From contig CAJXRD010000018.1 in NCBI GenBank assembly GCA_913058295.1, positions 1 to 49,287 on the forward strand: a DNA stretch of 49,287 nucleotides, written 5' to 3'. Both the position numbers and the translations under genes were made by a program. Below, piece after piece: positions 1-49,287 of this stretch; the first letter of the stretch is position 1; the number at the start of each line of letters is the position of its first letter. The notes under the pieces are model-generated. The model made no database searches. It was not told the DNA's origin and saw only the letters and a program-made list of their open reading frames with translations. This DNA is from an uncultured Flavobacteriales bacterium (GTDB lineage: Bacteria; Bacteroidota; Bacteroidia; Flavobacteriales; Flavobacteriaceae).

Positions 1-53
1 AAGAAAACGGAATACAAAAAGAATTTAAAGGGCACTTTAGCCTGAAAAGATAG
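1..53 (+). CDS. C-terminal end of an unidentified gene (partial)
   Basis: A reading frame open from the left edge (codons begin at base 3) ends with the stop TAG at 51-53 and encodes ENGIQKEFKGHFSLKR. A strong bidirectional terminator follows 25 bases later, which supports a real plus-strand gene ending here. Sixteen residues are too few to identify a family. One other frame is also open until a TGA at 43-45, so the frame choice is tentative. Confidence 0.3.
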   Translation, partial: ENGIQKEFKGHFSLKR

Positions 54-77
54 ATTGAGTATTGTAAATATTTAAAT

Positions 78-111
78 AAAAAAAGCCATCCAATATTGGA
101 TGGCTTTTTTT
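78..111. terminator. Bidirectional Rho-independent terminator
   Basis: A perfect palindrome at 85-104 (GCCATCCAAT and its complement) is flanked by seven A on the left and seven T on the right. It can therefore end both the plus-strand gene entering from the left and the minus-strand CBS gene that stops at 131. Confidence 0.85.
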
Positions 112-130
112 ATTTAAACTAAATGATAGT

Positions 131-592
131 TTACCAACTATGGCCTTTTAATTGAATTGCGGCTTTTAAAATGTCTTTCTGACTAATCTGTCCTACTAAC
201 TTTCCATCTTCAACAATAGGAAACCTACGTCTTTTAGAATTCAAAAATTTTTCAGCAGCATCAAATACATTCATGTTGCCATCAATAGTTTCTACGTTTT
301 TAATCATTTGTTTTTCAACACTAACATTTCCCATGGGCTGATTGTAATATCGACTTTCACTTATTTGTTTAATACAATCCCCTTCAGAAATTATACCTAC
401 CAATTCATAATTTTCATTTACAACAGGCCCTCCAGATATTTTCTGCTTAATTAAAGTATTTATCACTTCTAATACAGATTGGTCTGGACTAAAAACAATA
501 AGATTCGTCGTCATATAATCGGATACTATGATTTGCTCCGAAGTGCTTTTGTCGGGCTTTGCCCTTTTTCCTATAAAACTTTTAATTCCCAT
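131..592 (-). CDS. Tandem CBS-domain protein
   Basis: A 153-residue soluble protein made almost entirely of two CBS motifs (roughly residues 24-80 and 88-150). Typical features are V-x-DYMTTNLIVFSPDQSV, the SGGPVVNENYELVGIISEGD strand-turn-helix, and the second copy FPIVEDGKLVGQISQKD. Paired CBS motifs form a Bateman module that usually binds adenine nucleotides and acts as an energy or ligand sensor. No catalytic domain is attached, so the partner is unknown. The first ~20 residues are basic and lack a signal peptide, which implies a cytoplasmic location. The gene stands alone, divergent from the M28 peptidase gene. Confidence 0.85.
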   Translation of the reverse strand: MGIKSFIGKRAKPDKSTSEQIIVSDYMTTNLIVFSPDQSVLEVINTLIKQKISGGPVVNENYELVGIISEGDCIKQISESRYYNQPMGNVSVEKQMIKNVETIDGNMNVFDAAEKFLNSKRRRFPIVEDGKLVGQISQKDILKAAIQLKGHSW

Positions 593-711
593 AATATTAA
601 GTATTTAGCTCCTTCTAAAGTAGTCAAAAAAAAGATAATTACCTTTCATTTTTATTAACAATACGATCTATTTAATTTTAAATGGTATTTTTAAATTTCT
701 AAAATAAATGT

Positions 712-3072
712 ATGAAACGTTTTCAAGCCCTTATTTCTTTATTCTTAATTATTGGATTAGTCTATTTTAGTTTTTACAGCTTAATGCCTAAAAGTGGAGC
801 TCCTGCATCCACTTCAAAAACTGAATTTTCAACCGAAAGGGCATTAATTCCTTTAAAAGAAATTTCTAGAGCACCTCATTATATTGGTACAAAGGAACAC
901 GCTAGAGTTCGAGAATATCTATTAGTTCAATTAAAAAACTTAGGACTAGAAACCCAAGTTCAAGAAGGCTTTGTATTAAATACTAAATGGAAAAGCCTTG
1001 ACAAATCAAAAAATATAATTGCTAAAATAAAGGGATCCCAAAATGGAAAAGCATTGTTATTACTTTCCCATTACGATAGTGCTTTAACACCATCATTTGG
1101 TGCAAGCGATGCGGGAAGTGGTGTAGTTACAATTTTGGAAAGTATTAGGGCGTATATGGCTAGTGGTAAAACCCCAAAAAATGATATTATAATTTTATTT
1201 ACCGATGCAGAGGAAGTAGGTCTAGATGGGGCTAGATTGTTTGTAAACAAACACCCTTGGGCAAAAGATGTAGGACTTACTTTAAATTTTGAGGCAAGAG
1301 GTAGTGGTGGACCAAGTAATATGATTGTGGAAACCAATGGCGGAAATAAAAATTTAATTCAGGCATTTATCGACGCAAATGTTAAGTATCCAACTGCTTC
1401 TTCATTGATGTATAGTATTTATAAGATGCTTCCTAACGACACTGATTCTACTGTTTTTAGAGAAGATGGAGACATTGATGGTTTTTTCTTTGCATTTATA
1501 GATGATCATTTTGATTACCATACTGCTAATGATACTTTTGAAAATTTAGATAGAAAAACACTTCAGCATCAAGGAGAATATTTATTGCCATTAATCCATC
1601 ATTTTACTGAAATAGATTTAACAACACTTAAATCTAATGAGGATTATGTGTATATTAATTTTCCTTTTATTAAAATGATAAGCTATCCTTTTTCTTGGGC
1701 AATACCTATGGTTATTATGGCCATTGTGCTTTTTATAGTTCTTTTGTTTTTCGGTATTAAAAAAGGACAGCTTTCAAGAAAATCCATTGCAAAAAGTTTT
1801 AATCCGTTTTTATTATCTCTTATATGTTGTGGTCTTATTGGTTTTTATGGTTGGAAATTAATACTAATAATGTATCCTGATTATCACGAAATCCAACACG
1901 GATTTACTTACAATGGCCATACGTATATCGCATTTTTCGTATTACTGTCACTGGGTTTCCTCTTTTATATTTACCATAGATTTTCTAATAATCTAAATGT
2001 TGCTAGTCTTTTAATTGCACCGTTAACCATTTGGGTTATCATAAATTTATTAGTTGCTATTTATCTAAAAGGGGCTGCGTTTTTTATTCTACCCTTATAT
2101 TTTGGTCTCTTGTCTTTGTGGGTATTAATTCGTCAAGAATTCCCCAATTTAATATTAATGACGCTATTGAGTGTTTTTGCAATTTTTCTTTTTGCACCAC
2201 ACATTCAGTTTTTTCCTGTAGGCTTAGGATTAAAAATGTTAGTTGCAAGCACAATTTTTACCGCATTACTATTTGGATTGTTATTGCCAATTATAGGGTT
2301 TTACAAAATGAAAAAACCTTTATCTATAATACTTTTCCTTTTGGCAATAGGGTTTTTTATAAAAGCACATTTTACAAGTGATTTTTCTTCTGAAAGACAA
2401 AAACCGAATAGTATCGTTTTTTATCAAGATGCTGATATTGAAAATTCCTATTGGGCAACTTATGATAAAACATTAGATGAATGGACCAAGAAGTATTTAG
2501 GTGATCGTCCAGAGGAAGCCTCAAAATATATAAAACATGCTTCTGGAAGTAAATATAGTAGCGGCTATATTTTTGCAATGAAAGCACCCAAAATGAATAT
2601 TCCTTTATTTGATGTAGTACTTGAAAAAGATACTATTATTAATAACAATCGAACGGTTTCGCTTACCATATTTCCGAATAGAAATGTAAACCAAATTAGT
2701 ATGTATGTAAATGATGGAGTTGTTTTTGATTTTATTGAATTTAATGGGCAAAGCATACCTTTAATGAAGTCGTTTAGTAAGATGCCAAGTAAAATAAAAA
2801 GCAAAGAACTGCTTCGATATTATGTGTCAGATGCCGATTCTTTACAGGTAAATTATACCGTTTCAAAAGACACTCCAGTTAGTTTTACAATATTGGAATA
2901 TTCTTATGATTTATTAGAAAATCCACTATTTTCAATGGATTCTAGAGCAGAGGATATGATGCCTAAACCTTTTGTGGTTACTGATGCTGTAGTGGTTAAG
3001 AAGACTATTTATATGGATTCGTTAAAGAGAAAATTACCCGATACTATTATCGATAATAAAACTAAAAAATAA
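712..3072 (+). CDS. M28-family membrane-anchored metallopeptidase
   Basis: The 786-residue protein begins with an N-terminal membrane anchor (about residues 5-25), followed by an M28 (aminopeptidase Y/ER-M28-like) zinc peptidase domain to about residue 300. The di-zinc ligand pattern is visible: H120-x-D122 in SHYDSA, D133 in GASDAGSG, E167-E168 in FTDAEEVG, E194 in NFEARGSGG and H270 in DDHFDYHTAND. About eight hydrophobic helices occupy residues ~325-560, and a ~220-residue soluble beta-rich domain closes the protein. This resembles ER metallopeptidase 1 (ERMP1/FXNA-like) architecture more than secreted aminopeptidases. Such enzymes remove N-terminal residues from peptides; the substrate here is unknown. 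All key residues are intact. Its stop lies 2 bases from the end of the convergent lipoprotein gene. Confidence 0.85.
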   Translation: MKRFQALISLFLIIGLVYFSFYSLMPKSGAPASTSKTEFSTERALIPLKEISRAPHYIGTKEHARVREYLLVQLKNLGLETQVQEGFVLNTKWKSLDKSKNIIAKIKGSQNGKALLLLSHYDSALTPSFGASDAGSGVVTILESIRAYMASGKTPKNDIIILFTDAEEVGLDGARLFVNKHPWAKDVGLTLNFEARGSGGPSNMIVETNGGNKNLIQAFIDANVKYPTASSLMYSIYKMLPNDTDSTVFREDGDIDGFFFAFIDDHFDYHTANDTFENLDRKTLQHQGEYLLPLIHHFTEIDLTTLKSNEDYVYINFPFIKMISYPFSWAIPMVIMAIVLFIVLLFFGIKKGQLSRKSIAKSFNPFLLSLICCGLIGFYGWKLILIMYPDYHEIQHGFTYNGHTYIAFFVLLSLGFLFYIYHRFSNNLNVASLLIAPLTIWVIINLLVAIYLKGAAFFILPLYFGLLSLWVLIRQEFPNLILMTLLSVFAIFLFAPHIQFFPVGLGLKMLVASTIFTALLFGLLLPIIGFYKMKKPLSIILFLLAIGFFIKAHFTSDFSSERQKPNSIVFYQDADIENSYWATYDKTLDEWTKKYLGDRPEEASKYIKHASGSKYSSGYIFAMKAPKMNIPLFDVVLEKDTIINNNRTVSLTIFPNRNVNQISMYVNDGVVFDFIEFNGQSIPLMKSFSKMPSKIKSKELLRYYVSDADSLQVNYTVSKDTPVSFTILEYSYDLLENPLFSMDSRAEDMMPKPFVVTDAVVVKKTIYMDSLKRKLPDTIIDNKTKK

Positions 3073-3074
3073 TC

Positions 3075-3677
3075 TTAAGGCTTATTGTTTTTGTCCTGAA
3101 GTTCAATTTGATAAACGGAATCTAAAAACTTTTTTTGTTGCTCTAATTCTTGTTTTTCATTTGTAACACGTTGCAAATCGATAGCATCTTTCTGAAATTT
3201 TTCATTGACCTGAATGATAAAGTTTTTTACCGAAGTATTCATTTTATCAAAACTTTTTTGAACACTTAAGGAATCAATATGGGATTTATTAACTTCTTGT
3301 TCTAATAATTTTGCTCTTGTTTTTACAACTGCCATTCTGGAGAAAATAGCGCGAGTATTTAATGTGTCAGGAATTTTTTTAGTCAAAGAATCAATATGAA
3401 AAACTAACTGACTGGTTCTAACTTGTAATTCTTCAATTGTATTGCCATTAATAGATTTTACTTCCAAATCAAAATCCTCATAAGCCCCCCAATGTGAAAC
3501 TTTTAACTTTGCCTCATCTGAAAGATCTGGAAACTTAAAACTAGTGTCTCCATACAATCCAGCAGGAGTTTGTTTTGTAAGTACAACGCTTGTATTTTCT
3601 TCGGTTGAATTTCCACAAGAAATTATGCTAAAACATAAAAGTAGATTGAAAAAGATAGAATTAAATGTAAATTTCAT
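3075..3677 (-). CDS. Coiled-coil lipoprotein of unknown function
   Basis: I place the start at 3677 rather than at an in-frame ATG at 3722. From 3677 the protein opens with a clean lipoprotein signal (MKFTFNSIFFNLLLCFSIISC, lipidated Cys in ISCGNS), and a -7 promoter element lies at 3699-3706, inside the longer version. The mature ~180-residue protein has a short N-terminal part (LYGDTSFKFPDLSDEAKLKVSHWGAYEDF) and then a long charged helical region (KTRAKLLEQEV, TNEKQELEQQKKFLDSVYQ) that should form a coiled coil. No family was recognised. It is probably attached to the outer or inner membrane facing the periplasm. It converges tightly with the M28 gene and is transcribed alone. Confidence 0.75.
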   Translation of the reverse strand: MKFTFNSIFFNLLLCFSIISCGNSTEENTSVVLTKQTPAGLYGDTSFKFPDLSDEAKLKVSHWGAYEDFDLEVKSINGNTIEELQVRTSQLVFHIDSLTKKIPDTLNTRAIFSRMAVVKTRAKLLEQEVNKSHIDSLSVQKSFDKMNTSVKNFIIQVNEKFQKDAIDLQRVTNEKQELEQQKKFLDSVYQIELQDKNNKP

Positions 3678-3698
3678 GGTTGGATAAACTGTATATAG

Positions 3699-3706
3699 CA
3701 AATATA
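3699..3706 (-). promoter_or_regulatory. Candidate -7 promoter element for the coiled-coil lipoprotein gene
   Basis: The minus strand reads TATATTTG, a perfect match to the Bacteroidota -7 consensus TAnnTTTG, 22 bases upstream of the start at 3677. I see no clear -33 TTG. Its position argues against the upstream ATG at 3722. Confidence 0.45.
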
Positions 3707-3766
3707 CGAGTTCTACTTTCATCTGAAAGTTAATTTTTTCTGAAAGATAAAGGAGAAGAATATATG

Positions 3767-3774
3767 TATATTTG
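3767..3774 (+). promoter_or_regulatory. Candidate -7 promoter element for the threonine dehydrogenase gene
   Basis: TATATTTG matches TAnnTTTG, with a predicted leader of about 50 bases before the start at 3832. The -33 region is T-rich without a perfect TTTG. Confidence 0.45.
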
Positions 3775-3831
3775 GCCTTCGATTTAAAGAAGTGAGTTTT
3801 AATTAAATTAATCGATTAAGGTGAGAAACTT

Positions 3832-4770
3832 ATGAAAAAAAGGATACTTATAATTGGTGCTTCAGGACAGATAGGAACCGAGCTTACGGCAAGTTTAAGA
3901 GAACAATTTGGTAAACATAAAGTTATTGCAACAGATATTAGAGAAGGAGATAGTGCGCTTTTAGAAGGAGGGCCTTTCGAGATTTTGGATGCAATGGATT
4001 ATAAAGCTTTAGAAGATATTATTATCAGACATGAAATTACCGATGTATATTTATTAGCTGCAATGCTTTCTGCAACAGCCGAAAAATTTCCTATGCGTGC
4101 GTGGAACCTTAATATGAATTCTTTATTTAATGTTTTAAATCTTGCAAAAGACAATAAGATTAAAAAAATATTTTGGCCTTCGAGTATTGCAGTATTTGGG
4201 CCCACTACTCCAAAAACGAATACGCCACAACAAACGGTTATGGAGCCTTCAACAGTTTATGGAATAAGCAAACAAGCAGGAGAACGTTGGTGTGAATATT
4301 ATTTTAATAAATATGGAGTAGATGTAAGAAGTATTCGTTATCCAGGCTTAATAAGTTATAAAACATTGCCAGGAGGCGGAACTACAGATTACGCAGTAGA
4401 TATTTATCATAAAGCATTAAAGCATGGAGAATATCAATGCTTTTTATCTGAAGAAACAACATTGCCTATGATGTTTATAGACGATGCTATTAGAGCAACT
4501 CTTAGCGTCATGGAAGCTCCCAAAGAAAACATAAACGTTAGAAGTTCTTATAACCTTGCGGGTTTAAGTTTTAATCCTAAAGAGATAACTGAAAGTATAA
4601 AAAAACATATTCCAAATTTTGAAATATCCTATAAGCCTGATTTTAGACAAGAAATAGCAGATTCTTGGCCACAAAGTATTAATGATGAAGTAGCGCAAAA
4701 GGACTGGAATTGGAAAAATAACATCTCTTTAGAGGAGATGACTTCGATTATGCTTGACAATTTGAAATAA
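3832..4770 (+). CDS. tdh: NAD-dependent epimerase/dehydratase family, probable L-threonine 3-dehydrogenase
   Basis: A 312-residue extended short-chain dehydrogenase/reductase. The N-terminal Rossmann motif GASGQIG (residues 9-15) and the acidic residue at the end of strand 2 (ATDIREGD) indicate NAD+ binding. The catalytic Tyr-Lys pair is in STVYGISKQAGE, preceded by WPSSIAVFGP. The motifs DVRSIRYPGLISYKTLPGGGTTDYAVDI and FLSEETTLPMMFIDDAIRAT are typical of the short-chain L-threonine dehydrogenases known from Flavobacterium and Cupriavidus, which are also about 310-320 residues. Those enzymes oxidise L-threonine to 2-amino-3-ketobutyrate. The usual partner, glycine C-acetyltransferase (kbl), is not adjacent. 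A different sugar-nucleotide epimerase is less likely. Confidence 0.8.
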   Translation: MKKRILIIGASGQIGTELTASLREQFGKHKVIATDIREGDSALLEGGPFEILDAMDYKALEDIIIRHEITDVYLLAAMLSATAEKFPMRAWNLNMNSLFNVLNLAKDNKIKKIFWPSSIAVFGPTTPKTNTPQQTVMEPSTVYGISKQAGERWCEYYFNKYGVDVRSIRYPGLISYKTLPGGGTTDYAVDIYHKALKHGEYQCFLSEETTLPMMFIDDAIRATLSVMEAPKENINVRSSYNLAGLSFNPKEITESIKKHIPNFEISYKPDFRQEIADSWPQSINDEVAQKDWNWKNNISLEEMTSIMLDNLK

Positions 4771-4841
4771 ATAATTCATTAATTAAGAGCTGCCTTTTTA
4801 TTTTGAATCTTTTATATTAAATTGGATTAATAATTTTAATT

Positions 4842-7163
4842 ATGAATAAAAAGATTCCTTTTTTTATTGTATTCCTATTAGTTGTTGCTTTTCAATCTTT
4901 AGAAGCACAAAACAAAAAACCTAAAGTAGCTGTCGTTTTAAGTGGTGGTGGTGCAAAAGGGATTGCTCATATTCCACTATTGCAAACCTTAGACTCTTTA
5001 GGAATTGTTCCAGATCTTATTATTGGGACTAGTATGGGTAGTGTTGTTGGAGGGTTTTATGCTATGGGTTATTCTGGAGATAGTATTGCATCCATAACTA
5101 AAAAAGCAAATTGGGATGAGCTTTTAGGTGGTAAAACTTCACTTAAAGACGTAAGTATTGAGGAGAAAAGTGAATTCGGGAAATATTTAATAGGACTTGA
5201 AGTCATAGATGGAAAACCAAAAACAACATCTTCCTTATTAAATGATCAATACTTAAGAGAATTTTTGTCATTATACACTTACCCTGTTTACAATATCCAT
5301 AATTTCGATAGTCTTCCTATTCCATATAGAGCAATGACGACAGATATTGTTAATGGTAAAGAAGTGCTGTTAGGTGAAGGCAATTTAGGTGTTGCAATGA
5401 GGGCAAGTATGTCAATTCCTAGTATTTTTAGACCAGTACCTTATAAAGATGTATTGTTAGTTGACGGTGGAATACTTAATAACTTCCCTGTTAATATTGC
5501 TAAAGAGATGGGAGCGGATATTATTATAGGAAGTGATGTTGGAGGGGGTATGAAGCCTAAAGAAGAATTAGAAGGGATTACTACAATTTTATTTCAAACT
5601 GCAATGCTGGTTAGTAATATAAGAAATCCTGAAAGTAGGGAAATGTGTGATATATTAATTGATCATTTACCAAATCTAACTTATTCTACAGGAGATTTTG
5701 GGAGTAGTAACGAAATATACGAAGAAGGTAAAATTGGGACAATTCAAAAAATGGATGCACTTGTATCTTTAGCAAAGAAGCTTGAAGAATTTAACCAAAA
5801 GGAAATTATTCAGCCTTCCATAGAAAAAGAGTTTTTCCTAGATACTATAGTCTATAAAGGAATTAGTGAAGAAAACATTAAGCTTGTTACCTCAAGGGCA
5901 AATATTTTGCCAAAAAATGATTACGAAATCCAAGATCTAATTGATGGAGTAAATAGAGCTATGGGGACCAATCTTTTTACTCAGATTACTACTAAAGCAA
6001 TTAAGAATAATGAAAAATTGGGATTGGAGCTAACTGGCTTTGAAAAATCCCAGCATCAAATTAACGCTTCTTTACATTTTGATAGCTATAGAAGTATTGG
6101 TTTAATTTTAAATTATACTGGTAGAAATGTTCTTGGAAAATCTTCCAGACTTTTAGTAACTGGAGATATAGCGGTACAACCTAGATTGAGGGTTCAATAT
6201 CAAAAGCATTTGGGGCCAAAAAAATCTTGGTGGTGGCGATCGGAAACCCTAGGGGAAATTTTAGAACAAAAAATATTTTTAGACGGTAATTTTGCTGATG
6301 AAATGAACTATCGATACTTTCAGTTTGACAATGAATTTAATAAAAACTTAAACTCTTTAACTAGTTATATAGGATTTGGTTTCAATTATGAAAATACACA
6401 TATAAAACCGAAAGTTGATCCCGAAATTAATGAGAACGTTTTATTGCTAGATAAATATTATTACAACAGTTTTGAGTTGGATATCCATTATATATACAAT
6501 GGATTTAGTACTTTTCTGTTTGCAAATAAAGGAACATTCTTTAAAGCGAAATTAGCTAGATCTTTATATCAAGATGTGGATTTAAAATTTTCAGATGCTG
6601 AGCAAACTACAGTTATTGGTAAAACGAATGATGTTACAAAATTGAGTTTAGAGTTTGAAAAAAGAATTGCTATTAAAAATAAAATAACAGGAATAATTGC
6701 AGCAACTACAGGATTTATTTTTGAAGATTCATTAAGATCTGGAGAGGTGTCTTTTACCGATTATGGCTTTGCGTCTAAATATTTTTTAGGTGGAAATTTA
6801 TTAAGCCCAAGAGAAAGCAGTTATGTTTTCTCGGGTTTACATGAAGACGAGTTAAATGTAAATCAGTTTATGAAACTTAAACTTGGAGTTCAGTTCAACC
6901 CCATAAATAAAGTTTATGTGACTCCCCATTTTAATATAGCTTCTGTTGGATTTGAAAATTTTGAGGATTATATTAAAGATGCTTTTTCTCCAAATGGAAA
7001 TTGGGCAGAACAATTTGAAACAAGTGATTTAATCTCTTTTGGTGCAACCGCTTCTTATGATTCTTATTTGGGGCCATTAAATTTTGATGTCTCTTGGGTA
7101 AACGACATTAATAAGGTTAGATTGTTTTTTAGTTTAGGTTTACAATTAAACATATCCAATTAA
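4842..7163 (+). CDS. Patatin-like phospholipase fused to an outer-membrane beta-barrel
   Basis: The 773-residue protein has a signal peptide (cleavage after SLEAQ, about residue 23) and a patatin domain to about residue 310. The catalytic set is complete: oxyanion loop GGGAKG (35-40), nucleophile Ser64 in GTSMG, and catalytic Asp208 in DGG. A POTRA-like linker (about 325-400) leads to a C-terminal half rich in alternating beta-strands ending in LFFSLGLQLNISN, with a final aromatic-rich strand typical of a barrel. This matches the PlpD/FplA class of self-translocating (type Vd) or surface-anchored lipases. Predicted role: lipid or phospholipid hydrolysis at the outer membrane. The last 26 bases of this gene reappear at 13656-13681 as part of the cassette duplication. 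Confidence 0.85.
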   Translation: MNKKIPFFIVFLLVVAFQSLEAQNKKPKVAVVLSGGGAKGIAHIPLLQTLDSLGIVPDLIIGTSMGSVVGGFYAMGYSGDSIASITKKANWDELLGGKTSLKDVSIEEKSEFGKYLIGLEVIDGKPKTTSSLLNDQYLREFLSLYTYPVYNIHNFDSLPIPYRAMTTDIVNGKEVLLGEGNLGVAMRASMSIPSIFRPVPYKDVLLVDGGILNNFPVNIAKEMGADIIIGSDVGGGMKPKEELEGITTILFQTAMLVSNIRNPESREMCDILIDHLPNLTYSTGDFGSSNEIYEEGKIGTIQKMDALVSLAKKLEEFNQKEIIQPSIEKEFFLDTIVYKGISEENIKLVTSRANILPKNDYEIQDLIDGVNRAMGTNLFTQITTKAIKNNEKLGLELTGFEKSQHQINASLHFDSYRSIGLILNYTGRNVLGKSSRLLVTGDIAVQPRLRVQYQKHLGPKKSWWWRSETLGEILEQKIFLDGNFADEMNYRYFQFDNEFNKNLNSLTSYIGFGFNYENTHIKPKVDPEINENVLLLDKYYYNSFELDIHYIYNGFSTFLFANKGTFFKAKLARSLYQDVDLKFSDAEQTTVIGKTNDVTKLSLEFEKRIAIKNKITGIIAATTGFIFEDSLRSGEVSFTDYGFASKYFLGGNLLSPRESSYVFSGLHEDELNVNQFMKLKLGVQFNPINKVYVTPHFNIASVGFENFEDYIKDAFSPNGNWAEQFETSDLISFGATASYDSYLGPLNFDVSWVNDINKVRLFFSLGLQLNISN

Positions 7164-7180
7164 GATTTTTTAGATATAAT

Positions 7181-7217
7181 AAAAGCCTCCTATTAATAAT
7201 TTAATAGGAGGCTTTTT
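7181..7217. terminator. Bidirectional Rho-independent terminator, copy 1
   Basis: AAAAGCCTCCTATTAA (7181-7196), a four-base loop TAAT, then the exact complement followed by a T-run to 7217. It separates the convergent patatin and ompA genes and can stop both. An exact copy sits at 13699-13735. Confidence 0.9.
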
Positions 7218-7242
7218 GGTTGTTAATTAGAAAGGTTACTTT

Positions 7243-9135
7243 TTAATTTTCTACTATAATAAAGTCTGATCTTCTATTTTTAGCAGATTGTGCTGCGGTA
7301 CAATTTCCACCACAATTTTCTATTGGATTGCTTTTTCCGAATCCTTTTCCACTAACTCTACTTTTATCAATTCCTTTAGAGATTACATATTGGACAGTAG
7401 CTTGTGCTCTTCTATTAGATAGATCCATATTATATTCATCCGATCCTGTATTGTCTGTATGACTTTCTACTTTAACAATCATAGATGGATACTTCTTCAT
7501 TAGAGTTACTAAGTTATCCAATTCAAAAGCAGCTTGCGATTTGATATTGTGTTTGTCAAAGTCAAAAAGGATTGGTTCTAATACTACTTTATCTTCAACA
7601 ACAATAGCTTCAATCGGGCTTAATTTTACACTAGTGTTAAGCGTTTCTTCTTTTTTAGTAGTAAGGGTAACTCCATTACTATCAAAGTTTTCCATAAATG
7701 CTAATACTTGATGCTCTTTTTCACATTCTACTGTAAAGGAAACATTACCATTACTATCTGTGGTTTTGCTAGAAAGCACGTTGTCTTGTGCGTCTATAAC
7801 ATCTACACGAGCTCCAGAGAGTGGCTTGTTAGTATAGTCGTTTAATACTTGTACTGTAAGCGCAACATCACATAAAGGTGCTAATTGCTTAACGCTGTAA
7901 ATATCATCACTACCTGCACCGCCTTTTCTGTTAGAAGAAACATATCCTTCCTCTTTGGCTGCATCAATTATAAAAGCAAAATCATCGCTAGAACTATTTA
8001 AGCCAGCTCCCATAGTTCTTGCATTAGAAAATTCACTTCCCATAGCTTCTGCATAAAATACATCTAAACCTCCAAGGCCAAGATGTCCATCACTTGAGAA
8101 GTATAAAGTTCCATTGGCGTCTAGGTAAGGAAAAACTTCTTTTCCTTCGGTGTTTATACCATTACCTAATGCTTTTGGTGTTCCAAAAGTTCCGTCTTTA
8201 TTGATAGCTACCGAGTAAATATCAGACATTCCTATACCTCCAGGCATATCGCTTACAAAGTATAATGTGTTACCATCTGGACTTAATGCTGGATGTCCTG
8301 TAGAAAACTCACTACTATTAAAAGGAACAGATTCTACCCCTTTCCATTGACCATCTATTAATTCGGCATAGTAAAGGTTGATCTGGTTGATTCCGTCTTC
8401 ACTTTTTTTATACTTACCTTTTAAGAAATCATTACTGTCAAAGTACATCCGTTTTCCATCTGCTGTGATAGCAGCATTACCTTCGTGGTATCTAGAGCTA
8501 ACATCTCCACCCACAAGGTCTGCATCTTTAACAGTACCTCCAACTAGAGAGGCTCTATAAATATCTAAGAAGGGTTGCTCATCCCAGCCATATTTTTTAC
8601 GTTTTGTATTTCTGGCAGAAGTAAAGTAAAGCTCGTTACCAACAGTAATTCCTCCAAATTCTGAATATTCAGTATTAAGGTCTTTTAGGTTGGTTAATGT
8701 GAATTTTTGTTTTTTCTCCATCATCGCAGGGATGTAATCTGGATTTTTCATAAACTCAATAGCTCTAGAATCTGAAGGTTCCATTTTGGAGAATGTTTTC
8801 ATCCAAGTATTGTAATCTCCATATTTACCATTAGCTTTAAGGGATTGTGCATAATTATACACGGTTTCCGATTTAGGACTTTTCCCCTTAACGACACGTT
8901 TGTAATAGGTTTCCGATTTTTTAGTATCGTTAATAAAGTAATAACAATTACCTAATTGTTCGAAAACATATCTATCGCCATCTCCTTTTTTAAGAAGTTT
9001 TTGATAAGCTTCTGCAGCTTCTGTATATGCTAGTCTAGCATAAAGGTCGTCTGCTTTCTTTGTTTTGTTATTTTGAGCATTAACAAGACTTGTGCTAAAT
9101 GCTATAAATAGGAATAATATATATATTTTTTTCAT
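7243..9135 (-). CDS. TPR-PD40-OmpA family outer-membrane protein, copy 1
   Basis: A 630-residue protein with a signal peptide (cleaved near VNAQ, residue ~21). It has TPR-like helices (about 25-135), a PD40/WD40-like propeller (about 145-415, repeated motifs such as GHPALSPDGNTLYFVSD and KEVFPYLDANGTLYFSSD), a carboxypeptidase-regulatory-like beta-sandwich (about 420-510, LSGARVDVIDAQDNVLSS) and a C-terminal OmpA peptidoglycan-binding domain (about 515-628, with SHTDNTGSDEYNMDLSNRRA). This architecture commonly follows porP/sprF genes in Bacteroidota and is thought to link the secreted surface protein or its translocon to the cell wall. It is the last gene of cassette 1, 23 bases after porP, and its protein is identical to copy 2. 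Confidence 0.9.
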   Translation of the reverse strand: MKKIYILFLFIAFSTSLVNAQNNKTKKADDLYARLAYTEAAEAYQKLLKKGDGDRYVFEQLGNCYYFINDTKKSETYYKRVVKGKSPKSETVYNYAQSLKANGKYGDYNTWMKTFSKMEPSDSRAIEFMKNPDYIPAMMEKKQKFTLTNLKDLNTEYSEFGGITVGNELYFTSARNTKRKKYGWDEQPFLDIYRASLVGGTVKDADLVGGDVSSRYHEGNAAITADGKRMYFDSNDFLKGKYKKSEDGINQINLYYAELIDGQWKGVESVPFNSSEFSTGHPALSPDGNTLYFVSDMPGGIGMSDIYSVAINKDGTFGTPKALGNGINTEGKEVFPYLDANGTLYFSSDGHLGLGGLDVFYAEAMGSEFSNARTMGAGLNSSSDDFAFIIDAAKEEGYVSSNRKGGAGSDDIYSVKQLAPLCDVALTVQVLNDYTNKPLSGARVDVIDAQDNVLSSKTTDSNGNVSFTVECEKEHQVLAFMENFDSNGVTLTTKKEETLNTSVKLSPIEAIVVEDKVVLEPILFDFDKHNIKSQAAFELDNLVTLMKKYPSMIVKVESHTDNTGSDEYNMDLSNRRAQATVQYVISKGIDKSRVSGKGFGKSNPIENCGGNCTAAQSAKNRRSDFIIVEN

Positions 9136-9158
9136 TTTGATAGTGCTTAAGTTTAAAA

Positions 9159-10073
9159 TTAGAAATATCTAGGTGATCGTAAGCTACGTTTATTAAAAAA
9201 CACATCCCATGTTATAATAACTTCGTGCGAAGCACTTGCAACAGATTTAATATCTGAAGTTACATGGTCGTAAGCATATCCTATACGAACACTAGGAGTA
9301 ACTTGAAAACCAACTAATGCACTAAAGGAATCGTCTAGCCTATAAGAGGCTCCAATTTCGAACTTCTCATAAAATAAGGCGTTTAGATTAGCATCGAAAG
9401 ATACTGGACCATCAAAATATGTTTTAACAAATCCAGAAGGTTTTAACTTTACGTTATCCGATACTTGAAATACATACCCGGTCGTTAAAAACCAGTGCTG
9501 AATTTCGGCTCCATATTTTAATCCATTTTCATCTAAATGAACAGATTCTAATATATTAGGAACAGAGGCTCCAAAATAGAAATTGTCGTTATATAAAAAT
9601 AGTCCTGTTCCAAAATTAAAATAAGTATTACTTATATTTTCTGAAAAGAAAGGATCATTAGGATCTTGAAGTTCTAGGTCTACTAAACCTACATCGTGGA
9701 AGGTTGCCCCTCCCTTTAGACCTAGTGCAAGCTTAAAACTATTCCCAAGTTCTAATGTATAAGAGAAATCTGCATAAGCATTAGTTTCGGTTACCGGACC
9801 TAATTGATCATTAATAACAGATAGTCCTAGTCCTACTTTATCCCCAATAGGCGAATGTGCCGATAAGGTAAAAGTAACAGGATTGTCTTCTATTCCCGAC
9901 CATTGATTTCTATAAAGGGCAGTAACAGAAAGCCCTTCTTTTATTCCTGCATAAGCAGGATTCACCACCGTCATATTGTACATATATTGTGTGTACTGCG
10001 GATCTTGTTGTGCGTTAACTTCTTGAAACAAAATAAGTCCAAAAAGAAATGTTATAATATATAATTTTTTCAT
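9159..10073 (-). CDS. PorP/SprF family T9SS outer-membrane protein, copy 1
   Basis: A 304-residue protein with a signal peptide (cleavage after VNAQ, residue ~21) and the family opening QDPQYTQYMYNMTVVNPAYAG, followed by membrane beta-strands to the end. In Flavobacterium johnsoniae, SprF is needed to secrete and display the type B adhesin SprB, and genes of this family generally sit directly 3' of the adhesin they serve. The gene lies 34 bases downstream of the adhesin at 10108-13467 and 23 bases upstream of ompA, so the three are probably one transcript. The protein is identical to the one encoded at 15677-16591, so the two adhesins can probably use either. Confidence 0.92.
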   Translation of the reverse strand: MKKLYIITFLFGLILFQEVNAQQDPQYTQYMYNMTVVNPAYAGIKEGLSVTALYRNQWSGIEDNPVTFTLSAHSPIGDKVGLGLSVINDQLGPVTETNAYADFSYTLELGNSFKLALGLKGGATFHDVGLVDLELQDPNDPFFSENISNTYFNFGTGLFLYNDNFYFGASVPNILESVHLDENGLKYGAEIQHWFLTTGYVFQVSDNVKLKPSGFVKTYFDGPVSFDANLNALFYEKFEIGASYRLDDSFSALVGFQVTPSVRIGYAYDHVTSDIKSVASASHEVIITWDVFFNKRSLRSPRYF

Positions 10074-10107
10074 CTTTAGTTATTGGTATTTATTTGGTTT
10101 GTAAAAG

Positions 10108-13100
10108 TTAGTTTTCTTCTCTATTAACATAAACCCATCCTGTGGCTTGATTTCCATAAACTGGATCTTCAGAGTCAAAATCAATGACATAATAATAAGT
10201 TCCTGTTGGTAGAATCTTATCAGCATTAGATTGACCAGTCCATTCTTTTCTATAACTGTCTCTGTTATAAACTACCGCTCCAAGTCTATTAAATACTTGG
10301 AAGTTAGAAATTCCAGAACGGTCATCTAAAAAGCTTAAGTCTAAATAATCGTTATAGCCATCATAGTTATGAGGTGAAAGTCCTTGAGAGATTACACAAT
10401 TTTCATTATCGTAATAGTAAACTTCAACAGAACTTGAACCGGTACATTCTCCAGTTCTTATCGTTACCGTATAGGTGCCTACTTCTGAAGCTTCTAATGT
10501 TGCTGAAGTTTGATTCTCCATTACCGTATCATCTAAACTCCATTGATAAGAAACCCCTTCTTCATCCGTGATTGCTGCTAAAGTAACCGACATATCTGGA
10601 CAAGTTTGAACATTATTTCCTAAGCTTACAAATAAATCATCTCTACCCGTAGTAGTCATTGAATCTTCATCGGAACATTCTCCAATAGAAACTACAACAC
10701 TATAAACGCCGTACTGTGTAGCGTTAAGCGTAGAAGATGTTTCATCGGCGAATTCAACACCATCAAAACTCCATAGATAAGTTGTATCTGCAGGATCTCC
10801 TAAAGAAGGAGTAGCATCTAGAATTAATTGCTCATCAAAACAAGTTTCTATATTTCCACCTAAATCAACCCCTAAATCTCCTAGAGGCGTTAAGGCAATA
10901 CTATCGGTATCTGAACAACCAAATAAATTAACAGTAACAGAATAATTTCCGTGTTCCGTTGCATCTAAAGTAGCAGTAGTATCAGATAATAATACTCCAT
11001 CTAAACTCCATTCAAAAGTAGCATTATTAGGATCTCCAATAGAAGGAGAAGCATCTAAGAATACAGGAGTATTAAAACAGGTGGTAAAATCATTACCTAA
11101 TTCTACACCTAAATCAATTAGAGGTAATAAAGTAATGTTATCTGTGTCAATACAAACGCCAATAGTTACAGAAACAAAATAGGTTCCGTGAGCTGTTGCA
11201 TTTAATGTAGCTGTGGTTTCAGATAAAATCACTCCATCTAAACTCCATTCATATGTTGCAGTATTAATATCTCCAATTGCAGGAGTAGCATCTAAAATAA
11301 CTGAATTTATAAAACAGGTATTAAAATCTTCTCCTAATTCTACACCTAAGTCATTACTTGGGTTAATTATAATAGAGTCTTCAGAAGAACAATTTCCTGC
11401 AGAGACAACTGCGCTATAAGTACCCAATTGAGTTATAATTATGGTTGCTGATGTTTCTCCAGCTAAGATATTTCCATCTAAACTCCATTCGTAAGTTACA
11501 TTAGCTGGGTCCATATTAGAAGGACTAGCATCTAATAAAACTTCAAGTTCAAAACAAGTTGAGAAATCTTCACCAAGATCAAATACTGGGCTTTCTTCTA
11601 AAAGAACATTAACAGTCTGAGTTAGGGTACAACCATCGATTGTTACATCAACACTGTAATCACCAGAACTTGTAACAGTAATAGTTTGTGTATCTTCACC
11701 AGTACTCCATTCGAAAGTTGCATCATCTGGATTCCCGTCAATTACTTCTGCAGTAATATCATAAGAAGTTTCATCACATAATTCTTGATCTTCTCCTAAG
11801 TCAACAGAAAAAGTTGCGACTAGAGTAACAGTAATCTCATCTGTTAAAACAACTACATCCCCATTACAATTAGTATATGTTATTTGAGCGGTATAGGTTT
11901 CTTCCCCATCAGGACAAACATTAATAGTAGGGTCATTACTAATAAAATCACCATTAGAATCTAACCACTCAAAAACGTAGGTTTGTTCCCCAGCTGGTGT
12001 AAAACTCCAGGCTTCATTAGTAGCTGTCCATGGAGAATCAGAAGTGTTTCTTCCTGGTGGTACATAACCGATATTCCCTGCATCATTTTGGATACCAACA
12101 GCAGCATTACCATCATTCCAAGCATCACAAGCAGGCTTGTCTTGCATATAAATTTCAATTACATTAGAAAATTCATAAAAAACAGCCATATGTGTTGCTA
12201 ATAAATTATTACAACCTCCAGAAAACATTGGGACTTCATAATAGGAAACTACTAAAACTCTGTTAGGAAAAGTTCCTAATATTTCCCAAGCTATTTCATT
12301 TGCGTCATTAACAGAAGGGTCAATATCATGAACAGGTGTAAATACATTTGCTTCTGCTAAAGCATCTTCTGTATTGTTAGGCACATCTGCATCAAAACTC
12401 CATGCATTTGATCCTATACCAGTATCATTAGCGTCTACATCAAAACGAATTACTCCATTAGAACCAACTTGAAATTGAGTTTCAATATTTTCAAAGAAAC
12501 AAAAATCAAAAGGCAGAGCTTCTACTGGTGACCAAGCATCATCAATATTTGTGTTTATAGAGTTTGCTAATCCATTAAAAGCATAAGGTGGCTCATATGT
12601 TATAGGGTCTACAGTATAATTCTCTGTTAAACTTTCAAAAGTTGCTAAAAAACTTGCAGTTATATCAGTACAACCATCTCCGTCACATTCTAAAGATATG
12701 TCATCTCCAGCATTTATAAATAAGGAACCTGGTCCTCCACTTAAACAACTTATTAGATTACTAGTAACTTCACAATTAATGTCGTTCGCATCATTAACAG
12801 TCATTATAACATCTGTTGTAGAAGTATAAGGTCCAAAAGTTACAATGCCAGTTGTAGTAACAGATTGTTGCGGGCTTCCTTGATCGTCATTAATATACAA
12901 TTCTGTTGCCGATCCCATATCGCTAATATCCACTAATATAGAAAAATCACTTCCGTCTGTACAATCTCCATCTGTACTAAAAGTCACAGTTGGGTTAATA
13001 CAGGTTTGGCACCAAATATCAAAGTCCCAAGGAGTGAAAGCATTTGTTTCACAGCTAATAACACTATCCGAATCTATCTGAATAGTAATAGTATCTCCGG

Positions 13101-13467
13101 AAGATTGGTAGGTGATTCCTGTTAAATCTCCATTATTTCCATAAGGAGTTGCAGCGTTTAAATTGGTTACGCCATCTGAGTCAAGAACGATAAGTTCATC
13201 AAAATTTACTTCTACTTGCCCAGCATTAAAGAATACATTTAATGGAAATCCACCAGTACTAGTAAATACAAACTGAGTTGTATCATTATTAACATAGCAA
13301 TAAGTCGTATTCAAAGGGCCTGCGGAACAATCTACAATAGTTTGGCCAAAAGAAAGTGTTGTAAAACACATGAATAACATAAAAGTTATTGCCGTTTTAG
13401 ACAAACTTTTAGTTCTTTCAGATAAGTTATTGGATTGATTTTGAAAAAAGAGTATTTGTTTTTTCAT
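10108..13467 (-). CDS. Large T9SS type B adhesin with nidogen-like head and Ig-like repeats
   Basis: A 1119-residue secreted protein. An N-terminal stretch with a signal sequence ends near FGQTIVDC (about residue 42). Residues ~43-165 form a beta domain shared with the second adhesin. Residues ~270-500 hold a head domain resembling nidogen-like/choice-of-anchor modules (PFDFCFFENIETQFQVGSNG, GNAAVGIQNDAGN). About six Ig/PKD-like repeats of ~79 residues follow (pattern LGEDF-TCF...LDA-PS...YEWSLDG...GTYSV-V--G-C). The gliding-motility-associated type B sorting domain occupies about residues 1020-1119 (GLSPHNYDGYNDYLDL...VFNRLGAVVYNRDSY...GTYYYVIDF). It is likely a cell-surface adhesin or enzyme-free binding protein. 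The last 330 residues are identical to the 16626-20063 product; the head is not. Confidence 0.88.
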   Translation of the reverse strand: MKKQILFFQNQSNNLSERTKSLSKTAITFMLFMCFTTLSFGQTIVDCSAGPLNTTYCYVNNDTTQFVFTSTGGFPLNVFFNAGQVEVNFDELIVLDSDGVTNLNAATPYGNNGDLTGITYQSSGDTITIQIDSDSVISCETNAFTPWDFDIWCQTCINPTVTFSTDGDCTDGSDFSILVDISDMGSATELYINDDQGSPQQSVTTTGIVTFGPYTSTTDVIMTVNDANDINCEVTSNLISCLSGGPGSLFINAGDDISLECDGDGCTDITASFLATFESLTENYTVDPITYEPPYAFNGLANSINTNIDDAWSPVEALPFDFCFFENIETQFQVGSNGVIRFDVDANDTGIGSNAWSFDADVPNNTEDALAEANVFTPVHDIDPSVNDANEIAWEILGTFPNRVLVVSYYEVPMFSGGCNNLLATHMAVFYEFSNVIEIYMQDKPACDAWNDGNAAVGIQNDAGNIGYVPPGRNTSDSPWTATNEAWSFTPAGEQTYVFEWLDSNGDFISNDPTINVCPDGEETYTAQITYTNCNGDVVVLTDEITVTLVATFSVDLGEDQELCDETSYDITAEVIDGNPDDATFEWSTGEDTQTITVTSSGDYSVDVTIDGCTLTQTVNVLLEESPVFDLGEDFSTCFELEVLLDASPSNMDPANVTYEWSLDGNILAGETSATIIITQLGTYSAVVSAGNCSSEDSIIINPSNDLGVELGEDFNTCFINSVILDATPAIGDINTATYEWSLDGVILSETTATLNATAHGTYFVSVTIGVCIDTDNITLLPLIDLGVELGNDFTTCFNTPVFLDASPSIGDPNNATFEWSLDGVLLSDTTATLDATEHGNYSVTVNLFGCSDTDSIALTPLGDLGVDLGGNIETCFDEQLILDATPSLGDPADTTYLWSFDGVEFADETSSTLNATQYGVYSVVVSIGECSDEDSMTTTGRDDLFVSLGNNVQTCPDMSVTLAAITDEEGVSYQWSLDDTVMENQTSATLEASEVGTYTVTIRTGECTGSSSVEVYYYDNENCVISQGLSPHNYDGYNDYLDLSFLDDRSGISNFQVFNRLGAVVYNRDSYRKEWTGQSNADKILPTGTYYYVIDFDSEDPVYGNQATGWVYVNREEN

Positions 13468-13512
13468 AAAAAAGAGGTTGTTGGTTATTTTTCGCTAAAT
13501 GTACTTAAAATA
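13468..13512 (-). promoter_or_regulatory. Conserved leader of adhesin 1 with possible promoter
   Basis: The ~45 bases before the adhesin 1 start closely match those before adhesin 2 (20064-20108), although both sequences diverge beyond. On the minus strand, TACATTTA (13496-13503) differs from the -7 consensus TAnnTTTG at one base. The remaining intergenic bases to 13655 hold nothing I recognise apart from AT-rich sequence. Confidence 0.35.
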
Positions 13513-13698
13513 ATGCAACCACAGTAATCATTTTATTATTTTATAATAATTATGAAATACTTGATCTTGTAGTTTTCTATGAGTTTTAAATAAAAATCAA
13601 TAATGATGAGTATTCTAGTTATTTTTTATATTTATGATATTTATGATATTTAGGTGTTTACAATTAAACATATCCAATTAAGATTTTTTAGATATAAT

Positions 13699-13735
13699 AA
13701 AAGCCTCCTATTAATAATTTAATAGGAGGCTTTTT
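13699..13735. terminator. Bidirectional Rho-independent terminator, copy 2
   Basis: Exact copy of the hairpin at 7181-7217. Here it lies between ompA copy 2 and the upstream region of adhesin 1, so it should insulate the two cassettes and keep them as separate transcripts. Confidence 0.88.
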
Positions 13736-13760
13736 GGTTGTTAATTAGAAAGGTTACTTT

Positions 13761-15653
13761 TTAATTTTCTACTATAATAAAGTCTGATCTTCTATTTTTA
13801 GCAGATTGTGCTGCGGTACAATTTCCACCACAATTTTCTATTGGATTGCTTTTTCCGAATCCTTTTCCACTAACTCTACTTTTATCAATTCCTTTAGAGA
13901 TTACATATTGGACAGTAGCTTGTGCTCTTCTATTAGATAGATCCATATTATATTCATCCGATCCTGTATTGTCTGTATGACTTTCTACTTTAACAATCAT
14001 AGATGGATACTTCTTCATTAGAGTTACTAAGTTATCCAATTCAAAAGCAGCTTGCGATTTGATATTGTGTTTGTCAAAGTCAAAAAGGATTGGTTCTAAT
14101 ACTACTTTATCTTCAACAACAATAGCTTCAATCGGGCTTAATTTTACACTAGTGTTAAGCGTTTCTTCTTTTTTAGTAGTAAGGGTAACTCCATTACTAT
14201 CAAAGTTTTCCATAAATGCTAATACTTGATGCTCTTTTTCACATTCTACTGTAAAGGAAACATTACCATTACTATCTGTGGTTTTGCTAGAAAGCACGTT
14301 GTCTTGTGCGTCTATAACATCTACACGAGCTCCAGAGAGTGGCTTGTTAGTATAGTCGTTTAATACTTGTACTGTAAGCGCAACATCACATAAAGGTGCT
14401 AATTGCTTAACGCTGTAAATATCATCACTACCTGCACCGCCTTTTCTGTTAGAAGAAACATATCCTTCCTCTTTGGCTGCATCAATTATAAAAGCAAAAT
14501 CATCGCTAGAACTATTTAAGCCAGCTCCCATAGTTCTTGCATTAGAAAATTCACTTCCCATAGCTTCTGCATAAAATACATCTAAACCTCCAAGGCCAAG
14601 ATGTCCATCACTTGAGAAGTATAAAGTTCCATTGGCGTCTAGGTAAGGAAAAACTTCTTTTCCTTCGGTGTTTATACCATTACCTAATGCTTTTGGTGTT
14701 CCAAAAGTTCCGTCTTTATTGATAGCTACCGAGTAAATATCAGACATTCCTATACCTCCAGGCATATCGCTTACAAAGTATAATGTGTTACCATCTGGAC
14801 TTAATGCTGGATGTCCTGTAGAAAACTCACTACTATTAAAAGGAACAGATTCTACCCCTTTCCATTGACCATCTATTAATTCGGCATAGTAAAGGTTGAT
14901 CTGGTTGATTCCGTCTTCACTTTTTTTATACTTACCTTTTAAGAAATCATTACTGTCAAAGTACATCCGTTTTCCATCTGCTGTGATAGCAGCATTACCT
15001 TCGTGGTATCTAGAGCTAACATCTCCACCCACAAGGTCTGCATCTTTAACAGTACCTCCAACTAGAGAGGCTCTATAAATATCTAAGAAGGGTTGCTCAT
15101 CCCAGCCATATTTTTTACGTTTTGTATTTCTGGCAGAAGTAAAGTAAAGCTCGTTACCAACAGTAATTCCTCCAAATTCTGAATATTCAGTATTAAGGTC
15201 TTTTAGGTTGGTTAATGTGAATTTTTGTTTTTTCTCCATCATCGCAGGGATGTAATCTGGATTTTTCATAAACTCAATAGCTCTAGAATCTGAAGGTTCC
15301 ATTTTGGAGAATGTTTTCATCCAAGTATTGTAATCTCCATATTTACCATTAGCTTTAAGGGATTGTGCATAATTATACACGGTTTCCGATTTAGGACTTT
15401 TCCCCTTAACGACACGTTTGTAATAGGTTTCCGATTTTTTAGTATCGTTAATAAAGTAATAACAATTACCTAATTGTTCGAAAACATATCTATCGCCATC
15501 TCCTTTTTTAAGAAGTTTTTGATAAGCTTCTGCAGCTTCTGTATATGCTAGTCTAGCATAAAGGTCGTCTGCTTTCTTTGTTTTGTTATTTTGAGCATTA
15601 ACAAGACTTGTGCTAAATGCTATAAATAGGAATAATATATATATTTTTTTCAT
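13761..15653 (-). CDS. TPR-PD40-OmpA family outer-membrane protein, copy 2
   Basis: Encodes the same 630-residue protein as 7243-9135: signal peptide, TPR-like helices, PD40 propeller, carboxypeptidase-regulatory-like domain and C-terminal OmpA domain. I found no amino-acid difference, and the opposite-strand frames also match, so synonymous differences are few or absent. It is the last gene of cassette 2 and ends 108 bases beyond the copied patatin fragment. Confidence 0.9.
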   Translation of the reverse strand: MKKIYILFLFIAFSTSLVNAQNNKTKKADDLYARLAYTEAAEAYQKLLKKGDGDRYVFEQLGNCYYFINDTKKSETYYKRVVKGKSPKSETVYNYAQSLKANGKYGDYNTWMKTFSKMEPSDSRAIEFMKNPDYIPAMMEKKQKFTLTNLKDLNTEYSEFGGITVGNELYFTSARNTKRKKYGWDEQPFLDIYRASLVGGTVKDADLVGGDVSSRYHEGNAAITADGKRMYFDSNDFLKGKYKKSEDGINQINLYYAELIDGQWKGVESVPFNSSEFSTGHPALSPDGNTLYFVSDMPGGIGMSDIYSVAINKDGTFGTPKALGNGINTEGKEVFPYLDANGTLYFSSDGHLGLGGLDVFYAEAMGSEFSNARTMGAGLNSSSDDFAFIIDAAKEEGYVSSNRKGGAGSDDIYSVKQLAPLCDVALTVQVLNDYTNKPLSGARVDVIDAQDNVLSSKTTDSNGNVSFTVECEKEHQVLAFMENFDSNGVTLTTKKEETLNTSVKLSPIEAIVVEDKVVLEPILFDFDKHNIKSQAAFELDNLVTLMKKYPSMIVKVESHTDNTGSDEYNMDLSNRRAQATVQYVISKGIDKSRVSGKGFGKSNPIENCGGNCTAAQSAKNRRSDFIIVEN

Positions 15654-15676
15654 TTTGATAGTGCTTAAGTTTAAAA

Positions 15677-16591
15677 TTAGAAATATCTAGGTGATCGTAA
15701 GCTACGTTTATTAAAAAACACATCCCATGTTATAATAACTTCGTGCGAAGCACTTGCAACAGATTTAATATCTGAAGTTACATGGTCGTAAGCATATCCT
15801 ATACGAACACTAGGAGTAACTTGAAAACCAACTAATGCACTAAAGGAATCGTCTAGCCTATAAGAGGCTCCAATTTCGAACTTCTCATAAAATAAGGCGT
15901 TTAGATTAGCATCGAAAGATACTGGACCATCAAAATATGTTTTAACAAATCCAGAAGGTTTTAACTTTACGTTATCCGATACTTGAAATACATACCCGGT
16001 CGTTAAAAACCAGTGCTGAATTTCGGCTCCATATTTTAATCCATTTTCATCTAAATGAACAGATTCTAATATATTAGGAACAGAGGCTCCAAAATAGAAA
16101 TTGTCGTTATATAAAAATAGTCCTGTTCCAAAATTAAAATAAGTATTACTTATATTTTCTGAAAAGAAAGGATCATTAGGATCTTGAAGTTCTAGGTCTA
16201 CTAAACCTACATCGTGGAAGGTTGCCCCTCCCTTTAGACCTAGTGCAAGCTTAAAACTATTCCCAAGTTCTAATGTATAAGAGAAATCTGCATAAGCATT
16301 AGTTTCGGTTACCGGACCTAATTGATCATTAATAACAGATAGTCCTAGTCCTACTTTATCCCCAATAGGCGAATGTGCCGATAAGGTAAAAGTAACAGGA
16401 TTGTCTTCTATTCCCGACCATTGATTTCTATAAAGGGCAGTAACAGAAAGCCCTTCTTTTATTCCTGCATAAGCAGGATTCACCACCGTCATATTGTACA
16501 TATATTGTGTGTACTGCGGATCTTGTTGTGCGTTAACTTCTTGAAACAAAATAAGTCCAAAAAGAAATGTTATAATATATAATTTTTTCAT
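15677..16591 (-). CDS. PorP/SprF family T9SS outer-membrane protein, copy 2
   Basis: Identical in protein sequence to the product of 9159-10073 (304 residues, QDPQYTQYMYNM opening, barrel strands throughout). It sits 34 bases downstream of adhesin 2 and 23 bases upstream of ompA copy 2, keeping the cassette order adhesin-porP-ompA. The expected role is outer-membrane assistance in secretion and surface display of the adhesin encoded just upstream. Confidence 0.92.
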   Translation of the reverse strand: MKKLYIITFLFGLILFQEVNAQQDPQYTQYMYNMTVVNPAYAGIKEGLSVTALYRNQWSGIEDNPVTFTLSAHSPIGDKVGLGLSVINDQLGPVTETNAYADFSYTLELGNSFKLALGLKGGATFHDVGLVDLELQDPNDPFFSENISNTYFNFGTGLFLYNDNFYFGASVPNILESVHLDENGLKYGAEIQHWFLTTGYVFQVSDNVKLKPSGFVKTYFDGPVSFDANLNALFYEKFEIGASYRLDDSFSALVGFQVTPSVRIGYAYDHVTSDIKSVASASHEVIITWDVFFNKRSLRSPRYF

Positions 16592-16625
16592 CTTTAGTTA
16601 TTGGTATTTATTTGGTTTGTAAAAG

Positions 16626-19600
16626 TTAGTTTTCTTCTCTATTAACATAAACCCATCCTGTGGCTTGATTTCCATAAACTGGATCTTCAGAGTCAAAATC
16701 AATGACATAATAATAAGTTCCTGTTGGTAGAATCTTATCAGCATTAGATTGACCAGTCCATTCTTTTCTATAACTGTCTCTGTTATAAACTACCGCTCCA
16801 AGTCTATTAAATACTTGGAAGTTAGAAATTCCAGAACGGTCATCTAAAAAGCTTAAGTCTAAATAATCGTTATAGCCATCATAGTTATGAGGTGAAAGTC
16901 CTTGAGAGATTACACAATTTTCATTATCGTAATAGTAAACTTCAACAGAACTTGAACCGGTACATTCTCCAGTTCTTATCGTTACCGTATAGGTGCCTAC
17001 TTCTGAAGCTTCTAATGTTGCTGAAGTTTGATTCTCCATTACCGTATCATCTAAACTCCATTGATAAGAAACCCCTTCTTCATCCGTGATTGCTGCTAAA
17101 GTAACCGACATATCTGGACAAGTTTGAACATTATTTCCTAAGCTTACAAATAAATCATCTCTACCCGTAGTAGTCATTGAATCTTCATCGGAACATTCTC
17201 CAATAGAAACTACAACACTATAAACGCCGTACTGTGTAGCGTTAAGCGTAGAAGATGTTTCATCGGCGAATTCAACACCATCAAAACTCCATAGATAAGT
17301 TGTATCTGCAGGATCTCCTAAAGAAGGAGTAGCATCTAGAATTAATTGCTCATCAAAACAAGTTTCTATATTTCCACCTAAATCAACCCCTAAATCTCCT
17401 AGAGGCGTTAAGGCAATACTATCGGTATCTGAACAACCAAATAAATTAACAGTAACAGAATAATTTCCGTGTTCCGTTGCATCTAAAGTAGCAGTAGTAT
17501 CAGATAATAATACTCCATCTAAACTCCATTCAAAAGTAGCATTATTAGGATCTCCAATAGAAGGAGAAGCATCTAAGAATACAGGAGTATTAAAACAGGT
17601 GGTAAAATCATTACCTAGTTCTACACCTAATTCATTACTTGAATTAATTATAATAGTGTCTTCAGAAACACAAATTCCAGAAGTTACGATAACACCATAT
17701 GTTCCAAATTGACTAATACTTAAAGTTACTGATATTTCACCTGCAATAACGTTCCCATCTAAACTCCATTGATATGAAGCATCTTCAGGATCCATATTGG
17801 AAGGACTAGCATCTAATAAATCTTCAGTTTCAAAACAAGTATTAAAATCTTCTCCTAATTCTATAATGGGAATAACACCTAAATCTATAATGACACTTTC
17901 GGTAAGCATACAATCGTTAATTGTAACCTCTACAGAATAAACATCTGGGTCACTTACCGTGATACTTGAAGTTGTTTCGCCAGTACTCCAAAGGTAAGCA
18001 GCATTGCTCTCGTCTTCCCCTTCAATTATAGCAGTGATTGTATAGGATTCAACCTCACAAAGACTTATGTCTTCTCCTAAACTTACGGTAAATGAAGTTA
18101 ATTGGACATTAATTTCATCTGTAGTAATGCATTCATTACCAGCTACCTCTACTGAATAAAGACCGTTTTCAATAATTATTAAAGTACTATTGGTTTCTCC
18201 AGTAATTTCTATACCATCTTTAAACCATGTATAAGAAATGTTTGTCAAGTCATCTGGGTTTGAAACTGTTGCGTCTAAAATAGTAGTATCCTCACCACAA
18301 ACAATTAAATCTTCACCAAGATCAAATATTGGGCTAGCTAACATTTCTACGATAATTTCATCGGAAGCAACACAATCTGGAGCTTGTAAAAATTGAACAT
18401 CAACTCTATAAAGTCCTTCTTCTGTTACTAGAAGTGTGTTGTTGGTTTCTCCTACTAATTCTATATCATCCTTAAACCATTGATAAGTTGCATCTTCCGT
18501 GTCTCCAGCATCCAAGGTAATGTCGATATAATTACATTGAGCAGTACCATTTTCAATTAAAATGTCGTTTCCTAAATCTACATTTCCAATATCAAAACTT
18601 CCAGCTTCTATAAAAACTGCTGAGTCATAAGCAGTATCTGTTTCATCAGCTAGAACTAATTTAATGGTATATAAATTCCCTAGAATTACTTCTCCAATAG
18701 CTTGTAAAGAAACTATTTGGCCATTAAAGTCTATAGCTGCTTCACTTTCTGGATTAAAAGGAGCGAAGTTATATTTATCAAAATATTCTTCATTTACAGC
18801 AGAACACTGTCCTGGGACGTCTGGTCGAATATTAGTAACTTCAATAGGAATATTAGTGCCAGGTAAAACAGCAAGATTTTGAACAACACCAGTATCTGTA
18901 TCGGTAAGAATAAAAGCAAAAGCATCAGAATAGGTACATTCAAAATTTTGATTGTATTCTTCAGAAGCCAATAAAAAATTAAAACTTATTTGATCTACAA
19001 GAGGAACAAAATCAAATTGGATAAAGGAAGCATTATTTGTATCTGTAGCTGTTGTATTGGCTTCCAAATCTGCATCTCCTGGCCAATCAAATCCACCATC
19101 ACCATGTATGGTTTCATTAGGACCTGGTGCATTTTGTACATTTCCAGAGGATAAAACAATACCCTCTTGAAACGGGAATGAAGCACCATTGGAGTCGAAA
19201 GCGGCTATTCCGTTAACATCTCCAAAATCTGTCCCCGTACTTTGACTAAAATTTGAAAGTTCAACACATCCACTACCAAAGAGGATATCCTCTACTAATT
19301 CTTGGGTAGTATAACTTTCATCAATGGTAATAAATCCACCCAAACAAGTAATAGTATCACTAGTTAACACACAATTTATATCGTCGGGGTTACTAACTAT
19401 AATGATTACTTCAATTTCTATGGGATAGGGTCCAAAAGTTACGATACCAGGATTAGCTATACTTTGTTCGGGGCTTCCCTGGTCATCATTTATGTTTAGT
19501 GAAGTTGCAGATCCCATATCTGAAATATCTACAAAAATGGAGTAATTATCACCAAGGGTACAATCGCTAGTATCGTATGTTACTGTTGGATTGATACAAG

Positions 19601-20063
19601 TTTGACACCAAATATCGAAATCCCAAGGAGTGAAAGCATTTGTTTCACAACTTATAACATTGTCAGAATCTATCTGAATAGTAATAGTGTCTCCAGAAGA
19701 CTGATAGGTGATCCCTGTTAAATCTCCATTGTTCCCATAAGGAGTTGCAGCGTTTAAATTGGTTACGCCATCTGAGTCTAAAACAATAAGTTCATCAAAA
19801 TTTGCCTCTACCTGCCCTGCATTAAAGTATACATTAAGAGGAAACCCATCTGTGTTTGTAAACACAAATTGAGTAGTGTCACTATTTACATAACAATAGG
19901 TAGTATTTACAGGGCCTGCTGCACAATCTACAATAGTTTGTCCAAAAGAAAGTGTTGTCAAAAACAGAAAAAACCCAAAAGTAACTGCCAATTTTGACAA
20001 ACCTTTGGGTTTTTTAGACGATTTTTTGGATTGATTTTGAAAAAAGAGTATTTGTTTTTCCAT
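16626..20063 (-). CDS. Large T9SS type B adhesin with choice-of-anchor L head and Ig-like repeats
   Basis: A 1145-residue paralogue of the 10108-13467 product. Residues 1-165 are similar to it (MEKQILFFQNQS..., FGQTIVDCAAGPVNTTYCYVN). Residues ~245-500 instead form a choice-of-anchor L domain (FPFQEGIVLSSGNVQNAPGP, LLASEEYNQNFECTYSDAFAFIL, PGQCSAVNEEYFDKYNF, DSAVFIEAGSFDIGNVDLG). About seven Ig/PKD-like repeats follow, and the last ~100 residues are the type B sorting domain. Residues 816-1145 are identical to the tail of adhesin 1. It is predicted to be a surface-exposed binding protein exported by T9SS with the help of the porP gene immediately downstream. Ligand unknown. Confidence 0.9.
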   Translation of the reverse strand: MEKQILFFQNQSKKSSKKPKGLSKLAVTFGFFLFLTTLSFGQTIVDCAAGPVNTTYCYVNSDTTQFVFTNTDGFPLNVYFNAGQVEANFDELIVLDSDGVTNLNAATPYGNNGDLTGITYQSSGDTITIQIDSDNVISCETNAFTPWDFDIWCQTCINPTVTYDTSDCTLGDNYSIFVDISDMGSATSLNINDDQGSPEQSIANPGIVTFGPYPIEIEVIIIVSNPDDINCVLTSDTITCLGGFITIDESYTTQELVEDILFGSGCVELSNFSQSTGTDFGDVNGIAAFDSNGASFPFQEGIVLSSGNVQNAPGPNETIHGDGGFDWPGDADLEANTTATDTNNASFIQFDFVPLVDQISFNFLLASEEYNQNFECTYSDAFAFILTDTDTGVVQNLAVLPGTNIPIEVTNIRPDVPGQCSAVNEEYFDKYNFAPFNPESEAAIDFNGQIVSLQAIGEVILGNLYTIKLVLADETDTAYDSAVFIEAGSFDIGNVDLGNDILIENGTAQCNYIDITLDAGDTEDATYQWFKDDIELVGETNNTLLVTEEGLYRVDVQFLQAPDCVASDEIIVEMLASPIFDLGEDLIVCGEDTTILDATVSNPDDLTNISYTWFKDGIEITGETNSTLIIIENGLYSVEVAGNECITTDEINVQLTSFTVSLGEDISLCEVESYTITAIIEGEDESNAAYLWSTGETTSSITVSDPDVYSVEVTINDCMLTESVIIDLGVIPIIELGEDFNTCFETEDLLDASPSNMDPEDASYQWSLDGNVIAGEISVTLSISQFGTYGVIVTSGICVSEDTIIINSSNELGVELGNDFTTCFNTPVFLDASPSIGDPNNATFEWSLDGVLLSDTTATLDATEHGNYSVTVNLFGCSDTDSIALTPLGDLGVDLGGNIETCFDEQLILDATPSLGDPADTTYLWSFDGVEFADETSSTLNATQYGVYSVVVSIGECSDEDSMTTTGRDDLFVSLGNNVQTCPDMSVTLAAITDEEGVSYQWSLDDTVMENQTSATLEASEVGTYTVTIRTGECTGSSSVEVYYYDNENCVISQGLSPHNYDGYNDYLDLSFLDDRSGISNFQVFNRLGAVVYNRDSYRKEWTGQSNADKILPTGTYYYVIDFDSEDPVYGNQATGWVYVNREEN

Positions 20064-20108
20064 AAAAATGAGGTTGTTGGTTATTTTTTGTTAAATGTAA
20101 ATAAAATA
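20064..20108 (-). promoter_or_regulatory. Conserved leader of adhesin 2 with possible promoter
   Basis: Similar to the adhesin 1 leader (both contain GAGGTTGTTGGTTATTTTT, plus-strand orientation) and with the same near-consensus TACATTTA on the minus strand at 20092-20099. The shared leader suggests the two cassettes inherited the same promoter and may be co-regulated. Confidence 0.35.
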
Positions 20109-20227
20109 TTATAAAGACAATAATCCTTTATTTTTGTAAAGTATTGTTATAGAAAATCTAGAATATAATTTAATGCGGATTGTTAATTTTGTTTAAAGAT
20201 TTAAAAATTAGGCATGCATGTGTTTTG

Positions 20228-20235
20228 TACATTTG
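20228..20235 (+). promoter_or_regulatory. Candidate -7 promoter element for hflX
   Basis: TACATTTG fits TAnnTTTG and lies 17 bases before the hflX start, implying a very short leader. No -33 TTG is found at the usual spacing, so the call is weak. Confidence 0.35.
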
Positions 20236-20252
20236 TAGCATAAATAAAAAAA

Positions 20253-21464
20253 ATGATTGAAAAATCTACTATAGATTACGAAAGAGCAGTACTTATTGGG
20301 TTAATAACTCAAAAACAAAATGCAGATAAGTCTAATGAATACTTAGATGAATTAGAGTTTTTAGCATATACTGCAGGGGGAGAAGTTCTGAAACGTTTTG
20401 TTCAAAAACTAGAAAACCCAAATTCTAAAACATTTTTAGGTTCTGGAAAAATTGAGGAAGTAAGAGAATACGTTGAAAAGAACGAAGTAGGATTGGTGGT
20501 TTTTGATGACGAGTTATCTCCTGCACAACAAAGAAATATAGAAAGAATCTTAGAATGTAAAATTATAGATCGCACCAATTTAATACTCGATATTTTTGCC
20601 CAAAGAGCACAAACGAGTTATGCGAGAATGCAAGTAGAATTGGCACAATATCAATATCTATTGCCACGATTAACAGGAATGTGGACGCATTTAGAAAGGC
20701 AACGAGGAGGAATAGGAATGCGTGGTCCAGGAGAAACAGAAATTGAAACAGATCGTAGAATTGTTCGGGATAGAATTTCTTTATTAAAAAAGAAGTTAAC
20801 TAAAGTAGATAAACAAATGTCGGTTCAAAGAGGGAACCGAGGTGCACTAATTCGTGTAGCATTAGTGGGGTATACCAACGTTGGAAAATCTACATTAATG
20901 AATGTGATTAGTAAGTCTGATGTATTTGCAGAAAACAAACTTTTTGCAACTCTAGATACGACCGTTCGAAAAGTAGTAATTAAGAACCTTCCTTTTTTGG
21001 TTAGTGATACCGTTGGGTTTATTCGTAAACTTCCTACTCAATTAGTAGAATCGTTTAAGAGTACTTTAGATGAAGTTCGTGAGGCAGATTTACTATTACA
21101 TATTGTAGATATATCACATCCAAACTTCGAAGATCACATCGCTTCTGTTGAGAAGATTCTAGGAGAAATTAATGCATCTGACAAGCCTTGTATAATGGTC
21201 TTTAATAAAATTGATGCCTATGAACCAGAAGTAATAGAGGAAGATGATTTAATAACTGAAAAAACAACAGCGCATTATACTCTTGAGGAATGGCATCAAA
21301 CTTGGATGAATAATGAAAAGGGAGAGGCAATTTTTATTTCAGCCTTAACCAAAGAAAATTTAGAAGATTTTAAGAAGATAGTTTATGATAAAGTGAAGGA
21401 ATTACATATTACCCGCTTTCCTTACAATCAGTTTTTATATGAAGACTATACAGAGGAAGAATAA
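20253..21464 (+). CDS. hflX: Ribosome-associated GTPase HflX
   Basis: A 403-residue protein with the HflX N-terminal domain (LEFLAYTAGGEVLKRFVQKL, FLGSGKIEEV, VVFDDELSPAQQRNIE), the glycine-rich linker RGGIGMRGPGETEIETDRR (about 151-169) and a TRAFAC GTPase domain: G1 GYTNVGKS (206-213), G3 DTVGF, G4 NKID. HflX binds the 50S ribosomal subunit and in other bacteria splits stalled ribosomes under stress. Length and motifs are normal for the family. The gene is monocistronic, bounded by the divergent adhesin cassette upstream and a bidirectional terminator downstream. Confidence 0.95.
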   Translation: MIEKSTIDYERAVLIGLITQKQNADKSNEYLDELEFLAYTAGGEVLKRFVQKLENPNSKTFLGSGKIEEVREYVEKNEVGLVVFDDELSPAQQRNIERILECKIIDRTNLILDIFAQRAQTSYARMQVELAQYQYLLPRLTGMWTHLERQRGGIGMRGPGETEIETDRRIVRDRISLLKKKLTKVDKQMSVQRGNRGALIRVALVGYTNVGKSTLMNVISKSDVFAENKLFATLDTTVRKVVIKNLPFLVSDTVGFIRKLPTQLVESFKSTLDEVREADLLLHIVDISHPNFEDHIASVEKILGEINASDKPCIMVFNKIDAYEPEVIEEDDLITEKTTAHYTLEEWHQTWMNNEKGEAIFISALTKENLEDFKKIVYDKVKELHITRFPYNQFLYEDYTEEE

Positions 21465-21484
21465 GTTTCTTTATTCTTAAAAAC

Positions 21485-21527
21485 AAAAAGAGCCGAATTC
21501 ATAAATTTGAATCCGGCTCTTTTTTTA
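21485..21527. terminator. Bidirectional terminator between hflX and the DUF3078 gene
   Basis: AAAAAGAGCCG (21485-21495) pairs with CGGCTCTTTTT (from 21514), with further partial pairing in the loop (AATTCA with TGAAT). A-run on the left and T-run on the right serve both convergent genes. Confidence 0.85.
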
Positions 21528-21541
21528 TATTAAAAAGTTTA

Positions 21542-22501
21542 TTAGAAATTCACATTAACTCCTAAACCAAACACTTCTCTAATTTGAAATCCTGAGTAAG
21601 CGTTGTCATCGTAAATAGTTTGGAAGGTTAAATTAGTAGAAAACACATCGTTTATTTTCATTACGATGTTCATAGTATAGTCTAAATCTACATTTTGAGG
21701 TTTGTCTAAATAATTTGAATAGATAGAAAATATATTTTCCATACTAATGTTTTTCATAATATCAAACTTATAGTAAGATCTAATGTTTAAACCAAATTCA
21801 AACAAACTAGAGTCGCCTGGATCTACACCAAATATTTCAACAACATCACTTGATTCGTAAGTATAAATAATTTCTCCGGTATCTGGATCTGTGTAATCTT
21901 CATCATTATATTTAAAAATTTCACCAGTAATAAAAGTAAACTTTGCAGTTAGAGGAGAAATATTCACATATAAATTAGGGTTTTTCTTCCAAAGGAAACC
22001 AGGACCAAAACTCCAATAAGCAGGTTTAAAAAAACCAGATGTTGGAAAATCTTCATTGTCTGCTCCAGGGTTTTGATCTAAATAATCATCTTCATAAGCA
22101 TAACCATCGGTAAACTGAGTTTTAAAATTCATAAAGAAAGATGCACTCCAATACTTTTTCACCTTTTTACCTAGAATCGAGTTAAACTCTAATCTATCAT
22201 CGGTTTTTCTAGCACCATCATCATCATTTATAGTAAGGCCATAACTAGCTAAAAGCTTATTATCCCATAACCAATCTCCTTTTACATAATCAAAATCATA
22301 ATTTATATTTAGATTTCCAGCAAAGTTATTGTCTCCACCTCCTTGCCAATTCGAGAATGCAGATTGATTGATTAAAAATGTAATTTTTCCAGTTTTTGTC
22401 CAACCTTCTTTTGTTTCGTCTTCTCCTTTATCTTCATCAGCATCTTGCGAAAAACCAATAAGTGAGGTAAATAAAAATGTTAAGAGTAATAATTTTTTCA
22501 T
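21542..22501 (-). CDS. DUF3078 family outer-membrane protein
   Basis: A 319-residue protein with a signal peptide (MKKLLLLTFLFTSLIGFSQ). An acidic segment leads into an N-terminal motif typical of DUF3078, WTKTGKITFLINQSAFSNWQGGGDNNFAGNLNINYDF, followed by repeated amphipathic strands (VKGDWLWDNKLLASYGL, VKKYWSASFFMNFKTQF) ending FGLGVNVNF. This suggests an outer-membrane barrel. The function of the family is unknown; it is recurrent in Bacteroidota. It has its own well-formed promoter, although it lies on the same strand directly downstream of the suf operon. Confidence 0.85.
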   Translation of the reverse strand: MKKLLLLTFLFTSLIGFSQDADEDKGEDETKEGWTKTGKITFLINQSAFSNWQGGGDNNFAGNLNINYDFDYVKGDWLWDNKLLASYGLTINDDDGARKTDDRLEFNSILGKKVKKYWSASFFMNFKTQFTDGYAYEDDYLDQNPGADNEDFPTSGFFKPAYWSFGPGFLWKKNPNLYVNISPLTAKFTFITGEIFKYNDEDYTDPDTGEIIYTYESSDVVEIFGVDPGDSSLFEFGLNIRSYYKFDIMKNISMENIFSIYSNYLDKPQNVDLDYTMNIVMKINDVFSTNLTFQTIYDDNAYSGFQIREVFGLGVNVNF

Positions 22502-22532
22502 AATTTAAAATTTGTAGTTAATAAAATTTGAA

Positions 22533-22564
22533 CAAATATATAATAATTTTGTTGTTTAACAAAA
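22533..22564 (-). promoter_or_regulatory. Promoter of the DUF3078 gene (-7 and -33 elements)
   Basis: On the minus strand TATATTTG (22533-22540) matches TAnnTTTG, and TTTTG (22560-22564) lies upstream with a 19-base spacer, the expected Bacteroidota -33/-7 spacing. The start codon is 32 bases downstream. This is the best promoter match in the window. Confidence 0.6.
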
Positions 22565-22588
22565 TTATTAATTAATCAAACAAAAGTT

Positions 22589-23098
22589 TTATAGTTTTCT
22601 TTTAAAAAGAGGTACAGATGAACAGGCTTCACCATACATGATACTTTTTGCAATAGGTTGAAGAACTTGAGTTAATTTTATATAAGCGTTTTCAGGGATA
22701 GGTTTATTAGCGCAGCCTTTTATAATTATTAACTTGTCTTTGTATTGATCTACATTTAATTCTGAAAGAATCTCCGTGTAAATAATCGTTTCTAATTGCT
22801 CTAAGGTACCAACAGTTACTTTTTTAGTGTAGGGAGTTAATTGTATGGTTAGTAGCATAAATGCCCAAGCTGGAATAATTGCATCTGTAGTATTGGTTAG
22901 TGCAACAAAACAATCTCGATATTGTTCCCAGTTATGATCTTTTACCTTTGCTCTAAAATCTTTTTCTCGAAGAATGACACCTTCAAAAAGCCATTGGGAT
23001 ATGTCTAATGCAACTCGATTACCAATAGGGTAGTGGTCTTCAAGATCTATGGTGATTAATTTGCTTTCAGCAACTTTATTTTTAATCTCCTTATTCAT
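22589..23098 (-). CDS. DUF2480 family protein
   Basis: A 169-residue cytoplasmic protein that I recognise as DUF2480 from NRVALDISQWLFEGVILREKDFR and the two Cys-containing segments IIKGCANKPIPENAY and YGEACSSVPLFKRK near the end. It has no signal peptide. Its ATG overlaps the sufT stop by one base (TAATG), so translation is probably coupled. Constant association with suf genes and two conserved cysteines suggest a role in iron-sulfur metabolism, but that is inference from context. Confidence 0.85.
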   Translation of the reverse strand: MNKEIKNKVAESKLITIDLEDHYPIGNRVALDISQWLFEGVILREKDFRAKVKDHNWEQYRDCFVALTNTTDAIIPAWAFMLLTIQLTPYTKKVTVGTLEQLETIIYTEILSELNVDQYKDKLIIIKGCANKPIPENAYIKLTQVLQPIAKSIMYGEACSSVPLFKRKL

Positions 23099-23427
23099 TA
23101 TAACATGCCAAGTTCTAACTTCGCTTCATCGCTCATTAAGTCTTGACTCCATGGTGGATCGAAAGTGATTTCAACCTCAGAGCTTGTAACACTACTTATA
23201 GATGCTACTTTATCTTCAATTTCTTTAGGAAGTGTTTCTGCCACAGGACAATTAGGGGTAGTTAATGTCATTAATATTTTTACACCGTAATCTTCATTTA
23301 CAAAAACATCATATATTAATCCAAGTTCGTATACATCTACTGGAATCTCAGGATCGTAAACAGTCTTAATTACTTTAACTATTTTTTCACCTAATTCTTG
23401 TGCATTTAATTTTCCTTCTTGCGACAT
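23098..23427 (-). CDS. sufT: DUF59/MIP18-family iron-sulfur assembly protein SufT
   Basis: A 109-residue MIP18-type protein. The core motif is clear: VIKTVYDPEIPVDVYELGLIYDV, then MTLTTPNCPVAETLPKEIEDKV with the conserved reactive Cys in PNCP, and VEITFDPPWSQDLMSDEAKLELGML at the C-terminus. Such proteins help deliver or mature Fe-S clusters. The gene lies three bases after sufE and overlaps DUF2480 by one base. Confidence 0.88.
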   Translation of the reverse strand: MSQEGKLNAQELGEKIVKVIKTVYDPEIPVDVYELGLIYDVFVNEDYGVKILMTLTTPNCPVAETLPKEIEDKVASISSVTSSEVEITFDPPWSQDLMSDEAKLELGML

Positions 23428-23430
23428 AAT

Positions 23431-23856
23431 TTATTTCTTTAGTTGCGTCTCGTATGCGAGGGCGTATAATTTAATTTGTTTTATCATAGACACTAATCCA
23501 TTGGCTCGTGTTGGTGATAAATGATCTTTTAATCCTATCTCATCGATAAAATTAGTGTTAGCAGCTAGGATTTCTTTAGGTTTTTTATCTGAAAAAACTC
23601 TTAGTAATATTGCAATGATACCTTTGGTGATAATAGCATCACTATCTGCGGTAAATGCTACTTTATCCTCTTTTAATTCTGCATTTAACCAAACTTTAGA
23701 TTGACATCCTTTAATTAAATTTTCATCGGTTTTATTAGAATCTTGGATCAATGGTATTGATTTCCCTAAGTCTATCATATACTCATATCGTTGCATCCAG
23801 TCGTCAAACATAGAGAACTCATCAATAATTTCTTCCTGTATAGATTCTATAGTCAT
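23431..23856 (-). CDS. sufE: Cysteine desulfurase sulfur acceptor SufE
   Basis: A 141-residue protein with the SufE/NifU-like fold. The opening EEIIDEFSMFDDWMQRYEYMIDLGKSIP and the acceptor loop LIKGCQSKVWLNAEL, carrying the conserved sulfur-accepting Cys, are diagnostic. SufE takes persulfide from the SufS cysteine and stimulates its activity. The gene is five bases downstream of the small META-domain gene within the suf operon. Confidence 0.92.
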   Translation of the reverse strand: MTIESIQEEIIDEFSMFDDWMQRYEYMIDLGKSIPLIQDSNKTDENLIKGCQSKVWLNAELKEDKVAFTADSDAIITKGIIAILLRVFSDKKPKEILAANTNFIDEIGLKDHLSPTRANGLVSMIKQIKLYALAYETQLKK

Positions 23857-23861
23857 GAGTA

Positions 23862-24278
23862 TTAATTTTTAACCAATCGGTATGCCTGAATTAAAACACC
23901 TTCTTCAGAGGATAAAGTAAGCATGTTATTGTCAAACACAAAGTTTGTTGCATTTCCAAAAGATTTAAATAAATTCTGCTCTTCTTTCATTACATGTTCT
24001 TCACAGTACATTTTTGTAGATATTATAGAGCCAAAATTAAATTCGTTATTTGCTAAAGAATAGTTTCCACTATAGGTATTGCAATTTGTTTTTCCTGAAA
24101 TTTTATTTTCCGAAGCATCCACATCAAAAGTCATTTTATAAACAGGTGCTCCCATTATACTTCTCATTTGATAAGTTCCAGAAGGAATATCTGTAATTGT
24201 AACTTCGGCAGTCTTTTTTGTTCCGTTACAAGAACTAAATACAACTATAAGAGCTAATAAAAGGATACTTTTTTTCAT
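23862..24278 (-). CDS. META-domain lipoprotein (HslJ-like) inside the suf operon
   Basis: A 138-residue protein with lipoprotein signal MKKSILLLALIVVFSSCNG (lipidated Cys about residue 17). It has a META-type beta fold: SGTYQMRSIMGAPVYKMTFDVDASENKISG, the conserved GKTNCNTYSGNYSL and STKMYCEEHVMKEEQNLFKSF. HslJ/META proteins are stress-associated periplasmic or outer-membrane proteins of unclear biochemistry. Two cysteines (NCNTY and MYCEE) are conserved positions in the family. It is sandwiched between sufS and sufE with gaps of only 10 and 5 bases, so it is co-transcribed. Confidence 0.82.
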   Translation of the reverse strand: MKKSILLLALIVVFSSCNGTKKTAEVTITDIPSGTYQMRSIMGAPVYKMTFDVDASENKISGKTNCNTYSGNYSLANNEFNFGSIISTKMYCEEHVMKEEQNLFKSFGNATNFVFDNNMLTLSSEEGVLIQAYRLVKN

Positions 24279-24288
24279 GTTTGTTTTA

Positions 24289-25506
24289 TTATGATAACAT
24301 CATTTTGGCTTTTTTAATAGCTTCTATAAAATTATCGATTTCTGTTTTTGTGTTATAAAATGCAAACGAGGCTCTTACGGTACCTGGGATTTTAAAAAAT
24401 TCCATAATAGGTTGTGCGCAATGATGCCCTGTTCGTACTGCTATCCCTAATTTGTCAACAATAGTTCCAATATCGTAAGGATGAATTCCGTCGATATTAA
24501 ATGAAATTACTGCTGTTTTATTTTTCCCTGTACCGTATATTTTTAAACCTTCAATTTCTAAAAGCTTTTGGGTAGCATAATCTAACAACTCATTTTCAAA
24601 TGAGTTTATCGCATCAATACCAATTGCATTTAAATAATCTAGGGCAACACCAAAAGCAATTCCTCCAGAAATATTTGGAGTTCCAGCTTCAAATTTATGA
24701 GGAAGATCCGCATAAGTAGTTTTTTTAAAAGTAACTTCTTTTATCATTTCTCCTCCTCCTTGATATGGAGGTAAATCATTAAGTAAATCTGATTTCCCAT
24801 ATAAAAAACCAACTCCCGTTGGGCCACACATTTTATGAGCAGATGCTACATAAAAGTCAACGTCTAAATCTTGAAAATTTGAACTAATATGAGAACAAGC
24901 CTGTGCGCCATCCACCAAAACTTTTGCATCATATTGATGTGCCTTCTCTATTATTTCTTTTATAGGGTTTATGGTTCCTAATGCATTAGAAACGTGATTT
25001 ACAAAAACAAGTTTTGTTTTAGAAGAAAGAAGATTGTCATATTCAGACATTATTAATACCCCTTCTTCATTCATAGGAATCACTTTTAATACAGCTCCAG
25101 TTTCTTCACAAAGCATTTGCCATGGAACAATATTAGAATGATGCTCCATTGCGGAAACGATAATTTCGTCCCCTTTCTTTAAAAGTTTAGAGTAACCACT
25201 TGCAACGATATTAATCCCGTGTGTGGTACCAGAAGTAAAAATTATTTCGTGACTATGTTTTGCATTAAAATGATGCTGAATCTTTTTTCTTGCCAATTCA
25301 TATACATCGGTAGCTTCTTGTGAAAGTGCATGAACTCCTCTATGAATATTTGAATTGTAATTTGAATAATAATCTACAATACTATCAATTACAATTTGTG
25401 GCTTTTGACTTGTAGCGGCATTGTCAAAATATACCAAAGGATAGCCATTCACTTTTCGTTGAAGGATAGGGAAATCTAGGCGTATTTTTTGGACATCGAA
25501 AGACAT
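24289..25506 (-). CDS. sufS: Cysteine desulfurase SufS
   Basis: A 405-residue class II cysteine desulfurase dependent on pyridoxal phosphate. Landmarks are YFDNAATSQKP near residue 25-36, the PLP-binding region SAMEHHSNIVPWQ, DGAQACSHI, the Schiff-base lysine K225 in SAHKMCGPTG, and the catalytic Cys363 in RTGHHCAQP. It removes sulfur from L-cysteine and passes it to SufE, encoded two genes downstream. Full length and all key residues are present. Confidence 0.95.
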   Translation of the reverse strand: MSFDVQKIRLDFPILQRKVNGYPLVYFDNAATSQKPQIVIDSIVDYYSNYNSNIHRGVHALSQEATDVYELARKKIQHHFNAKHSHEIIFTSGTTHGINIVASGYSKLLKKGDEIIVSAMEHHSNIVPWQMLCEETGAVLKVIPMNEEGVLIMSEYDNLLSSKTKLVFVNHVSNALGTINPIKEIIEKAHQYDAKVLVDGAQACSHISSNFQDLDVDFYVASAHKMCGPTGVGFLYGKSDLLNDLPPYQGGGEMIKEVTFKKTTYADLPHKFEAGTPNISGGIAFGVALDYLNAIGIDAINSFENELLDYATQKLLEIEGLKIYGTGKNKTAVISFNIDGIHPYDIGTIVDKLGIAVRTGHHCAQPIMEFFKIPGTVRASFAFYNTKTEIDNFIEAIKKAKMMLS

Positions 25507-25526
25507 GAAAAGCTTTAAATTATTTT

Positions 25527-26840
25527 TTAAACATCAAAGCCAATATTCACTCCAATTTTATTGGCAATTATTTTGTTGATACGTCTCTCTAACTCAGGAA
25601 TTTTTACACTTTCTAATACAGAATTTGCAAAAGCATACATTAATAATGCCTGTGCTTCTTTTATAGCAATTCCTCTTGTTTGTAGATAGAATAAAGCATC
25701 TTCATCAAATTGACCAATAGTACAACCATGAGAACATTTTACATCGTCCGCAAAAATCTCTAATTGAGGCTTTGCATTAATAGTAGCATTGTCGTCTATT
25801 AAAATATTATTGTTCTGTTGAAAGGCATTTGTTTTTTGGGCTTCTTTTTCAACGAGAACTTTCCCGTTAAAAACTCCAGTGGAATGACCGGCATATAAAC
25901 CTTTGTAATCTTGATGACTTTCACAATTAGGTGCAATATGTTGCACTAAAGTGTTATGGTCTACGTGTTGTTTATCTTTAAGAATAGTAATCCCTTTTAA
26001 AATGGAATCACAATATTCTCCTTTTTGATAAAAATTTAAATTGTTTCGAATTATTTTTCCACCAAATGAAAATGTATGCACTTTACAAATACTTTCTCTT
26101 TGTTGTTCAATATAGGTATTGTCTATAATGGAAGCGTTAGAGTTGTCATTCTGAATCTTATAATAATCCACATGGGCTCTTTTATCAGCAAATATTTCTG
26201 TAACCGAATTTGTGAAAATTGCATGGTCCGTAAGACTTTGATGTCTTTCGATAATTTGTACGTGAGCATTTTCACCTACAACGATAAGATTCCTTGGTTG
26301 AAGCATTAATGCAGCTTCATTACCCGTAGCAAAGTTGATAATTTCTATAGGTTTTTCAACTTCTTTATTTTTCGGAATACAGATATAAGCACCTTCTTTG
26401 GCAAAAGCAGTATTAAGAGAAGTCAAACTGTCTTGAGATGCAGCTTTATTGTAATAAGCTTCAACTACAGCATTGTATTTTGACTTGCTTAATGCGGAAG
26501 ACAAAAGACAGATATCCATACTGTCATGAGTGGTCTCAGATAAGAATGAACTATATACTCCGTCAATAAAAACAATTTTAAAAGTATCTATATCGTGAAG
26601 AAAATATTTCCGAACATCTTTTAGTTCTACATCATTGTCTCTTTTTGGGAATAAACAATAGTCATCATTTAATATGCCCTTTAATGAAGTATATTTCCAA
26701 GCTTCTTCCTTTTTTGTTGGAAAACCTTTTCCTTCAAAAACGTTAATAGCCTTGCTTCTAATATCATGTATAGGAGAGTCATCTTCCAAATGATCTTCGA
26801 AAGCTAAATAGGAGGAAACTAATTTATCTTTTAAACTCAT
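25527..26840 (-). CDS. sufD: Fe-S cluster assembly protein SufD
   Basis: A 437-residue protein of the SufB/SufD fold. It is recognised by the N-terminal RSKAINVFEGKGFPTKKEEAWKYTSL and by the C-terminal beta-helix with AKPQLEIFADDVKCSHGCTIGQFDEDALFYLQTRGI, including the conserved C-x-H-G-C segment. It forms the SufBC2D scaffold with the neighbouring genes. The ATG is one base from the sufC stop, implying tight translational coupling. Confidence 0.93.
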   Translation of the reverse strand: MSLKDKLVSSYLAFEDHLEDDSPIHDIRSKAINVFEGKGFPTKKEEAWKYTSLKGILNDDYCLFPKRDNDVELKDVRKYFLHDIDTFKIVFIDGVYSSFLSETTHDSMDICLLSSALSKSKYNAVVEAYYNKAASQDSLTSLNTAFAKEGAYICIPKNKEVEKPIEIINFATGNEAALMLQPRNLIVVGENAHVQIIERHQSLTDHAIFTNSVTEIFADKRAHVDYYKIQNDNSNASIIDNTYIEQQRESICKVHTFSFGGKIIRNNLNFYQKGEYCDSILKGITILKDKQHVDHNTLVQHIAPNCESHQDYKGLYAGHSTGVFNGKVLVEKEAQKTNAFQQNNNILIDDNATINAKPQLEIFADDVKCSHGCTIGQFDEDALFYLQTRGIAIKEAQALLMYAFANSVLESVKIPELERRINKIIANKIGVNIGFDV

Positions 26841-26841
26841 A

Positions 26842-27591
26842 TTAAACTAATTCTTCTTTAATCCAATCGTATCCTTTTTCTTCTAATTCGTGAGCCAAAT
26901 CTTTGGTTCCAGATTTCACTATTCTTCCATCAATAAGTACATGTACAAAGTCTGGAACTATATAATCTAGCAATCTTTGGTAATGGGTAATTACAAGAAC
27001 AGCATTGTCTTTGTTTTGTAATTTATTTACACCATTTGCAACAATTTTTAAAGCATCGATATCCAATCCGGAATCCGTCTCATCTAATATGGCAAGTTTA
27101 GGTTCTAGCATTGCCATTTGAAAGATTTCATTTCTTTTTTTCTCTCCTCCAGAAAACCCTTCATTTAAAGAACGGGATAAAAATTTTCTATCAATATCTA
27201 ATAAATCTGCTTTCTGTTTGATAAGCTTAAGCATTTCCGAAGCAGGCATATCTTTAAGTCCTTTAGATTTTCGCGTTTCGTTAATTGCAGTTTTAATAAA
27301 ATTGGTTACCGAAACTCCGGGAATTTCAACAGGATATTGAAAAGATAAAAACACACCTTTATGAGCTCGTTCTTCTGGATTAAGCTCAGAAATATCTTCA
27401 TTATTAAAAGCTATTTCTCCTTTAGTGATGTCAAAAGTTTCTTTTCCTGCTATAATGGAAGCAAGTGTACTTTTACCAGACCCATTAGGCCCCATAATAG
27501 CGTGTACTTCCCCAGCTTTTATATCTAGATTAATACCTTTTAATATATCTTTTTCTTCTACACTTGCGTGTAAATCTTTAATTTGTAACAT
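26842..27591 (-). CDS. sufC: Fe-S cluster assembly ATPase SufC
   Basis: A 249-residue ABC-type ATPase without membrane segments. Walker A is GPNGSGKST (34-42), the signature is LNEGFSGGEKKRNEIFQMAML, Walker B is LAILDETDSGLDIDAL (with the Asp-Glu-Thr variant typical of SufC), and the H-loop is VITHYQRLL. It drives conformational change in the SufBC2D scaffold. It is placed between a small lipoprotein gene and sufD. Confidence 0.95.
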   Translation of the reverse strand: MLQIKDLHASVEEKDILKGINLDIKAGEVHAIMGPNGSGKSTLASIIAGKETFDITKGEIAFNNEDISELNPEERAHKGVFLSFQYPVEIPGVSVTNFIKTAINETRKSKGLKDMPASEMLKLIKQKADLLDIDRKFLSRSLNEGFSGGEKKRNEIFQMAMLEPKLAILDETDSGLDIDALKIVANGVNKLQNKDNAVLVITHYQRLLDYIVPDFVHVLIDGRIVKSGTKDLAHELEEKGYDWIKEELV

Positions 27592-27593
27592 AA

Positions 27594-28007
27594 TTATTCT
27601 TTCGAGTCTTCTAATTTTATATCAATTTTAGACGGAGTGCTACTTACTTTAACTATTTCTTTTATAGTTATAATTTCATCCCATCCTTCTTGTCCTTCTG
27701 GTTTTGGACTTATAGTTCCCTTTACTATTACCTCAACCATGTCAAATTCTGTTTCTTGAACTGGTTTTACTTGTTTTGCCAATTCTGTAGCCATATCATC
27801 TAAAGTAACGCCATAAATAAAATTAGATCCTTTCAATACAGCAGCATCCGCTATATAAATAAAATCCCCTTTGTATAAAACATCTTTAGTTGCATTATTG
27901 TTTTCTGTAATTTCAACTTCAGGGTTTTCTAGAGCCGTTTTTTCTTCTGAATTTTTACAAGAAAAAAGTACGATTGATAAAGTAAGTATTACTAATAATT
28001 TTTTCAT
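27594..28007 (-). CDS. Small lipoprotein of unknown function inside the suf operon
   Basis: A 137-residue protein with lipoprotein signal MKKLLVILTLSIVLFSCKNS (lipidated Cys residue 17). A low-complexity acidic linker (ENPEVEITENNNATKD) is followed by a compact, probably beta-rich domain (LYKGDFIYIADAAVLKGSNFIYGV, MVEVIVKGTISPKPEGQEGWDEIITI). No family was recognised; the layout recalls OB-fold-type periplasmic proteins. It lies 24 bases after sufB and 2 bases before sufC, so it is certainly in the operon, although the SUF machinery is cytoplasmic and this protein is exported. Confidence 0.75.
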   Translation of the reverse strand: MKKLLVILTLSIVLFSCKNSEEKTALENPEVEITENNNATKDVLYKGDFIYIADAAVLKGSNFIYGVTLDDMATELAKQVKPVQETEFDMVEVIVKGTISPKPEGQEGWDEIITIKEIVKVSSTPSKIDIKLEDSKE

Positions 28008-28031
28008 TTATAGTATTAATTTAGTTAAGTT

Positions 28032-29480
28032 TTATCCTACAGAGCCTTCTAGGCTAATTTCTAATAATTTTTGAGCTTCTACGGCAAATTCCATAGGAAG
28101 CTTATTTAATACTTCTTTACTAAAACCATTTACAATTAAAGCAATTGCTTTTTCGGTTTCAATACCACGTTGGTTACAATAAAAAAGTTGATCTTCTCCA
28201 ATTTTACTGGTAGTCGCTTCGTGCTCTATTTGAGCCGATTTGTTTTTAACTTCAATATATGGGAAGGTATGTGCTCCACAGTCATTTCCCATTAATAAAG
28301 AATCACATTGTGAAAAGTTACGAGCATTATGAGCCCTAGATCCAATTTTCACCAATCCACGATAACTGTTTTGTGATTTACCTGCAGATATTCCTTTAGA
28401 GATAATTGTACTCCTAGTATTATTACCTAGATGAATCATTTTTGTGCCGGTATCTGCTTGTTGAAAATTATTGGTAACTGCTATCGAATAAAATTCTCCA
28501 ATAGAATTGTCTCCTTTTAAGATACAACTTGGATATTTCCAAGTAACCGCAGATCCAGTCTCTACTTGCGTCCAAGAAATTTTGGAATTTTTATGACAAA
28601 TTCCACGTTTGGTCACAAAATTAAAAACGCCTCCTTTTCCTTCTTTATTTCCAGGATACCAATTTTGTACCGTCGAATATTTTATTTCTGCATCATCTAG
28701 TGCAATAAGCTCAACAACTGCAGCGTGTAACTGATTTTCATCTCTAGATGGAGCGGTACAGCCCTCTAAATAACTTACATAACTACCTTCGTCTGCAATT
28801 AATAGTGTACGTTCAAATTGACCTGTACCTCCTTCGTTAATTCTGAAATAAGTCGATAATTCCATAGGGCATTTTACACCTTTAGGAATATAGCAAAATG
28901 AACCATCTGTAAATACTGCAGAATTTAATGCTGCATAAAAATTGTCCGTTTTTGGGACAATTGTCCCCATATATTTTCTAACCAATTCAGGATGTTCTTG
29001 AATTGCTTCAGAAATAGGCATAAATAGAATTCCTTTTTCTGACAATGTTTTTTTAAACGTAGTAGCTACAGAAACAGAATCTACAACGATATCCATTGCA
29101 ATATTGTTCATCTTTTTCTGTTCATCAACAGAAATTCCTAACTTTTTATACATAGCTAAAAGGTCAGGATCAACATCATCTAATGTTTTGTTAGGATCGA
29201 CAGATTTAGGAGCAGAATAGTAAGAGATATTTTGAAAATCTGGTTTTTCGTAGGTTACATTTGCCCATTCTGGTTCTTCCATTTCTTGCCAAATACGAAA
29301 TGCATCTAAACGCCAATCGGTCATCCATTGTGGTTCGTTTTTCTTTTCAGAAATAGCACGAACTATATCTTCATTCAGTCCTTTTGGGAACGTGTCTGTC
29401 TCAATATCTGTGTAGAAACCATATTCATATTCTTTGGTTTCTAGATCTTTTTTTAAATCGTCTTCAGTAAACTTCGCCAT
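28032..29480 (-). CDS. sufB: Fe-S cluster assembly protein SufB
   Basis: A 482-residue scaffold protein. Typical blocks are [27 protein letters not shown] near the start, [48 protein letters not shown] in the middle, and [27 protein letters not shown] with the C-terminal helical bundle. Conserved cysteines in KCPMELS, GCTAP and [16 protein letters not shown] are present. Together with SufC and SufD it assembles Fe-S clusters. The gene begins 17 bases after sufA. Confidence 0.95.
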
Positions 29481-29497
29481 AATTCTTTTTCAGTAAT

Positions 29498-29827
29498 CTA
29501 TAATGAGAAACTCTCCCCACAACCACAAGTTCTGTTTGCGTTAGGGTTGTTAAACACAAATCCTTTTCCATTAAGGCCACCACTATATTCTAGGGTAGTA
29601 CCAATTAAATAAAGGAAACTTTTTTTATCCACAATAATTTTTACTTGATTGTCTTCAAAAAGCTTGTCTTCCTCTTTCTTTTTGTTGTCAAAATCTAGCT
29701 CGTAAGATAAACCTGAACAACCACCACTTTTTACACCCACGCGAACATAATCCTCTATTGCATTAAAACCTCCTTCGGTCATTAATAGCGCTATTTTTGA
29801 CTTTGCTGTATTACTAACTTTTATCAT
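29498..29827 (-). CDS. sufA: A-type Fe-S carrier (SufA/IscA/ErpA family)
   Basis: A 109-residue HesB/YadR family protein with the three invariant cysteines: Cys37 in SGGCSGL and Cys101/Cys103 in RTCGCGESF. It accepts and hands over Fe-S clusters. It is the first gene of the suf operon and probably its promoter-proximal member. The exact member of the A-type family (SufA, IscA or ErpA) cannot be settled by reading alone. Confidence 0.9.
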   Translation of the reverse strand: MIKVSNTAKSKIALLMTEGGFNAIEDYVRVGVKSGGCSGLSYELDFDNKKKEEDKLFEDNQVKIIVDKKSFLYLIGTTLEYSGGLNGKGFVFNNPNANRTCGCGESFSL

Positions 29828-29854
29828 CTAATTAGATTAATTCTAAATAATGCA

Positions 29855-29862
29855 CAAATATA
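29855..29862 (-). promoter_or_regulatory. Candidate -7 promoter element of the suf operon
   Basis: The minus strand reads TATATTTG, matching TAnnTTTG, 28 bases upstream of the sufA start. No evident -33 element and no IscR- or Fur-like palindrome were seen. The rest of the 29828-30032 intergenic region is AT-rich with nothing else recognisable except the candidate sulP promoter. Confidence 0.45.
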
Positions 29863-29973
29863 TGTTATTTTTAGTATTTTTCAGAAGTATTTTAACCATT
29901 ATAAATTTATAGTAGGATTGTTATTTTCTATTGGTGATTTAAAATCTTTATTTTATTTTAAATAATTAATTGA

Positions 29974-29981
29974 TAAATTTG
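29974..29981 (+). promoter_or_regulatory. Candidate -7 promoter element of the sulP gene
   Basis: TAAATTTG matches TAnnTTTG and would give a leader of about 45-50 bases before the start at 30033. The -33 region lacks a clear TTTG. Confidence 0.4.
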
Positions 29982-30032
29982 AAAAGGTCAAAATAAATAA
30001 AAAGAACTATTACTTATTTTTAATTTATATCT

Positions 30033-31865
30033 ATGAAGAAATTATTTGATTTTAAACATTTTAAAGGAGACCTTTTTGGGGGTATTACTGCTGGTATAGT
30101 TGCCTTGCCATTAGCTTTAGCTTTTGGTGTAAGTTCGGGGCTTGGTCCTAGTGCGGGTTTGTATGGAGCAATTTTTATTGGTTTCTTTGGCGCTCTTTTT
30201 GGAGGAACAAACACTCAAATTTCTGGACCAACCGCCCCTATGACAGCAGTAAGTATGGTGGTAATTGCGGGTATTTTAGCAACCTTTGAAGGAAATGTTG
30301 AAAAAGCATTGCCAGCTATTCTAACCGTATTTTTATTGGCTGGGATTATGCAAGTAGGGCTAGGATTGATGGGTTTAGGGAAATATATAAAATACATACC
30401 GTATCCAGTTGTTTCTGGATTTATGACGGCCATTGGTGTTATTATACTTATTACTCAAATATTACCAGCTATAGGTTATTATCCAAAAGAAGATCAAGCT
30501 TATGTCGAGCAATTTAAACCAGAAGCTGAAGAAGTAATTCTTGAACACATCCTATTAGATGAGATGGAAGAAGGGATATTAGTACTTGAAGATTTTAAAG
30601 AAACTATTGAGCGGGCTGAGGAAATTACAGAGGATCAAATTTCAGTTGAGTCTAGGACTCTTGCAGGAAAAGAAGCTTCAGGTGTTTTAGGAACGATTAA
30701 AGTTTTACCAAATGCTTTAAGTAATATTAATTGGTTAGAACTGATGTTAGCGTTAGGAACCATTTTTATTATTTATGGATTTAAACGAATAACAAAAGTT
30801 ATACCTAGTACATTAGTAGCCTTATTTGTTATGAGTGGTATTGCTGTTGGTTTTGGTTTAGATTATCGTCCAATTGAAGAAATTCCAAGTGGATTGCCAA
30901 TTCCAAGACTAGAGATGTTTTCAGACTTTAGTTTAGCAAGTATAAGTCCATATATATTTACCGCCTTAACATTAGCTTTATTAGGTGCCATAGATTCCTT
31001 ATTAACGTCAGTAGTAGCTGATAATATGACCAAGACTAAACACAAACCCAATAAAGAGTTAATAGGACAGGGAATTGGAAATAGTATTGCGGCTTTATTT
31101 GGAGGTATTCCTGGTGCTGGCGCAACTATTAGAACGGTTGTAAACATTAATGCTGGTGGTAAAACTCGTTTATCTGGTATGGTTGCTGGATTATTATTAC
31201 TATTAGTTTTATTAGCCTTAGGCCCAGTAGCTTCTCAAATTCCAGCAGCGGTATTAGCAGGAATTTTAGTGACAGTTGGTATAGGAGTTATGGATTATAA
31301 AGGCTTAAAAGCAATACCATATATTCCAAAATCTGAAGTGAGCATCATGTTAGTGGTGTTAATACTTTCTTCTGTTTGGAACTTAGTTTATGCTGTAGGT
31401 ATTGGATTGGTTATATCTTCTTTAATGTTTATGAAAAGAATAGGGGATATTTCTGCGCAAAGATCCGATGTAAAGTCATTGAAGGAAGAAGCTTGGGAGG
31501 ATGAAATTGGAATACCTGAGGGATTAAAAGAACAAATCTTTATAAAGCACCTTAAAGGTCCTTTGTTCTTTGGATCTACTAGTGAATTTCAAGCTCTTTC
31601 GAAACAAATTCCAGATTGTGCGACTACAGTAATTATTAGATTAGATCGTATGCAGTATATGGATCAATCTGGACTATATGTTATGGAAGAGGTGTTAATC
31701 GATTTGGTGAAAGAGGGAAAAAAGGTACTGTTTGTAGATACCTTAGAACAACCAAAATACATGATGGAACGTATTGATATTATTCCCGACTTAATTCCTA
31801 AAGAGCAGCTATTTGATAACTTTAATGAATCTATGGTTTGGGTGAAGGAAAACGTAAAAGAATGA
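30033..31865 (+). CDS. SulP family anion transporter with STAS domain
   Basis: A 610-residue inner-membrane transporter. The SulP core starts with GDLFGGITAGIVALPLALAFGVSSGLGPSAGLYGAI and includes TQISGPTAPMTAV and the family motif PGAGATIRTVVNINAGGKTRLSGM. The cytoplasmic STAS domain (about 490-605) has RLDRMQYMDQSGLYVMEEVL, with the DQSG loop. Residues ~151-220 form an unusually acidic insertion between membrane segments. SulP proteins carry sulfate, bicarbonate or other small anions; the substrate is not decidable here. A sulfatase locus lies downstream on the other strand, but no carbonic anhydrase or sulfate-assimilation gene is adjacent. Confidence 0.9.
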   Translation: MKKLFDFKHFKGDLFGGITAGIVALPLALAFGVSSGLGPSAGLYGAIFIGFFGALFGGTNTQISGPTAPMTAVSMVVIAGILATFEGNVEKALPAILTVFLLAGIMQVGLGLMGLGKYIKYIPYPVVSGFMTAIGVIILITQILPAIGYYPKEDQAYVEQFKPEAEEVILEHILLDEMEEGILVLEDFKETIERAEEITEDQISVESRTLAGKEASGVLGTIKVLPNALSNINWLELMLALGTIFIIYGFKRITKVIPSTLVALFVMSGIAVGFGLDYRPIEEIPSGLPIPRLEMFSDFSLASISPYIFTALTLALLGAIDSLLTSVVADNMTKTKHKPNKELIGQGIGNSIAALFGGIPGAGATIRTVVNINAGGKTRLSGMVAGLLLLLVLLALGPVASQIPAAVLAGILVTVGIGVMDYKGLKAIPYIPKSEVSIMLVVLILSSVWNLVYAVGIGLVISSLMFMKRIGDISAQRSDVKSLKEEAWEDEIGIPEGLKEQIFIKHLKGPLFFGSTSEFQALSKQIPDCATTVIIRLDRMQYMDQSGLYVMEEVLIDLVKEGKKVLFVDTLEQPKYMMERIDIIPDLIPKEQLFDNFNESMVWVKENVKE

Positions 31866-31887
31866 CCTACAGAATAAACTAATAATT

Positions 31888-31921
31888 AAAAAGCCGTTAA
31901 TTTAAAAATTAACGGCTTTTT
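31888..31921. terminator. Bidirectional terminator after sulP
   Basis: AAAAAGCCGTTAATTT pairs exactly with AAATTAACGGCTTTTT around a two-base loop, with A-run left and T-run right. It sits between convergent genes ending at 31865 and 31951. Confidence 0.88.
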
Positions 31922-31950
31922 AAATTGAAATATAAAATGAAGTTTATCTT

Positions 31951-32706
31951 TTAAAAATTAAAGTTGAATCCAATTACCGGTCCACCGGTAAAGATATCGT
32001 ATTGAAAGCCTTTCTCGTTATCCCGATAATCTACTCCATAACCTTGGTATCCAACAGCTATAGCGATAGTTTTAGAAACATGATACCCTGCCATTAAATT
32101 AAATTTCCAACTATACCTAGAACCTACATCAAAACCGCCAATATCTATTCTTCCACTATGCTTCCATTTTTTACAATGGGTTTTATAACGAATACCAACA
32201 TAAGGGTCTGTAAAATTAAAACTATTATCCAATAACGAAACTTCTTGAACAGTTATAGAATTGGCTAAGTTAAAATATCGAGCACCAGCAATCACGTCGA
32301 TACTAAAATTACCTTTTTCAATAAATTTATATGCCCCACCTAATTCAAAAATTACTTGTTCTAATTCGGCTTTGCTTGATAGGGTTCCATTTATTTCACC
32401 ATCATTTTTCAATTTCATATAAATAACATCTGTCATAATTGTCCATTTTCCTTTATTAGCTTCTCCATGGAGCATAGCACCAAAACTTAAATGGTCTAAT
32501 AAATCTGAGAATTCAGCATCTACTGGTAGGGACTGTGATAAAAATGAAATGTCACCTTCCATTCCAGCTGCGAATAAGTAGGGAGTTACTTCAAAATTCC
32601 ACGAATTGACTTTAGTGTTAGACGTTGATTCATCTTGAGTTTCTGTTTGCGAATACCCTATAAAAGGTAGGGTTAATAGTAAAAGAATAAGTGTGTTTTT
32701 TTTCAT
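31951..32706 (-). CDS. Outer-membrane beta-barrel protein of unknown function
   Basis: A 251-residue protein with a signal peptide (cleaved after IGYSQ, about residue 20). The mature chain alternates amphipathic strands: WNFEVTPYLFAAGMEGDI, WTIMTDVIYMKL, IFELGGAYKF, FSIDVIAGARYFN, WKFNLMAGYHVSKTIAIAVGYQGYGVDY. It ends GPVIGFNFNF with a terminal aromatic, as in barrel proteins. It is six bases downstream of the neighbouring barrel gene at 32713-33537 and likely co-transcribed. A pore or surface-receptor role in the sulfatase locus is possible, but no family assignment is firm. Confidence 0.75.
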   Translation of the reverse strand: MKKNTLILLLLTLPFIGYSQTETQDESTSNTKVNSWNFEVTPYLFAAGMEGDISFLSQSLPVDAEFSDLLDHLSFGAMLHGEANKGKWTIMTDVIYMKLKNDGEINGTLSSKAELEQVIFELGGAYKFIEKGNFSIDVIAGARYFNLANSITVQEVSLLDNSFNFTDPYVGIRYKTHCKKWKHSGRIDIGGFDVGSRYSWKFNLMAGYHVSKTIAIAVGYQGYGVDYRDNEKGFQYDIFTGGPVIGFNFNF

Positions 32707-32712
32707 AATTAT

Positions 32713-33537
32713 TTATTTTTTTGCTTTCTTAGGAAAAAGCAATTGTACTTGTATTCTCATTTGCCATTCACCCCAGCCAGTTGGTTTCACTGCATTATAA
32801 TAGCCTTGCGCGTTTACGTTAATAGGTTGATTTCCTAATTTAAATACTTTCCCAATACCACCTCCAAAAGGGACAATCCACTGTTCACCATCTGGTGCAT
32901 TCCAATTAGAAGTCATTATAGGAGCTGAAACAACATAAACAGCATTAGGTAAATTATAATTCACAAAATATTGAAATAAGAATTTGTTTTCTTCCACATC
33001 TCCAAAAGTCCAAATATTATTTACAACAACACCTGCTACCCATTTATCAATCATAGTTAATGCAACAACTGAAGGCCCAACACCAAATTCATGAGATCCA
33101 AAATCATCAGGATCAGATCCTGTAGGGATTTGCAATGCAGGTCCTGCTCCCCAAATTAATTTAGAAGCTTTACTTGGAGAAAACCAAGCAGTATAGCTTA
33201 TGTCACCCAGGCCAGTTGTAGAGGAACTTGGGTCGTCAATACTTTGAGGTTGTGTAATTATAGGAATAATAACTCTGTTTATTAAATTGATACCATCACT
33301 TAAACTTACAGGGATTACTGGTTGAATATTTAATACATTTTGGCTCGTATTATTTGGTTCAAAACCAAACGTAGTATTGTTCTGAAATGGCAAACTATAC
33401 ATTGCTGCTAATGGATTTTGTGTCGCTTTTGCTAATGCAGCCGCTTGTTCTTCTTCAGAAAGTGGTGCTTCTTCTTGAGCAAATACCATTGCTGAAGAAA
33501 GGATTAATAAAGCGAATAGTATTTTTTGTAATTTCAT
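32713..33537 (-). CDS. Neuromedin U-like family outer-membrane protein, paralogue 1
   Basis: A 274-residue protein with a signal peptide (MVFAQ, about residue 21). A short helical segment rich in Glu/Ala precedes ATQNPLAAMYSLPFQNNTTFGFEPNNTSQNVLNIQPVIPVSL, then barrel-type strands and a C-terminal WGEWQMRIQVQLLFPKK. This fits the poorly understood family often labelled neuromedin U or transporter in marine bacteria, which frequently accompanies sulfatases. It is paralogous to the 33628-34476 product (shared NPL-F, FNFQP/LNIQPV-PV, LGDISY-F/FGDMQVFSLF and GVGPSVVAL-MIDKW/MGPAAMLLSMGEKW). A -7 element lies at 33563-33570. Confidence 0.75.
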   Translation of the reverse strand: MKLQKILFALLILSSAMVFAQEEAPLSEEEQAAALAKATQNPLAAMYSLPFQNNTTFGFEPNNTSQNVLNIQPVIPVSLSDGINLINRVIIPIITQPQSIDDPSSSTTGLGDISYTAWFSPSKASKLIWGAGPALQIPTGSDPDDFGSHEFGVGPSVVALTMIDKWVAGVVVNNIWTFGDVEENKFLFQYFVNYNLPNAVYVVSAPIMTSNWNAPDGEQWIVPFGGGIGKVFKLGNQPINVNAQGYYNAVKPTGWGEWQMRIQVQLLFPKKAKK

Positions 33538-33562
33538 AGGTCTATTGTAGATTAATTTTAAA

Positions 33563-33570
33563 CAAAGATA
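33563..33570 (-). promoter_or_regulatory. Candidate -7 promoter element for the two-barrel operon
   Basis: The minus strand reads TATCTTTG, matching TAnnTTTG, 25 bases upstream of the start at 33537. It would drive this gene and the barrel gene that follows six bases after it. Confidence 0.4.
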
Positions 33571-33627
33571 TTAAAGATTCTATTATGATGAATATTGCAA
33601 ATCACAAAGAAGCTTTTATTAAAAGTA

Positions 33628-34476
33628 TTAATTATTATTTAAAAAAGGATTTCTTAATATGGGTGCTATCTGAATCCTTAAATTCCATAGCGAACCATAA
33701 TTATCTGGCTTTATAATAGAATATTGGGGTTCAACTCTAAGTTTAAATGGCATTTTTCCCCATTTTACTGTTTTTGTAATTCCAAGTCCAATTGGTACCG
33801 TAAGTTGATTCCCTTCTTCTGCTTCCCAGTTCATTGAGATTGTTGGTCCCATACCAATAGTCATTGCTTTTCCAGGAATTTTTTTCCGTATGATGTATTG
33901 CAATTCTGTCTTTGTTACGTCTTCTCTAAAGGAATCTCCACCAATAGAGGTCCAATGTTGAACAATGGTCCCCAACACCCATTTTTCTCCCATACTTAAA
34001 AGCATAGCTGCGGGTCCCATTTGGTATTTTCCACTTCCTAAATAATCTGAAGAAGCAGTTGGAAAAGCAAAAGTTAAACCTACAGCCCATACCACACCAT
34101 CTTTTTTGTCGGGTCCAAATAAAGAAAACACCTGCATATCACCAAAACCAGAATCTGTACCTGTTTTATCTCCGTTCTCATCAAATTCAGGAGAGGTAAT
34201 AAATGGAAAAACGGGTCTTACCAATAGCATATGAGATTTACCTACAGGTACTGGTAAAGAAGGTTGAAAGTTAAAAACATTAGAGTTATGACTGCCATTT
34301 ACAGCATCTCCGCTATTGGAAACTAAATTCTCTTGAAATATTAAAGACCAAAACTGGGACAATGGATTGTCCAACTGATTATTTATTTCTTCTAAAGAAG
34401 GCAATTCTTCCTCTTCTTGAGAAAATGAGATTTGTACTACCAATAAAAAAATGAATACTGAAATATATCTTAACAT
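33628..34476 (-). CDS. Neuromedin U-like family outer-membrane protein, paralogue 2
   Basis: A 282-residue protein with a signal peptide (MLRYISVFIFLLVVQISFSQ) followed by a Glu-rich stretch and NPLSQFWSLIFQENL. The remainder is a barrel-like series of strands (VFNFQPSLPVPVG, DKKDGVVWAVGLTFAFP, KYQMGPAAMLLSMGEKWVLG, LWNLRIQIAPIL). It is a clear relative of the 32713-33537 product. It is placed between a terminator that closes the upstream sulfatase gene and its paralogue, so it may have its own promoter, which I could not find. Confidence 0.75.
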   Translation of the reverse strand: MLRYISVFIFLLVVQISFSQEEEELPSLEEINNQLDNPLSQFWSLIFQENLVSNSGDAVNGSHNSNVFNFQPSLPVPVGKSHMLLVRPVFPFITSPEFDENGDKTGTDSGFGDMQVFSLFGPDKKDGVVWAVGLTFAFPTASSDYLGSGKYQMGPAAMLLSMGEKWVLGTIVQHWTSIGGDSFREDVTKTELQYIIRKKIPGKAMTIGMGPTISMNWEAEEGNQLTVPIGLGITKTVKWGKMPFKLRVEPQYSIIKPDNYGSLWNLRIQIAPILRNPFLNNN

Positions 34477-34510
34477 GTATTAATAGGTTTTTAATTCGAT
34501 TAGAATATTA

Positions 34511-34552
34511 TATAATAAAAAAGGGTTTAATTAAAAACCCCTTTTTATTATA
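34511..34552 (-). terminator. Terminator after sulfatase 1
   Basis: An 18-base arm (34511-34528), a six-base loop and an 18-base arm (34535-34552) pair with a single mismatch. The core is AAAGGGTTT with AAACCC, and the flanking A- and T-rich ends provide a T-run on either strand. It lies 41 bases after the sulfatase gene ending at 34593. Confidence 0.8.
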
Positions 34553-34592
34553 TAATATTTAATATACAGACTAGCATAAAACAATTATTATT

Positions 34593-36224
34593 TTAATACT
34601 CATTGTATATTTTTTCAAGCTCTTTTGTTTCTGGACGAGCATTAGATACACCTGTTAATGCAGGACCTTTAGCTTGTTCTTTGTCTGGATATGTATGTTT
34701 AAGTTCTAAGTGACGTTCTTTCATACGAACAAAGGCTGCATTAAAATGTAACAATGGAACTTCAAGACCTTCTTTTTCTCTTATATCATTATGTAAATCG
34801 AAATAAGAATCTGAAACCATACCAGGTATAGTACGTGTCCAATCTTGTTTGTACTGCCCTTTAACAGTTGCCTTTAATTGTAAACCTGTATAAATATGAA
34901 CATAATCTCTTCTACTATATGTATCTCCGTTTAGCAATAAAGAAGTCTGGTCAATTCCATCTATAACTCTATCTGTAGGAATATTTTTGGTTCCTTCTCC
35001 AATTCTCGCAAAAGTGGTATAAAGGTCGGTAACATGTATAATATCTCCAACCAACGAATTTTCTTTTATAGTTCCTGGCCACCATGCAAATGCAGGTACA
35101 CGAACTCCACCTTCTGTATGATCTCCTTTACCACCAGTAAATATAGTTTCAGTCATACCAAGTCCTGGAGGCGGGTTTGTTACCATCGGACCATTATCTG
35201 CCATAGCTACTAATAAAGTGTTTTCAGCAATACCTAAAGCATTCAACTCATCCATAACCTCGCCAATAAAGGCATCAACTCTTGTGAAATTATCTCCTAG
35301 CAAAGAACGATTTGGTGTAGTTTTTTGTGGGTTTGCAATAAAGGAAAGCATTTGAGGGGAATAATAAACAAAAAACGGTTGATCTCCTTCTGCATTTTTA
35401 CGAATGAAATCAATGGTTCGTCTTTCACATTCAGCATCTACTTTTAAATAATCTTCATGTGTAGGAAGTCCCCATTCTTTTACTTGTTCTCCTTTTTTAC
35501 CGTCAAGCGTGAATATCCATCCCTTGGGCGTAAAGTTATTGTCTAGTTGATATGGGCTTTTTGTCAATTGGTCTTCCATAATACCCATTACTGCATTTGC
35601 TCCTTCACCTATAGGATTCCACAAGCTTAATACTTGGTTGTATGGTGTAAACAATGCTTCATCAAAACCTTGATTGGTTAAATACGATTCTTCTATATCA
35701 CCTAGATGTCCCTTGCCATAAAATGCTGTGGCATAACCTGCATCAGATAAAACCTCTGCGATGGTAACTTCTTCTGCTGCCATACCACCGTTTTCTACTG
35801 GAAATCCAGGAATATACATTCCGTTTCTATAAGGTTGTCTTCCAGTCATTACAGCTGCTCTGGTAGGTGTACAAGAAGGCTCTGCATACATCCTGGTAAA
35901 CATAATACCTTCTTCTGCCATTCTGTTACAGCTTGGTGTATCAAAACCTCTAATTTGATTGATAGCAGGAATTCCAGCATCTCCAAACGCCATATCATCC
36001 CAAAGAATATAAACTATATTAGGAGATTTACCATGTTTCTTTTTTAGTTCAGCCAATCTTTTGTCAAGATCTTTGTCTTCTGCTTCCCATCGTTCCCCAT
36101 TTTGTGCTTCGATAATATAATACTCAGCATCGTGGACAATTTTTGAATTATTCTGACTGTAAATATTGGAGGATGATAAACCAACAAACAATAAAAGCAG
36201 AATTAGTTTTGTAAATACTTTCAT
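34593..36224 (-). CDS. Type I (formylglycine) sulfatase, exported, paralogue 1
   Basis: A 543-residue protein with a signal peptide (about residues 1-23). The catalytic motif is CTPTR at Cys118 (MYAEPSCTPTRAAVMTGR), the residue converted to formylglycine. Metal-binding Asp-Asp is at residues 76-77 (YILWDDMAFGD), and ADNGPM and GGKGDHTEGGVRVPAFAWWPG further mark the alkaline-phosphatase-like fold. Between signal peptide and catalytic domain is an extension (IVHDAEYYIIEAQNGERWE) shared with the 37539-39257 product. It presumably hydrolyses a sulfate ester in the periplasm or at the surface; the substrate is unknown. No sulfatase-maturing enzyme lies in the window. Confidence 0.88.
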   Translation of the reverse strand: MKVFTKLILLLLFVGLSSSNIYSQNNSKIVHDAEYYIIEAQNGERWEAEDKDLDKRLAELKKKHGKSPNIVYILWDDMAFGDAGIPAINQIRGFDTPSCNRMAEEGIMFTRMYAEPSCTPTRAAVMTGRQPYRNGMYIPGFPVENGGMAAEEVTIAEVLSDAGYATAFYGKGHLGDIEESYLTNQGFDEALFTPYNQVLSLWNPIGEGANAVMGIMEDQLTKSPYQLDNNFTPKGWIFTLDGKKGEQVKEWGLPTHEDYLKVDAECERRTIDFIRKNAEGDQPFFVYYSPQMLSFIANPQKTTPNRSLLGDNFTRVDAFIGEVMDELNALGIAENTLLVAMADNGPMVTNPPPGLGMTETIFTGGKGDHTEGGVRVPAFAWWPGTIKENSLVGDIIHVTDLYTTFARIGEGTKNIPTDRVIDGIDQTSLLLNGDTYSRRDYVHIYTGLQLKATVKGQYKQDWTRTIPGMVSDSYFDLHNDIREKEGLEVPLLHFNAAFVRMKERHLELKHTYPDKEQAKGPALTGVSNARPETKELEKIYNEY

Positions 36225-36312
36225 AATTAGATTTTTTATTTTAAATGATTTAGTTAATTTTTGTTAAAGTTACAAGTTTGCTATATATGACGGTTTCAAA
36301 AAATGAAAAAAA

Positions 36313-37461
36313 TCATTTCGAATCCAAAAATTCAAGACTGGAGGCGTGAAACAAATCTTCAATAGTTAACTCTTTCTTGCTCAGGCCTTGCTCAAAAGAA
36401 TACCTAAATAAAGTTTCTAAAGCTTTTCGGTTGGATTCAATTCCATAAGGCCAATAGTTTTTACCCATAAGCTTATTGGTTTCTTCTAATGCTTGAGCGT
36501 ACCAAGGCAAGCTGTCAAGTGCCCATCCAATTTTACGCATAAAGGCATAGTCTTGTTTTTTTGATTCTGAATATGCATTAAATATAGCTTCTGCCAACCA
36601 AGGGTTTTCATCTAATAAACTCTTCCTAACCGCTACTGCGTGCATTATAGGAAAGATCCCCGTTTTCTTAAAGTACATTTGTTCTGTTCTTTTAGAATCA
36701 GGAAAAAGACGCTCTACCAAAGGGTTACCTTCCATATAAGCTTGAGGTTCTGCAGCATGGAACAAAGCATCTACCTCTCCAGAAACCAAGAGTTCAGACT
36801 CATCCAAGCCTTCGGTTCCTTTGGTGATATTAATACCATCAGGGTTAACTTGTTCTTGTTTAGACGTTTTTCCAGAAGCTTCCGCTGAAGAATCTTTATT
36901 AGAAATTACCCAATGAATATCCTCTGGGTTTACACCGTATTCATCTTTAAAAATGCCACGAAGCCAAGTTAATGAAGAAGAAGAGTAGCCTGGAGTTCCC
37001 ACTTTTTTACCTATTAAATCTTCGGGTTTTTTTATGCCCCGGTCATTTCTAATAAAAACACTTTTATGCCTAAAAATCCGTACAGGAAAAATAGGCAGCA
37101 AAGTATAATCCCTAAAACCGTCATTGGCATGTGCTAACATAAAAGGATGTAAACCAATTTCAGTAATGTCATAAGTTTGAGGCCCGCTAAAAATATTGGT
37201 GTTCAAATCCCCAATGCTTCCATTTTCATAGCTAATGCTACATCCTTCTATTTTTACTTTTCCATTTATTAATGATCTTAAACGGTTAACAGGATTCCCA
37301 CCAACTTTTAATTGTAGCTCATTTAAGTTAGAACTTTGATTTTTGTTTTCTTCTGAATTAATTGAATTTGCTAATCCACCAACACTAAATGTAGCTATAG
37401 CACCTGTTGCAAGAGCAGACTTTTTAAGAAAATCACGCCTTGAAGAGTTGTTTTTTTTCAT
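36313..37461 (-). CDS. Tat-exported NMT1/THI5-like solute-binding protein
   Basis: A 382-residue protein beginning with a twin-arginine signal (SRRDFLKKSALATGAIATF). The body resembles periplasmic binding proteins of the NMT1/THI5 and 4,5-dihydroxyphthalate decarboxylase-like group: FRHKSVFIRNDRGIKKPEDLIGKKVGTPGYSSSSLTWLRGIFKDEYGVNPEDIHWV, then LLVSGEVDALFHAAEP and LFPDSKRTEQMYFKKTGIFPIMHAVAVRKSLLDENPWLAEAI. No ABC permease or ATPase is nearby, so it is an orphan binding protein or an enzyme of the same fold. It sits between two sulfatase genes on the same strand, 88 bases before sulfatase 1 and 77 bases after sulfatase 2, with a terminator in the latter gap. Confidence 0.78.
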   Translation of the reverse strand: MKKNNSSRRDFLKKSALATGAIATFSVGGLANSINSEENKNQSSNLNELQLKVGGNPVNRLRSLINGKVKIEGCSISYENGSIGDLNTNIFSGPQTYDITEIGLHPFMLAHANDGFRDYTLLPIFPVRIFRHKSVFIRNDRGIKKPEDLIGKKVGTPGYSSSSLTWLRGIFKDEYGVNPEDIHWVISNKDSSAEASGKTSKQEQVNPDGINITKGTEGLDESELLVSGEVDALFHAAEPQAYMEGNPLVERLFPDSKRTEQMYFKKTGIFPIMHAVAVRKSLLDENPWLAEAIFNAYSESKKQDYAFMRKIGWALDSLPWYAQALEETNKLMGKNYWPYGIESNRKALETLFRYSFEQGLSKKELTIEDLFHASSLEFLDSK

Positions 37462-37475
37462 ACTTATAAAAGTAT

Positions 37476-37520
37476 TAAAAAAAAAACAGCTATCAAAATA
37501 AATGGTATGATAGCTGTTTT
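37476..37520 (-). terminator. Terminator after sulfatase 2
   Basis: AAAACAGCTATCA (37483-37495) pairs exactly with TGATAGCTGTTTT (37508-37520). On the minus strand the hairpin is followed by a run of at least ten T (plus-strand A-run at 37476-37486), the classic intrinsic terminator layout. Confidence 0.88.
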
Positions 37521-37538
37521 AAATTAATTTTAATTGTA

Positions 37539-39257
37539 TTAATTACCTCTACTACCCCAACTTTCCATAGATGGATCATAAGGAAGTTCATAGTCCAGAA
37601 ACTCCATAGGGTCAAAAGGTAAGTCACCTTCTTTGAAACGGAATTCACTAGCTTTTTGAACAGCAGGGCGTGGATTTTCTAAACCTGTTAATGGCATGCC
37701 TCTAGGATGTTTCTCATTAGGATATTTTCTAATCATTAATTCATGACGTGCTCTCATTACATCAAACATCGTCTTCGTAGTGAAACCTGGTAACATTTTC
37801 CCCATAACTTCACGAGGATCATTATAAAGATCGTAGAATGCAGCACCACTTAAACCTGGTAATTCTCCTACCCAATGACGCTTAAAACGACCTTTTACCT
37901 GAGCTGCTAATATATCGCCAGTATAGATATTTACATTATCACGGCGGCTAAAAGTGTCTCCGTTTAAAAGTAAAGAAGTCTGATTAACCCCATCAATGAT
38001 TCGATCTGTTGGGATGTATTTTGTTGCACCAGCAAGTGTTGCGAAAGTGGTATATAAATCCGTAACATGAATTATATCACCAACAACTTGATTTGGCTCA
38101 ATTACGCTTGGCCAACGAACCAAGAAAGGAACTCTTACAGCACCTTCAGTAAAGTCTCCTTTTCCACCAGTATGTAATGTTTCCACCATTCCATCTGGTC
38201 CGTGATGTGTCATAGGTCCATTGTCTGCCATTAGTATCACTAAGGTGTTTTCTTCTACTCCTTCATCCTTAAGTGTTTGCAGTAGTTCTGGTATCCATTG
38301 GTCAAATCCCACAAGAAATTCGTGTAGAATACTAGCAGAAACTGATTTTTTTGCTACGCCAGGTTGCGTACCCAAGAAAGAAGCAGCAATAGGCTGATAG
38401 CTAATAAAGAATGGTTTGTCTGCAGCAACACTTTTTTTAATAAAATCTAAGGTTCTTTTTTGACATTCACCTTCCATTGCATAATAATCATCTTCGTTTG
38501 GTGGGGTTCCCCATTCTCTAGTAGGACCATTTTTTGTTCCTTCTAAAGCCCAAACATAACCGGATGGTCTCCAACCCGGATCCATATCATAAGGATCATC
38601 AGGATACAAACTTGGATCTACAGATGTTGGTAACATAGGTCCTAATTCTCCACGAGTTACATATAGACTAGGTACTTGATTGTAAGGAGCCCAAAGCGCT
38701 TCATCATAACCCATATTGGTCATATAACTTTGCTCAATATCCCCTAAATGGCCTTTGCCGTAAAAGGCTGTTGCGTAACCAGCGTCGCTTAATACTTCTG
38801 CAATGGTGGTTTCTTTTTCGCTCATTCCTCCATATTCATATGGGAAACTTACGGTATACATTCCAGATCTCACCGCATGTCTACCAGTTTGAAAAGCAGC
38901 TCTAGTAGGTGTACAAGAAGGTTCTGTGTACATACGAGAGTAATATTGCCCTTCTGCTGCAAATTTATTCATGTTGGGAGTTTTAAAACCTCTGGAAGCC
39001 TGTATTTGAGGAACTCCAATTTCTCCAACAGCAGTGTCATCCCACATTATGTGTACAATGTTTGGCTTAGAGCCGTGCTTTTTTTCAAGATCTGCGAGCT
39101 TCTTTTGAATCTCTTTGTCTTGCTGTTCCCATTTATCCCCGTGTTGTGCTTTTAGAATATAATATTCCGCATCATGCACAATTTTATCTTGTGCAATAGC
39201 AGGAATAAGGCCCAAAAGGAATATCCCGATGGCTGCTGTGATTTTTAGTTTTGTCAT
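37539..39257 (-). CDS. Type I (formylglycine) sulfatase, exported, paralogue 2
   Basis: A 572-residue protein with a signal peptide (cleavage near AIAQ, residue ~23). Catalytic Cys115 lies in CTPTR (MYTEPSCTPTRAAFQTGRHAVRSG). The metal-site Asp pair (IMWDDTAVGE), MADNGPM and GGKGDFTEGAVRVPFLVRWP are all present. It is clearly paralogous to the 34593-36224 product, with the same N-terminal extension and the shared tail motif D-VNQTSLLLNGDTFSRRDNV-IYTG. It is longer at the C-terminus (DYELPYDPSMESWGSRGN). Divergent from an AraC-type regulator gene, so probably the lead gene of the inducible sulfatase locus. Substrate unknown. Confidence 0.88.
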   Translation of the reverse strand: MTKLKITAAIGIFLLGLIPAIAQDKIVHDAEYYILKAQHGDKWEQQDKEIQKKLADLEKKHGSKPNIVHIMWDDTAVGEIGVPQIQASRGFKTPNMNKFAAEGQYYSRMYTEPSCTPTRAAFQTGRHAVRSGMYTVSFPYEYGGMSEKETTIAEVLSDAGYATAFYGKGHLGDIEQSYMTNMGYDEALWAPYNQVPSLYVTRGELGPMLPTSVDPSLYPDDPYDMDPGWRPSGYVWALEGTKNGPTREWGTPPNEDDYYAMEGECQKRTLDFIKKSVAADKPFFISYQPIAASFLGTQPGVAKKSVSASILHEFLVGFDQWIPELLQTLKDEGVEENTLVILMADNGPMTHHGPDGMVETLHTGGKGDFTEGAVRVPFLVRWPSVIEPNQVVGDIIHVTDLYTTFATLAGATKYIPTDRIIDGVNQTSLLLNGDTFSRRDNVNIYTGDILAAQVKGRFKRHWVGELPGLSGAAFYDLYNDPREVMGKMLPGFTTKTMFDVMRARHELMIRKYPNEKHPRGMPLTGLENPRPAVQKASEFRFKEGDLPFDPMEFLDYELPYDPSMESWGSRGN

Positions 39258-39306
39258 TGTTAATTTTTTTAATTGAAACTTGATGATAAGATATTATAAA
39301 TGTACA

Positions 39307-39314
39307 CAAATTTA
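39307..39314 (-). promoter_or_regulatory. Candidate -7 promoter element for sulfatase 2
   Basis: The minus strand reads TAAATTTG, matching TAnnTTTG, 50 bases upstream of the start at 39257. It lies within the 103-base divergent region shared with the AraC gene, where a regulator-binding site would be expected; no clear direct or inverted repeat was found. Confidence 0.4.
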
Positions 39315-39360
39315 ATAGTTATAATTTTTATCATATATCAAAAAACCGCAACTTTGAAGA

Positions 39361-40302
39361 ATGAGGCAAAACAATAATTTTGAATTAGTTAATCTTAATA
39401 ACCTTAGTTTATTCGAATTTAACCGAATTATTGAAGCTTGGAACCTTAACTTTATCCAACTTAGGTCTGGTAAATTTTCCGCAAAGCTCTCACAAATAAT
39501 TTATCCAGATTTTCAATTGGGCTATGCTAAATTCAATACTGCTGTAAAACAAGAGGGTCTTTCTCCTGAGGGAGTATGGACATTTGCTTTTGTAAACGAT
39601 ATAAAAATACATTGGAGAAATTATAGGGTGGAGCCTAATTCGATTATTATTTATGCACCTGGTTCTGAAATAAACGCTGTAAGTGAAGCTAATTTTGAAG
39701 TGATGACCTTTTCCATTTCTGAATACTATTTATTAGAAATCGCAAAGCAAGAAGGGGTGGAAAGTTTTATTGAATCCTTAAAAACTATTGAGATATTAGT
39801 TTCCAAAGATTCCCAATGGACAGAATTAAGAAACACTATTTTTTATGAAATAAATATACAACTACAAGATCCAAATAATAAGAACGATGCGTCTTTTAAA
39901 GAATCATTTACTATAAAACTTTTAGGGCTATTAAGAAACGCAACAGTTAGCACGAAGAAAGTAAGTGGTAAAAAAAGGTTGAAGTTATTGCATAATGCAG
40001 AGCAATATATTTTGCAAAATATAACAGAACCAAATACAGTAGTTACTATTGCTTCTTTTCTAAAGGTAAGTGAAAGGACATTGCTTTATGCGTTTAGAAA
40101 TAGATTTGATATGAGTTCTAAAGCATATATGCTAGTTTTAAAATTGAATCATGCACACCATAGATTACACCAAGAAAATAATACGAGATTCATATCTTCA
40201 ATTGTAAAAGACAGTGGCTTTTGGCATATGGGGCAATTTTATAAAGACTATAAAAAGTTTTTTGGAGAATTGCCCTCAAAAACACTTAATCCTAATAAAT
40301 AA
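39361..40302 (+). CDS. AraC family transcriptional regulator
   Basis: A 313-residue protein with a cupin-like sensory half (about residues 1-195) and a C-terminal AraC DNA-binding domain of two helix-turn-helix motifs (about 215-313: ITEPNTVVTIASFLKVSERTLLYAFRNRFDMSSKAYMLVLKLNHAHHRL and SIVKDSGFWHMGQFYKDYKKFFGELPSKTL). It is transcribed divergently from sulfatase 2 across about 100 bases, so it is the likely local regulator of the sulfatase locus. The ligand may be a sulfated compound or its product, but that is inference. Confidence 0.88.
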   Translation: MRQNNNFELVNLNNLSLFEFNRIIEAWNLNFIQLRSGKFSAKLSQIIYPDFQLGYAKFNTAVKQEGLSPEGVWTFAFVNDIKIHWRNYRVEPNSIIIYAPGSEINAVSEANFEVMTFSISEYYLLEIAKQEGVESFIESLKTIEILVSKDSQWTELRNTIFYEINIQLQDPNNKNDASFKESFTIKLLGLLRNATVSTKKVSGKKRLKLLHNAEQYILQNITEPNTVVTIASFLKVSERTLLYAFRNRFDMSSKAYMLVLKLNHAHHRLHQENNTRFISSIVKDSGFWHMGQFYKDYKKFFGELPSKTLNPNK

Positions 40303-40333
40303 TTTACTCTATAGCTGCATTCAATCAAATTTG

Positions 40334-40341
40334 TATCTTTG
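40334..40341 (+). promoter_or_regulatory. Candidate -7 promoter element of the Gly/Tyr-rich lipoprotein gene
   Basis: TATCTTTG matches TAnnTTTG, 27 bases before the start at 40369; no clear -33 TTG is present. Confidence 0.42.
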
Positions 40342-40368
40342 AGTCATATTTAAACAAAAAAAATAATT

Positions 40369-41055
40369 ATGAAAAAAACAATGTATTCCATACTCCTTTT
40401 TGGATTTGCAATTTTACTTACTGGATGTTCTGGTATTAGTGTATTAGATTCTTGGCAAGGGGAAAATCTAACATCTATTAAGGATAAAAACATCTTGGTA
40501 ATTGCTAGAACTGATAATGCTCAAGCAAGAAGAGCTTTTGAAGATGCTATGGCAAACGATTTAAGAGCTGGGGGATTGAAAGCTGTAGAAAGTTATTTAA
40601 AATTTCCTGATGTAGATCCTAATGATAAAAAATCTGTAGAAAATGCAAATAAAGTAATACAGGAATTAATAGAAAAAGAAGGTTTTCACGGTGTTTTAAT
40701 CTCTGTTGTTAAAGATTATAGTGAAGCAGTAGTTACGGAAGAATCTGGAGGCTATTACGCTGGAGCATCTTATGGTGGTTATGGTGGATATGGATATTAC
40801 CCAGGTTATTATGGTGGGTTTTATGGTTATTATGGAAACCGTATGTCTTATTCTACTCATGGTTCTTATGTTCCTAGTAGTTCTACAACAAGAGTTTCTA
40901 AAACCTATATATTAGAAACATTAATTTATAATTTAGATCAGCCAGAAGATAAGCAACTAATAGGCTTAATAACTTCAAAAGTGGTGGATCCTACTAGTGT
41001 TACAAAAACTGCAAAGTCTTATTCTAAAGCGGTCTTTAAAAGTTTAAAGAAGTAA
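40369..41055 (+). CDS. Lipoprotein with a Gly/Tyr-rich loop, function unknown
   Basis: A 228-residue protein with lipoprotein signal MKKTMYSILLFGFAILLTGCSG (lipidated Cys about residue 20). The first part (VLDSWQGENLTSIKDKNILVIARTDNAQARRAFEDAMANDLRAGGLKAVES) and the last part (YILETLIYNLDQPEDKQLIGLITSKVVDPTSVTKTAKSYSKAVFKSL) flank a loop, about residues 125-165, very rich in Gly and Tyr (SYGGYGGYGYYPGYYGG). The overall layout recalls DUF4136-type lipoproteins, but I do not make that assignment. Likely attached to the outer membrane. A plus-strand terminator follows. Confidence 0.75.
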   Translation: MKKTMYSILLFGFAILLTGCSGISVLDSWQGENLTSIKDKNILVIARTDNAQARRAFEDAMANDLRAGGLKAVESYLKFPDVDPNDKKSVENANKVIQELIEKEGFHGVLISVVKDYSEAVVTEESGGYYAGASYGGYGGYGYYPGYYGGFYGYYGNRMSYSTHGSYVPSSSTTRVSKTYILETLIYNLDQPEDKQLIGLITSKVVDPTSVTKTAKSYSKAVFKSLKK

Positions 41056-41078
41056 TTAATCAAAGGTTAATAATTTCT

Positions 41079-41115
41079 AACCGTCAAGTCTAATATAGAT
41101 TTGGCGGTTTTTTTT
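41079..41115 (+). terminator. Rho-independent terminator
   Basis: AACCGTCAA (41079-41087) pairs with TTGGCGGTT (41101-41109, one G-U pair) and is followed by a run of T to 41115, ending the Gly/Tyr-rich lipoprotein gene. Confidence 0.8.
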
Positions 41116-41164
41116 ATAAATTGCTGCTTTTAAAAAGCCCTTAATTATTTGAAATTTTATAGAT

Positions 41165-41845
41165 ATGTTAAAGAAAATCTACCATTATCGTTTTGAGATC
41201 TTTTTAATATCCCAGATGTCGATTCTTTTTGGAAGTTTAGTGTTTCCTTCAGATTTATATGAAAATACATTATCCCAATTATTTTTATTTTTCAATGTAA
41301 TCGCTGGGATCAATTTAATTAGTAAAAAAACAAAACTCCTTTGGTTTTTTCTAGTTTTATTGATAATTGAAGGTGTTTTAATTGGCTTTTCATTTTTAGA
41401 AAATAGAGATATGCTGCGTATCGATAAAATTAGTTTTTTTGTTTATTATTTGTTTTATTTAATTGTTGCCTTTGAAATTATTAAACACGTCTGGCTTTCC
41501 GAACGTGTAAATAAAAATGTAATATTTGGACTTATAAGCGGGTATATATCTTTAGGGTTTTTAGGCTTCTTTATTTTTTTAAGTGTAGATCTTTGGTCCC
41601 CAAACTCATTTAATGGCATTAGTGTTTCTAAAATTAGTGGATTAGCTGCTAAAGAAGAATTGATGTATTTTAGTTATATCACCTTAATGTCTATTGGATA
41701 TGGGGATATTACTCCAAAAACTCTAATAGCACAAAAAGCGGCCATATTTATAGGGTTAATGGGTCAGTTTTATATGGTAATAATTACTGCAGTTATTGTT
41801 GGGAAATATATTAGTCAAACCAAACAAAAAAACAATATAGACTAG
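41165..41845 (+). CDS. Small potassium-channel family membrane protein
   Basis: A 226-residue protein with about six hydrophobic helices. The last two flank a pore loop, LMYFSYITLMSIGYGDITPKTLIAQ, carrying the K+ selectivity filter in the form SIGYGD (Ser in place of the usual Thr). It lacks an S4 row of arginines and has no cytoplasmic RCK/TrkA-N domain, so it resembles the Ion_trans_2-type channels with extra N-terminal helices. A short basic tail (KYISQTKQKNNID) closes it. Role: passive K+ flux across the inner membrane. The gene ends ten bases from the convergent di-heme peroxidase gene. Confidence 0.82.
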   Translation: MLKKIYHYRFEIFLISQMSILFGSLVFPSDLYENTLSQLFLFFNVIAGINLISKKTKLLWFFLVLLIIEGVLIGFSFLENRDMLRIDKISFFVYYLFYLIVAFEIIKHVWLSERVNKNVIFGLISGYISLGFLGFFIFLSVDLWSPNSFNGISVSKISGLAAKEELMYFSYITLMSIGYGDITPKTLIAQKAAIFIGLMGQFYMVIITAVIVGKYISQTKQKNNID

Positions 41846-41855
41846 ATTAGTCGAT

Positions 41856-42926
41856 CTAATTAGGGTTTTGAAAATCTGGATTTGTTGTAAACTCAGGTTC
41901 CGATAAGGATAGTAAAAAGGCTTTTAAATCTGCCTTGTCTTCAGTACTTAAATTAACTCCTCCGTCTGCAACAGTTTTCATTAAGGGATCTATAGTACTT
42001 GATGAGACCAAACCTTCACTATAATGATTAATTACATCGTCTAAAGTAGCAAATCTGCCATCGTGCATATAAGGAGCAGAGTATGCTAAATTTCGTAAGG
42101 ATGGTGATTTAAATTTTCCATGATCCAAAGGGTCATTGGTGACTTCTCCTAAGCCAAGATCTTCAAAAGAAGAGTCTAAGCCATTGTTATGAAAAACATT
42201 ATCGGTCCATAATGGATTTGCATCACTGCCGTGACAATGAAAACAATCTCCTTTATTTTCATCCATAAAAATATTGAAGCCATTAAGCTCAGAATCTGTA
42301 AGAAGAATTTCACCTAAAAGATGTTTATCAAATCTGGAGTTTCCTGAAATTAATGTTCTTTCAAACTGTGCTAAGGCATTAGTAACTAGCACTGAATCTA
42401 TTGTTGAGGTGCCGAAAGCTTCTAAAAATAAATCTGGATAATTTTCGGTAGCTTGTAAACTTGCCACTGCATTTGGCCAAGTATTGTTCATCTCTATAGG
42501 ATTAACAACAGGTCCAAAAGCTTGATCTTCTATACTTAAAGCTCTTCCATCCCAAAAGAATTTCTCATTAAAATTCCAAGCCACATTAAAAACAGGCATG
42601 GCATTTCTATTACCAATAGAACCATCTATTCCTGTACTAAACCGATCTGGATCCGTAAAAGCATTTTCAGCAAAGTGACAATCTGCACAAGCTTGTGTTC
42701 CATCCCCTGATAATAGAGGCTCATAAAATAATTTTCTCCCCAAAGCAATACCCTCAACAGTTTGAGGGTTATTTGCTGGAATTAATGGGGCTGGTAATAA
42801 TAAATCGAATATCTCAGGCACTTCTAAACCTACTTCTGTTGGACTATAATCTGGTCCAGAATCATCATTGGAACAAGAAAATAGAGTTATAGATAGAAAT
42901 GCTAAAGTTATAAGATTTAATTTCAT
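41856..42926 (-). CDS. Di-heme cytochrome c peroxidase family lipoprotein (MbnH/MauG-like)
   Basis: A 356-residue protein with lipoprotein signal MKLNLITLAFLSITLFSC. Two c-type heme motifs are present: CADCH (residues 80-84) and CFHCH (228-232). A C-terminal segment, SAPYMHDGRFATLDDVINHY, is typical of the family and supplies axial-ligand candidates. Bacterial di-heme peroxidases reduce H2O2. The MauG and MbnH branch instead uses peroxide to oxidise residues of a partner protein. The gene follows six bases after an MbnP-like gene, the arrangement seen for MbnP-MbnH, in which MbnH converts a tryptophan of MbnP to kynurenine. I therefore favour the MbnH branch. It acts in the periplasm or outer membrane. 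Confidence 0.85.
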   Translation of the reverse strand: MKLNLITLAFLSITLFSCSNDDSGPDYSPTEVGLEVPEIFDLLLPAPLIPANNPQTVEGIALGRKLFYEPLLSGDGTQACADCHFAENAFTDPDRFSTGIDGSIGNRNAMPVFNVAWNFNEKFFWDGRALSIEDQAFGPVVNPIEMNNTWPNAVASLQATENYPDLFLEAFGTSTIDSVLVTNALAQFERTLISGNSRFDKHLLGEILLTDSELNGFNIFMDENKGDCFHCHGSDANPLWTDNVFHNNGLDSSFEDLGLGEVTNDPLDHGKFKSPSLRNLAYSAPYMHDGRFATLDDVINHYSEGLVSSSTIDPLMKTVADGGVNLSTEDKADLKAFLLSLSEPEFTTNPDFQNPN

Positions 42927-42932
42927 AATATA

Positions 42933-43694
42933 TTAGTTTGTTACAACATCAACACTAAATACGTTTTGTCCATTTTGGTTCATCTTTTTTTGAGCATCGT
43001 AATTCATCATTAAGCCACCGTTTAGTACATTTAAATCCCAAGTATTTGGATTTTTATACCATTCAGCGATATTCATTTTAATGTCAATTGTAGAATTACT
43101 ATTTATGGAAAGGCCATCTAAATCTACAGAGATAAAGTTTTGCTCAAACACACCTGGACTTACTCTTGCAGTACCGTTATGATAAGCAAAAGGTTGAGGG
43201 GCGCCATTAGTGTCTTTATAAAATCCTTCTTGTTGCATAAAATGGTAACCACCACCTAACATATCAGGCCATGCCCATTCTGCTACGTTTAAATCTGTGT
43301 ATGCATCATCAATATTGTCTTCTTCATTAAATCCATATACAAATGTAATACGAGTATAAGTTCCTGGAGGAAATACTGCGTTTTTTGTAAAACTTAATGT
43401 ATTGTCATCTGAAAGGTCTACTAAATTGTATCCAGGTAATTCGATTGCATCTCCAAATGAATTATAAAGAGTAACTTTTGAAATTAAGTATCTTAATTTT
43501 GAAATTGTTAAAACATCTCCGTTTTGATTAGTGAATTCTGTAGTGCCAAAATCTGCTGCAGTTACATTAGTTCCATCCCAATTTTGAGATAAAACAATAG
43601 ACATTACTACGTTAGAAGGCGAATCATCATCGTCATTACAGCCAACAAAAGCAATGGCTAAGATTAATAATAGGGCAATTTTTTTCATTTTCAT
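42933..43694 (-). CDS. MbnP-like lipoprotein
   Basis: A 253-residue protein with lipoprotein signal MKMKKIALLLILAIAFVGC (lipidated Cys about residue 19). Family-type features are KLRYLISKVTLY (about 66-77), VFPPGTYTRITFVYGFN, the aromatic block WAWPDMLGGGYHFMQQEGFY (140-159) and YHNGTA (171-176). These match the MbnP family, periplasmic copper-associated proteins first seen beside methanobactin genes but widespread without them. Tryptophans at 140, 142, 212 and 219 are candidates for oxidation by the di-heme enzyme encoded next. The ATG overlaps the upstream stop (ATGA), so translation is coupled. No methanobactin genes are present. Confidence 0.8.
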   Translation of the reverse strand: MKMKKIALLLILAIAFVGCNDDDDSPSNVVMSIVLSQNWDGTNVTAADFGTTEFTNQNGDVLTISKLRYLISKVTLYNSFGDAIELPGYNLVDLSDDNTLSFTKNAVFPPGTYTRITFVYGFNEEDNIDDAYTDLNVAEWAWPDMLGGGYHFMQQEGFYKDTNGAPQPFAYHNGTARVSPGVFEQNFISVDLDGLSINSNSTIDIKMNIAEWYKNPNTWDLNVLNGGLMMNYDAQKKMNQNGQNVFSVDVVTN

Positions 43695-45145
43695 TTTAAT
43701 TTATAAATTAGTAAATCATTACCTCCTTTGTTTAAGGTAATGTCAATATCGTTACTGCCTGTATAACCTGCAATAACTAATTTGTTGTCTAATGTTTCTA
43801 CTGCGTCAAATGCCAAATCTATATTGGTTCCACCAACATTTATTTCGAATTCTAAATTTCCATCTTCATCGATAATAAAATTCCAAGCATCATTGGAACC
43901 ATTGTTAGAAGTAACATCTAAGTCACTACTACTACTATTTCCTGATATTAAATACTTTCCATTGTCAAGACTAGTAATGCCTCTAGAGGAGTCAAAACTG
44001 GTTCCTCCAAAGGTTTTTTCCCAAAGGATACTACCATTAGAACTATCAAATTTTACCACCCAAACATCTGCGTTTCCTTTAAATGAAGAAATATCGAAAT
44101 CTGAGCTTCTTGTATCTCCTGTTATAATAAAGTTTCCATCTGTTGTATTGGTTAAAGAATACGCAAATTCGGATTCGGATCCTCCTAAAGATTTTTCCCA
44201 TTGCAAATCTCCTTCCGCATTAATTTTTATTAGCCAAAAATCGTTTGCACCTCGGTTATTTGAAATGTCGAAGTCTGGACTATCTGATACTCCTATTAGG
44301 ATAAATCCTCCATCCGCTGTTTCTATAACGTCTTTACTTTCATCTGCTTGAGATCCCCCAAAAAATCTCCGCCAAATTTTATTTCCATCAGCATCCATTT
44401 TAATCCCCCAATAATCACCAAGACTATGTTGTGATGCTCTAATGTCGTCACTTTCTATAAAATCATTCCCTTCATCGCCACTACCTCCTTCGCCTACTTG
44501 TAAGGCTCCAGTTGCAAAATACCCTCCATCAGAAGTTTGAATTACCCCAAAAGCTCTGTCATTACCTTGATAACCCCAAGATTTTTCCCATACAATTGCT
44601 CCAGATCCATCGACCTTTACAATCCAATAATCAAATGATCCAGCATTTTCAGAAATATCCCCATCATTACTTGCAGTATATCCCGAAATTATAAAGCCTC
44701 CGTCATTAGTATTGTCTATATCTGTTGCGATATCATCTAAACTGCCTCCATAGATTTTATCCCAAACCTTTTCACCATCTGAATTTAATTTTAGCAACCA
44801 ATAATCTAAATCTGTAGATGTTTTTCCTGTAATATCACCATCTGTACTACGTGTGGTTGATAATACCATAAAGCCACCATCACCTGTTTTAACTATTGAG
44901 ATGGCATTATCTTCATCACTTCCTCCATAAGTTTTTACCCAGTCTAGTTCTCCTAAAAAAGGACCATATTCACAGGAACCATCATCTTCAGTAGCATCTG
45001 GATTGTAATTATTACTTTCTAAATCTGTACAGCCTAAAATTGGGTCAGGAGCGGTAGTTGCATCGTCATCACTACCACAAGACAAAAGGCTTAAAGAAGC
45101 AGAAATAAATATAATAAGATAATATGGTCTTATATTTAAAAACAT
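43691..45145 (-). CDS. Beta-propeller-like lipoprotein with DGG repeats
   Basis: I choose the start at 45145 because it gives a compact lipoprotein signal (MFLNIRPYYLIIFISASLSLLSC). The in-frame ATG at 45196 would translate the palindrome at 45169-45198, and 45163 is also possible. After the lipidated Cys comes the Bacteroidota motif GCTDLESNNYNPDATEDDGSC. About seven repeats of ~55-60 residues follow (pattern D-W-LLKLN-DG--VW-K-YGGS--D-A--I--T-DGGFIISGYT-S-DGDI), consistent with a beta-propeller. It is probably surface- or periplasm-exposed and membrane-anchored. It overlaps the MbnP gene by four bases and so belongs to the same transcript. Confidence 0.82.
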   Translation of the reverse strand: MFLNIRPYYLIIFISASLSLLSCGSDDDATTAPDPILGCTDLESNNYNPDATEDDGSCEYGPFLGELDWVKTYGGSDEDNAISIVKTGDGGFMVLSTTRSTDGDITGKTSTDLDYWLLKLNSDGEKVWDKIYGGSLDDIATDIDNTNDGGFIISGYTASNDGDISENAGSFDYWIVKVDGSGAIVWEKSWGYQGNDRAFGVIQTSDGGYFATGALQVGEGGSGDEGNDFIESDDIRASQHSLGDYWGIKMDADGNKIWRRFFGGSQADESKDVIETADGGFILIGVSDSPDFDISNNRGANDFWLIKINAEGDLQWEKSLGGSESEFAYSLTNTTDGNFIITGDTRSSDFDISSFKGNADVWVVKFDSSNGSILWEKTFGGTSFDSSRGITSLDNGKYLISGNSSSSDLDVTSNNGSNDAWNFIIDEDGNLEFEINVGGTNIDLAFDAVETLDNKLVIAGYTGSNDIDITLNKGGNDLLIYKLK

Positions 45146-45168
45146 AATAGTAGTTTTGTACATCCTAA

Positions 45169-45198
45169 TTTTGGCGAAACGAATTCGTTTCGCCAAAA
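45169..45198. repeat. Perfect 30-base palindrome between the propeller and choice-of-anchor B genes
   Basis: TTTTGGCGAAACGAA is followed directly by its exact reverse complement, with no loop and an EcoRI site (GAATTC) at the centre. The T-run is on the left and the A-run on the right, the reverse of an intrinsic terminator for the minus-strand genes. An operator or RNA-processing hairpin is therefore as likely as a terminator. Confidence 0.8.
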
Positions 45199-45215
45199 GT
45201 TATAAGGATAATTTA

Positions 45216-46631
45216 TTATTTTACAATTAATTTTTTAGTTGTAGTCTTATTTATATTAACTAAATAAATACCCGACTTTAAACTTGAGATATTAATTTCT
45301 TCCGAATTAGTATTTGAGAAATTTAAATCAAGAACTTTTTGACCTAAAAGGTTGTAGATTTCAACATTTGTAAGAGGTTTGGTTGTTGAAGTTATGGAAA
45401 ACTTGCCATTAGCTGGGTTAGGGTATAATGAAAACTTTAAGTTATCTGTAACATCATTGTTTGCTAATAAAGTTTGATCTATAGCTAAAGTAAATCCATT
45501 TCCTCCTGAAATTGGAATATTTCCACTTGCAAAGTAAGGGTACACATTCCAGGCTCCATTATAACTAGCATTATTATTTGATGGGTAAGAATCAAAATAA
45601 CCATCTGGAGACATATTTCCATTTTCAATATCACTAATATCTACTATACGTAAACCAGAAGAATAATTCGCAAGGTAATATTTGTCTCCTACTATATAGC
45701 CATTATGATCTACAGAAGAAGTTTCACTATAGTATTCATAATGTAAAATTGGGTTGTCTAAATCTGTTAGGTCGAAAACAACAGTTCTGGTATTAAACCC
45801 AAAGTCAAACTCATCTCCTTCATCTCCTAATAACATGTAGTTACGATCTTCAGTCAACCAGTTTTGATGTGTATATCCTGTTGAAGGGTATAAAAAAGAA
45901 CTTATTACTACTGGGTTGTTTTTATCTGTAACATCTATTATAGCTACATGATCTGCATTACTACCAAAATAAATTTCGCGCCCAGTATAATCCGCATCTG
46001 GACCATCGTAAACAATAACTTGAGCATCATGAGTATAGCCTTCATCAGCAAATCCTCCAGCAGCTACAGGATTTAATGGGTCAGAAATGTCAATAAAATG
46101 TGGGCCTCCGTTAAAATCATCACCACCTACTGAATATGCAAAACCAGTTTCTTCATTGATCACAATATTATGAACACCTCCAATTTCACCATAATGAGCA
46201 TCCTCATCAAATGTTTCAGGTGGGTTAGCAACATTACGTAAACGAGTAAGATCAAAAACTTGCATTCCATGTCCACCAGCTTCGCTTACTATAAAAGCGT
46301 GATTGCTATAAACTTTAATGTCTCTCCAAATACTTGCACTTGTATGAGTTGGTAATTTTCCTAAATAAATAGGATTAACTGGATCTGAAATATCAATAAA
46401 TGCAGTTCCATTATCTAGTCCAATAAGAGCATATTCTTTTCCGTCTTGAGGATCAGTCCATCCCCATGAATCATTTCCTCCTGATGCACTCATTTGACCA
46501 AGTGAAATGTGGGATTGTAAAGCGTAACCATCGCATGGATATCCTGCTGCAATTCCATTTACACATGGGGTTTGAGCGAAAGCAAAAAATGTAGCAAAAA
46601 AGGCTACTAGAGGTAAAATTTTCTTATTCAT
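45216..46631 (-). CDS. Choice-of-anchor B family T9SS type A surface protein, paralogue A
   Basis: A 471-residue protein with a signal peptide (MNKKILPLVAFFATFFAFAQ). The body is a beta-propeller of LVIVD-type repeats (GTAFIDISDPVNPIYLGKLPT, HFIDISDPLNPVAAGGF, VAIIDVTDKNNPVVISS, VVFDLTDLDNPILHYEY), the choice-of-anchor B family. The C-terminal ~75 residues are a T9SS type A sorting domain (LYPNPANGKFSI, VEIYNLLGQKVLDL, LKSGIYLVNINKTTTKKLIVK). The propeller carries many conserved histidines (GHGMQVF, DAHY, HNIVI, THDAQV, THQ, DHNGY). Predicted to be exported through T9SS to the surface; the function is unknown. Confidence 0.87.
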   Translation of the reverse strand: MNKKILPLVAFFATFFAFAQTPCVNGIAAGYPCDGYALQSHISLGQMSASGGNDSWGWTDPQDGKEYALIGLDNGTAFIDISDPVNPIYLGKLPTHTSASIWRDIKVYSNHAFIVSEAGGHGMQVFDLTRLRNVANPPETFDEDAHYGEIGGVHNIVINEETGFAYSVGGDDFNGGPHFIDISDPLNPVAAGGFADEGYTHDAQVIVYDGPDADYTGREIYFGSNADHVAIIDVTDKNNPVVISSFLYPSTGYTHQNWLTEDRNYMLLGDEGDEFDFGFNTRTVVFDLTDLDNPILHYEYYSETSSVDHNGYIVGDKYYLANYSSGLRIVDISDIENGNMSPDGYFDSYPSNNNASYNGAWNVYPYFASGNIPISGGNGFTLAIDQTLLANNDVTDNLKFSLYPNPANGKFSITSTTKPLTNVEIYNLLGQKVLDLNFSNTNSEEINISSLKSGIYLVNINKTTTKKLIVK

Positions 46632-46659
46632 ATTTTTTTTTTAAATTTTTAAAAGTCGA

Positions 46660-46667
46660 CAAAGTTA
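46660..46667 (-). promoter_or_regulatory. Candidate -7 promoter element for choice-of-anchor B paralogue A
   Basis: The minus strand reads TAACTTTG, matching TAnnTTTG, 28 bases upstream of the start at 46631. It could drive paralogue A and, if transcription passes the palindrome, the propeller-MbnP-MbnH genes. Confidence 0.42.
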
Positions 46668-46750
46668 AGTATAAAAGAGTGTTATATAAAACGATAAAAG
46701 TTAAATAATGTTATAAACAATGTGTTTGTTTAAAATATGGTTGTGATTTA

Positions 46751-48160
46751 TTAATTTTTTATAAGTTTTTTTGTTAATTTATTGTTCATCTGTATAAAAT
46801 AAATCCCTTTAGAAAACATAGATACATCCACTGTTTTAATATTAGAATTTAAGTTATTTTCATTATATAATAACTTTCCCCCTATATCATAAATCGATAT
46901 GGTTTTAACCGATTCGAATTGAGAGTCAATAGTTATTTTATTTATAACAGGATTTGGGTATAATGCAAACTCTGATTGAAAATTATCATTTATAGATAGT
47001 ATGGATTCTTTAACAATAAATAAGCCTTCTCTATCAGTCAATAATATATTGCCACTTTCAAAATAAGGGTATAAACTCCAAATGCCTTCATATCCAGCAT
47101 TATTATTAATAGGACGAGTATCAAAATATCCTATTTCTGATATGTTCCCGTTTTCGATATCTGAAAGACCCAAAACTCTCATTCCAGCTGCATTATTAGC
47201 CATATAGTATTTGTTTCCATTTACATAGCCGTTATGGTCTGTTGCTAATGTTGCTCCAGTATAATCGAAAAAATGAGTTGGATTATCCAAATCGTTTAGA
47301 TCTAAAACGATGGTCTTGGTGTTAAATCCAAAATCAATTTCATCAGCTTCATCACCAACAATAAAATATCTTTGATCTTCCGTAAACCAGCCTTGATGTG
47401 TATAAGAATAATTTGTATACGAAACTTCTGAAATATGTTGAGGGTTGTTTTTGTCTGTTACATCTACAATAACTACTTTGGTTTCGTTTGAGCCAATAAA
47501 TATTTCACGTCCTGTATAGTCTGTGTCGGGACCTTCATAAATAATAACCTGAGCATCGTGAGTATAACCGTCATCTGAATAACCGCCAGCAGCTATTGGA
47601 TTTATTGGGTCCGAAATGTCTATAAAATGTGCGCCTCCAGAAAAAGTATCATCCCCAACACTATATGCATAACCAGTAGTTTCATTTATTACAATATTGT
47701 GTGAGCCTCCAAAACCACTATAATGAGCGTCTTCTATAAAAGTCTCTGGTGGATTTGCAACATTTCGCAAACGAGTTAGGTCGAAAATTTGCATCCCATG
47801 ACCACTAGCCTCACTTACAATAAAAGCATGATTATTATAAACTTTAATGTCTCTCCAAATACTGGTACTTGTGCGCGTAGGAACTTTTCCAAGATACACC
47901 GGGTTTATAGGGTCTGACATATCAACAAATACAGTTCCGTTTTTAACACCCATAATTCCGTATTCTTTACCGTCTTGAGGGTCTGTCCAACCCCAAGCAT
48001 CATTTCCTCTTTCGGTATCTAACTCTGCTAATGAAATAAAAGACTGAATATCATAGCCGTTGCATGGATAAGCCCCTGCCATACCATTTTCACATGGAGT
48101 TTGGGCAATGCTTAAAAAAGACAAAAAGAATAAAGCTATAGAAAGAGCAGTGTTTTTCAT
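46751..48160 (-). CDS. Choice-of-anchor B family T9SS type A surface protein, paralogue B
   Basis: A protein of about 469 residues, closely related along its length to paralogue A (shared GNDAWGWTDPQDGKEYGIMGV, RDIKVYNNHAFIVSEASGHGMQIFDLTRLRNVANPPETF, YTHDAQVIIYEGPDTDYTGREI). It ends in a T9SS type A domain (FALYPNPVINKITI, ISIYDIGGKLLYNENN, FSKGIYFIQMNNKLTKKLIKN). I start it at 48160 (MKNTALSIALFFLSFLSIAQ, a normal signal peptide), because the ATG at 48181 lies inside the terminator of the upstream gene. The conserved histidines are retained. Confidence 0.86.
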   Translation of the reverse strand: MKNTALSIALFFLSFLSIAQTPCENGMAGAYPCNGYDIQSFISLAELDTERGNDAWGWTDPQDGKEYGIMGVKNGTVFVDMSDPINPVYLGKVPTRTSTSIWRDIKVYNNHAFIVSEASGHGMQIFDLTRLRNVANPPETFIEDAHYSGFGGSHNIVINETTGYAYSVGDDTFSGGAHFIDISDPINPIAAGGYSDDGYTHDAQVIIYEGPDTDYTGREIFIGSNETKVVIVDVTDKNNPQHISEVSYTNYSYTHQGWFTEDQRYFIVGDEADEIDFGFNTKTIVLDLNDLDNPTHFFDYTGATLATDHNGYVNGNKYYMANNAAGMRVLGLSDIENGNISEIGYFDTRPINNNAGYEGIWSLYPYFESGNILLTDREGLFIVKESILSINDNFQSEFALYPNPVINKITIDSQFESVKTISIYDIGGKLLYNENNLNSNIKTVDVSMFSKGIYFIQMNNKLTKKLIKN

Positions 48161-48176
48161 AAAGAGGATATTAAAA

Positions 48177-48213
48177 AACACCTTACCTTAGATTTGAATA
48201 AAGGTAAGGTGTA
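48177..48213 (-). terminator. Rho-independent terminator after paralogue C
   Basis: A 12-base arm (ACCTTACCTT core) pairs exactly with its complement around an 11-base loop (arms 48178-48189 and 48201-48212). On the minus strand it is followed by T6 (plus-strand A-run 48173-48178). It ends the gene at 48220-49287 and overlaps the longer of two possible starts of the next gene. Confidence 0.85.
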
Positions 48214-48219
48214 TAAAAA

Positions 48220-49287
48220 TTAATTTTTCACTATTTTTTTAGTTACTTGGTTGTTTAATGACACAAAATAAATTCCTTTTGAAAAAGAAGAAATATCTAT
48301 AGTTTTAGAAGAAATATTTAATTCTTCAGTAGAATAAAGTTGTTTACCACTAACATCATAAATTTGAATACTAGTCAATAATTCGTTAGAAGAATCTATA
48401 GTAATGTAATTAGTAGAAGGGTTCGGTAAAATTTTAAATTCACTGCTGTCAAAATCATTAGTTCCTAATATAGATGGAGTCACTAAGAAAAAACCGCCAG
48501 ATAGATAATTACTAATAATAATATTACCACTATCTAAATACGGATATACATTCCAAGCACCCTCAAAACCTGAAGAGTTATCAGATGGGTAAGTGTCAAA
48601 ATATCCTATTTCAGAAAAATTCTCTCCATCTATATCACTGATGTCTAAAACTCTCATGCCAGACTTATAATTTGCAAGGTAATATTTATCTCCCAGGGTA
48701 TAACCATTGTGGTCTATGGCCGCAGTTTCTCCAAAATGATCAAAATGATGTATTGGGTTGTCTAAATCTGTAAAGTCAAAAACAAGGGTTTTGGTATTGA
48801 ATCCAAAATCTAATTCATCTAGTTCATCTCCAACGATAAAATATTTTAAATCTTCAGTAAACCAACCTTGATGTGTATAAGAGTCATTATTGTATGTTAC
48901 AGTATTGATTAGTATGGGATTGCCTTTGTCTGTAACATCAACAATTGCTACCTGATTTTCATTACTACCTATATATAATTCACGCCCTGTATAATCTGTA
49001 TCTGGACCATCATATATTAAAACTTGAGCATCGTGTGAATAATTACTGCCTCCATATCCTCCTTCGGCTACTGGATTTAGTGGGTCTTGGATATTAACAA
49101 AATGTGGGCCTCCACTATAAGAATTTGTTCCAACACCATAAGCATAACCAGTTTCTTCATTAATTATAATATTGTGCGCGCTTCCAAATCCGTCGTAATG
49201 AGCATCTTCAGTAAATGTTTCTGGTGGATTTGCAACACTACGTAAACGTGTTAAGTCAAAAACTTGCATTCCATGACCTCCAGCTTC
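48220..49287 (-). CDS. Choice-of-anchor B family T9SS type A surface protein, paralogue C (partial)
   Basis: The frame is open to the right edge (EAGGHGMQVFDLTRLRSV at the very end), so the N-terminus lies outside the window. The 355 visible residues match paralogues A and B: AHNIIINEETGYAYGVG, NYSHDAQVLIYDGPDTDYTGRELYIGSN, YTHQGWFTEDLKYFIVGDE, AIDHNGYTLGDKYYLANYKSGMRVLDISDID. The T9SS type A domain is FKILPNPSTNYITIDSS...IQIYDVSGKQLYS...FSKGIYFVSLNNQVTKKIVKN. It is the first of three tandem copies in transcription order and is closed by its own terminator, so it need not be co-transcribed with the next copy. Confidence 0.86.
   Translation of the reverse strand, partial: EAGGHGMQVFDLTRLRSVANPPETFTEDAHYDGFGSAHNIIINEETGYAYGVGTNSYSGGPHFVNIQDPLNPVAEGGYGGSNYSHDAQVLIYDGPDTDYTGRELYIGSNENQVAIVDVTDKGNPILINTVTYNNDSYTHQGWFTEDLKYFIVGDELDELDFGFNTKTLVFDFTDLDNPIHHFDHFGETAAIDHNGYTLGDKYYLANYKSGMRVLDISDIDGENFSEIGYFDTYPSDNSSGFEGAWNVYPYLDSGNIIISNYLSGGFFLVTPSILGTNDFDSSEFKILPNPSTNYITIDSSNELLTSIQIYDVSGKQLYSTEELNISSKTIDISSFSKGIYFVSLNNQVTKKIVKN

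Follow-up and report, generated by a model that had tools for sequence, protein, structure and literature searches.

Identical shuttle-and-anchor modules behind two different adhesins in a flavobacterial genome: probable homogenisation by homologous recombination

Gene content of the locus

The window, a stretch of 49,287 nucleotides from an uncultured member of the Flavobacteriaceae (contig CAJXRD010000018.1, assembly GCA_913058295.1), carries two successive cassettes on the reverse strand, lying between a patatin-like phospholipase/Omp85 gene (4842..7163, forward strand) and an hflX-like GTPase gene (20253..21464, forward strand), the latter adjoining the locus in many relatives as well. Cassette A comprises adhesin A (1119 aa, 10108..13467), a porP/sprF shuttle gene (9159..10073) and a PorE-like gene of the ompA family (7243..9135), with adhesin B (1145 aa, 16626..20063), porP/sprF (15677..16591) and the ompA-family gene (13761..15653) forming cassette B.

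Both adhesins end in a type B sorting domain (PF13585, CHU_C, 66-68 bits against a cutoff of 27), located on the reverse strand at 10126..10392 in A and 16644..16910 in B, and TIGR04131 scores 31.6-31.9 bits on them, slightly below its cutoff of 35. The porP/sprF gene directly downstream matches PF11751 (298 bits) and TIGR03519 (277 bits, cutoff 90.55). The ompA-family gene, whose product is a probable cell-wall anchor, encodes PD40, carboxypeptidase-regulatory-like and OmpA domains, and scores below the cutoffs of the NCBIfam models PorE (354 bits, cutoff 600) and CHU_0125 (428 bits, cutoff 620). The passengers of the two adhesins are different domains: that of A (aa 226-520; 11908..12792, reverse strand) has no Pfam or NCBIfam match, and that of B (aa 256-490; 18594..19298, reverse strand) is a choice-of-anchor L domain (NF038133, 148 bits). 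The locus is best read as two T9SS type B adhesin cassettes in the order adhesin, porP/sprF shuttle, PorE-like anchor, in which each adhesin has a separate ligand part, the export tag is common to both, and the same shuttle and anchor stand behind each.

Extent and edges of the repeat

A base-by-base comparison of the sequence as assembled bore out the direct repeat of about 3.96 kb that the initial annotation had described at an offset of 6,518: positions 7138-11099 (module of cassette A) and 13656-17617 (module of cassette B), both read on the reverse strand, are identical over 3,962 bp with 0 mismatches, and the next-longest exact run at this offset is 12 bp. Outside the block identity falls abruptly, the flanks at 5601-7100 and 11101-13000 showing 58-78 mismatches per 100 positions, with 11101-11200 (44) as the exception. 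The block contains the last 334 codons of both adhesins, porP/sprF, the PorE-like ompA gene, a terminator and the final 26 bp of the adjoining patatin gene; the shared adhesin tail had been reported correctly as identical, though its length is 334 rather than 330 residues. The divergence of the adhesin genes upstream of the block was likewise confirmed, since the passengers differ and synonymous differences occur at 56 codons within aa 1-201 (65-91% nucleotide identity per 25 codons). Within the block synonymous differences between the adhesins occur at 0 codons, and the intergenic positions of both copies are identical. A search of the genome returned no third full copy, the six other matches all being partial (36-343 bp).

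The left edge of the block reaches 26 bp into the convergent patatin/Omp85 gene (7138-7163), an overlap that the initial annotation had overlooked. Copy 2 consequently includes a patatin 3' end orphaned from its gene (13656..13681, forward strand), intact at 26/26 positions, which marks a tandem junction at 13655/13656. This junction is adjoined by a short tandem array of TATTTATGA x 3.7 (13620..13652), and a bidirectional terminator-like hairpin lies beyond the patatin end in each copy (7181..7216, with 16 pairs, and 13699..13734). An origin from the hflX-A intergenic region for the sequence further upstream of adhesin A was also considered and ruled out, as 0/6 upstream regions beat shuffles beyond a shared leader of ~60 bp.

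Relatives within the genus

Two full modules were found in 0/18 other genomes of the genus, several of which are incomplete, making the tandem of the window the one case among 19; the claim that the cassette pair is old is therefore unsupported as stated, and two alleles may have been fused into this tandem only recently. The nearest species (G017), which has adhesin B and lacks the A passenger at this locus, differs from the block by ~10.5% (~89.5% identity, against 100% for the window pair), so that, as assembled, the window copies resemble each other much more than either resembles that species. An A-type followed by a B-type adhesin upstream of a single porP was observed at 9/20 loci read, and relatives also have A-only or B-only loci. 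Judging from these sequences, passengers A and B are separate old families.

Single-gene trees of the genus were tested with clades picked after identities were known. The clade L009+L010+L011 was rejected for the tail (p 0.0025) and PorP (p 0.0056), and not for ompA (p 0.077); the clade of the window with L009 and L010 (G017 included where present) was rejected for the passenger (p 4e-6), the N-terminal domain (p 8e-4) and ompA (p 0.01), and not for hflX (p 0.08). Taken together, these mixed results weakly suggest that the tail and PorP share a history distinct from that of the N-terminal domain and passenger. A partial Mantel test on 64 rows gave near-equal correlations with the tail, given hflX, for porP (r 0.38) and ompA (r 0.36), and PorP is thus not singled out. 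At loci with two adhesins, tail trees showed within-locus pairing for L031 (84/86) and L029 (91/81), gave no resolution for L037, L047 and L048, and did not pair L027, L028, L034 and L035.

Survey of PorP modules across the family

At least two related PorP genes were present in 14/249 family genomes, and the porP pairs of these 14 were bimodal, with 96-100% identity in seven and 60-75% in the other seven, which are not homogenised. The first seven relatives examined had been chosen for equal or close PorP scores or because their PorP genes were neighbours, introducing a selection bias, and the remaining six multi-copy genomes, added later, were all negative (6/6).

Two single-contig genomes carry near-identical blocks that, as in the window, join adhesin tail, porP and ompA: 3,481 bp with 2 mismatches in G098, at loci 386 kb apart, and 3,471 bp with 1 mismatch in G201, at loci 142 kb apart. 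The same two loci occur in four genera (G098, G201, G123 and G224), their neighbours sharing 68-88% amino acid identity with those of G098. Across these eight loci module DNA groups by genome with 100/100 support (85.0-100% identity within genomes, 68-79% between them), and the adhesin segment from aa -600 to -220 groups by locus, also with 100/100. This opposition indicates concerted evolution, most simply by gene conversion. As the two loci are common to the four genera, the duplication predates the identity in all four genomes. In the tree of the last 220 aa, G098, G201 and G123 pair by genome, and G224 does not. A strict rule by which CTD and shuttle always convert together was ruled out by G224, with porP at 98.8%, tails at 58% and the 1,500 nt downstream at 68%, and by G070, where the tails of two pairs are 74 and 87% identical.

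Origin of the identical modules

The most probable explanation, to which we assign a probability of roughly 0.8, is that the 3' module of the cassettes was recently homogenised by homologous recombination, as one case of shuttle/anchor modules evolving in concert in Flavobacteriaceae. That the copies recombined, by either of the routes raised in the initial annotation (gene conversion or unequal exchange), is well supported by the absence of synonymous and intergenic differences in a block behind divergent passengers, and by the same pattern in single-contig genomes whose duplicate loci are demonstrably old. Identical modules could arise by gene conversion between the cassettes, or by an unequal exchange whose fusion point, 13655/13656, joins a cassette of A type to one of B type. 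Homology ends within the passenger at one edge and shortly beyond ompA, in this case in the patatin end, at the other, so that tracts can fill the shared part while the passengers are kept distinct. The comparison across genera suggests that recombination repeatedly copies the shared machinery from one adhesin locus to another; such recombination is presumably of RecA type, and at the window locus we infer that conversion rather than crossover acted.

The strongest competing account, a sub-case of this explanation, is a recent tandem that arose when two chromosomes of one species, one with the A allele and one with the B allele, exchanged unequally, with modules identical as alleles and no later conversion. 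The intact orphan patatin end, the A-only or B-only loci of relatives and the lack of a second tandem in the genus genomes searched make this a credible minority view, although alone it cannot account for the matching modules that other genera carry at loci separated by 142-386 kb. It is unlikely that the module and N-terminal arms instead form a diversification system that swaps passengers between loci: near-identical arms surround an unalignable middle in G201, and in G224 the adhesins of the two loci share 97.7% identity over their first 300 aa, but passenger segments keep to their locus in 4/4 genera.

Somewhat more improbable still is an assembly artefact, in which either a single module exists or marginally different modules, from one strain or several, were collapsed and printed twice. 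Contig ends overlap other contigs by exactly 55 bp, therefore this is a k=55 de Bruijn short-read assembly, and at the end of contig C24 (length 44,330) the 16S match reaches only model position 870. In a de Bruijn assembly a repeat longer than k is a single collapsed edge that is printed twice; small differences between the copies may hence go unseen, and neither their exact identity nor the number of A units is proven. Such a graph does not, however, invent unique sequence like that at 13655/13656, the order patatin-repeat-A-junction-repeat-B-hflX appears to be the only simple path using each unique edge once, and the same pattern is present in single-contig genomes. Short-read assemblies more generally can hide identical modules of this sort. 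Finally, purifying selection alone, the constant-module selection suggested initially, is extremely improbable as the force holding two old modules identical, because identity extends to synonymous and intergenic positions and the nearest species is ~10.5% different in the same DNA, even though shuttle and CTD are described as cognate partners in Flavobacterium johnsoniae in the available text of that study (PMC12618676).

Beyond homogenisation by recombination, a broader model is tentative and on present evidence doubtful: a standardised, recombining export-and-anchor module (shuttle and anchor, often with the export tag) might serve several stably different passengers in flavobacteria, the adhesins loading onto interchangeable outer-membrane shuttles and the identical modules also acting as recombination arms through which cassettes are gained, stacked or inverted. 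Identical shuttles would presumably be interchangeable. If several shuttles are kept identical by conversion while serving different passengers, the adhesins may all be secreted and anchored with a single specificity, and passenger and module would become separate evolutionary units for study.

Comparison with known systems

A parallel exists in babA/babB of Helicobacter pylori, the original study of which is reportedly that of Pride and Blaser in 2002. According to the available part of a later source, their 3' segments are alike within a strain and their 5' and middle segments alike between strains, which is concerted evolution of adhesin paralogues, as here; the H. pylori tract, however, is the 3' part of one gene, whereas the flavobacterial tract spans three genes, including shuttle and anchor, and belongs to a different phylum and secretion system (PMC3960876). 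Gene conversion and allelic exchange have also been invoked for the diversity of T9SS-exported surface proteins in Porphyromonas gingivalis, although the text available there concerns between-strain variation in gingipain/HagA domains and PorP modules are not its subject (PMC5266723).

Gene order and protein types correspond to those in F. johnsoniae, for which five operons are reported of type B substrate, SprF-like shuttle and PorE-like protein (PMC12618676, PMC9143113). In that species a complex with SprF needs no more of SprB than its last 368 aa, compared with the last 334 aa lying in the identical block of the window, and the pairs are cognate, although CTDs that are close show some crosstalk; homogenised copies are not described in the accessible portions of these reports (PMC12618676, PMC9143113). 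In the fish pathogen Flavobacterium psychrophilum, an inversion of ~1.9 Mb is flanked by 10-kb inverted repeats that hold adhesin, PorP/SprF and OMP genes; these copies are dispersed and inverted and were detected via the inversion, and the excerpted text does not state a constant module as opposed to a variable passenger, but like the cassettes of the window they are multiple copies of one three-gene set, and they recombine with each other inside the genome (PMC5808330). Identical modules probably provide a substrate on which flavobacterial inversions and cassette gains can occur, one such inversion being that reported in F. psychrophilum (PMC5808330).

Identity and anatomy of the repeated block

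The two-block identity proposed in the initial annotation was borne out by exact runs at an offset of 6,518: positions 7138-11099 and 13656-17617 are the same over 3,962 bp, with 0 mismatches, and the second-longest exact run at this offset in the window is 12 bp. The source genome is a 3.07-Mb draft of 95 contigs, the window being the entire contig C18; a genome search found no third full copy of the block, the six further matches all being partial (36-343 bp). Between hflX (20253-21464, plus strand) and the patatin/Omp85 gene (4842-7163, plus strand), and listed from the hflX side, the minus strand carries adhesin B, porP, ompA, adhesin A, porP, ompA. The block comprises the adhesins' last 334 residues, porP, ompA, a predicted bidirectional hairpin terminator (7181-7216 in copy 1, 13699-13734 in copy 2) and the final 26 bp of the patatin gene. 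Because this patatin 3' end is an orphan in copy 2, 13655/13656 represents the derived junction; it is adjoined by a TATTTATGA array.

Adhesins A and B each have a CHU_C type B sorting domain at the C-terminus, and PF11751 is recognised in the PorP proteins with a score of 298 bits. PorE combines PD40, carboxypeptidase-regulatory-like and OmpA domains. The OmpA-family protein of the window has PD40 and OmpA domains together with a carboxypeptidase-regulatory-like stretch and appears PorE-like by this make-up; its NCBIfam PorE score of 354 bits is below the curated cut-off of 600.

The adhesins are homologous over residues 1-201 (nucleotide identity of 65-91% in 25-codon segments, with synonymous differences at 56 codons), followed by unalignable middles, a stretch at 69-72% (residues 624-698 of A) and then identity with zero synonymous differences. 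NF038133 (148 bits) identifies the middle, or passenger, of B as a choice-of-anchor L domain, and Pfam and NCBIfam searches returned no match for that of A. Passenger A (11908-12792) is an unnamed conserved domain of ~295 residues (66% mean column identity, n = 16 sequences), with relatives elsewhere in the same genome at 66, 43 and 35%.

Assembly and nearest relatives

The end of C18 and the start of C33 have exactly 55 bp in common, as do the starts of C18 and C67, and the final 55 bp of C50 lie within C18 79-133. Overlaps of exactly 55 bp between contigs are the signature of de Bruijn assembly at k = 55, the highest k that metaSPAdes uses by default. With this k, a repeat longer than k is a single edge printed twice, and small differences between the copies may have been smoothed away. 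The junction at 13655/13656 is unique sequence, which counts against a mere assembly artefact; the sole simple path using every unique piece once would be patatin-R-A-junction-R-B-hflX (R, the block), in which the number of A units could vary.

Comparison of relatives for one or two cassettes, as initially suggested, found the block matched in 18 of 19 genus genomes and two full copies only in the window's own. The nearest species (G017, 81% complete) matches the block at 89-90%, its contigs carrying hflX, adhesin B and the start of porP, and ompA and patatin, with ~540 bp absent between; its best match to passenger A (65%) lies on a different contig, likewise in other genus members. Nine of the 20 loci read carry an A-type then a B-type adhesin upstream of a single porP, so both passengers are old; the window order, with B beside hflX, is unlike that of these nine. 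Among 80 loci, two modules within the stretch examined occurred, besides the window, only in a Winogradskyella MAG (L081, 6055-20071), where the whole adhesin-porP-ompA cassette lies in a 6.85-kb tandem repeat at 99.8%, with differences solely near both ends.

Recurrence across the family

Of the 249 genomes searched in the family, including that of the window, 73 had a PorP match (E up to 1e-90) and 14 had two or more; all 14, the window among them, entered the porP pair comparison. Pairs were 96-100% identical in seven (window, G070, G098, G123, G201, G216, G224) and 60-75% identical in seven (G055, G058, G090, G128, G137, G187, G259). G070, G098 and G201 are single contigs; G123, G216 and G224 are drafts, subject to the same assembly caveat as the window. 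Loci 386 kb apart in G098 share 3,481 bp with 2 mismatches, and those of G201, 142 kb apart on opposite strands, share 3,471 bp with 1 mismatch (3,548 bp at 99.2% in a longer alignment), with ~3.2 kb of the 5' part at 98-100% and an unalignable middle. The tandem of G216 shares 3,063 bp with 3 mismatches, its adhesins being 68% identical in amino acids; in G123, the shared stretch of 1,979 bp with 1 mismatch is truncated where the two contigs end. G070 (L144-L146) holds four adhesin-porP-ompA cassettes in ~40 kb spanning the contig's ends, arranged as two plus two with ~9 kb of other genes in between and modules at ~96-99% (two porP pairs measured; a fifth match, 56% to the query, left out); an ompA gene is continuous across the joined ends, which supports a circular contig. 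The adhesin tails vary in their degree of identity: over the 300 nt directly upstream of porP it is 100% for the window, G098 and G201, and lower in G123 (92%), G216 (86%), G070 (74 and 87%, two pairs) and G224 (58%). Separately, internal repeats in G055 (L156-L157) lie some kb upstream of a porP gene; they are 99.6-99.8% identical over 1.6-4.9 kb and are perhaps inside a giant adhesin.

Concerted evolution of the module and its possible mechanism

G098, G201, G123 and G224 represent four genera with two loci common to all: one behind a 783-residue, penicillin-binding protein 1C-like gene, the other behind exodeoxyribonuclease-, OmpA-family- and aldo/keto reductase-like genes (all named by reading the sequence). 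The neighbour genes of both loci are each 68-88% identical in amino acids to their G098 counterparts. Module DNA (the adhesin's last 450 nt plus porP) groups by genome (100/100), with identities of 99.9, 100, 94.6 and 85.0% within genomes and 68-79% between them. Adhesin residues -600 to -220 group by locus (100/100), and the last 220 residues form by-genome pairs in G098, G201 and G123, not in G224. In these four genera, then, the module evolves in concert and the passengers are stable, a result independent of the window's assembly.

The best reading is that homologous recombination between cassettes copies the common 3' module. Copied tracts can extend as far as homology does, which means into the passenger at one edge and beyond ompA at the opposite edge; they can also be shorter, as in G224. 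In the window, the modules may have been made identical by conversion among older cassettes, or by the exchange that itself joined an A to a B cassette. According to PMC12618676, PorP/SprF shuttles take up type B C-terminal domains, with some crosstalk where two domains are close, and five Flavobacterium johnsoniae operons contain substrate, shuttle and PorE homologue. For SprB, the final 368 residues suffice for a complex with SprF (PMC9143113). On this basis, identical modules would be expected to make the shuttles interchangeable.

In the portions of the open-licence literature searched, no description turned up of type B modules that have been homogenised although their passengers differ. 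Parallels are reported in Helicobacter pylori babA/babB, alike in the 3' part within strains and in the 5' part and middle between strains (PMC3960876), and in Flavobacterium psychrophilum, where a ~1.9-Mb inversion lies between inverted repeats of 10 kb that contain adhesin, PorP/SprF and OMP genes (PMC5808330).

Other observations

A flavobacterial-type adhesin-porP-ompA module also occurs on a contig labelled Candidatus Rokubacteria (L052), probably as contamination. At 45216-49269, the window carries three paralogous genes in tandem (471, 476 and 349 residues) with Por_Secre_tail sorting domains; its last 300 bases are 75-76% identical in nucleotides to the other two paralogues, and the contig ends just past the third.
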